DNA from: Asparagopsis taxiformis
Lineage: Eukaryota; Rhodophyta; Florideophyceae; Bonnemaisoniales; Bonnemaisoniaceae
Direction: 5' to 3'
Length of the DNA: 64,000 bases
Assembly: GCA_030407315.1 (NCBI GenBank)
Contig: JALQPE010000064.1
Location: forward strand, 1 to 64,000
The translations under genes were made by a program, and so were the position numbers. Positions 1 to 64,000 of the stretch are shown here, piece after piece. Position 1 is the first letter of the stretch, and each line of letters starts with the position of its first letter. The notes under the pieces are model-generated. The model did not search any database. It saw only the letters and a program-made list of their open reading frames with translations, and was not told the origin of the DNA.

Positions 1-2
1 AT

Positions 3-420
3 CACTACGGTGTTGAGAATGAAAACAGACAGTAAATTTACTGTCTGAGACAGTAAAAATTACTGTCTGGCCAAGACAGTGCGCGGAGACAGTAAAATTT
101 ACTGTCTGGAAATTTCAGAATACTGCTGCAGCAGTAAACTGGCACGAAATCTGGACAGTACCAAAAACAGTAAAATTTACTGTCCAGAACAGTAAATTTT
201 ACTGTCCGGAAGTGTTGCCGCCAGACAGTATGTGCAGACAGTACATTTTACTGTCTGAGACAATACATTGTACTGTATTACTGCACTGTCTGGGGAAATC
301 TGTAGACAGTAGTGTAGATAGCAAATTGTATTGTCTGCGGGTAGTACCGTGCATTGTTTGACAACACTGTCTGGTGGAGTGGACTTAGAGGAAATATGGA
401 GCATAGTGTTGGTGTGAAGG
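3..420 (+). repeat. Type I terminal inverted repeat and subterminal boxes of copy 1
   Basis: CACTACGGTGTTGA is followed by GAATGAAAACAGACAG and then by many short palindromes of the form ACAGTAAATTTACTGT or ACAGTAAAATTTACTGT, spaced at a few tens of bases up to about position 370. The same block occurs inverted at about 38430-38829. In CACTA elements such subterminal repeats are transposase-binding sites; that role here is inferred. Confidence 0.85.
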
Positions 421-908
421 TAAATATTGGAATGGTGTGTGGTATACGACTATATTAATTGTGATGGTGCTTTACAGATAGTTGGGTGCGGGGAAGCTAG
501 ATGCTGAATAGGAAGTTGTAGAAAGGAAGATTGGGAGAACAGAACATATCTGGTTTGTCTCACCGTAAGGAGAGAATGTACAGAGTAGCTATAATATGTT
601 GAGTTTAGCATTTCAAATTATACCTATCTATCTTTGCATTGAAAGTGTCTAGTAGGAGACGTCAGTCTGGTAGCGAGGTGTGGTATGCACAGGACGTGGG
701 TGGTGGCAAAGGAAAGAATACGCACCATCCACCACTAAATTATGAAAAATAAACGTTACGGAGCACTGGGAAGCATTATTATTATGTAGAGTAGACCAGG
801 ATGGATGCATCCACTGAAATGATATTTGCTACAACACTGCTGTACTAAGCGTGACATCCTTCCTTCAAAGCAATTCTCCTTTTAGCAAACTCCAATTGCA
901 AGGTCAAG
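421..908. other. Subterminal leader without a gene
   Basis: AT-rich non-coding sequence between the subterminal repeats and the 508-aa gene. It is conserved in copy 2 (about 37930-38420), so it belongs to the element and probably holds the promoter and leader. No clear TATA box or other site can be defended. Confidence 0.5.
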
Positions 909-2435
909 ATGAATCCCGAAACCTCCGTAAGCATCGCCGCATTTTCCGAAATAACGCGTGAGGGCTTTTCGAACATCACTGCAGAGTTGAAAGCCCTGAG
1001 TGATAAAATGGATGCCGTCGAGAAGAGCACCATTCAATTACGCGAGACTCTCGGAAATGTCGCCAAGACTGTCTCCATGCTAAACACCGATATGCAGGAG
1101 GTCAAGAGCATCGTCGATGGGCTTCTGAGCCAGGGACAAGGACATCCGAAGAAGATCGCCTCCGAGAAGGACAGGGAACGTCTCCGCATTGCGCAGGACG
1201 CGGAGAAATCGTTCACGTTCGAAATGGTGTGTGCTGTGCTGTGTGCTGTTGTTCCAACGTACACGAAGGCAATGGTGGATAAGAGGGATAGGCATTTCAA
1301 CGGATGCCAGCTAATCAATACGCTGATGTTCGCCAGGCAGAGCAATGAGCGAAAGGATGTGTTCAATAGGACGCTTGCCGGCCGGAACCACATTGAATTG
1401 CGCTGCCAAGTTGTGACCTCTTTAATCAAGAATACGTGTCAAAACAATTCTTTCAGACAGGGAGGAGACCGTTCCAGCTCCAATGGAACGTCGGAAGGTA
1501 TCGAACGGTGGAGGGCGCGGGGGTATGTGACTACCGGGACCATTGAGGAGACAATTCGCGGAACGGACTCTGCTCGCATGGATGGAATGCATGGGACGTC
1601 CGAGGGAAGTGATGGGGCCGCTCGAAAGCAGAAGCGAAGAAAGGTTGGTGACAATGGGCCGTTGCACAGAAAGGAGGTAGGCATCACTGTGACGAAATCG
1701 GCACTGACGGCAGTGACCGGGTTTATGAACAAGTCCAGAGATCATGTGCGAAACCGGTTCATCCGAGATCTTGGATTCGTTCTATACAGTGGGTTTCAAG
1801 GTTCAGTCCGAATGGAGCATCATTTGCACGACGGTGGGCTGGACATTGAGTCAGTTCCAAGTCTGTACTCGGCGCAGAGGAAAATGAATGCAGCGGAGCG
1901 TGCAGCAATGGATGACAAGAATATGAAGATTCTTCGCGACTTCATTGCAGTGCGAAAAGAAATGCTATTCAAAGTCGAGTACGAAGTTCAAATAATTGGA
2001 GAACCGGACAAGAGGTTTTTGACTAGGAGGATCAATTTAGTAGAGGTTGCACTGAACTTTGCAGTCGCCTACATGCAATGTTCTGATAAGAACATGTTCC
2101 TGCGACGTTCAGAATACTCCTTGCAATTCATCTACATACTTGCATACGGGTTCCGAACGATTTTGAAATTTCAAAGTGGAACAGAGGTGGAAGGAGCGCA
2201 AATCCGGGAAATCAATGAAGCAGTGAAACTGCTTCTTCCCGGGGAGCGGGTGAGTAGTCGGTTCATGAATGAGGAGGTTTTGACTATATCGCGTGATAGA
2301 TATGAAGAACTGAATGTAGACGATGGGGGGGAATCAGTGCTGGAGGAGAGCTTCAGGTCTATGGAAGAGGACGGAGGAGATGCAGAATATGTGAAGGTAT
2401 TCGTCGATGATGAAATCGAGAATGAAGGGGAGTAG
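909..2435 (+). CDS. Element accessory protein, 508 aa, coiled coil plus unknown domain
   Basis: An open frame of 508 codons starts at an ATG (AAGATGA) and is the first gene inside the type I end. Residues about 20-75 form a heptad-like coiled coil. A basic cluster KQKRRKV near residue 240 looks like a nuclear localisation signal. The C-terminal half (about 330-480) is a well-ordered region of unknown family, followed by an acidic tail. I do not recognise a known domain. A decayed homologue lies at 36447-37916, and a diverged, spliced homologue of almost equal length (522 aa) lies at 20026-21708, so the family is a constant part of these elements. A DNA-binding accessory role, like TnpA of CACTA elements, is possible but unproven. 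Confidence 0.7.
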   Translation: MNPETSVSIAAFSEITREGFSNITAELKALSDKMDAVEKSTIQLRETLGNVAKTVSMLNTDMQEVKSIVDGLLSQGQGHPKKIASEKDRERLRIAQDAEKSFTFEMVCAVLCAVVPTYTKAMVDKRDRHFNGCQLINTLMFARQSNERKDVFNRTLAGRNHIELRCQVVTSLIKNTCQNNSFRQGGDRSSSNGTSEGIERWRARGYVTTGTIEETIRGTDSARMDGMHGTSEGSDGAARKQKRRKVGDNGPLHRKEVGITVTKSALTAVTGFMNKSRDHVRNRFIRDLGFVLYSGFQGSVRMEHHLHDGGLDIESVPSLYSAQRKMNAAERAAMDDKNMKILRDFIAVRKEMLFKVEYEVQIIGEPDKRFLTRRINLVEVALNFAVAYMQCSDKNMFLRRSEYSLQFIYILAYGFRTILKFQSGTEVEGAQIREINEAVKLLLPGERVSSRFMNEEVLTISRDRYEELNVDDGGESVLEESFRSMEEDGGDAEYVKVFVDDEIENEGE

Positions 2436-2661
2436 TATCGGATGAAACCAGTTTCGGTGTAGTAGACGAAGAATGAAGAAATAAAATTTCTGTTGAGTTG
2501 AATTTTGTAATAGATGGAAGTAGATAGATGCGAGACATCAGGAAACCAGTCAGACGATAGTGTCAAGTCGAAGGAAAAGCGCAGAGACAGGTAGTGGAAT
2601 AGTCGAAGTAAGAAGGGGCGAGGGTATCCGTCTTTACTAGAAATTGATGGCCACAGGAGCT

Positions 2662-3010
2662 CTAGAATGGAATACCCAGGAACAGGATAACTACGGATAG
2701 GTGTGCTTTATCATTTTTGCTCCGGACTGCAGGTGGCAGGTGGAGGAGAGGGTGGGTGGGTAGTGTCTGAATCCGCATTGAAGCCAAGACGAGAGATAGC
2801 CTCATAGCCAATGTCTTCAAGCTCCTGGCATATAGTAGTACCACTGAAAATACAGCAAGGTAAGCGTAGATGTAGTGTACCAAACGTCTCTGCGGTTGAT
2901 AGAGGCTGGAAAGTGCTGTAACAAGCTCGGCGCTGAATACGTCTCCACAGTAACGAAAACGTTGCTCCATAAGTAACAGTAGCCTTATCACGTAGGTGGA
3001 AAGAGTCCAC
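2662..3010 (-). pseudogene. 3' remnant of gene X
   Basis: The minus strand encodes only the C-terminal part of the gene found at 34796-36202 in copy 2, starting at a methionine followed by DSFHLRDKATVTYG. The front of the gene is missing: sequence near 3003-3010 jumps to the spacer before the methyltransferase gene, whereas copy 2 has about 1.3 kb more between the same two points. One extra A near 2718 also shifts the frame close to the end relative to copy 2. Gene X is convergent with the 508-aa gene in both copies. Confidence 0.7.
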
Positions 3011-3283
3011 GATTGGACTACAAAGATACGCTTAGAGATGTTACGGGGCCCAATAAATTGCATGGAAAAATATTTTGAGTATTACTTTAGTATTACATTG
3101 ATTATTGAGCTAACAGTCGATGTAGTTATCTTGTAAAGGTTCGGACAGGGGTGGAAAGGAAACAGCCACCGAAGTGCTACCACTCGCTGACACTTTGTTT
3201 TAAACAACCAACTTCTGCTTTGCGCCACCCTGGTCAAGCAGCAACCAACTATCCCTTTCTTATAAACTCTACCTTTGTTCGCC

Positions 3284-6200
3284 ATGGAAGGAACGTTCCA
3301 CAATCACGGTGAAAAGCACGACGGATGGGTGTTCATCGACCCCAATCAAGTCAGCAAATTCGTATCGATTCGCGATGTTGATGCAAGTCATGTGGAAGCG
3401 CTCATGGAGAGCATTCGCAACAGCGGTTATGACACAGCTCATCCCGTGACTGGCAGGTTTCGAGAAGGCGTTCTGGAGATATTGGATGGAGCGCACCGCT
3501 GCATGGCAATTGTACGTGGAATGAAGAAGGGCGTCTTTCCTCCTGGCGTTACGATTCCTATGCGAGAAGAGTCTATCGTGGCGGACACCAACAGCAGTAC
3601 TGCTGTTGTGCTGGACCGTGTGAGAGCGACGACATCCAACGACATTGCAGGCCTGCAAAGGCGCATGATGTTTGTTGAGTATCTGATGATCGCCGTTGAT
3701 CTCAGAGACGAGTACTGGGTCCAAAACGGAAAGGACAAGTACGCTCATATTTCGTCTGTGAGGATGGCCGATGTGTTGGGCTGGATCAAATCCTGCGATA
3801 CAAGCGGCCAAATTGCTTCAAGCCTGAGTGGTAAACCGCAGTACAGCTCATGCATGTCTATCCTGGCTGTGCTTCGGCCGTATCACCGAGCAGAAGATTC
3901 GAGTTCGATTGATTTGCGTCTGTGGCAAATGTTTTGTCATGCATGGGGACTCAATGCAGAGATGGGTGATTCTCCGAGGATGGTTGAGTTTCCGAAACAG
4001 GTGGGGGTGACTAGTTCTCGTGCCGTCGAAATGTTTGGCAAGACACCCCGCGGAGAATTGTCCTCTCCACTGAACCGCGAACTGCTTTCGAGCAGGTACT
4101 TTCTAGACGGCGCTACATCCGACATGCAAGATTCTTTGCAGGCTAGCCAGAAGCGGTTCAGGAGGCTGATGGTTATGATGTGCCAGTGTATCTTGGCTAT
4201 TCGCAGTAAGGAGATGGGCAGTGCGCCATCTAGGCGGGCCAGAGCCACATCCGGGGCCATTGGTGGTGGTGGAATGGTTGGAATTGCAACATCCAGTGCG
4301 CAAGCCAACGAGCTTGGATTTGTTGTCGACCGTGTGTTAGCTGCGTGGGATACCGGGGCAAGAGTGTTGGGGTATGAGGATGTTGAATCGATGTGCTGGC
4401 CGTTCATGGTATTCGATCCTGCGAGCCTTTGCTTCAGGTCACTCCCGAATCGGTCTGATGGCTGCGCGGTCGAGGAGCATCGGAAAAACCTGACCATTGT
4501 CCCGAAAACTGTAGACAGTGAAAACGGGTTCTGTGCCGACCTTCCAGTGGCTGTGGATGCAAGGCTGCGATCATTGACAAGCGCCTTCCTGCTGTCGATA
4601 CGCCAATGTGTCACTGAGGTGAATGTGTTCGCCGAGCGTGGTCAGCTGATGCAGAGACTTCGAGCCTTGCTTTTCGACACTCCTGACAAGTTCGGATTGA
4701 ACTCGTTCATGCGAGCCAAGTTGAACACGTCTCATGCCCTGGATGGTCAGAGGAGGCTGAAGGCTTGGTTATTGCGAACCCGAGAGCAACGAAAGCTTCC
4801 TCTGACCATGGATGAGTTGCACAGTCTTGAGGATACGCCCGAGCCTGGCATCCTTGAAGGTGTACCTGCGCAGATGGAAATATCCGCAGCAGTGCCAAAC
4901 AATGGCAGCGAGGATATAGAAGAGGATAGTCTGGAGCCACAGAGGAAGAAGGCTAGGCTGGAGCGCGGTGGTGGAGAGGACGATAATGCGGCGGTTGCTA
5001 GCGAAACAGCAACAAGAGAAGGTGCGGCCGAGGATGACGCTATGGAGGTTGACACTGTATCGCCTACAGAAGCACCGCTCGTTGACGTCGGAAAGGAATC
5101 CAAGCCGGAATATGTCACCAAGCTGGAAGCTGTGATGGGGCGTTACATTCACACTGTGAATTGTGACGCTACTGATGTAGCCAAAGAGGTGGAGGACAAA
5201 ATTAGTTTCCTGGAAGATGGTGTGTTGGAGGACAGTGTTCAGCTTGTGCTCACTGATCCTCCATTCAACACGAGGCGGGAAGGCGGCAGAGAAAACTCGG
5301 AGTACGATATTCTGGAGCCGGAAGAGTTGGCGAGTGTTGCGTGTGAAATAGTTCGAGTTCTTCGGCCTGGCGGTCATGCTCTAATCTATTCCAGCGTGCG
5401 CCAACTCGTGGCATGGATGGATGCAATCAGAAATGCCGAGCCTGGCAAGATGATTGTGGACAGTGTTCCAGTCGTGCTATCTCGCCGACCACACAGCTTT
5501 ACGTCCAATCCATCGACGAAAACGTGCACACTTCATAATATGCACGATTTCGTTATCCATGCGTATAAGCGGGGGAAGGGTATGGCTGCATATGATATGG
5601 TGGATTACAGGTTGCACAATCCGGACATATCGAGGCACCCTGGGTTCACCAACGCGATTGACAACGTTCCGAGGTTGTCGGCTGGTGAAGCTCAATACGA
5701 TGGGCAGAACAACCGACTGCGCCATGAGCAGAAGGCGTTGACCACTCTTCGTGAGCTTCTGGAACGATTTTCGAAGCAGAACGATATCGTGATGGATTTC
5801 TTCTCGGGAACATACAGCACAGCCATAGCGTGTATGACGTTGAGGGATGGTACGTATCGTCGGTTCATTGGGTGTGAGAAGGAAAAAAGGTGCCACGATG
5901 CATCGCAGGAGTCGATACTGCATGCTTTCGTCAGTGAGGTGAAAGCCGGGCGATATGGGGGGATCTTGCAGCGTGAGGTGGAGAGTATTCTTGGGGACGA
6001 GTCGGTACCGGTCACAGGAAAAGCTCCAAGGCTTCGTCAGAAGCACATCTCAGATGCACCAGAAGGTTTGCCTGCTGTGACAGCATTGCCGAACCACCTG
6101 CTTGTGTTCGTTGCGTCAATGAAGAAGGACGGGTCGATGCTTCACAGATTGAGCGGGGTGCCTATGGACCAGTGGCCGGCCGAGGACATGCACTCGTTTT

Positions 6201-6751
6201 GGAGCATAGACCCGGACGCGATTCTGGCTGCTGATGCCGCATTCTACGGTGTCTATGTTTCGCAATCGGAGGTAAGAGGTGGTGGGTTTGGCGTATTCGC
6301 GGCGAAGAAACTGAAGAAGGGGACGGTCATTGGCTGGTACAACGGGACGATTTTCTATGCGAAGATTCGAGACTCGGAACCGCAGAGATCAGTGATGTAC
6401 GGCCCGGAAGGATTTGGGTGCACAGGAGAGAGGTTCCAGGACTACAACATGGAATTGGAAACCACGTACATAGGGAGGGGTGCACCTGTTCGGAAGGTCT
6501 GGCTCGTTCCAGCGGTCTATAATTGTACCAGCTACCTCAATGATTGTCGGGTCATTGACGGAACGGAGAAAGCGACCGAGGTGAGTCGAACACAGTCAGC
6601 CGAGTTTCGACAAGGCGATGCCATAGACAAACCGGACTTTGCTTCGAATATCAAGAATCCCCATGCTGTCAAGGTCGTTCTGACCAGAGACGTTGAAGCT
6701 GATGAGGAGATATTTGCTGACTATGGTAGAAAATATTGGCCAGCTAACTGA
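3284..6751 (+). CDS. ParB-like / DNA methyltransferase / SET-domain fusion protein
   Basis: The intact frame encodes 1155 aa from the ATG at 3284 (GCCATGG, strong Kozak context); the frame is also open 9 bases upstream but without ATG. Residues about 9-80 resemble a ParB/sulfiredoxin-like domain, with the box DGAHRCMAIVRG. A nuclear localisation-like QRKKARLERG sits in an acidic linker near residue 565. A DNA amino-methyltransferase follows: motif IV DPPFNTR near 658, then VRVLRPGGHALIYSS, then motif I DFFSGTYSTAIAC near 838. This order (IV before I) is that of beta-class N6-adenine or N4-cytosine enzymes. Residues about 987-1155 form a SET domain with GGGFGVFAAKKLKKG, YLNDC in place of the NHSC motif, and a closing FADYGRKYW. 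ParB-methyltransferase fusions are known from phages and bacteria; fusion to SET in a eukaryotic transposon is unusual. A decayed copy is at 30811-34281. Confidence 0.87.
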   Translation: MEGTFHNHGEKHDGWVFIDPNQVSKFVSIRDVDASHVEALMESIRNSGYDTAHPVTGRFREGVLEILDGAHRCMAIVRGMKKGVFPPGVTIPMREESIVADTNSSTAVVLDRVRATTSNDIAGLQRRMMFVEYLMIAVDLRDEYWVQNGKDKYAHISSVRMADVLGWIKSCDTSGQIASSLSGKPQYSSCMSILAVLRPYHRAEDSSSIDLRLWQMFCHAWGLNAEMGDSPRMVEFPKQVGVTSSRAVEMFGKTPRGELSSPLNRELLSSRYFLDGATSDMQDSLQASQKRFRRLMVMMCQCILAIRSKEMGSAPSRRARATSGAIGGGGMVGIATSSAQANELGFVVDRVLAAWDTGARVLGYEDVESMCWPFMVFDPASLCFRSLPNRSDGCAVEEHRKNLTIVPKTVDSENGFCADLPVAVDARLRSLTSAFLLSIRQCVTEVNVFAERGQLMQRLRALLFDTPDKFGLNSFMRAKLNTSHALDGQRRLKAWLLRTREQRKLPLTMDELHSLEDTPEPGILEGVPAQMEISAAVPNNGSEDIEEDSLEPQRKKARLERGGGEDDNAAVASETATREGAAEDDAMEVDTVSPTEAPLVDVGKESKPEYVTKLEAVMGRYIHTVNCDATDVAKEVEDKISFLEDGVLEDSVQLVLTDPPFNTRREGGRENSEYDILEPEELASVACEIVRVLRPGGHALIYSSVRQLVAWMDAIRNAEPGKMIVDSVPVVLSRRPHSFTSNPSTKTCTLHNMHDFVIHAYKRGKGMAAYDMVDYRLHNPDISRHPGFTNAIDNVPRLSAGEAQYDGQNNRLRHEQKALTTLRELLERFSKQNDIVMDFFSGTYSTAIACMTLRDGTYRRFIGCEKEKRCHDASQESILHAFVSEVKAGRYGGILQREVESILGDESVPVTGKAPRLRQKHISDAPEGLPAVTALPNHLLVFVASMKKDGSMLHRLSGVPMDQWPAEDMHSFWSIDPDAILAADAAFYGVYVSQSEVRGGGFGVFAAKKLKKGTVIGWYNGTIFYAKIRDSEPQRSVMYGPEGFGCTGERFQDYNMELETTYIGRGAPVRKVWLVPAVYNCTSYLNDCRVIDGTEKATEVSRTQSAEFRQGDAIDKPDFASNIKNPHAVKVVLTRDVEADEEIFADYGRKYWPAN

Positions 6752-7044
6752 GCTACTTTGATAGATTTGAGTAAACACGCATTGACAGAGACAATAGACT
6801 GTGCATCATCTTCCAAGAGCGCTAGATATTATAGACTACACTACAACAATCGTGACATGACTGCAGGAAGGCATCTGCGGCCTGGAGTGCAAACTATCCA
6901 CTTTTCCACTGCTATACCTATGGATACGAAAGGGAGAGAAACTAGAAAGATGTGAGTGCGAAATTGTGTAGCAACGCAGCATGTAGAACACCAGTAAGAG
7001 AGCGATGTAGGAGAAGCAGTCACCCCATTACAGTGCGGGCCGTT
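6752..7044. other. Intergenic 3' flank of the methyltransferase gene
   Basis: No coding sequence is seen. The stretch is conserved in copy 2 (about 30520-30810) and leads into the palindrome array. Confidence 0.5.
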
Positions 7045-8280
7045 TACCGGGGATGCTGACAGCAAAGTCATCGTTACGATGACTTTGCTGTAAGAAAACA
7101 AATCATTACAGCAGCCATGATTTCTTTACCGGGTAAAAAAATTGTGGCCGCTGTAATGAAACGTTTTCTTACAGCAAAGTCATCGTAACGATGACTTTGC
7201 TGTAAGAAAGCAAATCATTACAGCGGCCACAATTTTTTACCCGGTAAAATTTCTTGCTGATTTTTTACCCGGTAAAAAATTCTTCGGCCACTGCAAGGAA
7301 ACGGTTCCTTACAGCAAAGTCATCGTAACGATGACTTTGCTGTAAAGAACCCTGGTAAACGGCTTCGGCTGTAAGCAGCAGGGAGTTTCGTCCTTCTCCC
7401 ATCTTGGTAAAGGTACCTTTACCAAGATCGGAGAAGGAAGAAACTCCCTGCTGTCTCACATGAGAAGCGAAGTGTGAAGTAGGGAACATCACGAGAGGAT
7501 GGTTTGGACGGCTGTTGGTCGCAAAATCTACTCCTTGTGCCGTGAGCCACAGCGACCATATGGTACCTGTGCCTCACGGCATAAAATATATATTTAACCC
7601 GCCCGGGCGGGAACCGGCGCCGGTTCCGGTGCACTATAGTCGTCAATAAGTAGGACTCTAGCTACTCACTATACAACTATAATCGTAAGGTAGGATAGCC
7701 TAAGATCGTAGTACGGAAGAGACGGATGGGAGGATGTGTGTAGAGGAAAATTAAGGCGGCAGTACGAGTAGCCTATCGTGGTAATAGACGAGTATTTCAT
7801 TGCGAGAGGGGGCGTGAGGGGGGAAACGAAAGGCGTCAGTCGTCACCAGAGAGGCTGGGATGCTGAAGACGGAGTAGAGAAATGGGGGAGAGGGTGCAGC
7901 CAGACTGCTTACAGCTTTGGCAGTTCCGGCGGGGTGCTGACAGCAAAGTCATCGTTACGATGACTTTGCTGTAAGAAAACAAATCATTACAGCAGCCATG
8001 ATTTCTTTACCGGGTAAAAAATTCTTCGGCCACTGCAAGGAAACGGTTCCTTACAGCAAAGTCATCGTTACGATGACTTTGCTGTAAGAAAGCAAATCAT
8101 TACAGCGGCCACAATTTTTTTACCCGGTAAAGAAATCGTGGCTGCTGTAATGATTTGTTTTCTTACAGCAAAGTCATCGTAACGATGACTTTGCTGTAAG
8201 GAACCCTGGTAAACGGCTTCGGCTGTAAGCAGCAGGGAGTTTCGTCCTTCTCTCATCTTTGTAAAGGTAAGAAGCGAAGT
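7045..8280. repeat. Palindrome array A (six 37-bp perfect hairpins plus larger palindromes)
   Basis: Six copies of a 37-bp inverted repeat with arms TTACAGCAAAGTCATCGT and one central base (T or A) lie at about 7058, 7169, 7309, 7939, 8051 and 8163. The stretches between neighbours are themselves inverted repeats centred on TTTACCGGGTAAA, so two kinds of hairpin alternate. Further palindromes sit between the two groups: 7376-7453 (39-base arms, two mismatches, centre GGTACC), 7538-7581 (22-base arms, three mismatches), 7598-7611 (CCCGCCCGGGCGGG) and 7610-7627 (GGAACCGGCGCCGGTTCC). The array is repeated at 29380-30510 in copy 2. It has no gene. It could be a protein-binding array, a replication or cruciform site, or piled-up foldback insertions. 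Confidence 0.9.
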
Positions 8281-8704
8281 TTGAAGTCGGGTAAATTGCT
8301 CAGCAAAGGTCTGTACGGCTGTGAGCAGCTCTCAGGAGTATTTTACCTCACGTGGTCTCTGTTCAGGTTATACCCTGTATATATATAGGTAGCCTAGTGT
8401 AGGTGGGAAGATAGACGAAAATTCTACAAATAATTTATCACAGTGACGGCTCTCGTAGTCGAAATCTGCGCGTTGTCAAGGGTTGAAACTAGTCTCCCCC
8501 TACGGCCTAGCTAGTAAAATCATATAACGTTGTAGACTAATATTAAAAAGTAGCAAGCAATCTGCTGAGTAGCACTAAACTATGAGATGAAGGACAGATG
8601 TATAGATGAGAACTGAAAAATGGGCTAAGGTAACAATGTTGAGATGAGAAAGACAGAACTTTATAGCAGGGAACAGTAGTATAGGTTTTAATACTTCTGA
8701 TATG
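8281..8704. other. 3' flank of the ParB/dioxygenase-like gene
   Basis: AT-rich, no coding sequence seen. It probably holds the 3' untranslated region of the minus-strand gene ending at 8705. It is absent from copy 2. Confidence 0.4.
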
Positions 8705-11700
8705 CTATCTATTGCTCCTATCGTACTTGTAATATTCGACGGTGTGGATGTGGTCCGTGAGGACGTCCTTCTCCGTCTTCAAGTGAATGTGGCCGCGCGT
8801 GGGCAGGCCATAGACTAGCTTTTCGCCCGCAGGAATATCTCCGCGCTTGAAGCCGACCCCGTAATGGTAAAGGTCACCGCGACCAACCAATACCGAATAG
8901 GGTGGCACATACAGCCTATGAATGGGAACCTTCCACATATCGGCGTCCGGATTGGCCAGGCATACATGACTATAAGGGGCAACTACTATAGAGAACCCAT
9001 CGGCTCCGCTCGACATCATGAAATATGATGGAGACTTGGTAGGACTTCCAACACTATTCGTCGTTACCTTGAAGTCCGTGTGCCCATCCTGGTCCGCAGC
9101 CCCATCTGCTGTAAGAAGCAGCCGCAATCCTGTCTTCGGGAAGAAGACAGGATCCTCACCCTCCATTCCCAGCTTGAGAAACTCCGCACAAACACCAAGA
9201 GCAAGCTCTGCCACCAACTTGTTCTTATACATATCCAAATTTTCCTCCTCCAACTTGTCGCACAACTCACGCCGCGGCAGAGTGAGGCGCCCACGACCAC
9301 CATCTATGCGGTCCTTCGCATCACCCACGTTGTGGATGAACTGCCACGGCGAAGGATCGAAGCTGGGCTTTGCGAAAGCTGGCGGCTCGTCCTGTGGCTC
9401 CCTGTCGTCATCGTTAGAATCAGACTGCTGGGAGGGTTTTTCAACCTCCTCAACCAGCGGGAACTGCCTAGCGAAGTGACCGAACAGCTCATGCGTCGCA
9501 TTACCAGCCGTGGACGATGCCAACAGGCCTTCCATAACAATAACCCCCAAGTTTTCCAGCAACGCCCGCTTCACCGCAAAGTACTGTTCCACCACCGTAT
9601 CCTCAGCACCCGGCGATGCAGCTACCTGGAATGCTGCCGCCCTCATTTCCGCCCGAACCGTCTCCACCGTCGTACTTTCCATATAGTACTTCATCCGGCT
9701 GCCAGACGCAATTGCGCTGGGGAGAACGGCGGCCACATTCTCATCGACGATACTGTCGGGAATGGGATTCTCCTGGGCGTCGTCGAACTGGAGAACCGGC
9801 TCCCGAGAGCGACCTCGGGAAGCCGACTTGGATTTCTTTGACGACGACTTTGATGAAGTCTCACCGAGCATTCTCTTTTTGGTAGAAGGCTCGGGCGTCG
9901 CAGAAGGCGCATCCAAGTTACGCTTCCCGAGGATGGAGTTTTCACCCGCATCCTCGGGGGCGCTCTCCAGCTCGACGACCTCCACAGCACCACCCGCCGT
10001 TCCACCACGACCGGAACGACTCGCTTGCAGGCGGGTACTCCTTCTGGGCATCACTTTCCTCCCAGAAGTTTCCACTCCGGGCGGTGCAGAATCACTGACT
10101 TCAATGACATCCCCGTCAGGATCTGCACCGCCCTTCGCACTGCTGCCCTCGACCACATTCTCGGGAGTAGGGCCCTCCGTCGAAATCCTCGCAACCGTCT
10201 TCTGTCCAACCCCACCGGATGGTGAAGGGACGAAACTGTCATCGCTGGAGCTTCCCGAACTGCTAGCAGATGCAGAACGGGAAGCTTCGACAGCGGGGGC
10301 CGGAGCAGCAGGGTGCTGCTCGGCAGCCGGAGTCGCAGGCTCAGGCTGCGAAGCCGGTGAGACCTGCTCCTGCGCGGCTTGGACAGGACGGTTGGGGGTA
10401 CCAGTCCCGGCGTGGGAAACTGGACCAGACTGTTCACTGCCAGCCTGGGGACCACGCGCAGTCGGCTTGACCGGGGTCACCGCAGGGGAGGATGCAGACA
10501 CGGCAGGGGTAGAGACAGGAACAGGGGCAACCTCGGAATTACTGGAAGATTCCAGTTGAGGTGGTGGGGGCAAAGGGATGGAGGATGAAGGGATGGGCAA
10601 GGAATTGGAAGAGGAAGGGATGGGGGCATCATCACCACATGTGGCTGGGAGCGCAGCATGTGGGATGTCTGGGTACATCGCGTGAAAGCGTTTCCGCATA
10701 ATCATGTCGCGGTACCCAGTGACGCGCAGGAGCATTTTCCTGGCGTCCTTCCCGAAGACAGACTTCTTACGGGGAAAAATATTTTCGTAACTGTAACCAT
10801 CGGGGGGGCCTTCCTTGGGACGGAAGTCTGCCCAACACCCCTTCTTGGGGACCATCTGAGCAAGAACTTCGACAACGCGCGAGCGAATGTCGAAGCTCTT
10901 GCTCGGGTCACCCACGCTGGGAATTGAGCCATCCAGCATCCGCAACACATCCGACACGTTCCAGTACTCGGCCACCTCCTTCACGTACCCGAAGATTTCC
11001 AACAAACCAGCAATCCATTCCTGCCCAATGGTGCCAACCGAGTACGGTTTCAGCCCGGCCGACCGACGGCTACAAGTGTAGCGCGCCGTCATCTCCAGGA
11101 TGAAACACTTCTGCACATCCGGAGCACTCCTGAACGACCCATTGAACAACAAGTTCACCGTACAACCAGCCAGATCCTCGGTCGAAGAGAACTGCACGAA
11201 CTCCGGCCTGTTCGGAATACTCGACCAGTACTTGAAAGCAGGGCTTTCAATGGTCTTGAACCCTCGCGCGATCGAGACGTAGCGCATGAGCTGTCTCGGA
11301 CGAATCCAGCTCAGCGCTTTCCGTTCTTTGATGTATTGAACGGTCGGCTCGATCTTCTTCTTTCCCAGGCGGTGGATATTGATGAACTCCATCACAGAGC
11401 ACACATTGTCAGCAACTGTTACCTCGCTGACATTGTGGGTGTGGAAGTTCATCAGCCGTGAAAGCGGGAGTACTTCTTCGGAGCAGAAGACATCCCGGCC
11501 AAGCCGAGTCGGTGGGAGGAGAAAGTCGACTGGAATAGTTCCAAAGCGACGGTAGATGTCAGACTTGACAAACTCCTCCCACTCTGGACTGTCCTTCGCA
11601 GGAGCAGGTCCAGCCGACTCGAGAATGGCCTTCAACGCGGTCACTCGGTGAGATCCATCGACGTATTGCAGTCGGACTTTTGCATTGGAATCAATCACCT

Positions 11701-12352
11701 CGCAGACGGACACGCGTGAAGCAATCACGGAAAATCCCTGAGTGAGAAACGTTTTCTTCAACTCATCAACGCGATGCGGCCTGACCACCCTGGACACGAC
11801 TGCCGGAGGAGAAACATCCAGAGGGGAAATGAAGACTGGAATGTTTCGGCAGCTCTCCGGACTTATGTCGTAGTCCACATCCACCGGGATGGGCACTGTG
11901 CCAGGGTAGGCCAGCCTGGTGCTGCGGAGAGGCTTGTTCGGTACGATGTCACGAGCGTTGTGATCATCGACCTTCTCCGCATCCTCTGCCAAGTCGCTGC
12001 CGGACGCGATGATCATGTCCGGAGCAGGCGAACTAGGCAGAGGAGCACCAGATCCCTCGACGGCTGGCGCCGCTTCGGCAGATTGAGCCGGAAGCGGAGT
12101 TGCGGGAACGCCAGCGTCGATTGTCGGGACAACCGCGGGATCGGAAGCGGAAGGGGGGGAGGGGACGGGCTTAGGTGCTGGGCTGAGCTGGGTCAGCGCT
12201 GCAGCAGCTTCGCAAACGTCCATGGGGACAGGGGGGGCCAGAGAAGGAGAATGAGAGGGAGAAGGAGAGGGAGAAGGAGTGGGAGAATCGTTGTCACGGC
12301 GGCTGGCAGAGCGCACCTGGCGGTCGAAAGCGTTGGGGGATTGTTGAGCCAT
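8705..12352 (-). CDS. ParB-like protein with C-terminal dioxygenase-like (DSBH) module
   Basis: The frame encodes 1215 aa from the ATG at 12352 (GCAATGG); it stays open upstream to 12421 without ATG. Residues 1-150 are proline/serine rich. Residues about 175-300 resemble the ParB/sulfiredoxin fold, with DGSHRVTALKAI near 231 matching the equivalent box of the methyltransferase protein. Residues about 560-860 are low complexity with basic runs such as KKSKSASRGRSR that suggest nuclear import. The C-terminal 200 residues look like a double-stranded beta-helix Fe(II)/2-oxoglutarate oxygenase: GHTDF near 1091 supplies the HxD pair and DLYHYG near 1161 the distal histidine. A 2-oxoglutarate-binding arginine is not obvious. 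Substrate is unknown; DNA or histone demethylation is only a guess. The gene lies between two palindrome arrays and is missing from copy 2. Confidence 0.72.
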   Translation of the reverse strand: MAQQSPNAFDRQVRSASRRDNDSPTPSPSPSPSHSPSLAPPVPMDVCEAAAALTQLSPAPKPVPSPPSASDPAVVPTIDAGVPATPLPAQSAEAAPAVEGSGAPLPSSPAPDMIIASGSDLAEDAEKVDDHNARDIVPNKPLRSTRLAYPGTVPIPVDVDYDISPESCRNIPVFISPLDVSPPAVVSRVVRPHRVDELKKTFLTQGFSVIASRVSVCEVIDSNAKVRLQYVDGSHRVTALKAILESAGPAPAKDSPEWEEFVKSDIYRRFGTIPVDFLLPPTRLGRDVFCSEEVLPLSRLMNFHTHNVSEVTVADNVCSVMEFINIHRLGKKKIEPTVQYIKERKALSWIRPRQLMRYVSIARGFKTIESPAFKYWSSIPNRPEFVQFSSTEDLAGCTVNLLFNGSFRSAPDVQKCFILEMTARYTCSRRSAGLKPYSVGTIGQEWIAGLLEIFGYVKEVAEYWNVSDVLRMLDGSIPSVGDPSKSFDIRSRVVEVLAQMVPKKGCWADFRPKEGPPDGYSYENIFPRKKSVFGKDARKMLLRVTGYRDMIMRKRFHAMYPDIPHAALPATCGDDAPIPSSSNSLPIPSSSIPLPPPPQLESSSNSEVAPVPVSTPAVSASSPAVTPVKPTARGPQAGSEQSGPVSHAGTGTPNRPVQAAQEQVSPASQPEPATPAAEQHPAAPAPAVEASRSASASSSGSSSDDSFVPSPSGGVGQKTVARISTEGPTPENVVEGSSAKGGADPDGDVIEVSDSAPPGVETSGRKVMPRRSTRLQASRSGRGGTAGGAVEVVELESAPEDAGENSILGKRNLDAPSATPEPSTKKRMLGETSSKSSSKKSKSASRGRSREPVLQFDDAQENPIPDSIVDENVAAVLPSAIASGSRMKYYMESTTVETVRAEMRAAAFQVAASPGAEDTVVEQYFAVKRALLENLGVIVMEGLLASSTAGNATHELFGHFARQFPLVEEVEKPSQQSDSNDDDREPQDEPPAFAKPSFDPSPWQFIHNVGDAKDRIDGGRGRLTLPRRELCDKLEEENLDMYKNKLVAELALGVCAEFLKLGMEGEDPVFFPKTGLRLLLTADGAADQDGHTDFKVTTNSVGSPTKSPSYFMMSSGADGFSIVVAPYSHVCLANPDADMWKVPIHRLYVPPYSVLVGRGDLYHYGVGFKRGDIPAGEKLVYGLPTRGHIHLKTEKDVLTDHIHTVEYYKYDRSNR

Positions 12353-12586
12353 TGCTTTGGTGAAGAAATGAGGAAAGAAGAGTGAAAGATTGAGAAATAG
12401 AGAAGAAGATCTGAACGACAAGCTGTTTTGCTGCGTAAGCTGAGTAAGATAGGCGAAACTTAGAGATCTGACATATTCCTATTAGTATACACCCTGGTAA
12501 TGATATTCAGCGGTTGACCAATCCGAACCTTCCACATCACTTTTCGTTGTACGACAATTACAGCTCAGGCAGTTTACCAAGGATCC

Positions 12587-12850
12587 TTACAGCAAAGCCA
12601 TCGTTACGATGACTTTGCTGTAAGGAAACGTTTCATTACAGAGGCCAGGAATTTTTTTACCGGGTAAAGAAATCATGGCCACTGTAATGTTTTGTTTCCT
12701 GACAGCAAAGTCATCGTTACGATGACTTTGCTGTAAGAAAACGTTTTCATTACAGCGACCAGGAATTTTTTTACCGGGTAAAGAAATCATGGCCACTGTA
12801 ATGAAACCTTTCCTTACAGCAAAGTCATCGTAACGATGACTTTGCTGTAA
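12587..12850. repeat. Palindrome array B, part 1 (three 37-bp hairpins)
   Basis: Three copies of the 37-bp inverted repeat (arms TTACAGCAAAGTCATCGT, slightly varied) start at about 12587, 12701 and 12813, about 112-114 bp apart, with TTTACCGGGTAAA-centred inverted repeats between them. This is just upstream of the ParB/dioxygenase-like gene's start, so its promoter lies in or beside it. Confidence 0.9.
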
Positions 12851-13448
12851 GCATCCCTGGTAAACTGCTTCATCTGTAAGCCGTTGGTCTCAACCCTCGC
12901 TCTCGTTTCTGTTGTCCTCCATCATCTCCACCTACCTTCCCCCTACACACCACCTCTCTAATGTCACTCTGCCCACCCTTTGGTGCATGAAATATTTTCT
13001 TACCACTGCCATAGTCTACACATACTGCTGCCTTCATACTTCTGCATGCCTACCCTTCAATCTTTCTTCCATCTTTCTCTACCGTGCTAGGCTTAGACCA
13101 TGCTCTGTGCACATCTGACTTACTTAATATCATTGTATAGTTAGAAACTAGAATAATAATTACATCACTAGAGTACACTGCAAATGTTAGTAACTATGGT
13201 TGGTGTGGTACACAACACCCTACCTCCTTCATGAGTAAACTTTGCGCACAGAACCGTTCAATACCAGGTAGTGCAGCCAGCGCAAACCAGGCTTGCACGA
13301 CGCAGAGTGCTCCCCAGAGCCGTCAACAGTCGTCCAAACCATCGTTGTACGATGTTCCCGGCTCCACACTTCCCTTCTCACCCTTCCCAGGGTGGGAGAC
13401 GGACGAAACTCCCAACCGCTTACAGCCGAAGCCGTTTACCCGGGATGC
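12851..13448. other. Segment between two palindrome groups, no gene seen
   Basis: Mixed sequence with short open frames but no recognisable product. It separates the two halves of array B. Confidence 0.4.
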
Positions 13449-13675
13449 TTACAGCAAAGTCATCGTTACGATGACTTTGCTGTAAGGAAAGGTTTGATTA
13501 CAGTGGTGAGAAAATTTTACCGGGTAAAAAAATCAGCAAGAATTTTTTACCCGGTAAAAAATTGTGGCCGCTGTAATGATTTGATTTCTTACAGCAAAGT
13601 CATCGTTACGATGACTTTGCTGTAAGAAATCAAATCATTACAGCAAAGTCATCGTAACGATGACTTTGCTGTCAG
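13449..13675. repeat. Palindrome array B, part 2 (three 37-bp hairpins)
   Basis: Hairpins start at about 13449, 13589 and 13638. The last two are only about 50 bp apart, lacking the TTTACCGGGTAAA hairpin between them. The group lies 190 bp downstream of the stop codon of the transposase chimera. Confidence 0.9.
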
Positions 13676-13863
13676 CACCCCAGCGAAACTGCATCATCTG
13701 TAAGCCTTCCTCACCTCAATGTTGTAACCAAAGACGACTGCGATATTACCTTGTTCTATTCTAGTAGTGCCCACCATAGTTTCCTCCCCTTCTCATATTA
13801 AATTGAGTATTGTATATCTCCCGACCCGTCTACATACGCAAACGTCATGTACTAGCCTAACTT

Positions 13864-16752
13864 TCATCGTTTACTTGAAGGCGGCCTTGATGCCTGCCAT
13901 AGAATGCTATTAAGAACTAATTTCATCAGATATCTAAACGCTCCCAGTAGTTGACATTGAAGGGAGGCTGTAGCAACTTCTCCCTGGAAGTTCGCAGTGA
14001 TAGATGGGACCGGATAGGATGCTGGTACCTCACCGAAGAACGACCCTCCGTGATACACGTCCGTTCGGCATACAAGCAGGGAATACGGTGGGATGCGCAC
14101 GTTCGTCACTGGCACGCGGTACTTGTCTTTCGCTGGATGACTTAGGCACACATGGCTGAACTTGGCGATACGAATGATGAACCCATCCGCACCAGCAGCC
14201 ATCATGAAATATGATGGCGAGTTGAGAGGACCAGTTCCAGTTCCCTCACGGACGGGAACATCGGTATGCATAAGTTGCTCCTGACTACCTTCTGCGGTCA
14301 AAATCAGACGAAGACCCGTTTCTGGAAAGACCACCGCTTCTTCTCTTCCAAACCCGAGCTTCAGGTTCTCCGCACAAATCGCCTTACCTAGCTCCAGAAT
14401 CAGCTTGTTCCTGTACTGCCGCGCGCTTTCTTGCTCAAGGTCATCGCAGATGCTTTTCCGGTCCGTCTTGAATACACCAGTGCTGTCTTTCGGTCGAAGT
14501 GGTTTCCACGGGTTCTTCTGACTTGCACTTGAGCCACTTGTAGTACCTTGGAATGTGCTGGCCATCTGTGTGAATAACTCCTGCACTGCTTCCAAGGAAG
14601 TGCTCAGGACATGAAATGGTAAATCTTCCCCTTCTTCTGCAGCCAGTCCGAGAGTGCGAAGCTGGGTTTCTGTGGCATCCTTACGTGTCGATGCATTCCG
14701 ATACTTGCTCCTGGCATGCGTCGATGTTTGCCCGTTCACTACCGAAGTGTATGCATTCTTCGTGCCACCAGTACTGCTCAGGTCATATTTGCGGAAACTG
14801 CAGATGTGGCACGGAGAGTTTGATGTGTGTCCAAGAACATCCAGGGTATGTGAAACTGCAGGATAGTCTCCAATGCTCCCCACTGGGTCTAGAAATACCA
14901 CAATATCTTCTCCCTCTGCATTTTTCGTTGGGAAACCCTCTGTGCTTCCTCGCACTATATCTTGAACGATGTATCGCAATACACAATTTGTGGACACTCC
15001 CGGAGGTGGCAAACCAATCACTCGAACCGCTTGGTAGCTTCCCCTTTTCCGAGGCGGTAGATTGAGAGGTAACATATAGCATCCACCAAAACTTCCCTTC
15101 CTGCTTGTGAATGGTTCAAAGTCATCCGTGTAAAGGAGAAATCGGTAAACAAAGTAGTTTCGACCATCCTCCAGCTTTCCCCAACATGGTGCATCTTCTC
15201 GCGGAGACGCTGGGTGCCATTGCGACCTGTGGTCTCCGAAACCATCCGAGAACACCCCTGAAACACGAATTTCTTCATAGTTGGGGCTTCCTAGTCTATC
15301 GGGCGGGTTTCTGGCTTCAGCAAAGCTCGCGCCCGGTGGAAAGCAAAGTAACATGGTGGATGCTTCTCCGACCTGCTCTTTCAAATACCTGTTCACCAAT
15401 ACGACGTGTGGAACAATATCACCCTCTTCCATTCCAATTGGTAATAGAACGGTTATCACGTCCCCAGCTCGTGTTACTTTTCCCTTGGCTCCTGCTCCGA
15501 TTACACATTGCGATATCGCTCGCAGAGCATGCTGCCTCTCCCATTCCAATAGATGTGACATTCGCGGCTGCAGATATTTTTCGACATGCACATCATGCTC
15601 ACCGTCGTGTCGAGCCTCATAGGTAACTATGGTCCTAGCATGAAGTTCCCACAACGACGTAACCGCCACTCTTCTCCTCTTCGGTTTCCCACCATCTCTG
15701 TCATTCTTCCTGAACCCTTTTGCTCTTTCGATGACGGCAACCTGACGAGCTCCTGGATGACATCGGATTCGAATTGCTGTTCCATCAGGTACATAAATGT
15801 GCTTCAAACCCTTTTTCCCATCGCTGTCAATGGGAACAACTGCTGTGCGAACGAATGGGTCGCTCAAAACACCCCTCCTGCACTTTGCAATGAACGAATC
15901 TTCAATGCTGCACTCTGCGGTTGATTTTTCTCCTTCCGAGCTTCGATTGTTCGCATCACTGCGGAATGCTTCAAAGATTGGTCGAGTCTGGACATCTTTC
16001 AGAGCCCATGTGCTTGGGAGTACAATACGAACTTTCGCCATTCCTCCACAATTGTCTCTGTCATCTGTTGTTCCACGGGTTCCTACTCCATCTCGATGCT
16101 GTGCAGCTCTTGCTCCGCTCTTTCGAAGGTCTATCGGAAACTCGATGTCACAGCTCTTTGCATAGCAGTGTTTCCTCAAGAATGGTAGTATCTTCTGTCG
16201 CATCACAGAGTCCGACGGGACGTGCTCACTTGGATCTCTGCGGAAATTCATTCCGAACAGGGTACCTTCATAGTGGGCTCTTGTCATTCTTTGAGTTCCA
16301 CTCAGCTGAAGAGCCCCATACATCGCAGGCCATTGTAGTAATGCCTTGAAATCACCACATGCTTCATCCCCAGCATTTCGGTCTATCGGGCCTCCAGTTG
16401 AAATGGAATCAGAACCTCGTCCGGTTGCTTCTTCCGATTCCATTAGCGTGCTCGATGCTACGTAGATGTCACTTCCAGCTTCATCGTTGTTGCTGTACAC
16501 ATCAATAAAACCTTCTATTGTGTCACCCATAGGGATTGGGGACTCCAATAGGTCATCTGTGGTACACTCACGTCGTAGCTCATCACCTCTCGGGATTTCT
16601 TTGTTCATGCAGGCTGCATCACTGCTGCGGATTTCTCCCTGCAGTTTCCCAGGAAGCTGTTTACTGGGACTGGCCACATTGAGTGAATCGAATCTCGCCT
16701 TTGTCCTACGACTTGTGGTTTTCTTTCGAATAGGAGTCCGTCTCGGAGCCAT
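13864..16752 (-). CDS. Chimera: CACTA transposase N-terminal two thirds joined to a dioxygenase-like module
   Basis: The frame encodes 962 aa from ATG 16752. Residues up to about 720 are a Tnp2-type (transposase_21) CACTA transposase: YTDDFEPF near 541 (first catalytic Asp), LPLNLPPRKRG, VIGLPPPGVS, then GDYPAVSHTLDVLG near 628 (second Asp) and PCHIC (Cys pair). Up to the DNA near 14579 the gene matches copy 2; there copy 2 continues into the rest of a transposase, whereas this gene switches to a module about half identical by eye to the end of the 8705-12352 protein, with MHTD near 828 and DVYHGG near 898. The catalytic Glu region is therefore lost and normal transposase activity is unlikely. 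The long uninterrupted frame suggests a recent join or selection on the fusion. Confidence 0.82.
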   Translation of the reverse strand: MAPRRTPIRKKTTSRRTKARFDSLNVASPSKQLPGKLQGEIRSSDAACMNKEIPRGDELRRECTTDDLLESPIPMGDTIEGFIDVYSNNDEAGSDIYVASSTLMESEEATGRGSDSISTGGPIDRNAGDEACGDFKALLQWPAMYGALQLSGTQRMTRAHYEGTLFGMNFRRDPSEHVPSDSVMRQKILPFLRKHCYAKSCDIEFPIDLRKSGARAAQHRDGVGTRGTTDDRDNCGGMAKVRIVLPSTWALKDVQTRPIFEAFRSDANNRSSEGEKSTAECSIEDSFIAKCRRGVLSDPFVRTAVVPIDSDGKKGLKHIYVPDGTAIRIRCHPGARQVAVIERAKGFRKNDRDGGKPKRRRVAVTSLWELHARTIVTYEARHDGEHDVHVEKYLQPRMSHLLEWERQHALRAISQCVIGAGAKGKVTRAGDVITVLLPIGMEEGDIVPHVVLVNRYLKEQVGEASTMLLCFPPGASFAEARNPPDRLGSPNYEEIRVSGVFSDGFGDHRSQWHPASPREDAPCWGKLEDGRNYFVYRFLLYTDDFEPFTSRKGSFGGCYMLPLNLPPRKRGSYQAVRVIGLPPPGVSTNCVLRYIVQDIVRGSTEGFPTKNAEGEDIVVFLDPVGSIGDYPAVSHTLDVLGHTSNSPCHICSFRKYDLSSTGGTKNAYTSVVNGQTSTHARSKYRNASTRKDATETQLRTLGLAAEEGEDLPFHVLSTSLEAVQELFTQMASTFQGTTSGSSASQKNPWKPLRPKDSTGVFKTDRKSICDDLEQESARQYRNKLILELGKAICAENLKLGFGREEAVVFPETGLRLILTAEGSQEQLMHTDVPVREGTGTGPLNSPSYFMMAAGADGFIIRIAKFSHVCLSHPAKDKYRVPVTNVRIPPYSLLVCRTDVYHGGSFFGEVPASYPVPSITANFQGEVATASLQCQLLGAFRYLMKLVLNSILWQASRPPSSKR

Positions 16753-18555
16753 CTTGATGTTTTTGTTCTTTTCTTCTTCGCTCAGTTTTGTTGCATAGAA
16801 TACAACTCTAAACTTCTATGACATGACTACTATCTCAATACAGTACTACTACTTTTAACCGTTACGAAACCTTTCCAGGCTTTCATTCGATCCAATGAAC
16901 TGGTTCACCACAATGCTTTGCCCTATGCTCATTGCTTTATGCACATTGATTGCTATTTCATCCGGACTCAACATCGTTTTGCTATCTTGTATCGCATCCC
17001 CTAACCACAAACCCAGCCAAGATGTATCCATTTCCGGAAAACGGCCGTTTATTTCGCAGTGATGCTCTAGGCACTAATACTGAATCTGATTTTCTCATAC
17101 ACGTACTTCCTACTCGTATACTCTACCATTTTCGGCCCTATTTACAAGTTGAAAGCACAATCTCTCGTTGAATCGTACTCGGTGTGATATCTTAAATTAG
17201 CATAAATTTATATATTGCAATGCAGATTCACTGCTCGCTTGCAACATGAAAATTATAAAATTTCTCCCACACTGCTGTTTCCTAGCCGCCCACATCCACG
17301 TGGCCCGCTTTGACTGCCTGCCAAGTGTGCTCAGAGCATGCAATGACGTCATCGATATATACCGTCCAAATCATCACTGGAAGCGCGGACTCCTCGTCCA
17401 GGAAAGTGCGCCATTTTTCCTACTCCTCGCCTCCCCCTTTCCAGTAGGCCCCATATGCTAGTGTTTTTCCTATATTTCTGTAGTGATGACGTCATTATAG
17501 ACTAGAGAAGGCGGTAGAAGATACAATAATTTTGCGCCTGTTCTGCCAGGTCATGTGCTTCAAAGCGTAATTCGCACCCTAGGTATCGTTTTTCTGGGCC
17601 ACCCATCGCACCGCTCCGTTTCAAATTCATCACTCTATTGTTCTCCTACACGTCATTTCCGCCCGCAGAGTGCTACTTAAACAACAGATTCTGGAGATCC
17701 CTGTTTCCATCTTCATATCCGTCGGAAACAAAGCAACAACTCTGGCTGTGGAAGCAGTACAGATCATCTATACTGCTTCCAAAGCGTAAGTTGTAGATCA
17801 TCAATACTGCTTCCAAAGCCAAAGTTGTTGCTTTGTCTCCGACGGATATAAACCATGATGGTACGTTTCCACAACTCACGCCACTAACCCAGTTTTCTAT
17901 TCGTTTTCTCTTTCTCAGGTTTCCAGTCGGTGAGTGTTCCACTTCTACTTTCATTTATCTTTCTCTCTTACCACTTCTCCACTACTTTTCTTTTCTGCCT
18001 GTGAGTACATATCTCAATTTGGGATGCAATGGTATTTGTTAAGGTACGTTAGTCTCCTAATCACCATCAATTTCCCTCTCCAATTCAACGTCACTAACTT
18101 GTTTCCTTTCTCTACATCATTTTTTCTTCTTCTCTTCATTTCCTAGCTTATTCATGCAGCTCAATCAGTTGATAGATTTCTAGACTTTTCTAGTAGTTTT
18201 AGTTTTACTCGTCGGAATAGTGTTAGTTGTAGTAGCATTTTTAACATAGGGATTGTTTATTCGCAATGTAGCCTGCGCAAATAAACAAATCCAAAGTGAA
18301 GCTTCCCATATCGCACCCTCTTAGATTGCTACCTATCCTACCGCGTATACCTCTCGCTAGCTCATAGTCACTACGAAATAAAAATTCCTAGCCGTACTAT
18401 TCTGTCCATTCCCATATGAATACCGTCCATGCCCCATCCTCATAGCGCTAGAACTGCCTTCCTCTACCCCAGAAAGATGCCCACGACAGCGTGACGCTCC
18501 ATCTCATCCACCACTCCCAGACACCGAATTTTACTATATCAGGACACTACTTTTA
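16753..18555. other. Transposase upstream region, conserved among copies, no gene called
   Basis: This 1.8-kb block is conserved in copies 2 (about 23755-25547) and 3 (about 40893-42939). It must contain the minus-strand transposase promoter and leader. On the plus strand, several splice-like signals are conserved (GTACGT at 17861, TTTCTCAG ending 17918, GTGAGT at 17930 and 18001, GTACGT at 18045), which may mark an outward transcript. Confidence 0.4.
17715..17849. repeat. Foldback inverted repeat in the transposase upstream region
   Basis: ATATCCGTCGGAAACAAAG at the left is matched by the reverse complement CTTTGTCTCCGACGGATAT at the right, with further pairing of GAAGCAGTA-type sequence inside. 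Copy 2 has the same structure at 24450-24584. Copy 3 has only the left half near 42200, so it was lost there or gained elsewhere. Confidence 0.75.
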
Positions 18556-18975
18556 CTGTCTCCAGGTGCTGCCCAGGGCAGCACGAAATACTGTCTCCAG
18601 GTGCTGCCCAGGGCAGCACGAAATACTGTCTCCAGGTGCTGCCCAGGGCAGCACGAAATACTGTCTACAGGTGCTGCCCAGGGCAGCACAAAGTACTGTC
18701 TACAGGTGCTGCCCAGGGCAGCACAAAGTACTGTCTACAGGTGCTGCCCAGGGCAGCACAAAGTACTGTCTACAGGTACTGCCCAGGGCAGCACGAAATA
18801 CTGTCTACAGGTACTGCCCAGGGCAGCACGAAATACTGTCTACAGGTATTGCCCAGGACAGTGAAAATCACTGTCTCCAGGTATTGCCCAGGACAGTGAA
18901 AATCACTGTCTCCAGGTACTGCCCAGGACAGTGAAAATCACTGTCTCCAGGTACTGCCCAGGACAGTGCACCGTG
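18556..18975 (+). repeat. 35-bp subterminal tandem repeat, 12 units
   Basis: Twelve head-to-tail units of about 35 bp begin with CTGTCTCCAGGTGCTGCCCA and end in GCACGAAATA or GACAGTGAAAATCA. The last units contain GACAGT, so they grade into the ACAGT/ACTGT boxes found at all ends. Apparent long reading frames here come from the repeat and are not genes. Copy 2 has about three units, copy 3 one to two. Confidence 0.95.
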
Positions 18976-19326
18976 TTGGTTCCATCTATTGTCCCAGGCA
19001 GCGTATTTCACTATCCGGCCATGTTGCCTAGGCCAATACACAACACTATCCGCCAACACTGCCCAGTACAGTAAATTACATCATATCCAACTATTGAATA
19101 AATCATTAATTTTTACTGTCTCCATTCACTGCCTCAGACAGTACTGTGAGACAGTGTTTTTTACTGTCTGCAGACAGTGTTCCGTACTGTCTGCCAGACA
19201 GTGCAAATCACTGTCTCCAAGTGTGGCATTAATTTTCATTTGCCGCATAGTCATTTTTACTGTCTCAGACAGTAAAAATCACTGTCTCGCAGTACTGTCT
19301 GAGGCCCCCTTTTCAACACCGTAGTG
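18976..19326 (+). repeat. Type II terminal repeat of copy 1
   Basis: Further ACAGT...ACTGT boxes lead to CTGTCTGAGGCCCCC and the end TTTTCAACACCGTAGTG. The same end occurs inverted at 23292 and again at 43371. The outer 14 bases match the type I end, so the two ends form the terminal inverted repeat although their inner sequences differ. Confidence 0.9.
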
Positions 19327-19672
19327 ATGATGATGGCGTCGTACCGCTGTTCAGCATGCTGACAAGTGCACTAGTGTGTAAAATTGCGCAATGTTATACA
19401 TGTGTGCTGCAGAGTAAGGGGGCTATCACTTGCTCTGCTTATTGCACTCTGCGCATATTGGAATGCACAGAGCAAAAAAGTTAGCTTTGCTGTCGTTAAC
19501 ATTGCGGGGCATCAATGTGCTCTGCTACGTACAAATTCCCGGTCGTGTATTACCAAAGTATACGGCCGAATAGCTCACCGAGTTTCCCAAAGCCGGAACT
19601 TCACAGTCTCTGAGCAGAATAAGCGGTGGTAAAATACTACGTCATGTATTGTTGGCCGTCATGGTTTGTACA

Positions 19673-19796
19673 GTTGAAATTTGGTAATTTTTACGGCCTG
19701 AAATTACTGCAGTAAAAAGCGATCTAGCAAAGTGCACAATGGTAGATCGCTTTTTACTGCAGCAATTTCAGACCATAAAAATTACCAAATTTCAAC
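19673..19796. repeat. Foldback inverted repeat
   Basis: GTTGAAATTTGGTAATTTTT at the left pairs with AAAAATTACCAAATTTCAAC at the right; pairing continues through GGCCTGAAATT.ACTGCAGTAAAAAGCGATCTA, giving arms of nearly 60 bases around a short loop. It lies upstream of the spliced gene at 20026 and may be a small foldback (MITE-like) insertion or a promoter-region hairpin. Confidence 0.85.
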
Positions 19797-20025
19797 TCGA
19801 GCCTACATTGCTGGTTTCACTGCTTCTCAGTATGCCGAGGACCGTTACAGCCCTCATATTTCGTAACGGCACTACCATTGCACTTGTCCGTTACATGATT
19901 GGTCTGCTTACGACAGACATTTCCCTCGAGTATTTCTATTTATCTTTCCCGTCGGATAATCAATTTGCTCGTGCACCTCAATTCTCCTCTCCCGGACGTG
20001 GAACATCCCATCATTTTGAGCTGAA

Positions 20026-21708
20026 ATGCGAGATGAATTATCATTGTCAAGGTTTGCAAAGTTTGAGGAACAGTTTGCATCCCTCGAACAGTATATGCGC
20101 GACTCCCTTTCGTCCATTGAAATGGAGCTTGCTTGCATTCGGTACATGACCTCGGCTGTTGCAGGGACAAACACTGTACCTTCAGTAGTTCTCGAGGAGA
20201 GATCAAGAAGATCAAGTCAAATTACCATTCTAGTGTCCTCTTTGTTCAACAATAGGCATGTGACATCTAGATTCGTCGCTTTCCGAACCGTTGCAGAGCT
20301 TACCAAAACTTCAGTGGATCCCAGTTTGTTCAGGAACTTGAATACAAGGTCTGACGAAACCGCGCAAGTGAAGTCCTGTACAACATTGCTACTTGCTGCA
20401 TTGTCGTTTTCGCAGACTTCCAGTTCTAATGCAGAGGTAAGACAATCCAAGAAATCTCTAATTGGCACTGCGGTTGGGAAACGGCATATATTCTTAAAAC
20501 GCTCTATTGTCGGAACAGCATTTATTTCGATGGCGAATGACAGAATTGTACGATGGAAGGACTCGGCCACCAGGAATGCCGGCATCCTGGACCCCGGCGA
20601 AGAAGAGGACTTGAACAGCAATACTATCTCGAGAGATTATGCACTACGGAATGCAACAATTGTGCCCATCGATAAACCATCTTGGCTGCACATTTCGCAG
20701 CGCGCTCTTTTGCATGCTATGGATATTTCGATGCCCACAGAGGCGGAACGCAACATAGAACAGACCACGAGTTTGCAGGTTGGATCTTCGAAGCGCCGGC
20801 GACTGTTTGGTTCAAAAGGAGAAGCACGCCATGCATCTACGTCCTCCTCTTCGTCTTCCGCTATGCCCAACCTGTCACCGTCGGATATACAATCCATTCC
20901 GATCATTACCTCTGCTCTACGGCAGCTCACCCAGTTCTTCAACAGTTCCCGTAAGCAAATGAAAATGGAATTTGTCAAGCAAGCATTCTTCCTCATCCAC
21001 CGAGATATGAAGGCAACTATTGCTGTTCCACTCGACTCTGATGTGTCAACGTCGGACATGTGTCCACCTGACTCGATTCCGACAAGGTCGAAAGCTTACG
21101 GAACAGGAGAAGACGCTCTGAAAGTGTATTCTAAAAATGATTCCATCTTCTCAAATTTCATTCTCAGCCGTCCCGAGCTCCACGTTCAGGTTACTTACAA
21201 AGTTCAGGTAAGCGGCGGTATCGGTAATGGAAACATTACAACTGCGCAGAATCCGGTGGAGAAATTGGCTGTATGTTCATTCTCTTTTCTTACTTTAGCT
21301 ATGATATTGTTATGCAGTTTCTGTCAATGCACACAACTGGAGATGCTTTGTCATGAGCCCCATGCCATTTAAGCTTGTTATCAGATAGCAATATGTCTCC
21401 AAGGTTTATTCAATGCGGCCCTCAGCAAGATACCTACACCTCAATTCGGGAAAGATGGATTCCCTTTGCGAGTTGCATGGGGGCATCTAGAGCTGCGGGA
21501 CTACCTCATGGGAGGTGATTGCCTGTTCGGAATCATCAGAAAGAAGAGAAATCTCACTGCTGAAGAATATGAGTCTGTACGTTTCGATTCAAGCATCGTA
21601 CAAACCGAACTTTCCTTTGAAAACACGGCAGACAGGCGCGTTTCCAATCCTGATTGCGTCCCTCTACAGGAGGATGACGAGCTTGGTATTTCTCTAATTG
21701 ATGTGTAG
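20026..21708 (+). CDS. Spliced homologue of the 508-aa protein (522 aa, one intron)
   Basis: Translation starts at ATG 20026. A stop near 21370 is bypassed by an intron from GTATGT at 21271 to ATCAG ending at 21384. The intron is 114 bp, a multiple of three, so the frame is kept; exon 2 ends at the stop at 21708. The spliced product of 522 aa is close to the 508-aa family length. Matching landmarks are an N-terminal coiled-coil-like stretch, a basic KRRRLFG near residue 255, LHVQVTYKVQV against the equivalent LFKVEYEVQI, and a C-terminal block ending in EEYES/RYEEL with an acidic tail. Similarity is weak but collinear. Its function is unknown. Confidence 0.65.
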
Positions 21709-21845
21709 TACTGCTTTGATTAGAAACTTTATATCGGTATGGTTCATTAGTAGTTCTAGGAAAAGTCCCAACGCTCAACTAGTTCTGCTTTGCAATGCAT
21801 GCATCATCTGCATTATAGTATTTCTGATTCATCCAACTGCTGGCA

Positions 21846-22961
21846 TCATTTAATGTACTCCTCTGCCTTTTTCTCTGACGCACTATACCCTACCACGTCG
21901 TTCACTACATCTTCTGTTATCAACTTATCTATACGACAAGGTTCTTCCACACCACGGAATACGACGTACGGCATATGAACTCTCAGAGATGCCCACAGTA
22001 CATCCCCCGCCTTTCCTTGCTTTCTTTGCATCGCAGGCTCCCATTCTATACGGAAACATTTCTTTCCTTCGCTTTTCCACCCTTCCAGACTCCTTTCACC
22101 GTCGCTCCTCCCGTGCGCATCACATGTCAAAGGACATTTCTGCAGCTCTATTCCGTGCACGTATTCACCTTGGACCACAGCACTACTTTTTCGAATTAGA
22201 CACCACACGTTTGATGTTGTTTCCGCACTGCAGAATGAGCTACTGCCAATTGCAACAGATGTCGACTGTGCTTCCATCATTCCCGAGCACAATATCGTAC
22301 CAAACAACCGCAAACCACATGACCTCGCCGAACCGTTCATGTAACTACACTCTTCATTGTCCTCCACTTCCGAGTTGCTGATGTTACGCCTTTGAACCAG
22401 ACACTCGGTTCGCCATCGGTGCCCTAATCCTAGCAGATCTGATAGTGTTGCAAAACTGGAACACGTAATGTTCAAAGCTTCCCCACCAGTTCCAGCTACT
22501 GCCGCGTGAAGCCCTGGGTACACTTTGTAATACCCCCCTCCATGGATTTCTGCTGTTCCCTTTAGCATTTCCCGGAATAACTCAGTGCTCAATGAGATGG
22601 GAATCTGCACCGGTCCGCTAATAGCCGTTCCACTTGTACATGCACCGTCAATCTCACTATGTGGGTAGCCGCCACCTGAGTTTGACAAAGTGCTTCGATT
22701 AACCTGTTCCACAACTTTCTCTACCGCACGCTGTAAGAGCATCAATAAAACCTTACCAGCTGATACTGTTGATCCACAATTTCGAACCATTCCGCTCCAA
22801 CCAAGCCGACACTCGCTACCATTTCCAGAAAGCATTATATTTTCTAGTGTTCTCAGCCTTGTCTCCATACTACCGTATGTGTTGGCGTCAAGTGCTGATT
22901 CCACTTTTTTGCTTCTTCCTATGCGGTGATATCGCTTCAGATTCTCCATATGATTGTTCAT
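21846..22961 (-). CDS. Homologue of gene X, main part (371 codons open)
   Basis: The frame opens with ATG at 22961, but coding similarity continues upstream to about 23240 in other frames: LLYDAIPERNYLV, then VKF, KLMSDGQPPTQWR, resembling LLEYKAEYGFDS, VKI, ELVDKDSGRVLPWR of gene X in copy 2. The gene is therefore either spliced near 22960-23090 or frameshifted. It is convergent with the 20026-21708 gene with 137 bp between stops, as gene X is with the 508-aa gene in copy 2. The front may be a Tudor-like chromatin-reader fold; the rest is of unknown type. Confidence 0.5.
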   Translation of the reverse strand: MNNHMENLKRYHRIGRSKKVESALDANTYGSMETRLRTLENIMLSGNGSECRLGWSGMVRNCGSTVSAGKVLLMLLQRAVEKVVEQVNRSTLSNSGGGYPHSEIDGACTSGTAISGPVQIPISLSTELFREMLKGTAEIHGGGYYKVYPGLHAAVAGTGGEALNITCSSFATLSDLLGLGHRWRTECLVQRRNISNSEVEDNEECSYMNGSARSCGLRLFGTILCSGMMEAQSTSVAIGSSSFCSAETTSNVWCLIRKSSAVVQGEYVHGIELQKCPLTCDAHGRSDGERSLEGWKSEGKKCFRIEWEPAMQRKQGKAGDVLWASLRVHMPYVVFRGVEEPCRIDKLITEDVVNDVVGYSASEKKAEEYIK

Positions 22962-23291
22962 GAAATTCTACTCCCACCGCTTCGTAGTTCACAACCTCTC
23001 TGTTGCTCCTCCGCCACTGTGTCGGTGGCTGACCATCGGACATTAACTTACTTCCCATCCGAAATTTTACATGTTCGTAGGAAACACAAGGTAATTCCTT
23101 TCAGGGATAGCATCATATAACAATCTGCCTTCCGCAACCACCATTTCATCGTGCCTTGGCTTCACGGCATCCGAGTACCGCCACTTTGATACTTCCATCA
23201 CTGCAATATCCTTTTCCTCGTCGTCAACCTCATAATTGCATCACCCACATCCTGTCCATTGTGCTCCACCACACCAGGCGTGTACACGCCA

Positions 23292-23780
23292 CACTACGGT
23301 GTTGAAAAGGGGGCCTCAGACAGTACGGTGAGACAGTGATTTTTACTGTCTGAGACAGTAAAATCACTATGCGGCAAATGAAAATTAATGCCACACTTGG
23401 AGACAGTGATTTGCACTGTCTGGCAGACAGTACGGAACACTGTCTGCAGACAGTAAAAACACTGTCTCACAGTACTGTCTGAGGCAGTGAATGGAGACAG
23501 TAAAAATTAATGATTTATTCAATAGTTGGATATGATGTAATTTACTGTACTGGGCAGTGTTGGCGGATAGTGTTTTGTATTGGCCAAGGCAACATGGCCG
23601 GATAGTGAAATACGCTGCCTGGGACAATAGATGGAACCAACACGGTGCACTGTCCTGGGCAGTACCTGGAGACAGTACTTTGTGCTGCCCTGGGCAGCAC
23701 CTGGAGACGTATTTCGTGCTGCCCTGCCCTGGGCAGCACCTGGAGACAGTAAAGCAGTGTCCTGATATAGTAAAATTCGG
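23292..23780 (-). repeat. Type II terminal repeat of copy 2 with short tandem array
   Basis: Reverse complement of the copy 1 type II end: CACTACGGTGTTGAAAAGG, then GGGCCTCAGACAGTAC and ACAGT/ACTGT boxes. The 35-bp tandem block is reduced to about three units at 23645-23750. Confidence 0.9.
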
Positions 23781-24449
23781 TGTCTGGAGTGGTGGATGAG
23801 ATGGAGCGTCACGCTGTCGTGGGCATCTTTCTGGGGTAGAGGAAGGCAGTTCTAGCGCTATGAGGATGGGACATGGACGGTATTCATATGGGAATGGACA
23901 GAATAGTACGGCTAGGAATTTTTATTTCGTAGTGACTATGAGCTAGCGAGAGGTATACGCGGTAGGATAGGTAGCAATCTAAGAGGGTGCGATATGGGAA
24001 GCTTCACTCTGGATTTGTTTATTTGCGCAGGCTACATTGAGAATAAACAATCCCTATGTTAAAACTGCTACTACAACCAACACTATTCTGACGAGTAAAA
24101 CTAAAACTACTAGAAAAGTCTACAAATCTATCAACTGATTGAGCTGCATGAATAAGCTAGGAAATGAAGAGAAGAAGAAAAAATGATGTAGAGAAAGGAA
24201 ACAAGTTAGTGACGTTGAATTGGAGAGGGAAATTGATGGTGATTAGGAGACTAACGTACCTTAACAAATACCATTGCATCCCAATTGAGATATGTACTCA
24301 CAGGCAAAAAGAAAAGTAGTGGAGAAGTGGTAAGAGAGAAAGATAAATGAAAGTAGAAGTGGAACACTCACCGACTGGAAACCTGAGAAAGAGAAAACAA
24401 AGAAAACTGGGTTAGTGGCGTGAGTTGTGGAAACGTACCATCATGGTTC

Positions 24450-24584
24450 ATATCCGTCGGAGACAAAGCAACAACTTTGGCCTTGGAAGCCGTATTGATG
24501 ATCTAAAACTTACGCTTTGGAAGCAGTTTAGATGATCTATACGGCTTCCACGGCCAGGGTTGTTGCTTTGTTTCCGACGGATAT
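24450..24584. repeat. Foldback inverted repeat, copy 2 version
   Basis: Counterpart of 17715-17849, with ATATCCGTCGG at the left and CCGACGGATAT at the right. The inner sequences differ between copies in matched positions on both arms, so pairing is kept (for example TTGGAAGCCGTATTG against the inner partner). Confidence 0.7.
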
Positions 24585-25547
24585 GAAGATGGAAACAGGG
24601 ATCTCCAGAATCTGTTGTTTAAGTAGCACTCTGCGGGCGGAAATGACGTGTACTCTAACAATAGAGGGATGAATTTGAAACGGAGCGGTGCGATGGGAGG
24701 CCCAGAAAAACGATACCTAGGGTGCGAATTACGCTTTGAAGCACATGACCTGGCAGAACAGGCGCAAAATTATTGTATCTTCTACCGCCTTCTCTAGTCT
24801 ATAATGACGTCATCACTACAGAAATATAGGAAAAAACACTAGCATATGGGGCCTACTGGAAAGGGGGAGGCGAGGAGTAGGAAAAATGGCGCACTTTTCT
24901 GGACGAGGAGTCCGCGCTTCCAGTGATGATTTGGACGGTATATATCGATGATGTCATTGCATGCTCTGAGCACACTTGGCAGGCAGTCAAAGCGGGCCAC
25001 GTGGATGTGGGCGGCTAGGAAACAGCAGTGTGGGAGAAATTTTATAATTTTCATGTTGCAAGCGAGCAGTGAATCTGCATTGCAATATATAAATTTATGC
25101 TAATTTAAGATATCACACCGAGTACGATTCAACGAGAGATTGTGCTTTCAACTTGTAAATAGGGCCGAAAATGGTAGAGTATACGAGTAGGAAGTACGTG
25201 TATGAGAAAATCAGATTCAGTATTAGTGCCTAGAGCATCACTGCGAAATAAACGGTCCTTTTCCGGAAATGGATACATCTTGGCTGGGTTTGTGGTTAGG
25301 GGATGCGATACAAGATAGCAAAACGATGTTGAGTCCGGATGAAATAGCAATCAATGTGCATAAAGCAATGAGCATAGGGCAAAGCATTGTGGTGAACCAG
25401 TTCATTGGATCGAATGAAAGCCTGGAAAGGTTTCGTAACGGTTAAAAGTAGTAGTACTGTATTGAGATAGTAGTCATGTCATAGAAGTTTAGAGTTGTAT
25501 TCTATGCAACAAAACTGAGCGAAGAAGAAAAGAACAAAAACATCAAG

Positions 25548-28500
25548 ATGGCAGGATCTCCTGGGAAACTGCAGGGAGAAATCCGCAGCAGTGATGCAGC
25601 CTGCATGAACAAAGAAATCCCGAGAGGTAATGAGCTACGACGTGAGTGTACCACAGATGACCTATTGGAGTCCCCAATCCCTATGGGTGACACAATAGAA
25701 GGTTGTATTGATGTGTACAGCAACAACGATGAAGCTGGAAGTGACATCTACGTAGCATCGAGCACGCTAATGGAATCGGAAGAAGCAACCGGACGAGGTT
25801 CTGATTCCATTTCAACTGGAGGCCCGATAGACCGAAATGCTGGGATGAAGCATGTGGTGATTTCAAGGCATTACTACAATGGCCTGCGATGTATGGGGCT
25901 CTTCAGCTGAGTGGAACTCAAAGAATGACAAGAGCCCACTATGAAGGTACCCTGTTCGGAATGAATTTCCGCAGAGATCCAAGTGAGCACGTCCCGTCGG
26001 ACTCTGTGATGCGACAGAAGATACTACCATTCTTGAGGAAACACTGCTATGCAAAGAGCTGTGACATCGAGTTTCCGATAGACCTTCGAAAGAGCGGAGC
26101 AAGAGCTGCACAGCATCGAGGTGCAGTAGGAACCCGTGGAACAACAGATGACAGAGACAATTGTGGAGGAATGGCGAAAGTTCGTATTGTACTCCCAAGC
26201 ACATGGGCTCTGAAAGATGTCCAGACTCGACCAATCTTTAAAGCATTCCGCAGTGATGCGAACAATCGAAGCTCGGAAGGAGAAAAATCAACCGCAGAGT
26301 GCAGCATTGAAGATTCGTTCATTGCAAAGTGCAGGAGGGGTGTTTTTGAGCGACCCATTCGTTCGCACAGCAGTTGTTCCCATTGACAGCGATGGGAAAA
26401 GGGTTTGAAGCACATTTATGTACCTGATGGAACAGCAATTCGAATCCGATGTCATCCAGGAGCTCGTCAGGTTGCCGTCATCGAAAGAGCAAAAGGTTCA
26501 GGAAGAATGACAGAGATGGTGGGAAACCGAAGAGGAGAAGAGTGGCGGTTACGTCGTTGTGGGAACTTCATGCTAGGACCATAGTTACCTATGAGGCTCG
26601 ACACGACGGTGAGCATGATGTGCATGTCGAAAAATATCTGCAGCCGCGAATGTCACATCTATTGGAATGGGAGAGGCAGCATGCTCTGCGAGCGATATCG
26701 CAATGTGTAATCGGAGCAGGAGCCAAGGGAAAAGGAACACGAGCTGGGGACGTGATAACCGTTCTATTACCAATTGGAATGGAAGAGGGTGATATTGTTC
26801 CACACGTCGTATTGGTGAACAGGTATTTGAAAGAGCAGGTCGGAGAAGCATCCACCATGTTACTTTGCTTTTCACCGGGCGCGAGCTTTGCTGAAGCCAG
26901 AAACCCGCCCGATAGACTAGGAAGCCCCAACTATGAAGAAATTCGTGTTTCAGGGGTGTTCTCGGATGGTTTCGGAGACCACAGGTCGCAATGGCACCCA
27001 GCGTCTCCCGCGAGAAGATGCACCATGTTGGGGAAAGCTGGAGGATGGTCGAAACTACTTTGTTTACCGATTTCTGCTTTACACGGATGACTTTGAACCA
27101 TTCACAAGCAGGAAGGGAAGTTTTGGTGGATGCTATATGTTACCTCTCAATCTACCGCCTCGGAAAAGGGGAAGCTACCAAGCGGTTTGAGTGATTGGTT
27201 TGCCACCTCCGGGAGTGTCCACAAATTGTGTATTGCGATATATCGTTCAAGATATAGTGCGAGGAAGCACAGAGGGTTTCCCAACGAAAAATGCAGAGGG
27301 AGAAGATGTTGTGGTATTTCTAGACCCAGTGGGGAGCATTGGAGACTATCCTGCAGTTTCACATACCCTGGATGTTCTTGGACACACATCAAACTCTCCG
27401 TGCCACATCTGCAGTTTCCGCAAATATGACCTGAGCAGTACTGGTGGCACGAAGAATGCATACACTTCGGTAGTGAACGGGCAAACATCGACGCATGCCA
27501 GGAGCAAGTATCGGAATGCATCGACACGTAAGGATGCCACAGAAACCCAGCTTCGCACTCTCGGACTGGCTGCAGAAGAAGGGGAAGATTTACCATTTCA
27601 TGTCCTGAGCACTTCCTTGGAAGCAGTGCAGGAAGAAGTACCGAAGACGGAAAACGGAGTTTCAGTTGTCCCAGCAATTTTTGACCCGTACCGTTCCGCA
27701 GTGATAGCACCTGACCATCTATTGTCTGGACTGGCACAAGATGTACTGAACGCTTGTATTTCAGCTGCCAGCCCACGAATTCGAGAGGTAGCTGAATTGC
27801 AAATTCTGGGCGCTCTGAAGAAGTTCAGGATGGGAAGGCAGAACCGTTTATTTGGAACCAACAATCTGCTTTCCATGAACATGAGTGACATATTCAGTGT
27901 GCTGCTGATAGCACCTATGGCATTCGAAAACGCAGCTCGAATGATGGATGGGAAAGGGGAAGGTCATCGTGAAAATTTGATGGGGCCGTCAAACTAGTAT
28001 GATGTTTCAGAAGCTGGTTTCGTGTATTAGTTTCATGCCCGTATGGTGGAAAGAACGGTCCACATGAAGTAGAGACGGCTGACGGAGAAGGTGGCAGGAA
28101 TGAATACATTCTGGGAAGAACTGTAGACTACGTGGAGACGTTGAATGAGTATTGTCGGAAAGTGAAGGGAGCAGGAGCACATTTGGACAAACCTAATGTT
28201 CATCGTCTTGTCGAGTTTTGTGTTCATACGCTTCCTGCCTACGGCTCTGTGAAGCACGTGCAGGAGCTTATATTCGAACGGATGCATCAGCCGCTGAAGA
28301 AAGGTGTGAGAATGTCCAATCACCAAAGCGAACAGCTTTCAGCGCTGGAATTAGTTCTTGCGGATGACTGGCAGACGAGAGTGGCCATTGTTTTGCGCGA
28401 AATCGGCATGGAGCCACAACATTGGTCCTCGTCCGAATGCTCTCAAATGGTCAACGTTCTTTCACAGGAGCTAGGGAGAGAAATAGATCTGGAAGACGAG

Positions 28501-28581
28501 GTAGTGAAAAACTGCTTCCAGGAACCGGTTTCTCCAGCTTCTCTCCCAGCGTCGAGGAAAGATATTGTCGGCGGATGGTGA
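25548..28581 (+). pseudogene. CACTA (Tnp2-type) transposase, decayed but with native C-terminus
   Basis: It matches the transposase part of the copy 1 chimera from ATG 25548, apart from a missing stretch of about 30 codons right after the start. Frame breaks occur near 25840, 26370, 26490, 27010, 27180 and 28000. Unlike copy 1, it continues past SLEAVQE (near 27630) into about 900 bp more, with NLLSMNMSDIFSVLL and then NVHRLVEFCVHTLPAYGS and HVQELIFERMHQPLKKG near 28260. This has the look of the third catalytic region (Glu) of CACTA transposases. This copy therefore shows the ancestral end of the protein. Confidence 0.82.
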
Positions 28582-29379
28582 AATTGTGACGTGGAGAGGG
28601 CATGGAGGTATATCTATTGACGAGGTCAAGGAGTACATGAATGGAAAATGTGATATGGCAGAGGTGCTGTAGGTGTTTTCAAACGGTTCTTTACCGAAAG
28701 GTACGGAAGCGGAACAAGCGGGTGTGGAAAGTATGCCGAATGGGTGGAGAAGAGTTTCTAGAAGCACTACGACAGAGTGGGGAAGGAAAACAGTGCAGAG
28801 GTCTGGCTCTCTAGAATCAGGAGCTATCATCCATGCTGTTTGCCCTGAACAGAGATATGTGAGGATGGTGCAACTTCACAAGCGATTCTGTACCCGGCGT
28901 CTCGTCTCACATCAGAGATAATGCGGGGAAGAATTAATTATGAACCGCGGTTTTTTATTGTTCTAGCGTTCTTTATCCTGAGGAACGAGAGTGCGAGAGA
29001 TGAGCAAGGTACAGCTTATGGAGTTTGCCTGGGTTTGCAAAAAACTGATGAAGGAGTGTTCAAGGTCGAAGAGAGGCGACGAACAGTAATTGTGGAGATG
29101 AGTGGGGAGTCACTGAGGTGTTTGCTATGCACTATTGCAATGGGAGTGTATGCGAATATGATGAGAACATGAGGGAGGTAAGGCACGGACCCGGACTGCT
29201 GGAGGGTGGAGAGATATATGCACTATGTAGGCGAGACGGATTTCCACCGAGGGCTGCATGATTTTTAGGGAAGAATAAAATGAATAACCAGATGCATCAC
29301 ATATGAATTGTACACTCTAGGGCGGTGGTGGATTGTGCAAAGTAGTGGGGAGGGATCTGAGAGGATGGAGGGAGGTATG
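28582..29379. other. 3' flank of the copy 2 transposase
   Basis: Short plus-strand open frames of up to about 80 codons occur (28673-28921, 28921-29172), perhaps the frameshifted tail of the transposase gene, but no family is recognisable. Copy 1 has nothing equivalent because its transposase 3' part is replaced. Confidence 0.4.
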
Positions 29380-30510
29380 CTTACAGCAAGTCATCGTTAC
29401 GATGATTTTGCTGTAAGAAAACGTTTCCATTACAGTGGCCAAGAATTTTTTACCGGTAAAAAAATCGTGGCCGCTGTATGATTTGCTTTCTTACAGCAAA
29501 GTCATCGTTACGATGACTTTGCTGTAAGGAACCGTTTCCTTGCAGTGGCCAAAGAATTTTTTACCGGTAAAAAATCAGCAAGAAATTTTACCGGTAAAAA
29601 AATTGTGGCCGCTGTAATGAAACGTTTTTCTTACAGCAAAGTCATCGTAACGATGACTTTGCTGTCAGCACCCGCCGGAACTGCCAAAGCTGTAAGCAGT
29701 CTGGCTTCACCCTCTCCCCCATTTCTCTACTCCGCCTTCATCATCCCAGTCTCTCTGGTGACGACTGACGCCTTTCGTTTCCCCCCTCACGCCCCCTCTC
29801 GCAATGAAATACTCGTCTATTACCACGATAGGCTACTCGTACTGCCGCCTTAATTTTCCTCTACACACACCCTCCCATCCGTCTCTTCCGTACTACGATC
29901 CTAGGCTATCCTACCTTACAATTATAGTTGTATAGTAGTAGCTAGAGTCCTACTTACTGAAGACTATAGTGCACCGGAACGGCGCCGTTCCCGGCCGGGT
30001 TTAAATATATATTTTATGCCGTGAGGCACAGGTACCATATGGTCGCTGTGGCTCACGGCACAAGGAGTAGATTTTGCCACACCAACAGCCGTCCACCATC
30101 CCTCTCGTGATGTTCCTACTTCACACTTCGCTTCTCACGTGAGACAGCAGGGAGTTTCTTCCTTCTCCGATCTTGGTAAAGGTACCTTTACCAAGATGGG
30201 AGAAGGACGAGACACACTGCTGCTTACAACCGAAGCCGTTTACCAGGGTTCCTTACAGCAAAGTCATCGTTACGATGACTTTGCTGTAAGGAACCGTTTC
30301 CTCGCAGTGGCCAAAGAATTTTTTACCGGGTAAAAAATAAGCAAGAAATTTTACCGGGTAAAAAAATTGTGGGCCAGCTGTAATGATTTGCTGTAAGAAA
30401 ACGTTTCATTACAGCGGCCACAAATTTTTTACCCGGTAAAGAAATCATGGTGCTGTAATGAAACGTTTTTCTTACAGCAAAGTCATCGTAACGATGACTT
30501 TGCTGTCAGC
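29380..30510. repeat. Palindrome array A, copy 2 version
   Basis: Full 37-bp hairpins start at about 29380, 29491, 29631, 30253 and 30472; one near 30380 is reduced to a fragment. The large palindrome with GGTACC centre is at about 30146-30223 and the one with CATATG centre at about 30018-30061. The order is the mirror image of array A in copy 1. Several hairpins carry single-base losses, for example ACCGGT in place of ACCGGGT near 29450 and 29560. Confidence 0.88.
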
Positions 30511-30810
30511 ATCCCGGTAAACGGCCCGCACTGTAATGGGGTGACTGCTTCTCCTACATCGCTCTCTTACTGGTGTTCTACATGCTGCGTTGCTACACAA
30601 TTTCGCACCCACATCTTTCTAGTTTCTCTCCTTTTCGTATCCATAGGTATAGCAGTAGAAAAGTGGATAGTTTGCACTTCAGGCCGCAGATGCCTTCCTG
30701 CAGTCATGTCACGATTGTTGTAGTGTAGTCTATATATCTAGCGCTCTTGGAAGATGATGCACAGTCTATTGTCTCTGTCAATGCGTGTTTAAAATCTCTA
30801 TCAAAGTAGC

Positions 30811-33800
30811 TCAGTTAGCTGGCCCATATTTTCTACCATAGTCAGCAAATATCTCCTCATCAGCTTCAACGTCTCTGGTCAGAACGACCTTGACAGCATG
30901 GGGATTCTTGATATTTGAAGCAAAGTCCGGTTTGTCTATGGCATCGCCTTGTCGAAACTCGGCTGACTGTGTTCGACTCACCTCGGTCGCTTTCTCCGTT
31001 CCGTCAATGACCCGACAATCATTGAGGTAGCTGGTACAATTATAGATCGCTGGAACGAGCCAGACCTTCCGAACAGGTGCACCCCTCCCTATGTACGTGG
31101 TTTCCAATTCCATGTTGTAGTCTGGAACCTCTCTCCTGTGCACCCAAATCCTTCCGGGCGGTACATCACTGATCTCTGCGGTTCCGAGTCTCGAATCTTC
31201 GCATAGAAAATCGTCCCGTTGTACCAGCCAATGACCGTCCCCTTCTTCAGTTTCTTCGCCGCGAATACGCCAAACCCACCACCTCTTACCTCCGATTGCG
31301 AAACATAGACACAGTAGAATGCGGCATCAGCAGCCAGAATCGCGTCCGGGTCTATGCTCCAAAAAGGTGCATGTCCTCGGCCGGCCACTGGTCCATAGGC
31401 ACCCCGCTCAATCTGTGAAGCATAGACCCGTCCTTCTTCATTTGACGCAACGAACACAAGCAGATGGTTCGGCAATACTGTCACAGCAGGTAAACCTTCT
31501 GGTGCATCTGAGATGTGCTTCTGACAAAGCCTTGGAGCTTTTCCTGTGCCGGTACCGACTCGTCCCCCAAGAATACTCTCCACCTCACGCTGCAAGATCC
31601 CCCCATATCGCCCGGCTTTCACCTCACTGACGAAAGCATGCAGTATCCACTCCTGCGATGCATCGTGGCACCTTTTTTTCCTTCTCACACCCAATGAACC
31701 GACGATACGTACCATCCCTCAACGTCATACACGCTATGGCTGTGCTGTATGTTCCCGAGAAGAAATCCATCACGATATCGTTCTGCTTCGAAAATCGTTC
31801 CAGAAGCTCACGAAGAGTGGTCAACGCCTTCTGCTCATGGCGCAGTCGGTTGTTTCTGCCCATCGTATTGAGCTTCACCAGCCGACACCTCGGAACGTTG
31901 TCAATCGCGTTGGTGAACCCAGGGTGCCTCGATATGTCCGGATTGTGCAACCTGTAACCACCATATATCGTATGCAGCCATACCCTTCCCCCGCTTATAC
32001 GCATGGATAACGAAATCGTGCATATTATGCAGTGTGCACGTTTTCGTCGATGGATTGGACGTAAAGCTGTGTGGTCGGCGAGATAGCACGACTGGAACAC
32101 TGTCCACAATCATCTTGCCAGGCTCGGCATTTCTGATTGCATCCATCCATGCCACGAGTTGGCGCACGCTGGAATAGATTAGAGCATGACCGCCAGGCCG
32201 AAGAACTCGAACTATTTCACACGCAACACTCGCCAACTCTTCCGGCTCCAGAATATCGTACTCCGAGTTTTCTCTGCCGCCTTCCCGCCTCGTGTTGAAT
32301 GGAGGATCAGTGAGCACAAGCTGAACACTGTCCTCCAACACGGCCATCTTCCAGGAAACTAATTTTGTCCTCCACCTCTTTGGCTACATCAGTGGCGTCA
32401 CAATTCACAGTGTGAATGTAACGCCCCATCACAGCTTCCAGCTTGGTGACATATTCTGGCTTGGATTCCTTTCCGACGTCTACGAGCGGTGCTTCTGTAG
32501 GCGATACAGTGTCAACCTCCATAGCGTCATCCTCGGCCGCACCTTCTCTTGTTGCTGTTTCGCTAGCAACCGCCGCATTATCGTCCTCTCCACCACCGTG
32601 CTCCAGCCTAGCCTTCTTCCTCTGTGGCTCCAGACTATCCTCTTCTATATCCTCGCTGCCATTGTTTGGCACTGCTGCGGATAATTTCCATCTGCGCAGG
32701 TGCACCTTCAAGGATGCCAGGCTCGGGCGTATCCTCAAGACTGTGCAACTCATCCATGGTCAGAGGAAGCATTCGTTGCTCTCGGGTTCGCAATAACCAA
32801 GCCTTCAGCCTCCTCTGACCATCCAGGGCATGAGACGTGTTCAACTTGGCTCGCATGAACGAGTTCAAGCCGAACTTGTCAGGAGTGTCGAAAAGCAAGG
32901 CTCGAAGTCTCTGCATCAGCTGACCACGCTCGGCGAACACATTCACCTCAGTGACACATTGGCGTATCGACAGCAGGAAGGCGCTTGTCAATGATCGCAG
33001 CCTTGCATCCACAGCCACTGGAAGGTCGGCACAGAACCCGTTTTCACTGTCTACAGTTTTCGGGACAATGGTCAGGTTTTTCCGATGCTCCTCGACCGCG
33101 CAGCCATCAGACCGATTCGGGAGTGACCTGAAGCAAAGGCTCGCAGGATCGAATACCATGAAACGGCCAGCACATCGATTCAACATCCTCATACCCCAAC
33201 ACTCTTGCCCCGGTATCCCACGCAGCTAACACACGGTCGACAAAAAATCCAAGCTGGTTGGCTTGCGCACTGGATGTTGCAATTCCAACCATTCCACCAC
33301 CACCAATGGCCCCGGATGTGGCTCTGGCCCGCCTAGATGGCACACTGCCCATCTCCTTACTGCGAATAGCCAAGATACACTGGCACATCATAACCATCAG
33401 CCTCCTGAACCGCTTCTGGCTAGCCTGCAAAGAATCTTGCATGTCGGATGTAGCGCCGTCCAGAAAGTACCTGCTCGAAAGCAGTTCGCGGTTCAGTGGA
33501 GAGGACAATTCTCCGCGGGTGTCTTGCCAAACATTTCGACGGCACGAGAACTAGTCACCCCCACCTGTTTCGGAAACTCAACCATCCTCGGAGAATCACC
33601 CATCTCTGCATTGAGTCCCCATGCATGACAAAACATTTGCCACAGACGCAAATCAATCGCACTCGAATCTTCTGCTCGGTGATACGGCCGAAGCCACACA
33701 GGATAGACATGCATGAGCTGTACTGCGGTTTACCACTCAGGCTTGAAGCAATTTGGCCGCTTGGATCGCAGGACTTGATCCAGCCCAACACATCGGCCAT

Positions 33801-34281
33801 CCTCACAGACGAAATATGAGCGTACTTGTCCTTTCCGTTTTGGACCCAGTACTCGTCTCTGAGATCAACGGCGATCATCAGATACTCAACAAACATCATG
33901 CGCCTTTGCAGGCCTGCAATGTCGTTGGATGTCGTCGCTCTCACACGGTCCAGCACAACAGCAGTACTGCTGTTGGTGTCCGCCACGATAGACTCTTCTC
34001 GCATAGGAATCGTAACGCCAGGAGGAAGAGACGCCCTTCTCCATTCCACGTACAATTGCCATGCAGCGGTGCGCTCCATCCAATATCTCCAGAACGCCTT
34101 CTCGAAACCTGCCAGTCACGGGATGAGCTGTGTCATAACCGCTGTTGCGAATGCTCTCCATGAGCGCTTCCACATGACTTGCATCAACATCGCGAATCGA
34201 TACGAATTTGCTGACTTGATTGGGGTCGATGAACACCCATCCGTCGTGCTTTTCACCGTGATTGTGGAACGTTCCTTCCAT
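30811..34281 (-). pseudogene. ParB-like / DNA methyltransferase / SET fusion, decayed copy
   Basis: It aligns over its full length with the copy 1 gene, with the start ATG at 34281. Several indels break the frame (near 34050, 33720, 33500, 33160, 32690, 32330, 31960, 31690, 31440 and 31120). The ParB box, DPPFNTR, DFFSGTYST and the SET end ADYGRKYG are all still readable, the last with the final W changed to G. The good conservation of motifs with indels scattered suggests fairly recent loss of function. Confidence 0.85.
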
Positions 34282-34795
34282 GGCGAACAAAGGTAGAGTT
34301 TTTAAAGAAAGGGATAGTTGGTTGCTGCTTGACCAGGGTGGCGCAAAGCAGAAGTTGGTTGTTTAAAACAAAGTGTCAGCGAGTGGTAGCAATTCGGTGG
34401 CTGTTTCCTTTCCACCCCTGTCCGAACCTTTACAAGATAACTACATCGACTGTTAGCTCAATAATCAATGTAATACTAAAGTAATACTCAAAATATTTTT
34501 CCATGCAATTTATTGGGCCCGTAACATCTCTAAGCGTATCTTTGTAGTCCAATCGTATGCATCCGACATTCACTTCTAGAACGATTATTCACATCAAATT
34601 TTTATGCTGCAATCAGTTCATGGCAGACATCATCCACACGGACGTGTCAATTTTGTCAATTGTCCATTCTATTTCTACACCACCTAAACATCTCTTCTGG
34701 ACCTTTCCAATCCTCCTAGTATATACTACTCTTTAGCAGAAGGTAACGGTTAGGCTTTCACTAATACAACAATTCTATCCCATAGCTATCCCAAC

Positions 34796-36202
34796 ATGCT
34801 TCCTCTCGCTCCAAACGACGTTATAGAAGTTCAATGGGAACTTCGCCGTTTGGGAGGAAACGAAAAATTGTGTGGTGGTCTGCAATCGTCAAGGAAATTA
34901 CTCAGGTCAAGACTGAAACAGACCCATTCCTCCATGCATTGCTCGAATACAAAGCTGAATATGGTTTCGACTCTACCCTTTCTCAAGTCAAGATTTCAGA
35001 TCGTAATGAGCTCGTCGACAAGGATTCCGGAAGGGTTCTCCCGTGGCGAAGTGGTGAGCTTCGCAGTATGGACTCACCTGCATCCCCAGCAGAGAGAGAC
35101 CCGGACTACGGCATTGACTACACTCGCCACCGCCACCGCGGCATCCTTCAGGATTGCACTGCGGATCAAATGAAGAAGACCATAGCAGAAATGCTGGCAA
35201 GATTGGAAAAGCTGGAGTCAGCTGCCAAACATCCTCTTCCCCCTCCATTCGATTCCAACAGTTCCATGACCTCCTCTGCTCTGACTGTATGTAGCATTCT
35301 GTTTAGAAGCTTGGTGTGTACACGGACAAGCCCCTCTCCCTCCGGATGACAAAATCGAGCACTCCAGGGGAATGCGACAAACATCGCAAGAAGAAATCAG
35401 AGTACAGGCTGACTGCTCCCTTGCTCAATTCCGCACTATTGCCATTCAATGCAAGGCGAAAGAGAATCGTGACGTTCTCTTCCAGCCGTCCTTTGAGGAC
35501 ATCACCTTTCCCTCTGGAAATGAGTCGGATCTTTCCATCATTTTCCCCACCTTTCAGGCACTATGTGACTCCATAGGTACCTCGCAACACGGGTTCCAGA
35601 AAATATTGGTGAAGAGCAGGGCGGAACGCCATGGAGGCAGCTCATCGATTGTCCGAATTTTAGGAAATCTAGTCGACGTTGATTGCTCTCATGATGCTCC
35701 TTCTTCCGCATTTCTCGTCGGCTCATCTGCTTACGTCCTGTCCAGCCCAGACCAACGTATGACAGTTCTTTGCAGAGACTCCTACGAGTTTGACCATGTC
35801 AACAATACATTTTTACATCCCCTATGTCTTAGCCAACTATCACAGTCTAGCATCGTGGACTCTTTCCACCTACGTGATAAGGCTACTGTTACCTATGGAG
35901 CAACGTTTTCGTTACTGTGGAGACGTATTCAGCGCCGAGCTTGTTACAGCACTTTCCAGCCTCTATCAACCGCAGAGACGTTTGGTACACTACATCTACG
36001 CTTACCTTGCTGTATTTTCAGTGGTACTACTATATGCCAGGAGCTTGAAGACATTGGCTATGAGGCTATCTCTCGTCTTGGCTTCAATGCGGATTCAGAC
36101 ACTACCCACCCACCCTCTCCTCCACCTGCCACCTGCAGTCCGGAGCAAAATGATAAAGCACACCTATCCGTAGTTATCCTGTTCCTGGGTATTCCATTCT
36201 AG
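34796..36202 (+). pseudogene. Gene X: possible Tudor-like N-terminus plus unknown domain
   Basis: Two consecutive open stretches overlap here. The first begins at ATG 34796 with PNDVIEVQWEL; after a one-base shift near 34850 it continues as VWWSAIVKEI, LLEYKAEYGFDS, QVKISD and LPWRSGELRS up to 35349. The pattern of short aromatic-rich strands (D.IEV.W, WW.A.V, L.Y.A..GF) is like Tudor or related chromatin-reader folds; this is inference. A helical ADQMKKTIAEMLARLEKLES follows. The second stretch, 35372-36202, encodes about 275 residues of unknown fold. It is convergent with the 508-aa homologue. A spliced gene rather than a broken one cannot be excluded, but the shift near 34850 has no intron-like sequence. 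Copy 1 keeps only the 3' end. Confidence 0.55.
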
Positions 36203-36446
36203 AGCTCCTGTGGCCATCAATTTCTAGTAAAGACGGATACCCTCGCCCCTTCCTACTTCGACTATTCCACTACCTGTCTCTGCGCTTTTCCTTCGACTTG
36301 ACACTATCGTCTGACTGGTTTCCTGATGTCTCGTACCTATCTACTTCCATCTATTACAAAATTCAACTCAACAGAAATTTTATTTCTTCATTCTTCGTCT
36401 ACTACACCGAAACTGGTTTCAATCCGATACTACTCCCCTTCATTCT

Positions 36447-37916
36447 CTATTTCTCACCGTCCTCTTCCATAGACCTGAAGCTCTCCTCCAGCACTGATTC
36501 ACCCCCATCGTCTACATTCAGTTCTTCATATCTATCACGCGATATATTCAAAACCTCCTCATTCACGAACCGACTACTCACCCGCTCCCCGGGAAGAAGC
36601 AGTTTCACTGCTTCATTGATTTCCCGGATTTGCGCTCCTCCCACCTCTGCTCCACTTTGAAATTTCAAAATCGTTCGGAACCCGTATGCAAGTATGTAGA
36701 TGAATTGCAAGGAGTATTCTGAACGTCGCAGGAACATGTTCTTATCAGAACATTGCGTGTAGGCGACTGCAAAGTTCAGTGCAACCTCTACTAAATTGAT
36801 CCTCCTAGTCAAAAATCTCTTGTCCGGTTCTCCAATTATTGAACTTCGTACTCGACTTTGAATAGCATTTCTTTTCGCAACGCAATGAAGTCGCGAAGAA
36901 TCTTCATATTCTTGTCATCCATTGCTGCACGCTCCGCTGCATTCATTTTCCTCTGCGCCGAGTACAGACTTGGAACTGACTCAATGTCCAGCCCACCGTC
37001 GTGCAAATGATGCTCCATTCGGACTGAACCTTGAAACCCACTGTATAGAACGAATCCAAGATCTCGGATGAACCGGTTTCGCACATGATCTCTGGACTTG
37101 TTCATAAACCCGGTCACTGCCGTCAGTGCCGATTTCGTCACAGTGATGCCTACCTCCTTTCTGTGCAACGGCCCATTGTCACCAACCTTTCTTCGCTTCT
37201 GCTTTCGAGCGGCCCCATCACTTCCCTCGGACGTCCCATGCATTCCATCCATGCGAGCAGAGTCCGTCCGCGAATTGTCTCCTCAATGGTCCCGGTAGTC
37301 ACATACCCCGCGCCCTCCACCGTTCGATACCTTCCGACGTTCCATTGGAGCTGGAACGGTCTCCTCCCTGTCTGAAAGAATTGTTTTCACAATTATTCTT
37401 GATAAAGAGTCACAACTCGGCAGCGCAATTCAATGTGGTTCCGGCCGGCAAGCGTCCTATTGAACACATCCTTTCGCTCATTGCTCTGCCTGGCGAACAT
37501 CAGCGTATTGATTAGCTGGCATCCGTTGAAATGCCTATCCCTCTTATCCACCATTGCCTTCGTGTACGTTGGAACAACAGCACACAGCACAGCACACACC
37601 ATTTCGAACGTGAACGATTTCTCCGCATCCTGCGCAATGCGGAGACGTTCCCTGTCCTTCTCGGAGGCGATCTTCTTCGGATGTCCTTGTCCCTGGCTCA
37701 GAAGCCCATCGACGATGCTCTTGACCTCCTGCATATCGGTGTTTAGCATGGAGACAGTCTTGGCGACATTTCCGAGAGTCTCGCGTAATTGAATGGTGCT
37801 CTTCTCGACGGCATCCATTTTATCACTTAGGGCTTTCAGCTCTGCAGTGATGTTGAAAAGCCCTCACGCGTTATTTCGGAAAATGCGGCGATGCTTACGG
37901 AGGTTTCGGGATTCAT
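36447..37916 (-). pseudogene. Homologue of the 508-aa protein, decayed copy
   Basis: Three open blocks (37393-37818, 36836-37252, 36447-36812) align with the copy 1 protein from ATG 37916. Indels near 37855, 37390, 37300 and 36835 break the frame, and a deletion near 36455 removes the acidic C-terminal tail. The bipartite basic KQKRRKVG signal is still present. Confidence 0.85.
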
Positions 37917-38429
37917 GTTGAACTTGCAATTGGAGTTTGCCAAAGGAGAAGTGGAGAAGTGCTTTGAAGGAAGGATGCCACGCTTAGTACAGCAGTGTTG
38001 TAGCAAATATCATTCCAGTGGATGCATCCATCCTGTTCTACTCTACATAATAATAATGCTTCCCAGCGCTCCGTAACGGTTTATTTTTCATAATTTTAGT
38101 GGTGGATGGTGCGTATTCTTTCCTTTGCCACCACCCACGTCCTGTGCATACCACACCTCGCTACCAGACTGACGTCTCCTACTCGACACTTTCAATGCAA
38201 AGATAGATAAGTATAATTTGAAAATGCTAAACTCAACATAATATAGCTACTCTGTACATTCTCTCCTTACGGTGAGACAAACGAGATATGTTCAATCTTC
38301 CCAATCTTTCATTCTACGTCCTATTCAACATCTAGCTTCCCTGCACCCAACTATCTGTAAAGCACCATCACAATTACTATAGTCGTATACCACACCCATT
38401 CCAGTATTTACCTTCACACCAACACTATG

Positions 38430-38829
38430 CACCACATTTCCTGTCAAGTCCACTCCACCAGACAGTGTTGTGAACCAATGCACGGTACTACCCGCAGACA
38501 ATACAATTTGCTATCTACACTACTGTCTACAGATTTCCCCAGACAGTGCAGTAATACAATACAATGCATTGCCTCAGACAGTAAAATGTACTGTCTGCAC
38601 ATACTGTCTGGCGGCAATACTTCCGGACAGTAAAATTTACTGTTCTGGACAGTAAATTTTACTGTTTTTGGTACTGTCCAGATTTCGTGCCAGTTTACTG
38701 CTGCAGCAGTATTCTGAAATTTCCAGACAGTAAATTTTACTGTCTCCGCGCACTGTCTTGGCCAGACAGTAATTTTTACTGTCCCAGACAGTAAATTTAC
38801 TGTCTTTTTTCATTCTCAACACCGTAGTG
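38430..38829 (-). repeat. Type I terminal repeat of copy 2
   Basis: Inverted counterpart of 3-420: ACAGTAAATTTACTGT-like boxes and the end TCATTCTCAACACCGTAGTG. The next base starts copy 3 transposase sequence. Confidence 0.9.
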
Positions 38830-40892
38830 GTGTCGATGCATTCCGATACTTGCTCCTGGCATGCGTCGATGTTTGCCCGTTCACTACCGAAGTGTATGCA
38901 TTCTTCGTGCCACCAGTACTGCTCAGGTCATATTTGCGGAAACTGCAGATGTGGCACGGAGAGTTTGATGTGTGTCCAAGAACATCCAGGGTATGTGAAA
39001 CTGCAGGATAGTCTCCAATGCTCCCCACTGGGTCTAGAAATACCACAACATCTTCTCCCTCTGCATTTTTCGTTGGGAAACCCTCTGTGCTTCCTCGCAC
39101 TATATCTTGAACGATATATCGCAATACACAATTTGTGGACACTCCCGGAGGTGGCAAACCAATCACTCAAACCGCTTGGTAGCTTCCCCTTTTCCGAGGC
39201 GGTAGATTGAGAGGTAACATATAGCATCCACCAAAACTTCCCTTCCTGCTTGTGAATGGTTCAAAGTCATCCGTGTAAAGCAGAAATCGGTAAACAAAGT
39301 AGTTTCGACCATCCTCCAGCTTTCCCCAACATGGTGCATCTTCTCGCGGAGACGCTGGGTGCCATTGCGACCTGTGGTCTCCGAAACCATCCGAGAACAC
39401 CCCTGAAACACGAATTTCTTCATAGTTGGGGCTTCCTAGTCTATCGGGCGGGTTTCTGGCTTCAGCAAAGCTCGCGCCCGGTGAAAAGCAAAGTAACATG
39501 GTGGATGCTTCTCCGACCTGCTCTTTCAAATACCTGTTCACCAATACGACGTGTGGAACAATATCACCCTCTTCCATTCCAATGGTAATAGAACGGTTAT
39601 CACGTCCCCAGCTCGTGTTCCTTTTCCCTTGGCTCCTGCTCCGATTACACATTGCGATATCGCTCGCAGAGCATGCTGCCTCTCCCATTCCAATAGATGT
39701 GACATTCGCGGCTGCAGATATTTTTCGACATGCACATCATGCTCACCGTCGTGTCGAGCCTCATAGGTAACTATGGTCCTAGCATGAAGTTCCCACAACG
39801 ACGTAACCGCCACTCTTCTCCTCTTCGGTTTCCCACCATCTCTGTCATTCTTCCTGAACCCTTTTGCTCTTTCGATGACGGCAACCTGACGAGCTCCTGG
39901 ATGACATCGGATTCGAATTGCTGTTCCATCAGGTACATAATGTGCTTCAAACCCTTTTTCCCATCGCTGTCAATGGGAACAACTGCTGTGCGAACGAATG
40001 GGTCGCTCAAAACACCCCTCCTGCACTTTGCAATGAACGAATCTTCAATGCTGCACTCTGCGGTTGATTTTTCTCCTTCCGAGCTTCGATTGTTCGCATC
40101 ACTGCGGAATGCTTCAAAGATTGGTCGAGTCTGGACATCTTTCAGAGCCCATGTGCTTGGGAGTACAATACGAACTTTCGCCATTCCTCCACAATTGTCT
40201 CTGTCATCTGTTGTTCCACGGGTTCCTACTGCACCTCGATGCTGTGCAGCTCTTGCTCCGCTCTTTCGAAGGTCTATCGGAAACTCGATGTCACAGCTCT
40301 TTGCATAGCAGTGTTTCCTCAGAATGGTAGTATCTTCTGTCGCATCACAGAGTCCGACGGGACGTGCTCACTTGGATCTCTGCGGAATTCATTCGAACAG
40401 GGTACCTTCATAGTGGGCTCTTGTCATTCTTTGAGTTCCACTCAGCTGAAGAGCCCCATACATCGCAGGCCATTGTAGTAATGCCTTGAAATCACCACAT
40501 GCTTCATCCCCAGCATTTCGGTCTATCGGGCCTCCAGTTGAAATGGAATCAGAACCTCGTCCGGTTGCTTCTTCCGATTCCATTAGCGTGCTCGATGCTA
40601 CGTAGATGTCACTTCCAGCTTCATAGTTGTTGCTGTACACATCAATACAACCTTCTATTGTGTCACCCATAGGGATTGGGGACTCCAATAGGTCATCTGT
40701 GGTACACTCACGTCGTAGCTCATTACCTCTCAGGATTTCTTTGTTCATGCAGGCTGCATCACTGCTGCGGATTTCTCCCTGCAGTTTCCCAGGAAGCTGT
40801 TTACTGGGACTGACCACATTGAGTGAATCGAATCTCGCCTTTGTCCTACGACTTGTGGTTTTCTTTCGAATAGGAGTCCGTCTCGGAGCCAT
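38830..40892 (-). pseudogene. CACTA transposase N-terminal two thirds, truncated and frameshifted
   Basis: It matches the copy 1 chimera from ATG 40892 to the codons for SKYRNAS, where the type I end of copy 2 interrupts it. Indels near 40380-40400, 40320, 39940, 39580 and 39170 break the frame. The catalytic TDDFEPF and GDYPAVSH segments remain readable. Sequence is closer to copy 2 than to copy 1 at several shared changes, for example the in-frame stop where the others read VRVIGLPPPG. Confidence 0.85.
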
Positions 40893-42939
40893 CTTGATGT
40901 TTTTGTTCTTTTCTTCTTCGCTCAGTTTTGTTGCATAGAATACAACTCTAAACTTCTATGACATGACTACTATCTCAATACAGAATTAATTTTAACCGTT
41001 ACGGAACCATTACAGGCTTTCATTCGATCCAATGAACTGGTTCACCACAATGGTTAGTATGTACCTCTAGCGCACAAAATGCAATCGAACCCGTTTAGCT
41101 CACCACATGATTCATCATGCATATTCCAACAACCTATTTCATCCAGACACTCTACCTCGCTTCTTCTTCCATACCATTGATTCCTATCAATCTATTCTAC
41201 GTGAGTTTTATACATTTACTACGATCCACCTCTTCTACAAGTCTGAAAAATTCATTTCTACACTAACTTTTGCTGCTCACAAATAACTGGTTCCCGTGCA
41301 GGTCACTGCTTGAATTTCTTCCTATTGGTGTACTCGGCTGCAAAGGATTCATATGCTATTTAAACTGTGATCATATAAATGGCCTTCAATGTGCTCCAAT
41401 AGACCATACAATCATGAACACCAATATGAATTCTGTTGAACTACCAATTCACTACTGCGATTCAGTTTTCTTCCATCCCAAATCTCATTGACTTCCTAGC
41501 GTAGTCGATTCGAAATTCTTTCTCCTCGTCAGTTGATCAGTACTCCCTCTGAATCTGATTTTCTCATATACGTAGTTCCTACTCGTATACTCTACCATAT
41601 TCTCGGCCCTATTCACAAGGTGAAAACACGGTCTCTCGTTTAATCGTACTCGGTGTGATATCTCAAATTAGCATACATTTATATATTGCAATGCAGACTC
41701 ACTGCTCGCTTGCAGCATGAAAATTATAAAAATTCTTCGACACTGCTGTTTCCTAGCCGCCCACATCCACGTGGCCCGCTTTGACTGCCTGCCAAGTGTG
41801 CTCGGAGCATGCAATTTTGTCATCGATATATAACATCCACATCATCACTGGAAGCGCGGACTCCTCGTCCAGGATAGTGCGCCATTTTTCTTACTCTTCT
41901 TTCTTACTCTTCACATCCCCCTTTCCTGTAGGCCCCATATGCTAGTGTTTTTCCTATATTTCTGTAGTGATGACATCATTCTAGACCATAAAAGGCGGTA
42001 GAAGATACGATAATGTGCGCCTCTTCTGCCAGATCATGTGCTTCCAAGCGTAATTCGAAGCCTAGGCATCGTTTTCCTGGGCCTCCCATCGCACCGCTCT
42101 GTTTCAAAATTATCCCTCAATTGTTCTCCTACACATCTTTTCCGCCCGCAGAGTGCTACTTAAACGACAGATTCTGGAAATCCCTGTTTCCATCTCCATA
42201 TCCGTCGGAAAACAGAGCATCAATAATTACGGTTTGGAAGCGGTATAGCTGGTACGTCACCACATTTCACGCCACTAACCCAGTATTCTATTTATTTTGT
42301 CTTTCTCAGGTTTTTAGTCGGTGAGTTTTCCACTTCTCCTTTCATTCATCTTTCTCTTTCACTCCTCCATTTTTGTTGCTCTGCCTGTGAGTACAGATTT
42401 CGATTTGGGATGCAATGGTATTTGTTAAGGTACGTTAGTCTCCTGGTAACCATCAGTTTCCCTCTCCAATTCAACGTCACTAACTTGTTTCCTTTCACAA
42501 CATCATTTTTTATTCTTCTCTTCATTTCCTAGCTTATTCATGCAGCTCAATCAGTTGATAGATTTGTAGACTTTTCTAGTAGTTTTAGTTTTACTCGTCA
42601 GAATAGTGTTGGTTGTAGTAGCAGTTTTAACATAGGGATAGTTTACTCTCAATGTAGCCTGCGCAAATAAACAAATCCAGAGAGAAGCTTCCCACATTGC
42701 ACCCTCTTATATTGCTAACTATCCTACCGCTGGTACCACTCTCTAGCTCATAGTCACTACGAAATAAAAATTCCTAGCCGTACTATTGTGTCCGTTCCCA
42801 CGTACATACAGCCCATGACCATCCTCATAGCACTAGAACTGCCTCCCTCTACCCCAAAAGGTGCCCACGACAGCATGACGCACCATCTCATCCACCGCTC
42901 CCAGACACTGAATTTTACTATATCAGGACACTACTATTA
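40893..42939. other. Transposase upstream region of copy 3
   Basis: It is homologous to 16753-18555 but holds about 450 bp of different sequence near 41060-41520, and the foldback hairpin is reduced. No gene is seen. A TATATA-rich stretch near 41820-41832 corresponds to the one near 17356. Confidence 0.5.
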
Positions 42940-43371
42940 CTGTCTCCAGGTACTGCCCAGGACAGTGAAAATTACTGTCTCCAGGTGCTTCCTGCAGCAG
43001 GGCCGCGCACTATCCGCCCATCCTATCTGAGACAGTGCACCGTGTTGGTTTCATCTGTTGTCCCAGGCAACGTATTTCACTATCCGGCCATATTGCCTTG
43101 GCCAATACAAAACATTATCCGCCATCACTGCCCATTACAGTAGATTACATCATATCCAACTATTGAATACATCATTATTTTTTACTGTCTCCATTCACTG
43201 CCTCAGACAGTACGGTGAGACAGTGTTCCGTACTGTCTGCCGGACAGTGCAAATCGCTGTCTCCAAGTGTGGCATTAATTTTCATTTTCCGCATATTGTT
43301 TTTACTGTCTCAGACAGTAAAAGTCACTGTCTCACCGTACTGTCTGAGGCCCCCTTTTCAACACAGTAGTG
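42940..43371 (+). repeat. Type II terminal repeat of copy 3
   Basis: One to two units of the 35-bp repeat at 42940-42990, ACAGT/ACTGT boxes, then GAGGCCCCCTTTTCAACACA and GTAGTG. This end has the shortest tandem block of the three. Confidence 0.88.
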
Positions 43372-44096
43372 CTTGTCACGGTGCGTCTGCGCGATCGCGT
43401 GCGCGCGGACTTTGCCACGAAACCGCGAGCCAGGCGCCACGTGTAGTCCCTTTTACGAATTTCCTTTTATTTTCCCCTTCTGGGGTTTTAATGACGAAAG
43501 TATTTTCCCAAATTATTCCCTTTTGCGTGCGAGCTCGCGGCCGGCGGCGGCCGTGCAAGGACAGTCTGTCATGATGAGTTAGCTATTAGTGTTCGCGACG
43601 CCATGCACCCTACCAATAAACAGCCAGCACATTCGAAGCTACGAGTTAATTAACTCGTGCGCTAGACGCTTAAGCGTCTAGCGCGTCGCGAGGGCCGACT
43701 GCGTTACGACGTTAGGTGCGGATTGCTCACAATCACCGACGTACGTGCGCGCGTTGCATATATCGACCGTTGAATTGCGCCGCGCCGAATTAAAGCTCGT
43801 TGTATCGCATACTACTAGGCCAGGGATTTACGACCCCTGCGTAGATCTCGTTGTGCTCGAGTTTACTCAGTGACCTCCCCCTGAGATCACGGCTTGCGCC
43901 GGCCCGCAAATCCCGTGTTGCGATCGACCCCTGTGCGTTTTCGCCGTTGTGACGCTCGAACGCTGCCGCGACCGCAGGATACGCGAAACACAATTTCGAT
44001 ACCACTATCCGGTTACTCAACCCCCTAGCCTGGCATGCGATTCTAGAACTCCCCCTAGCGACTTCCATCCCGGATGGTCCGACGTACTGTTCTTCC
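43372..44096. other. GC-rich segment, perhaps part of an LTR
   Basis: Composition changes sharply at 43372, directly after the CACTA end. The sequence begins CTTGTCACGG and has many CG dinucleotides and no long coding frame of recognisable type. TGTCACGG at 43374 could be an LTR start, but no partner copy is in the window. Confidence 0.35.
43641..43684. repeat. Two abutting perfect palindromes (18 and 26 bp)
   Basis: ACGAGTTAATTAACTCGT (43641-43658) is a perfect palindrome and is followed with no gap by a perfect 26-bp palindrome with arms GCGCTAGACGCTT (43659-43684). Confidence 0.95.
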
Positions 44097-46370
44097 GCAG
44101 GCGTCCGCTACATCTGTTACATTAAGCTTCTACTAGGTAAGACGCTCTCTTACACTCCCTTCTTATGCATAATCCCTTTTGATGATTCACCCTTTGTTCT
44201 ACACATGCATTACAATTCTAGATCTTTCTATTCATTACTCGCTACTCTACTCAATACGATTCATTTCCTTGCTATGTCGGAACCAATTACCCACTAAAGA
44301 TGGTCCCGCTGTATCGCCCTTCGCTTTCGGTCTTTTTCACACTTCTTCTTGTGTCGGCGTTGAGCGCACTTGTCCTCCGTAGACAACCCCAACCGTTGGA
44401 CGCGCCGAAGACCATCGAATGCCAAGAAATCGGACGACTTACTGGTGCTACAACACAGGAAGAAAGCCCAAGACTCCAAGCGCATAACAAATGCTTCGGA
44501 GGAGTCGTAGATTAGGCCAGGTGGAACTCACGCATCAATGCAGATCGCGTTTTTCAATCCGTCTCGACTCCAGATTTTGCGTCAAATATATATCGGGTTC
44601 CCCCGAAAGTTTCTCCCGCAACCATGTCCATGGCCTCTTGCGGAAGTCGTGGGCCCCTAGGTCGAGATGAGGGTTGCTTCCTGGGATAAAGAAACTGTCG
44701 AGAGAGCGCGATCATCGATGGCCTTCGACACCGACCTGAAGTCCACGACGCTAGGATGATAGCCTCGGACGAGGCGCTCTTCTTCATCCCTGGCCAGCTC
44801 CCGACGGAAGAACTGATCGACCGCGTCAAAATCACACACAAGTGCAATTCCACAGGCGGCCGCAGCCCGCAGGAAATTGTTAGTGAAGTCCTGCACCGGC
44901 ACCAATAAGCAGTTCCACGTAGCACCCACGAAGAATTCGAGCTCTTCGGGGGAATGAACGCGAGCCATGGAGACTTTGATCCGCTTCTTCTTGCCGAGGT
45001 GCTTCGAACACCAGGCGTCGATGCCGGAAATTAAACTCTCTCGCGAGGGTTGACCGCTCCCTCCGGTCACAGGAGAGGAATTATACTGCTCCTGGAGTGT
45101 TACATCGCGCTCTCCCGGTTCGGAAACCCGACGGAAGACCATCGTGTATAGGTCGATATGATGGCAGGTACGCTCCCCTTCAGTGGAGGCGTAGAAACAA
45201 CCCTCAATCTCTCCGTTGTCACCGACCTTCGACAGCCAGATCTTTTTAATGATCCAGTCAGTATCGTTGGGGCATTCAGCGTACACTCCGGTATCACCGT
45301 GTGACTCGGTGAGACCGAGACGGCAGGCCATCTTCGCTGTGAGGATGGAGAAAGCGGGGTCGGAAGCGGATACGACGACATGCGGCCCTAAGAGGAACCT
45401 CAACTCCCTAGCTATTACCTGGCATGGATCGCGGCGGTTATGGTCGAAATCGACGACAAAACGACCGCGATGGTCGACAGAACGGCGGAAGTTGTGGACG
45501 TCTTCTCGTCCGAACCAACGGAAGAGGTTCTCGCGAGTCCCCCGACGGGATTTATCGTCGAAATTGGCCTCGTTCGGCCGTCTAGGGGCGGATTCCCCCG
45601 GAGATAGTAGATTTCCCGGATACCCTAACGGCGGAAGGTTCCAGGCGCCATTGGAGGCTCTCGTATAGAAATCTGAGCTGCCCGAACGACAAGCTCGCGG
45701 CGCGGAGCAGTCCCCCCGATCGACTTCTGCGCGCTCTGTTTCGTCTGAGCCATCCCAATGGATCACCCTCCAGGTACCAAAAGGCCTAAGTAAGCTAGCT
45801 TTCAACAAAGGAATGACCTCGACTACGCAGGGTGCTCTGAGAGAAGACCGAAGGGAAGGCGAGAGGTGAGATGACTGCAAGCGGACGTTTACTGTAAAGT
45901 ATCGAGCTACAGTGAGCTAAGAACTATTTTATAGTGCTTACAATACTTACAGTAATGATGAGGTCGACGGAAGAAGAGGGTCTGGAATCCAGGCCGACGC
46001 GAAGGGACCACCTTCTTTTATACCGAACATGGCCCCGAACGTGCGAGATTAGACATCCTCGGTGCCTCAGTTTGGTCGGGGGTCGTGTAGGCATGACTTT
46101 TCCGAGAAAAATGCAACCGGTAATTTCTACAATAATTTTATTATAGGGTCAGATGGACGTCTGGAAAGTTCCAGGCTTCCAACCGGCTAAAGCTAAATGC
46201 AGCTCCCAGCGGCCGAAGAACAACCTAAGCAGAGTAGCTAGACCTAGTAAAATATATCTTCTTACCGTTCTACTATTCTACTGCTTTCCCCTCACCAACT
46301 GCCACGTACAAAACCATTCATCAAATAGAGCTAAGAAAAAATGTAGTCAACTGTCAAACTCCTTGAACCG
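44097..46370 (+). mobile_element. 3' part of a Ty3/gypsy element, left copy
   Basis: The segment matches 49000-51263 in inverted orientation, including the stretch just past the pol stop (CGTCCGCTACATCTG...CATTAAG) and the antisense ORF. Pol itself is missing. A basic sense-strand tail (GACGACTTACTGGTGCTACA region, 44436-44510) matches a longer one at 50822-51079 of the right copy and may be the end of a second polyprotein part. Confidence 0.6.
44657..45880 (-). CDS. Antisense ORF of the Ty3/gypsy element, 407 aa, unknown function
   Basis: This is an intact frame opposite in direction to pol of its parent element. The listed first codon at 45880 lies in a context ATG-like on the minus strand; the conserved part starts by about residue 25 (LLRPFGTWRVIHWDG). 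Landmarks are NLFRWFGREDV, GRFVVDF, LGLTESHGDT, DWIIKKIWLSKVGDNGE and VCDFDAVDQFF. I recognise no family. A homologue in the same relative place lies at 49548-50815, with about two thirds of residues alike by eye and one frameshift. Conservation over 400 codons in two diverged copies argues for a real protein. Mosaic AGCTACAGT/TTACTGTA sequence lies upstream in both copies near the putative promoter. Confidence 0.65.
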   Translation of the reverse strand: MQSSHLSPSLRSSLRAPCVVEVIPLLKASLLRPFGTWRVIHWDGSDETERAEVDRGDCSAPRACRSGSSDFYTRASNGAWNLPPLGYPGNLLSPGESAPRRPNEANFDDKSRRGTRENLFRWFGREDVHNFRRSVDHRGRFVVDFDHNRRDPCQVIARELRFLLGPHVVVSASDPAFSILTAKMACRLGLTESHGDTGVYAECPNDTDWIIKKIWLSKVGDNGEIEGCFYASTEGERTCHHIDLYTMVFRRVSEPGERDVTLQEQYNSSPVTGGSGQPSRESLISGIDAWCSKHLGKKKRIKVSMARVHSPEELEFFVGATWNCLLVPVQDFTNNFLRAAAACGIALVCDFDAVDQFFRRELARDEEERLVRGYHPSVVDFRSVSKAIDDRALSTVSLSQEATLIST

Positions 46371-48999
46371 AATGTTTTGTCAATCTCAGCCAAACTAAGA
46401 ATAGTACATTTCTTTGATTTTATGCCATGAAATTTTGCTATTATGTATTGGTTTAATAAATATCCATGGTCTTGAAGAATAGCTCAGAGGATTCCGAATG
46501 ACAAAATCTATTTTGGAAATAATTCGGTCTTTGCACAAAGGCTCGATACCTGCGCAAAGACCTAGGATTTAATTCAATGGTCCACATATTTCATTTGTTG
46601 GTAGCAGTTTCATGTTACAACACTTCACTTGTATTGTCTAGTCTGTCCACATCAATATTGTTCAAGCCCTCCTTTGTAGAGTAAACAAGTGGGATGTGGA
46701 AAGACTATGAAAAGCTACACTCAACCTGAGAGTTTGAGGGTAACTTTTGAGATGGAGTTCGAAGAGTAGAGAGCCTCTAATCCTCAACCTCCATCGCCTC
46801 GACACACTAAGGCTGCTACTGACATTCTGTAGCAGAAGGTTACAATTGTAACTTTAAGGTACAATCTCTTTTTCAAAGTTATGGGCCCAAATACCAACGA
46901 CCTACGTGTCAGAAAAACTCAGTCTGAAATAGTAATTTCCAATAAATTTTCCAAATGTTTTGATTTTCAGAAAAGTATTCGACACGTGTAGGGATAGGGT
47001 TGCCTTCTCAGGAGGCGAGCGCAGTTACCCGAAGAGGGCGGAGATTAATTACCGATCGCGGGGCTCGAGGGGTGTGGCTGTAAATCGCGACCGGGGCACG
47101 CGCAGGGCGGGGGATTGCCAAGGGAAGTGCTTTACTGACGCTTAAGGGATGAATTGATTGTGATCATGGGATCGAATTCCCAGGAACCGGTTTGGTATCG
47201 CTGCTTATATACCTATCAACTGGCGAGGAAAATTCCTCCACCAGGTGTAGAGCTAATTTGTGCGGCGGCGGCGGTGGTAGATCCAATAAAGCAAATATAA
47301 TTTCTAGCTAATTATTTGATCAAATAATTTGTCGTAGCGAAGAATTACAGTAGCTAGTCTGTAAAGAATGACACTACGCACGGGTCCTCAATTTACATGG
47401 GACACCAGACTGTTCCATGGACGGATGGGAAGGGAAACTAAGACGATCATTCCAGACTGGGAAAATATCGAAGACATTTCACAGTGAGATGCCAGAAGGC
47501 CATGGAAATAAGATAATACCTGGGTTACAAGGGATCATGCTACAGTTGCGTCTATATGGAAGTTCATGATTTTTATGCATGGGAATTGACTCTGATGTTA
47601 TTGAAAGAAACAAAAGACCCGATGAAAACTTGGTATGACTCAAAAATGTGATGTACTTACAGTTGTAAGTGAGATTTATACAAACTCTGGGGAACTCTTG
47701 AACTCTTGAATATTGAGAAAAAGTCGTTTAGAATGAACTTCGAAAAGCATTTAAGCTAAAAAAGTGAAGTGTAACTCCAATACGACCACTAAAAAGCTCT
47801 CTGAATCAATAGTTTCATTAATACTATCCTCTTACTCGGTTGTGGACAGCAATCAGAAGATCTCCATGTTTGTCTCTTCTGCTCCCCGTGACAGTAGGTT
47901 GACAGTATCAAGCAATACTGATGACTTCCAAATGGCGCAGTCTTATGAGTCGATTGGATCAGTTATCAAGATATATGATATCTCGAAATGGAAGCACAAT
48001 GACGCGCAGTTACATTCTCATACTTAAATCATGCCGAAACTAAAGAAGAAGATCAGTGCAGCAGAGCTAGCTGACCTCAAGTCTAAAAGCCGCGGCCGCA
48101 ACTGGAAATAGATGGGATATTGGGCGATGGACCTTTCAACCGCTTCAGCTGATGCCTCTTCTGGCAAGTGAACATATCATCACAGGATAAGCAGAAATAG
48201 AGAATTTTACTCTAAAAATACCGTATCGTACCGCAGAATAAATCTTCATATTCTAGTGGAACGCCCATCCGCAACGTTCAGATAAGCCCAATAAAAATGA
48301 ATAAAATTATGGGCTGCTACCTCTACAGCGATTTGATTTGATTGTACAGTATTCAGGAACCAGCTGAACTATTATTTAGCCGTAAGGAGACGTCCGAACC
48401 ATCTACGGAATGACACGTAGGGATGAAAAAGAAACAGGTTTATATATGAGCAGGACAGCGTGTGGAATAGAACGTACCAAGTCACAGAGTCACAGAAGGC
48501 TTCCGTGACTCCGTAACATATCCGACAATACCTACATACAGCTGTATGTAGGTATTGTTGGGTACGGGTTGCACCGTGGCTACGAGATTTTGTGAAAGGT
48601 GCTGAGCGTCGCGTAGAATTAAACCATGAAGTAGAATGGGCTCGCTATGACTGCCAGTGCTCTGGAACCAGCCTTCAAAAATACTCGCTGAAAGAGTGGT
48701 TACTGCTGTATGGTTTTTTAGCGTATCTAATTTGCACGCGGAGTAGACGCTAAGGCGCAACAATATCAAATGGGAAAAATCGATTTTTTTGAGCTAACTT
48801 GAAGTAAAAAATGAGCAACTACTTCCAAAATTATTTTCCTTTGTTACGTGCCATCGGTCGTCATATAGGCAGGCGATGGCACAAAAATGTAAAGGGTTTT
48901 TGAACGACTTTTTTTAGTAAAATCTGGACTAAATTTTTTAACTGCAGGTATTCGACGAAAAATAAAATAAAAGTCTTGAAAAAAAAGATCCTTTCATTG
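46371..48999. other. AT-rich stretch with no recognisable gene
   Basis: The longest open frame (47764-48027, 87 codons) has no features of a known protein. A short GC-rich island lies at about 46980-47110. No LTR boundary, tRNA or terminal repeat was found. It may include decayed LTR or host intergenic DNA. Confidence 0.4.
48526..48557. repeat. 32-bp perfect palindrome
   Basis: Perfect symmetry with arms CAATACCTACATACAG meeting at an AGCTGT centre (CAGCTG). It is isolated in AT-rich DNA. Confidence 0.95.
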
Positions 49000-49547
49000 G
49001 GACGTACCAGCTACAATATTGTTACTTTGAGTTAGTTTAAGGAATTGCCCCTGTTGTACGTGGACACGGAGGAGGAGTAAAAGTGGTGTAAATATAGAAA
49101 CGTAGAAGAGATAGATTTTTCTAAGTCTAGCTGGCTTCTCTAGGTTATTCCGCCACCGCTCGGAGCTGCATTTTACTACCAGCGGTTGGACATCTAGAAC
49201 TTTCCAGGCGCCCATCTAACCCTAAATTAAAATTCTGGTAGAAATTACCTGTAGAATTTTTCTAGTAAAAGTCATTTCCACATGACCCCCCGACCAGACC
49301 GAGGCGCCGAGGAGGTCTAATTTCGCAGGTTCTGGGTCTTGTTCGGTATGAAAATCCGGTGGTCTCTTCGGGTGGGTCTGGATTCCAGACCTTCTTCCAC
49401 CGCTGACCTCGGCCTTACTGTAAGTACTGTAAGTACTCTACAGTAGTTCGTAGCTTACTGTAGCTCGGTACTTTACAGTAAACGTCCGCTTACGTCAACC
49501 CAACCTCTCGTCTTCTCTTCGGTCTTCTTTCTGAGCACCCTGCGTAG

Positions 49548-50815
49548 TTGCGGTCGCTCCTTTTGTTGAAAACTCGCTTACTTGGGCCTTTCGGTACCTG
49601 GCTGGTGATCCATTGGGATGGCCAAGACGAAACAGACCGCGGAGAAGTCGACCGGGGGACTTCCCCGCGCCGGGAGTTAGCTGCTCGGGCGACGCGGATT
49701 CCTAGACGAGCTCCTCCCTTTGCTCCTGGCACCTACCGACGTGAGGGCGGCCCGGAGGTACGCTATCGCCCCGGGGAAGCCGTCCCCGAGCAGGTCAACG
49801 GGGTTAACTTCGACGACAAATCCCATCGGGGAATTCGCCAGAACCTCTTCCGCTGGTTCGGACGTGAAGACGTCCGGAACATCTGCCGTTCCGCCGACCA
49901 CCGTGGTCGTTTCGTCGTCGACTTCGGCCGTAATCGTCGTGATCCGTGCCAAGTGACAGACAGGGAACTGGAGTTCCTCTTCGGGCCCCAGATCGTCGAA
50001 TTTGCCTCCGATCCTGTCATCTCCATCCTTACCTCGGAGATGGCCTGCTGTCTCGGTCTCACTGAGTCCCACGGTGACACTGAGAGCTACGCCGAATGCA
50101 TCAACTACACCGACTGGATCATCGAGAAGATCTGGCTGTCGAAGGGCGGTGACAACGGCGAAATGGAAGGTTCCTTCTACGCCTCCACCGAAGGGGAACG
50201 CGCTTGCCATCACATCGATCTGTATATTATGGTTTTCCGTCAGTTTTCCGAACAGCGGAGCGTGACGCGGCACTCCAGGAGCAGGATAATACCTCTTCTG
50301 TGACCCGAGAGAGTGGTCAACCTTCGTGGGTGAGTTTAATTTCCAGCATCGACGCGTGGTGTTATAAGAATCTTGGCAAGAAGAAACGGGTCAATGTCGC
50401 CATGGCTCGGGTTCCCTCCCCCGAAGCCTCCGAATTCTTCGTGGGGACCCCGCGGAACCGTCTTGTGGTACCAGTGCAGGACTTTACCAACAACTGCCTG
50501 CGTGCCGCGGCTGCCAATGGTAACGCTCTCGTGTGCGATTTTGACTCGGCCGATAGGTTCTTCTGTCGGGAACTGCCCCGGAATGAAGAAGAACGACTCG
50601 TTCGGGGTTATTTTGCTAGCACCGTGGACTTCGGCTCGGTCTCGAAAGCCATCGCGGACCGTGCCCCCTCGACAGTGGTTCTATCTCGGGAGGCGACTCC
50701 CCATTTCGACCTGGGGCCCCGGGTTCCCGCACCAGGCAATGGACGTGGATGCGGGATAAGCTGTCGCGAGAGCCCGGTGTGTATTTATTGCAGGTTTGGA
50801 ATCGAGACAGGCTAA
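49548..50815 (+). pseudogene. Antisense ORF of the Ty3/gypsy element, frameshifted copy
   Basis: It is a homologue of 44657-45880. The first part (49548 to about 50255) and the second (about 50256 to 50815) are in different frames; compared with the left copy, one base is missing near 50256, just after FRQFSEQ. The N-terminal part differs most, with a proline/arginine-rich insert. All other landmarks (NLFRWFGREDV, GRFVVDF, LGLTESHGDT, VCDFDSADRFF) are kept. Confidence 0.7.
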
Positions 50816-50821
50816 AACACG

Positions 50822-51191
50822 CTATCTGGATTGATGCGTGAGCCCAAACCGGCCTGATCTTCGACTCCTAAAAAGCCTTTTTATGCGCTTGGAGTCGCGG
50901 GCATTCTTCCTGTGCTGCAGTACGAGCAAGTCGTCGGATTTCCAAGCGTTGGACGATCTCCGACGCGTCCGATGAGTGGGGTCGACTCCGGAAGAGAAGC
51001 TTGCGAAACGACAGCGCAAGAAGAATCGTGGGAAGGGTCGCCAAGCGCCGATCGGAAGTGCGGGAGTCTTAGTAGACAATGGTTGGATAGGGAAAGTAAT
51101 GGAATCGTATTGGGTAGAGTAGCGAGTAATGAGTAGAGAGATTGAGAATTGTAATGCATACGTAGAACAAGAAGTGAATCAATAATAGGGA
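50822..51191 (-). other. Possible basic tail downstream of pol in the Ty3/gypsy element
   Basis: A minus-strand open stretch encodes a basic peptide (SDDLLVLQHRKNARDSKR) whose counterpart is readable near 44436-44510 in the left copy. It could be the C-terminal end of the polyprotein after a frameshift or a separate small ORF. Confidence 0.3.
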
Positions 51192-51908
51192 TTATGCATA
51201 GAAAGGAATGCGAGAGAAGGGTTTCCCTATTGGAAACTTAATGTAGTAGATGTAGCGGACGCTAAGGAGGAGCAATAGGCGTTGGGCATGAATGGGGCGG
51301 CGCGATACCTTCGCTTGTTCAGAGGCGAGTAGGTACCGGGAGTGGCTAGAGTGGGTGACCTTAAACGGTCCGTACCACTTAGTTTCGAACAGCGACAACT
51401 TCGTCGTTCCGAAAGCCTTCCCCTTCGCTACCCTTCGCCTACCTCGAACCGTCGCTCAGGTAGATGGGCTCGAGCTTGGGTATTGCGCAGATGCATTTTT
51501 ACACTGCCCGCCCGTTGCGACTGGAGAGCAAACATCTCAAAAAGTCGGGATTGAGGATCCAGCGGACGGTCCAGAAGCGGTGACGGGTCGTGTGCGACCA
51601 CCCTCCGTACCACTCCGTACATCAGTTCGAAGGGTGAGGCTCCGCCTGCCATGCAACGACGGCGGTAACCGTAGAGCACGTGCGGGAGTAGGGTGCCCCA
51701 TTCGACTGAGTCCCTTCCTTTAACTTTGGCTAAGGACCTCTTGATGGTTCCTACCATCCGCTCTGTTCGCCCATTAGACATGGGGGAGTATTCGAGCACT
51801 GTCTTCTAGTTGATTCCGTTCCTCTTCATGAAATTCGCGAGTGTCGCTGCTGTGAAACACCCCGCGTTGTCGGAGACAATGGTAGTCAGGGGACCGAACG
51901 AGTAGATG
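51192..51908 (-). pseudogene. Ty3/gypsy pol, integrase 3' half
   Basis: Reading begins right at the copia target site as EIIYSFGPLTTIVSDNAG, giving the second catalytic Asp (SDNAG), then NGRTERMVGTIKRSLAK with the catalytic Glu, LLPHVLYGYRRRCMAGGASP, and a C-terminal KWYGPFKVTHSSHSRYLL tail. A stop codon lies near 51806 between the Asp and Glu parts, and the frame shifts near 51430. Joined to 56685-57001 it forms one integrase. Confidence 0.85.
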
Positions 51909-51913
51909 ATCTC
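51909..51913. repeat. Target-site duplication, left (ATCTC)
   Basis: ATCTC directly precedes the copia 5' LTR and is repeated at 56685-56689 directly after the 3' LTR, within the interrupted integrase frame. Confidence 0.9.
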
Positions 51914-52036
51914 AGTCAGGATATCAACTCAAGACAGCTGTCCCAAGCTGTCCATCCGCCGGCGACAGAGAATAGAAAAGTATATAAAGACAAACAAAAT
52001 GAAGTAAAGAAGAGGTAAGGGACAACCGTTCTAACA
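51914..52036 (+). repeat. Copia 5' LTR (123 bp)
   Basis: It runs from AGTCAGGATATCAACTCAAG to CCGTTCTAACA and is followed by GGTTATCGGTCCCC, a likely primer-binding region. It contains a TATATAAAG promoter-like motif. It lacks a 51-bp segment present in the 3' LTR. Confidence 0.85.
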
Positions 52037-52085
52037 GGTTATCGGTCCCCACCGCTCCACTGCCCACGAGTGCGCCAATTCCAAT

Positions 52086-55000
52086 ATGGACAACACACAC
52101 CTGCCCAAACTCCAGATCGAACATTACTCATACTGGCACCGCATTCTACGCGTTACAGCTGCAAATCTCGAGCTCGAAAGACATCTAAACCCAACAACTG
52201 TGGCACCGACTGACCCAGCAGAGTTTGCCACCTTCAAACGCAACCAAGAGCGTCTTTCTCTCCTCATTTTATCCAGAATTCCACCACGAATCATCGCGCG
52301 TTTAACATCTGACCACCTCGACCTCACACCATCTCTCCTCATTCAACTGATCCACAACCAAGTCCAGTCCCTCACTGAAGCAGATCACTCCCTCCTGGAG
52401 CTCACTGCCCGCCAAATCATGCTCCCACCTGAGGGCGACATCGAGCAATACCTATCTGATCACAAAGCCATGCGCAGCAAAATGATCAACGCGGACTACC
52501 CGCGCATTACAGCGGAAGCCACAACTATCCAATTCATGATTGATGGAATACGCTCACATCCGGACTTCCAGCTCACATACGCCATCCTTATGCACAGCCC
52601 ACCAGCCAAAATCAATGAATTGACAGTTCTGCTCCGACGTGCTCAAGCAGCACTGATCATGAACCAACAGACGAATCCTCAATTCCACACCCGCCACTTC
52701 CACGCGACCTTCCCTACTCCCCCACGCTGGCGCCAGCACCGCTATCCTCACAAACGAAACCAATGAATGGTGCTCCATCCACAACACTCATACCACTCCA
52801 ACAAAGACTGCCGACTCAAAAAAGGATCCTCCAAGAAGCACGCCAACGATGCTCACGCAGACCCCCACTCTGTCCCTCCCATCCACTTGCCACACGCCCC
52901 ATCCATATCACCCGCAAATGACAAAAGTACGTTCTACATACTCGATTCCGGAGCCCACCCTTCCGACATCTCCCACCCATTTCCCGGAATGAAACCAACC
53001 AAAAAACCCTATTTACCACAACAGCTTCTAACACTACGCACCAGATCGCTCACTCTGGCCGCCTACAGATTCCCTCCCGGACAATCAACCTCACGATCCC
53101 TGATGTCATCATTAGCCCCGGTATTTCCAACGACCTCATCACCGTACACTCCCTCACCAAATCTTATGGCAATATCACCTTCACCCCTTCCCATGCCTAC
53201 CTCCACCAACACCATGGCTCCAGCTATCACCAGATCGCGTCTTTTCAAAATGGTTTATACCTCATTGACAATAAACCAATGATGCCCACCTCAGGCAGCC
53301 CCTCCTGTTACACCGCTCGCGCCGACCTGCCTCGCAGTCCACCTACATCCACCCGCACTAACAGCGCATACACAGCTTCCTCGTCATTCCGGCCTACTCA
53401 ACGCGGACACCGTACTTCAACCCCATCGGACGCACCTGTACGTAACGCCAGGAGCCAGAAGCGCCCCATCCTATGGGACAGACCATGGCGCAAACAGTGC
53501 AAACCACCCACAAAAACCAAGAGTGCCTTTCAAGCTCCTCCCACAGCATACAGGCCCCCAACCACCAAAAACTCCAACAAATCCACCCCAGCCCATCAGA
53601 AAACCCAAGCAAAGTATATATCCTCCCCCCATCCGAATACATCCCAAGCAATGCTCACCCCATCTGCGCCAGTCCAAACCACCATCAACAACACCACAAC
53701 CCGCACGGCAGCGACGCCTCCTCCTAAGCCTGCCGCACTACCTCCCTTATTTTAGCCAACAAGCACCAAACATAACACCGACAAACGCACCATTTCTCGC
53801 AGTCCCAAATCCACACCATCAACAGTACGATCCACCGACCTCCGCATTAATACCCGCAGCCCACAGCACCCACCATCATTCTGCGATTATTGCCTCCCCA
53901 ATGCACGACCTTCACCTTCAGCTTGGACACGCCAGCCCCGCACCATCCGTACCATGAGCAAGCACAAAATGCAGCCCGTTCTTGAACCACATGCGCCTCA
54001 CCCGATTGGTAATTACACTTGCAGTGCCTGCCACACAGCGAAGATCAAAGCATCACCGCGTTGCCCAGCCAATCATTCCCACCAAATTGGACAACATATC
54101 TCCTCAGACATCTGCGGACCCATCACACCTACTTCAGCCTCAGGTAACAGCTACTTCATAACCTTTGTAGACACTAAGACGCGCTACACCACCATCCACT
54201 GCATACCAAATCGATCACATGCAGCTCGCCTCACCATAGACCACATGGAATATGTGCACACCGCCCGCGATCGTTACCCTGCCTTCTTCCGCACTGACAA
54301 CGCGAAGGAGTACACATCGGCCGCGCTACGCACTCACCTATCCGCACGCGGAATCACACCCATCACTACTGTGCCCCACACACCCCAGTAAAATAGTATC
54401 GCCGAAGGAGTCAATCGAACTCTCATGGACACCGTCCGCGCCAACCTAGCACACTCCCACATGAACCTCACTTACTGGGAACCCGCCCTCAAAGACGCGG
54501 TATTCAAGAGAAATCTAACATTACACAGAAGCACCAACCAAATCCCTTACACCCAGTGGCACGGTTCCAAACCAAACATCCAAAGACTATTCGCATTTGG
54601 CCAAATTGGTTACACTCCCCTCCTCGTACCTAAGACCAAGCTGGACAATCGTGGCACGCAAGTACGCTACCTGTACGGTATCGACGCACATACTATCAAC
54701 GTAGAAAACACAACCACGCGTCAACTTATGCATATCTCCTCACTCGATTTCCATCCGTACAATCGACTTACCGATCCAGCCACCACATCCCCCATGGCGT
54801 TCAAAGCCTCTCCCGCATCCCACCCTGCACTTTCCCAATCAATAACCCAAACGACCCCGGCGCCCAGCTCATAACGTCAGGCCAAGAAATACCCTGACGC
54901 AGATAAATGGCCAATAGCCCACGATGCAGAGCTCGCTAAAATTGACGCGATGGAATCAATCCAATGGACACCACCAGAATCCATACCCAAGAATGTCCAA

Positions 55001-56430
55001 GCCATACCACTAACAATAGCATATCTCTATAAACGAGATAGCGATGGGAACATTACAGAGCGAAAAGCGCGCTGCGACGTACGTGGTGACATAATGAAGC
55101 CTGGAATCCATTACAATCCAGATGACACAACCACATTTGCGGCGGACAAAGCCACCATCCGTTTCCTACTCTGCAACGCGTCGGCCCACCAATTACCAAC
55201 TGGGCACTTTGACATCTCCTCAGCTTTTCTTCACGAACTATTCCAACATAGCACCCTTGTCTATGTCTGGCAGCATCCTCTCTTCGACGGAACTTACGCT
55301 CACGACGAATCAACAGGCCAACCCCGCGGCAACCTATATGGTACTCGCCAAGCCGGAAAAATTTTCTGTGACGGAGCGCGCGCATTCCTGCTCGACCATG
55401 GTTTCACGCAAACGAAATCAGATCCCTGCCTATTTCTCAAATCAGAACCCCCTCTCCATACTCTTGTCGCAGTCACCAATGACGACTTCCTAGCATGCGC
55501 TTCAACACCACAGCTTCTTACTAATCTTTACAGCGCCCTCTCCACGAAATAAAACATCAAACGCCTCGGCCGCCCCACCTCCTACCTCAACTGGAAGATC
55601 GAACACCTTCCGAGCGGCATCAAAATTTCACAACCGCACATCGTCCACTCGGTCATCGCAAAAACACAAATGACAAACTCCAAACCCCTCTCCAATCTAT
55701 ACTCCGATGGAATCGACATGTCACCCCCTTCCACCTCTGAAACCACAGACGAAACAATTGCCACCACATTCCGCGAAACAGTTGGTGAGCTCCGCTACCT
55801 TACTGACTCGACCCGCCCCAACATACACTTTTACGTGAACTCCCTCGCCCGCGCCAATCACAAGCCTACCCAGCGGCACTGGAAGCTCCTCAAACGACTC
55901 ATCCGCTTCCTCAAGAACACACCCACCACAGGAATAACATTCCCTACCTCACCACTCCATGACCCGCTAACTGCCTTCAGCGACTCGGACTTCGCCAATG
56001 ACCCTCAATCCCGCAAATCCATATCAGGGATACTACACACATACCACGGTGCCCCTATGAACTGGGAATCCCAGAGACAATCCATAGTTGCACTCAGTAC
56101 ATTCGAGTCCGAGCTCATCGCTACAGCTGATACCACGCGCCACAAAAATTGGCTCTCTGGCATGCCCAGAGAGCTCGACATCATTCCAGCCAATCACACT
56201 ACTATCACATACACGAATTCCCAATCAGCAATCCAAGTCGCCACCCAAACCGCACCGACCAAGCGACGGAATCTCATTGACCTCCGCTTCCATTACATTA
56301 TCGACTGTATCCAGAGAAGGCCAAATTAAGCTCGTCTATATGCCTACACATGAGATGCTGGCCGACATCTTTACCAAGCCCATCTCCAACAAAGCATTCA
56401 ACCACCTCTCATCACAACTACACCTTACCC
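52086..56430 (+). pseudogene. Ty1/copia gag-pol polyprotein, decayed
   Basis: ATG 52086 opens an intact gag-like region of 226 codons. Then, across frame breaks, come a protease (LDSGAHPSDISH, near 52940), GAG-pre-integrase (LHLQLGHASP, near 53915), integrase core (SSDICGPITP near 54108, RTDNAKEY near 54290), reverse transcriptase (FDISSAFLHELF near 55210) and RNase H with FSDSDFA near 55977 and a final YMPTHEMLADIFTKP near 56340. Stops occur near 54391, 54874 and 55550. The reverse transcriptase YVDD box reads NDDF, so it is inactive. Confidence 0.88.
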
Positions 56431-56510
56431 CTACCCCACCCACCATACCTCCTACCCCACATCTAACCGCTACAAACGCTAGACTCGCCGACCCTTGGCG
56501 ACAGGGGGGG

Positions 56511-56684
56511 TGTCAGGATATCAACTCAGCTACAATGTCGCCAAGAGCCGACTCGCCAAGCAGTCAGGATATCAACTCAAGACAGCTGTCCCAAGCTGTC
56601 AATCCGCCGGCGACAGAGAATAGAAAAGTATATAAAGACAAACAGAATGAAGTAAAGAAGAGGTTAGGGACAACCGTTCTAACA
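56511..56684 (+). repeat. Copia 3' LTR (174 bp)
   Basis: It starts TGTCAGGATATCAACTCA straight after the polypurine tract and ends CCGTTCTAACA. A 51-bp segment makes TCAGGATATCAACTCA appear twice (56513 and 56564); the 5' LTR has it once. Confidence 0.85.
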
Positions 56685-56689
56685 ATCTC
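56685..56689. repeat. Target-site duplication, right (ATCTC)
   Basis: Second copy of ATCTC flanking the copia element; see 51909-51913. Confidence 0.9.
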
Positions 56690-58760
56690 GTCCCTCACGA
56701 AATTGAGTACGACATCCGCTGTACTAGCTGCGGTAGCTCTGGCGATAGGCCAGCCGGTGATGTGTTCGCCGGCGATGAGAAGGAATCTGTTACCCTTGGC
56801 CGTGCGCGGGAGGGGCCCCGCAAATTCGATGGAAAACGTGTGGAAAAGGCCTGTCAACGGCTGACCCAAGGTATTCCGATATCCGGGTACCGGTTTTTTC
56901 TTCTGACATCCCTCAAAACTCCGTAGTAGTGAATTTCCTTGCCCATTCGCGGCCACCAATAGCGTTCCACAATGAACTGGCTGGTGGAGGCACCGTCCCA
57001 ATGACCGATGTGGTCGTGGAACATTCGCAGGATCTTGACTCGGAGCGGAATTGGTGCAACTACCTTGGGTCCCAACGCAGTGTGGCGGAAGAGTTGGTCC
57101 TCCCAGACTAAGAAATCATTGGAACTCCGAAGAACCTTTTGTCGAGTGAGACCCTCTACTTTGGGTTCAACTGTACCCTGTAAGTATTGGAACACTGCGA
57201 CTAGGTCAGGCTCTATACGGTGGACTTCCGGAAAAGCGAGCAGAGCGAGGTCGCCCTCATCTTCTCCTGACCCCAGAGTGGTCTGGGCTTGCTCTAGACG
57301 TTACAAAAAGTCGGCAGCGGAATTCTGCTTTCCTGGCCTGAACGAGATAACGAAGTCGTATTCCGCGAGGAAGTCGAGCCAACGGGCAAGTCGTCCGTGT
57401 ATATCCTTCTTCTGGAATGCATATTGCAACGCTTGGTGATCCGTCATCAGCTTGAAGGGCTGCGTGGACAGAAGATAGAGTCGGAACTTCTTTAGTGCGA
57501 AAATAACTGCTAGGGCCTCTCGTTCGCATGCCGAATATTTTCTTTCGGCCGCATTCATTGCCCTGCTCGCGAATTGAATAGGATGAATACGCCCGTCTTC
57601 CTTCTTTTGCGCTAGGACAGCTCCGACAGATACGGAGGAGGCATCTGTCTAGACTACGAAGGCATTATCCAAGTCAGGGAAGGAAAGGACGGGAGCCGAA
57701 GTTAGTTTGTCCTTCAGAGTCCCGAAGGCCTGATTTATCTGCTCTGTCCATTCAAATGAACGTCCAGAAGAAGTATATGTGAATAGAGAAGCTGAAATGC
57801 CGGAAAGCCCCTTAATGAACCGGTGATAGTAGGCAGCCGAACCGAGGAAGCTGCCGAGCTCGGAAGCGGTTCGCGGCGGAGCTACATCTCTAATAGCGGA
57901 AATCTTAGCGGGGTTTGCTGACACCCCATCGTGGCTAACGATGTGACCAAGCAACTCGATTTTAGGTTGAGCGAAGAAGCATTTGACGATCTTCAGCTTC
58001 AAACCCCTCTGACTTAGAGTCTCAAAGAGGATATGAAGGTGGGAGACATGTTCTTCCATGTTTTTAGAGAACACAACAACGTCGTCTAGATACTCTCGGA
58101 TCCTGGGTAAGGGCCAACGACCAGGTTTGATCTTACGATTCAGGATACAGTAGTCAACGCGGAAATGTTGTTTCCCGTCCTTCTTCGTAGCACTGATCAC
58201 TGGGAAGGACCATGCCGATGAGGCCGGAGTGATAATTCCCGCTTCCAACATCCGATCGATTTCGGATCGTACTACCTCCTTGTGTTTCGGTGACAACCGA
58301 CGAGGTTGGTGGTAGACTGGGGTGACATCTTCTAGCTCAAAGGATTGTTTAACAGGGACGTCGGCTTTCATGAGATCGTGAAAGGACCAAGCGATGATTC
58401 CGCAGTCCTTCAACAATTCCGATATAACTCGTTTGTCCGATGCTGACAGGTGTGCGAGTTTCTCTTCGAAGAGCTTGTCGTGCTCTTTCGTCTCAGAGAG
58501 GTCGCTCTCCTCTTCGACCGCTGCTTGCGGCTTGGAGAGGTCAATGTGGGCGACAATTAGCGTACCTTCGTCTTCATCCTCTGAAGAAGTCGTCGAGGCT
58601 CCGTCGGTGCTGAGGGACGTGAAGTCTTCGCTTTCGCTACCACCCTGTAGAAGGAAGTAGAGGCCGTTATCGGGTTCTATCCCAATCCGTGCCGATTCTT
58701 CGCCGAGTTGTATCTCTACGACTCGACTCCCAATTCCAGCTCAGCCTGCTGATCTTCCAT
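56685..58760 (-). pseudogene. Ty3/gypsy pol: reverse transcriptase, RNase H, integrase 5' half
   Basis: On the minus strand, a pre-RT region (acidic, SESEDFTSLSTDG) leads to the RT with EIDRMLEAGIITPASSAWSF and KKDGKQHFRVDY. WPLPRI then joins directly to YLDDVVVFSKN near 58105, so about 80-90 residues of the RT core are deleted. LLGHIVSHDGVSANPAKI and SFLGSAAYYHRFI follow. RNase H is at about 57300-57660, with a stop (TAG) replacing a Trp codon just before TDASS at 57651, then LMTDHQALQYAF. Integrase zinc finger (HDHIGHWDG) and core (FAGPLPRTAKGNRF, catalytic Asp changed to Glu) complete this part. Frame breaks lie near 57250 and 56910. Confidence 0.88.
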
Positions 58761-59820
58761 GGCCGATAAGCCGATGATGAGGCCGATAGCATTTTCACTA
58801 AGCTGACTCAGCTATCTTTACAGTGTAATACTAATAGTCGGTGATCTCCCGGGCTCCCGAAGTCTCCAAAATCAGGGATCTGATTGGTGCCCATAAGGAT
58901 GTTTATTCCTAACTGTCTACCTTCCCTAACCGTTTACATCAACTTATTCTAGTATAAAATGCGTCTGGATTAGCCAGAGTGCTTAACCTTTAGAGGTAAC
59001 GTAAACTCACGTGGAATGTATGACTCCACTGAGCAGTGTTTGCATTTCTCTTTTCTATCGTTCCAGGAATAATCAGTTTTATCTATACAGCTCGACTTGT
59101 TACGTCTTTTTGCTCCATCCATACGCACTCCGTGCGTGAGGACCCCCAACCTTCACCCGGCATCACCGGAAGACCTTTCGAGGCTCCCTCTCCACTGGCG
59201 GTTGACGCAAAATTCGCTTGCTCTACCACACTACCGAGGCTCGGGACACCTGTAGGATGGTTTTGCCGCTTTGCGGATTTTCTACCTACTACACATATCA
59301 TTATATGTGACTTTGGCATTCGGAAGTACTACTCTATACGAGTCTGGTATACCCTGCACTTCCATGTAAATCAGTTGTTCGTGACAAATAAGCATCAGCA
59401 GGTACACGACCGCAGTCACAAGTAGCCTGCCAACAGACAGCAGAAGGCACACGATCAGACGGTAAAAAGTTCACGATCAGGTACGAAAGAAATTCGTGTG
59501 GGTTGTGGCGATGGAGATTAATGGCGCCCGGCGAGCGTTGCATTACAGTCAGGAGTTCTGATTGAATCGCGTCACATTTCTGAACGTCGAACGTCGAGAC
59601 GTGACGATACCGCGACCGGAGGCTTATGATAAAATTTCTTTCAGTACAGTCTCTCTGTCGATGTGTCGACTGAGACATAGCCCCATTTACTTTCTCGGTT
59701 GGATCGGCCGACGGTGCTTAAGTATCTACTGAGGTGCTTACAGTGGTATGGTAGGTATGATCATACGACATGTAGTCCCGCTTTGGGCACGACGCGGAAT
59801 ATTAGTTTTGATCATACGAC
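58761..59820. other. Stretch with no recognisable gene, probable retroelement flanks
   Basis: Short open frames only (59036-59425 is the longest, 129 codons, with no known domain). Near 59755-59821, GATCATACGACA occurs twice (59758 and 59810); on the minus strand TGTCGTATGATCA at 59821 is a candidate 3' LTR start for the copia element to the right. No matching 5' LTR was found. Confidence 0.35.
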
Positions 59821-59875
59821 AGTCGCCGCGCGGCGTACGCTAAGTGAGACGGAGAAGTGGTAGTTTCTGCACGTA

Positions 59876-62800
59876 TCACGCCGGTTTGAGGGCTTTGGTC
59901 ATGATATCTGCGGCATTATGTTCGGTTGGTGTGTGGTGTAAAGTCATATGGCGGCGCTTGATTTGTTCCTTCAGGTAGTGGTACTTGACGTCTATATGTT
60001 TGGATTTTGGTGTGAGGTGTTCTGTGTTGGCCGTGGTTATTGCACCGTCATTGTCCATTCGGAGTGGGGTCGGTTTGGTTTCGCCGTGGCTAAGGTCCTG
60101 TAAAAGATTTCGTATGAAGTTTAGATGTTGTGATGTGTGAAAGGCCGCGACATACTCAGCCTGCCATGTGCTGGTAGCGACAAAGCGTTGTCGTTTCGAC
60201 TGCCATGCTATGGGCGCATTGTTGTATAGGATGACTGTGCCAGACGTGGATCGTCTTGTTTCCGTACACGCGGCAAAGTCGCTATCGGAATAAGCTTTTA
60301 GTGTGGTGGGGTATGTTATGCCTAGGTTTGGGTCCGTTTTTAGATAACGAAGAACGCGTAGTGCGGCTTGCCAGTGAAGCATTTTAGGATTTTGAGAGAA
60401 GTAGCTAAGATATCCTATTATGAAGGCGATGTCAGGATGTGTTGAGTCGGCGAGGTATCTGAGGCTTCCAATAAGAGCTAGAAAGTTTTGTTTCTTGATG
60501 TCGAGCGGTTGGGTTAATTTTTCCGTTGTGTTAAGCAAGTCCGACACGATGGGTGACTTGGCTGGCTTGGCGTCTGTTAGTTTGTACTTGGAGAGCAGCT
60601 TTCTTGTATACGCTGGTTGTGATATTTTGATGCCCTGTGTGGTTCGTTCCACTTTCCATCCTAAAATGTGGGAGACTGGTCAGAGTTCTTTTAGGAGGTA
60701 TTTTGTCTGTAAGGGACGCTTGGTGTGTCCGCGTAACTCGGGGTTGTTGGAGACGACCATAAAGTCGTCTATTGTGATGATGAGGAGTACAAATTGTGTA
60801 CGGTCGTGCGGGGAGGTTAGCATGAAAGTACAGCTGTCGCTCGAGATGCGCTGAAAGTCTGTGAGGTAGAGGTGGTTTGAGAGTCCTTTAGTGAAAATTT
60901 GACAGGCCTGTTTTGCTCGGTTCATGTTGCCAGTGATATTTCCGACGTAACCAGGATATTTGTAGGTGCCGTCGAATCTTTTCAGCTGATATATGTACAG
61001 GGTCTTGTCGTCACCGAATGCTTCGTGGAGAAAGGCGGAGTCGAGGTCCCAGTGGTGGACCTCGTAGTTGTGGGCTGCGGCGAGGGCTAAGGCTAAGCGG
61101 ACGACATCCCGGTCGGCAATTGGTGATGAAATATTGTTGGGATCGTAGTGTTCGTTGGGCTTCTGTAGATCGCCTCTGATGTTGCATCGTGTTTTGCATG
61201 CGACTTTATATAATCTGCCGCGGCGCGAACAGCATATTCCCATAGCCAGGGTGGCATGCCGGATGTCAGAAGGAGAGCTCGACTGATGTCCATTAGTGAG
61301 CGGTTAGCCCGTTCGCTGATTGCATTTTCCTGGGGTGTGTATGGTACCGTGGGGTGAGTGGAGATGTGGTTCGAGTTATAGAACTGCACTAGTTCGGTAC
61401 TAAAGTATTCTGGTGCGTTGTCCATAGTTACGTCTGTCACACGGAGTGGTGAGAGAGCGTGTATGCGTTCTATGTGTTGTGGTAGGTGGCGTGCTGCTGT
61501 GTTTGTGCGTGGCGAGAAGTATACGTGTAAGTATCGACTTTTCTCGTCAGTGAAAGTAGCGAAGTATCTGTTGCCTGAGATTGATGGAGTGGGTAGTGGA
61601 CCACAGACGTCTGTGTGGATATGTGATCCGAGTGTTGCCGAGCGCATTTTGGGATGGAACGGGGCTGATGGTTGCTTTCCCATGGCACATCCTATACAAG
61701 TTATGGTTGGTGGTGGATGTTTTAGTGTGTCCGGTAAACCGGCTACGAGGTTGTGTTTGGCAAGGAAGTGGATGCGCCGCGGGTGGAAGTATCCGAGTCT
61801 GATGTGCCATGAATGATAGTCTAGTACGACCTGTGTGTTTGATTGTAACGGGGGGTAGCGTGGTCTTGACCAGTTGTTGTGTTGGGCGGGATGCCTTTGT
61901 TGTGGTTGTGGGTGGACGGTGGCGGCGTGTCTGAGGTGGTAGTGCTATGGTTTCGGTGAGTGAAGGTTTGGGGCTGGGTGGAGGAGGCTTGTTGCGTGTT
62001 TGATTGTGGGATATTGTAGGTCGTGATTTGTGTGGTTGGTGCTGTTGTTTGGACCAAGTGAGGTGTTTCTGTGGTATGGAATTGGTGGGAAGTTTGGTTG
62101 ATTTAGTCGCCGTGAGCTGCGAGGGGGTTTATTTGGCCCTTTTAGCGGTAGAGTGCGGAGTGGGTTGTGGTGCATTTGTAGCGCATGTTCGTGGGCGGTG
62201 GAGAGTTGGAATGGTTTCGGTGTTGTGAGACTAGGCCTGTAAACGGGTTGAGGGGCAGTTGGTCGAGATAGTGCGGACAGTGTGGCGCGTGTCTGTTGAG
62301 TCGAACGGAGTTGAGGGGTTGGTTTTTGCTGCTTTAGTTTTGGTTTGTCGACTTTGCGTACGCCGTAGCATTGCTGTAGAACTGGTTGGTTGGTGGCATT
62401 GGCGCCTGTCGAATATGAGTTCTGTATGGTTTGTGTGGTTGGTGGGGGTGGGGATTGACGGCGAGCTGAAGTTTGTGGATCTGTGGAGGGGTTGTTTCTC
62501 GGTGGTGAGTGATGTAGGGAATGGAGGGCTGTGTGTGGCTCAGGGTTTAGGTGATAGAGGTTGTTTTGGCGTGGTGCTTTGGCGACAATAGTGTGTGTTG
62601 GCGGTGGAGGTTGGCGGGTAGTGACATATGCTGTTCTTTCTTGGAAGGGGATGTCGTAGTTGTGGGCGAGTTGGCTGACCGAGAGTAGGTTGTGTTTTGC
62701 TCCGGGTAGGGTGACGGCTTTTGCCATGTGTAAGTGTCTTCGCTTCGTTATAGGGATGTTCACGGAGCCCGTGTGTGATATGTTGGCTAGTTGTCCTGAC

Positions 62801-63405
62801 GCTGTGACAGTGTATTGATGGGTCGGGTACATAGTAGTATGTGAATGCTGGAGGTGCGTCGGGAAGGCATCTGAGTCCAGAAGGTACGAAGAAGTTGAGG
62901 ACGTTTTTATTGTGCTAGAATACGGGGAGTCGGGATGTGGGGTCGCCGTGGTGGTTTGCTGAGGCTTCGGCGGAAGGTGGTATATGTCGGGTGGGGGAGG
63001 CAGTTGAGGTTGGGTAGGGAAAGGAATGGGTTCCCGTTGGGGTTGGTGCGGAAACTGCGGCATTTATTGGATCGCTGATGGGTCATGTGTGTGGTATGCC
63101 GCATAGCGTGGTGGCGGTGCAATGCTATATTGTGCGTGGTGTGTAGGCTGAGGAGGCTGCTTGGGGTGTGCGAGGTTGAGTAGATTTCGGCGTGTATAGC
63201 AATGGGCCGTGTCGTGTGTGGGGGACCCGTGATACGTACACAATAAACCGTGGTGGTTTGGAGGAGAGGTTGTTACGGTATTAACGTCGAAGTAGGCGGG
63301 GCGGGTGTTTCGGCGGTGTCCTCTACCTCGTCGTCCGCGGGGTGTAGATATGGCTGCTGTGGGACTCGTCCCGTATTGCGCTGCGAGCGGTCGCGGGAGG
63401 GACAA
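59876..63405 (-). pseudogene. Second Ty1/copia gag-pol, decayed and 5'-truncated
   Basis: On the minus strand, from 63405: the end of gag with a CTYHGSPTHDTAHC zinc knuckle (His in place of the second Cys), protease LLDSDAF near 62870 (Gly of DSGA changed to Asp), GAKHNLLSVSQLA near 62690, integrase (HIHTDVCGPLP near 61620, VTMDNAPEY near 61420, ENAISERANRSLMD near 61320), reverse transcriptase (HWDLDSAFLHEAFG near 61040, ITIDDFMV near 60770 in place of YVDD) and RNase H (AYSDSDFAA near 60290, DIMTKALKP near 59890). Frame breaks occur near 61900, 61690, 61200 and 60680. It differs from the 51914-56684 element throughout, so it is another family. Confidence 0.88.
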
Positions 63406-64000
63406 TTCCAGGCGTCTGGAATGGGCGCCAGGAAGGGTCGCTTAAGCGGTACGCTCGAGAGCGTGAGTGGGTGCTCGATAGGGAATCAGCCGCGAAGAGC
63501 CGCGTTGGGAATCAATGGCCGCGGAGACGTGGCAAGGCAATTGTCGCCCAAGGGCGAATGGGCGCGTGCCGCCTTGCATTGGCACCGGGCCACATTGCTT
63601 GCGCGGGACCCTTCGGCGAGCGTGCAACGTGTAGCGATATAGGCGCGATTAGTCACACACGTGTGCGAGCGGGAGGATTCTCCCGTTACAGTTGTGCACG
63701 TGTACGTTACGGCTAGCCGTTTCTATTAGTTTACACGTAGCAACGTAGCAGCTTACTCTGTAAGGCCCCTAGGCCGCATAAACACCCCACAAGGTCCATT
63801 GGACGCCGGACCGGGACCATTGGTCCTGGTCCGGTCCCGGCAGTCTCGTTGACCATTTAAGGTCAACGGATTGACCACTAAGCTACAATAAAGGTAGATC
63901 GTCTCGGTTCCAAATCTTTCGACCGTGGTCGTTTAACTTACAACTAAACGGCGGCGGCAGTTCCCTTACCGGATACCCGCTGCTCCGTTTCGATCTCCAA
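63406..64000. other. GC-rich segment with palindromes, probable LTR or other repeat
   Basis: The copia gag similarity stops near 63405. The rest has high CG content and no recognisable gene. CCGGACCGGGACCA at 63809 is followed by its imperfect complement TTGGTCCTGGTCCGG (to 63837), and GTTGACC at 63849 pairs with GGTCAAC at 63862. The minus strand reads TAGCTTAGTGG near 63891-63881, which fits the RNA polymerase III A-box consensus, but I see no full B box and no tRNA fold. Confidence 0.4.

Follow-up and report, generated by a model that had tools for sequence, protein, structure and literature searches.

The window, that is the whole 64,000-nucleotide stretch of Asparagopsis taxiformis DNA analysed here, contains a 19.3-kb transposon with four long ORFs (element 1; positions 3–19326, forward strand), delimited by a scan for terminal inverted repeats (TIRs) and by reading its ends. 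A second, inverted copy (element 2; 23292–38829, reverse strand) was located by the same scan and by its repeats. TIRs begin with CACTACGGTGTTGA at all four ends of the two copies, and subterminal GACAGTA repeats are present, in keeping with the CACT(A/G) start and subterminal repeats that define the CACTA/EnSpm type. In element 1 the GACAGTA...TACTGTC repeats occupy the left end (3–386; repeat families D15 and D17, pair I14), and an array of 35-bp tandem repeats (18449–19078; family D1) adjoins the right TIR. A target-site duplication of 2–3 bp is expected; element 1 is flanked by AT on both sides, with a left flank only two bases long, and the two flanks of element 2 differ. A partial CACTA-type transposase (13864–16752, reverse strand), whose frame enters a copy of the dioxygenase-like region described below, is recognised by eye from the motifs GDYPAV...CHIC and, in element 2, ERMHQPLKK, with no Pfam match. 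The original prediction of a CACTA element is thus upheld at the ends, while for the transposase it rests on eye-read motifs without a profile match. In element 2 the methylase gene lacks a long open frame, and a segment absent from element 1 matches the region of a 467-aa ORF in other copies.

The remaining features of element 1 include a 508-aa ORF with no profile above cut-off (909–2435, forward strand) and two arrays of near-perfect palindromes around CAGCAAAGTCATCGTNACGATGACTTTGCTG (7056–8203 and 12584–13645). The exact palindrome core occurs at 8,355 places genome-wide, and the palindrome is also present on two contigs (C4 and C8) without the exact family A motif. No palindrome arrays were found in the loci of families B–E examined (up to 9 kb each, with 0–3 palindromes). 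One family E locus with a family A type end (L037) has a single palindrome of the TIR type. A further ORF (8705–12421, reverse strand) combines a ParB-like box, VDGSHR, with a putative C-terminal dioxygenase-like region, HTD ... YHYG. TET/JBP and other 2OG-Fe dioxygenases have an HxD...H metal triad and a jelly-roll fold; HTD and YH are invariant in the three aligned sequences of this region, its AlphaFold model has a pLDDT of 33, no dioxygenase profile matches it, and the matches of a PDB profile search were limited to two LINE-1 ORF1 chains, both at E >0.5.

The gene of interest (3284–6751, forward strand) is a single frame of 1155 residues with no internal stops, which translation, Pfam, genome copies and alignment together identify as a fusion of a probable ParB-like domain with DNA methyltransferase and SET domains, with the motifs where they had been predicted. 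The N6/N4 DNA methyltransferase domain (residues 652–875; 5237–5908, forward strand) scores 60.9 bits for PF01555, whose curated cut-off is 26.7; all 20 aligned proteins match this profile. DPPF at residue 658 lies upstream of the SAM motif DFFSGTYST at residue 838, and the closest fold match in structure searches, among the best 50 from Foldseek, is the N6-adenine enzyme CcrM; the beta-class motifs claimed for this region are thereby confirmed. The D-P-P of motif IV is invariant in the 20 proteins, as are D838, F840, G842 and T843 of motif I. The second glycine of the FxGxG SAM motif is replaced by Y here; families A–E have Y, F, M or L at this position and the 20 aligned proteins Y, F or C. 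Of 125 motif matches in prokaryotic or viral relatives, 108 retain the glycine and 17 lack it. The VIA structure listing, which covers residues 613–886 only, includes neither SET nor ParB. A search for MT-A70 gave no match, with its control silent as well.

The usual activity of the SET fold is histone methylation, and its active site is marked by the motifs GxG and NHS and a catalytic tyrosine. The SET domain predicted at the C-terminus (residues 1001–1148; 6284–6727, forward strand) is likewise borne out, scoring 27.5 bits for PF00856 against a cut-off of 22.4. Its nearest fold among the best 50 Foldseek matches is SET7/9 (4e47, E 1.3e-4, probability 1.00), of which the entry 1mt6 is titled as H3 K4-specific. 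AlphaFold models and fold searches therefore yield both the methylase and the SET folds, as the proposed structural check had asked. GxG and Y1147 are retained and the NHS position reads Y-L-N-D; across the aligned proteins G1021 is found in 20 of 20, N1086 in 18 and Y1147 in 17.

The N-terminal domain (residues 8–96; 3305–3571, forward strand) is probably ParB/sulfiredoxin-like, judging from secondary structure, alignment and non-significant profile matches. Domains of this kind have the order beta-alpha-beta-beta-alpha-beta, and their box opens the second helix. The AlphaFold model reproduces this order (E15–18, H34–47, E55–60, E63–68, H70–81, E91–95) and sets the DGAHR box (residues 68–72) in that position; DGAHR is present in all six aligned proteins having this N-terminus, P0001 included. 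Profile evidence is thinner. No Pfam ParB family matches the 1155-aa protein at E 0.1 or families B–D at E 1. In a PDB profile search six of ten matches are SbnI or free serine kinase at a non-significant E of 0.21–0.59, and the best match is an unrelated synthase (E 0.19). Comparison with four prokaryotic ParB-methylase N-termini gives a probability of 37% (P 3.5e-4 for one comparison), and a profile of the region found no match in 158 prokaryotic or viral ORFs. The predicted ParB-type box is thus present at residue 68, while the ParB label itself is no firmer than probable and has no Pfam match behind it.

The element recurs hundreds of times in the genome. A 27-mer spanning catalytic residues occurs 422 times in its family A version and 776 times in its family E version, with no hits for reversed controls. 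From 3,826 first-look candidates in the assembly, 40 copies were scored, the window's own among them; all 40, on 40 contigs, are full length, stop-free and 99–100% identical, and because of this identity the family looks recently amplified. In ten gap-free copies, again including the window's own and representing four distinct sequences, pN/pS is 0.13 for the methylase part (16 changes), 0.11 for the SET part (15 changes) and 0.76 for residues 1–200 (11 changes). Catalytic residues are kept in relatives as distant as 22% identity.

The fusion is not private to this element. At E 0.01, 18 of the 20 aligned proteins match both methylase and SET, one of them named Chondrus crispus, although P0014 and P0019, counted among the 18, fall below the SET cut-off; the database search suggested for the domain architecture has thus found the methylase-SET pairing more widely. 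A whole-protein search recovered only the near-identical P0002 and a region search 18 others, the distant relatives having been missed because search words were drawn from the first 500 residues. No whole-protein relative was found in the viral contigs searched. In the collections searched, the non-algal relatives are prokaryotic and phage enzymes only, and in the tree one side of a branch with support 92/79 consists of the 23 methylases from algae or transposons. This genome holds both ParB-box methylases without SET (three families) and methylase-SET proteins without the box, so the parts have been gained or lost more than once; a single private fusion is rejected in view of the wider family. 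The prediction that a bacterial or phage-like methylase was joined to a SET domain accordingly stands as regards its relatives and the two folds in one protein, whereas its capture by this element in particular does not, given that most relatives share the pairing. Among the papers listed in searches of open-licence literature, none describes the ParB-like, methylase and SET combination in its title or the start of its abstract.

From sequence, we tentatively favour, at somewhat less than even confidence, a model in which the protein acts as an epigenetic writer for its own transposon and keeps the element transcribed. The ParB-like domain would hold the protein on the element, possibly at the palindrome arrays; the methyltransferase would add an amino-methyl mark to element DNA, most likely N6-methyladenine (6mA), which is favoured because of the DPPF/DPPY motif and the CcrM-like fold; and the SET domain would methylate histone H3 or another nearby lysine. 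The two marks would jointly be permissive, or anti-silencing, rather than repressive. This direction is suggested by analogy, since 6mA is reported in transcriptionally permissive regions that also bear H3K4me3 (PMC12695648) and SET and TET genes on transposons are interpreted as counter-silencing (PMC12730594); a related methylase of bdelloid rotifers is tied to silencing, the opposite direction (PMC8885841). Speaking for the writer model are the methylase and SET folds with their nearest matches CcrM and SET7/9, the selection seen in the 40 intact copies, in the low pN/pS of these two parts and in the conserved catalytic residues, the repeated carriage of the gene by families A and E, and a C5 DNA methyltransferase search of the assembly that found no match. 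Counting against the writer model are the altered motif I glycine, YLND in place of NHS, the weak ParB assignment and the pN/pS of 0.76 for residues 1–200, together with the palindrome on contigs lacking the exact family A motif and the loci of families B–E lacking arrays.

It is possible, though unlikely, that the marks are instead repressive, 6mA or 4mC with a silent histone mark restraining copies so as to limit copy number and host damage. Thorough self-silencing would be of little benefit to a parasite, and the near-identity of the scored copies argues for recent amplification. Similarly unlikely is a role in controlling or protecting transposition, where methylated ends or subterminal repeats would time excision to replication or block a host nuclease, and the substrate of SET would be the transposase or a repair factor. 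The bacterial ParB-methylase Bce_0392 is reported to nick (cited in PMC5512222), and the three families with box and methylase but no SET suggest that DNA marking alone is useful; by itself, however, this role leaves the SET match in 18 of 20 proteins unexplained, and no host nuclease target is known. More doubtful is a ParB/parS-like self-loading system in which ParB-like domains clamp the palindrome arrays, methylase and SET spread paired DNA and histone marks over the element and the putative dioxygenase of the second ParB-like protein erases or tunes them, which would unite writer, eraser and loading sites on one mobile element. An effector acting in trans, mainly on host chromatin or defence genes to the indirect gain of the element, is improbable: no sequence feature links the protein to the element that encodes it and the palindrome is widespread, yet a diffusing writer would aid dead copies too and be hard to keep intact in so many. 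Finally, a bacterial contaminant, an assembly join or a decaying gene that hitch-hikes is highly improbable despite the prokaryotic type of the methylase and a draft assembly in which one locus may be assembled twice, given the 40 intact copies, the fusion shared with other records, Chondrus crispus among them, and the low pN/pS of two parts. A chance ORF is rejected on the first two of these grounds.

If the writer model holds, the element carries a portable epigenetic system of bacterial and eukaryotic parts, a natural dual writer in which one protein methylates both DNA and histones. No C5 DNA methyltransferase matched in the draft assembly, introns disregarded (control positive in 10 of 14 genomes), so these elements may be a main source of DNA methylation and the epigenomes of red seaweeds could be moulded by their parasites.

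Giant EnSpm/CACTA families of 16–20 kb with 4–5 ORFs are described from Chondrus crispus (Kojima, Bao and Jurka 2013, as cited in PMC6431247), sharing red-algal host group, transposon type and approximate dimensions with element 1, and a Chondrus methylase-SET protein is among the relatives recovered here; where those families are cited, neither methylase nor SET is mentioned. Fungal EnSpm and Plavaka elements carrying TET/JBP are likewise CMC-type transposons with DNA-modification cargo, which occurs in several unrelated transposon lineages (PMC12730594), but TET/JBP works on existing methyl marks whereas here a DNA amino-methylase and SET share one chain. Phytophthora HarbingerS and MuDR elements (cited in PMC12730594) also carry a SET methyltransferase, although they belong to different superfamilies and, as described there, their SET is joined to neither DNA methylase nor ParB. 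In bacterial and phage proteins, namely Bce_0392 (PMC5512222) and those of loci L114, L158, L067, L082 and L089, a single chain holds a DPPY methylase preceded by a ParB-like domain, the box reading DG.HR in L114 and L158 and GGNHR in the other three L entries. They are prokaryotic or viral and, at 483–554 aa, too short for a SET of this kind, and the algal methylase clade is separate from prokaryotic and viral enzymes in the tree, whose rows do not include L114 and L158. The bdelloid rotifer N4CMT (PMC8885841) similarly joins a bacterial-type N6_N4 methylase of the same fold, captured by a eukaryote, to a chromatin domain; as described, it is a host gene with a chromodomain reader and SPPY, in contrast to the transposon-borne SET writer and DPPF found here.

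The fusion gene at 3284-6751 on the forward strand translates to 1155 residues with a single stop, and its product joins a DNA methyltransferase (Pfam N6_N4_Mtase, residues 652-875, E 2.3e-16, score 60.9 bits, cut-off 26.7) to a SET domain (Pfam SET, residues 1001-1148, E 4.5e-6, score 27.5 bits, cut-off 22.4). With the frame, both Pfam matches and a DGAHR box at residue 68 located, the original prediction of a ParB-type box, methylase and SET domain in one protein is right in place and substance, although the ParB label is its least secure part, as the Pfam scan of the protein returned no ParB family. Selection was gauged from 10 gap-free copies, the window's included, which reduce to four distinct sequences; the copies are related and the numbers small. 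pN/pS is 0.76 for residues 1-200 (11 changes), 0.24 for 201-600 (16 changes), 0.13 for 601-900 (16 changes) and 0.11 for 901-1155 (15 changes). Even so, these values suggest that the two enzymatic parts are constrained and the ParB-like part less so.

Residues 600-1155 as query retrieved 19 proteins, including the near-identical P0002, from the 7,993 scored candidates with the most shared words. The methylase profile matches all 20 aligned members, the window's protein P0001 included, and the SET profile matches 18 of 20 at E 0.01. When ten relatives were rescanned against the curated SET cut-off, P0004, P0006, P0007, P0009, P0012 and P0017 scored over it, P0014 and P0019 under it, and P0020 and P0021 gave no SET match. 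The whole predicted order of ParB box, methylase and SET is present in P0004, P0006, P0007 and P0009 besides P0001 and P0002. One relative, P0018, is named in its record as an adenine specific DNA methyltransferase of Chondrus crispus. Across the 20 aligned proteins, D-P-P of motif IV and D838, F840, G842 and T843 of motif I are invariant, and the SET residues G1021, N1086 and Y1147 are kept in 20, 18 and 17, respectively.

Of 61 methylase domains placed in a tree, 20 are prokaryotic, 18 viral and 23 come from algae or transposons. The tree, rooted at the midpoint for drawing, has these last 23 on one side of a branch with support 92/79, adjoined by the long viral branch L157. The tree leaves out 120 of the 158 prokaryotic or viral ORFs, which had no match or fewer than 150 matched profile positions. 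A ParB-like box lies upstream of the methylase in at least five of the 158.

The assembly searched (141,494,207 bp in 3,156 contigs) is a draft that perhaps holds some loci twice. All 40 copies scored in a protein search with 3,826 candidates, the window's included, are full length, stop-free and 99-100% identical. The methylase profile placed all 150 scored of 2,605 candidates above its cut-off. Motifs in 20 fetched regions distinguish five families: A, the window's type (DPPFNTR), B (DPPYGLD), C (DPPYSLQ), D (DPPYFLK) and E (DPPYNVR, or DPPYNVL in one copy). The exact catalytic-motif 27-mer, which counts motifs rather than intact genes, was found 422 times for family A and 776 times for family E, with controls at 0. 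Families B, C and D (loci L019, L020 and L026) combine a DG.HR box with the methylase, without SET; family E (L028-L035, L037 and L038) combines methylase and SET without the ParB box, and near one of its copies (L031) a DGLHR box is present in an ORF of its own. Family E aligns with residues 342-1151 of family A (E 5e-39). Of 1,661 SET candidates 150 were scored: 10 at E <= 2.6e-11 look like host genes, and 140 weak matches, mostly at 33.7 bits, are read as family E. Related ORFs (41% identity) adjoin the family C and D genes, and their relative at L037, with a DNCTRENKN stretch, is possibly another transposase type. Nine near-full phycobilisome matches, two of equal score 177,170 bp apart, share one contig, which we read as a red-algal plastid.

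Element 1, which carries the fusion gene, begins at position 3 with the terminal inverted repeat CACTACGGTGTTGA, whose inverted counterpart ends at 19326; it is flanked by AT on both sides, a candidate target-site duplication, the left flank being just two bases to the contig start. Counting the 17-base end pattern with one base left free gives 1,408 sites across the 141.5-Mb assembly, and none for its reversed control. Besides the fusion gene, element 1 holds a 508-residue ORF (909-2435), an ORF on the opposite strand to the fusion gene (8705-12421) and a transposase ORF (13864-16752) with CACTA-like motifs seen by eye, for which a profile search gave no confirming match. One palindrome array follows the fusion gene and a second separates the 8705-12421 and transposase ORFs. 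These arrays (7056-8203 and 12584-13645, with another at 29487-30509) consist of a 31-bp near-perfect palindrome, CAGCAAAGTCATCGTNACGATGACTTTGCTG, whose exact core is present 8,355 times across 141.5 Mb, against 0 for the reversed control. The arrays may serve as binding sites or belong to nested elements as subterminal repeats. The inverted second copy, element 2 (23292-38829), has a methylase without a long open frame and a segment absent from element 1 that matches the region of a 467-residue ORF in other copies. Its transposase region continues otherwise than that of element 1, with an ERMHQPLKK stretch. Its end (38829-38830) abuts a third, partial copy (38830-43371) inside that copy's transposase gene; the repeats listed for the window include no other half of that copy on the far side of element 2. 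Outside both elements, GC skew is strong in two stretches, about -0.4 at 52001-56000 and, with opposite sign, about +0.35 at 60001-64000.

The 8705-12421 ORF encodes a second ParB-box protein, with VDGSHR in its N-terminal part. The HTD and YH of its C-terminal part recur in P0003, a homologue from a different record that is 41% identical over 357 residues, as well as in the tail of the transposase ORF. Read by eye, this region is a putative 2OG-Fe dioxygenase; a predicted model and profiles gave no confirmation of that identity. In element 1 the transposase frame continues into a further copy of this dioxygenase-like region (13864-14685).

The leading, though tentative, reading of the fusion protein is that of a self-marking, anti-silencing writer: it would mark its own element, which would thereby escape silencing. 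The proposal is built from the gene anatomy and from analogies, namely 6mA together with H3K4me3 in permissive chromatin (PMC12695648), and SET and TET carried as cargo by other transposons (PMC12730594). It draws also on the absence of a C5 DNA methyltransferase (PF00145) match in the draft assembly by an intron-blind search, with matches in 10 of 14 control genomes. Several points count against this reading: a related rotifer enzyme is linked to silencing (PMC8885841), the motif I glycine and the NHS motif are altered in the fusion protein, and the ParB evidence for it is weak.

Several components are already known: giant Chondrus EnSpm elements with 4-5 ORFs (PMC6431247), SET-bearing Harbinger and MuDR elements, TET-bearing EnSpm elements and a ParB-methylase of Bacillus cereus (PMC5512222). 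No description of the three-part ParB/methylase/SET fusion was found in the open-licence literature searched by title and abstract start. On the bromoform (mbb) cluster contig of Asparagopsis taxiformis, a figure legend in PMC12115072 labels 'site-specific' and 'adenine-specific DNA methyltransferase' genes, and these may be such transposon genes.
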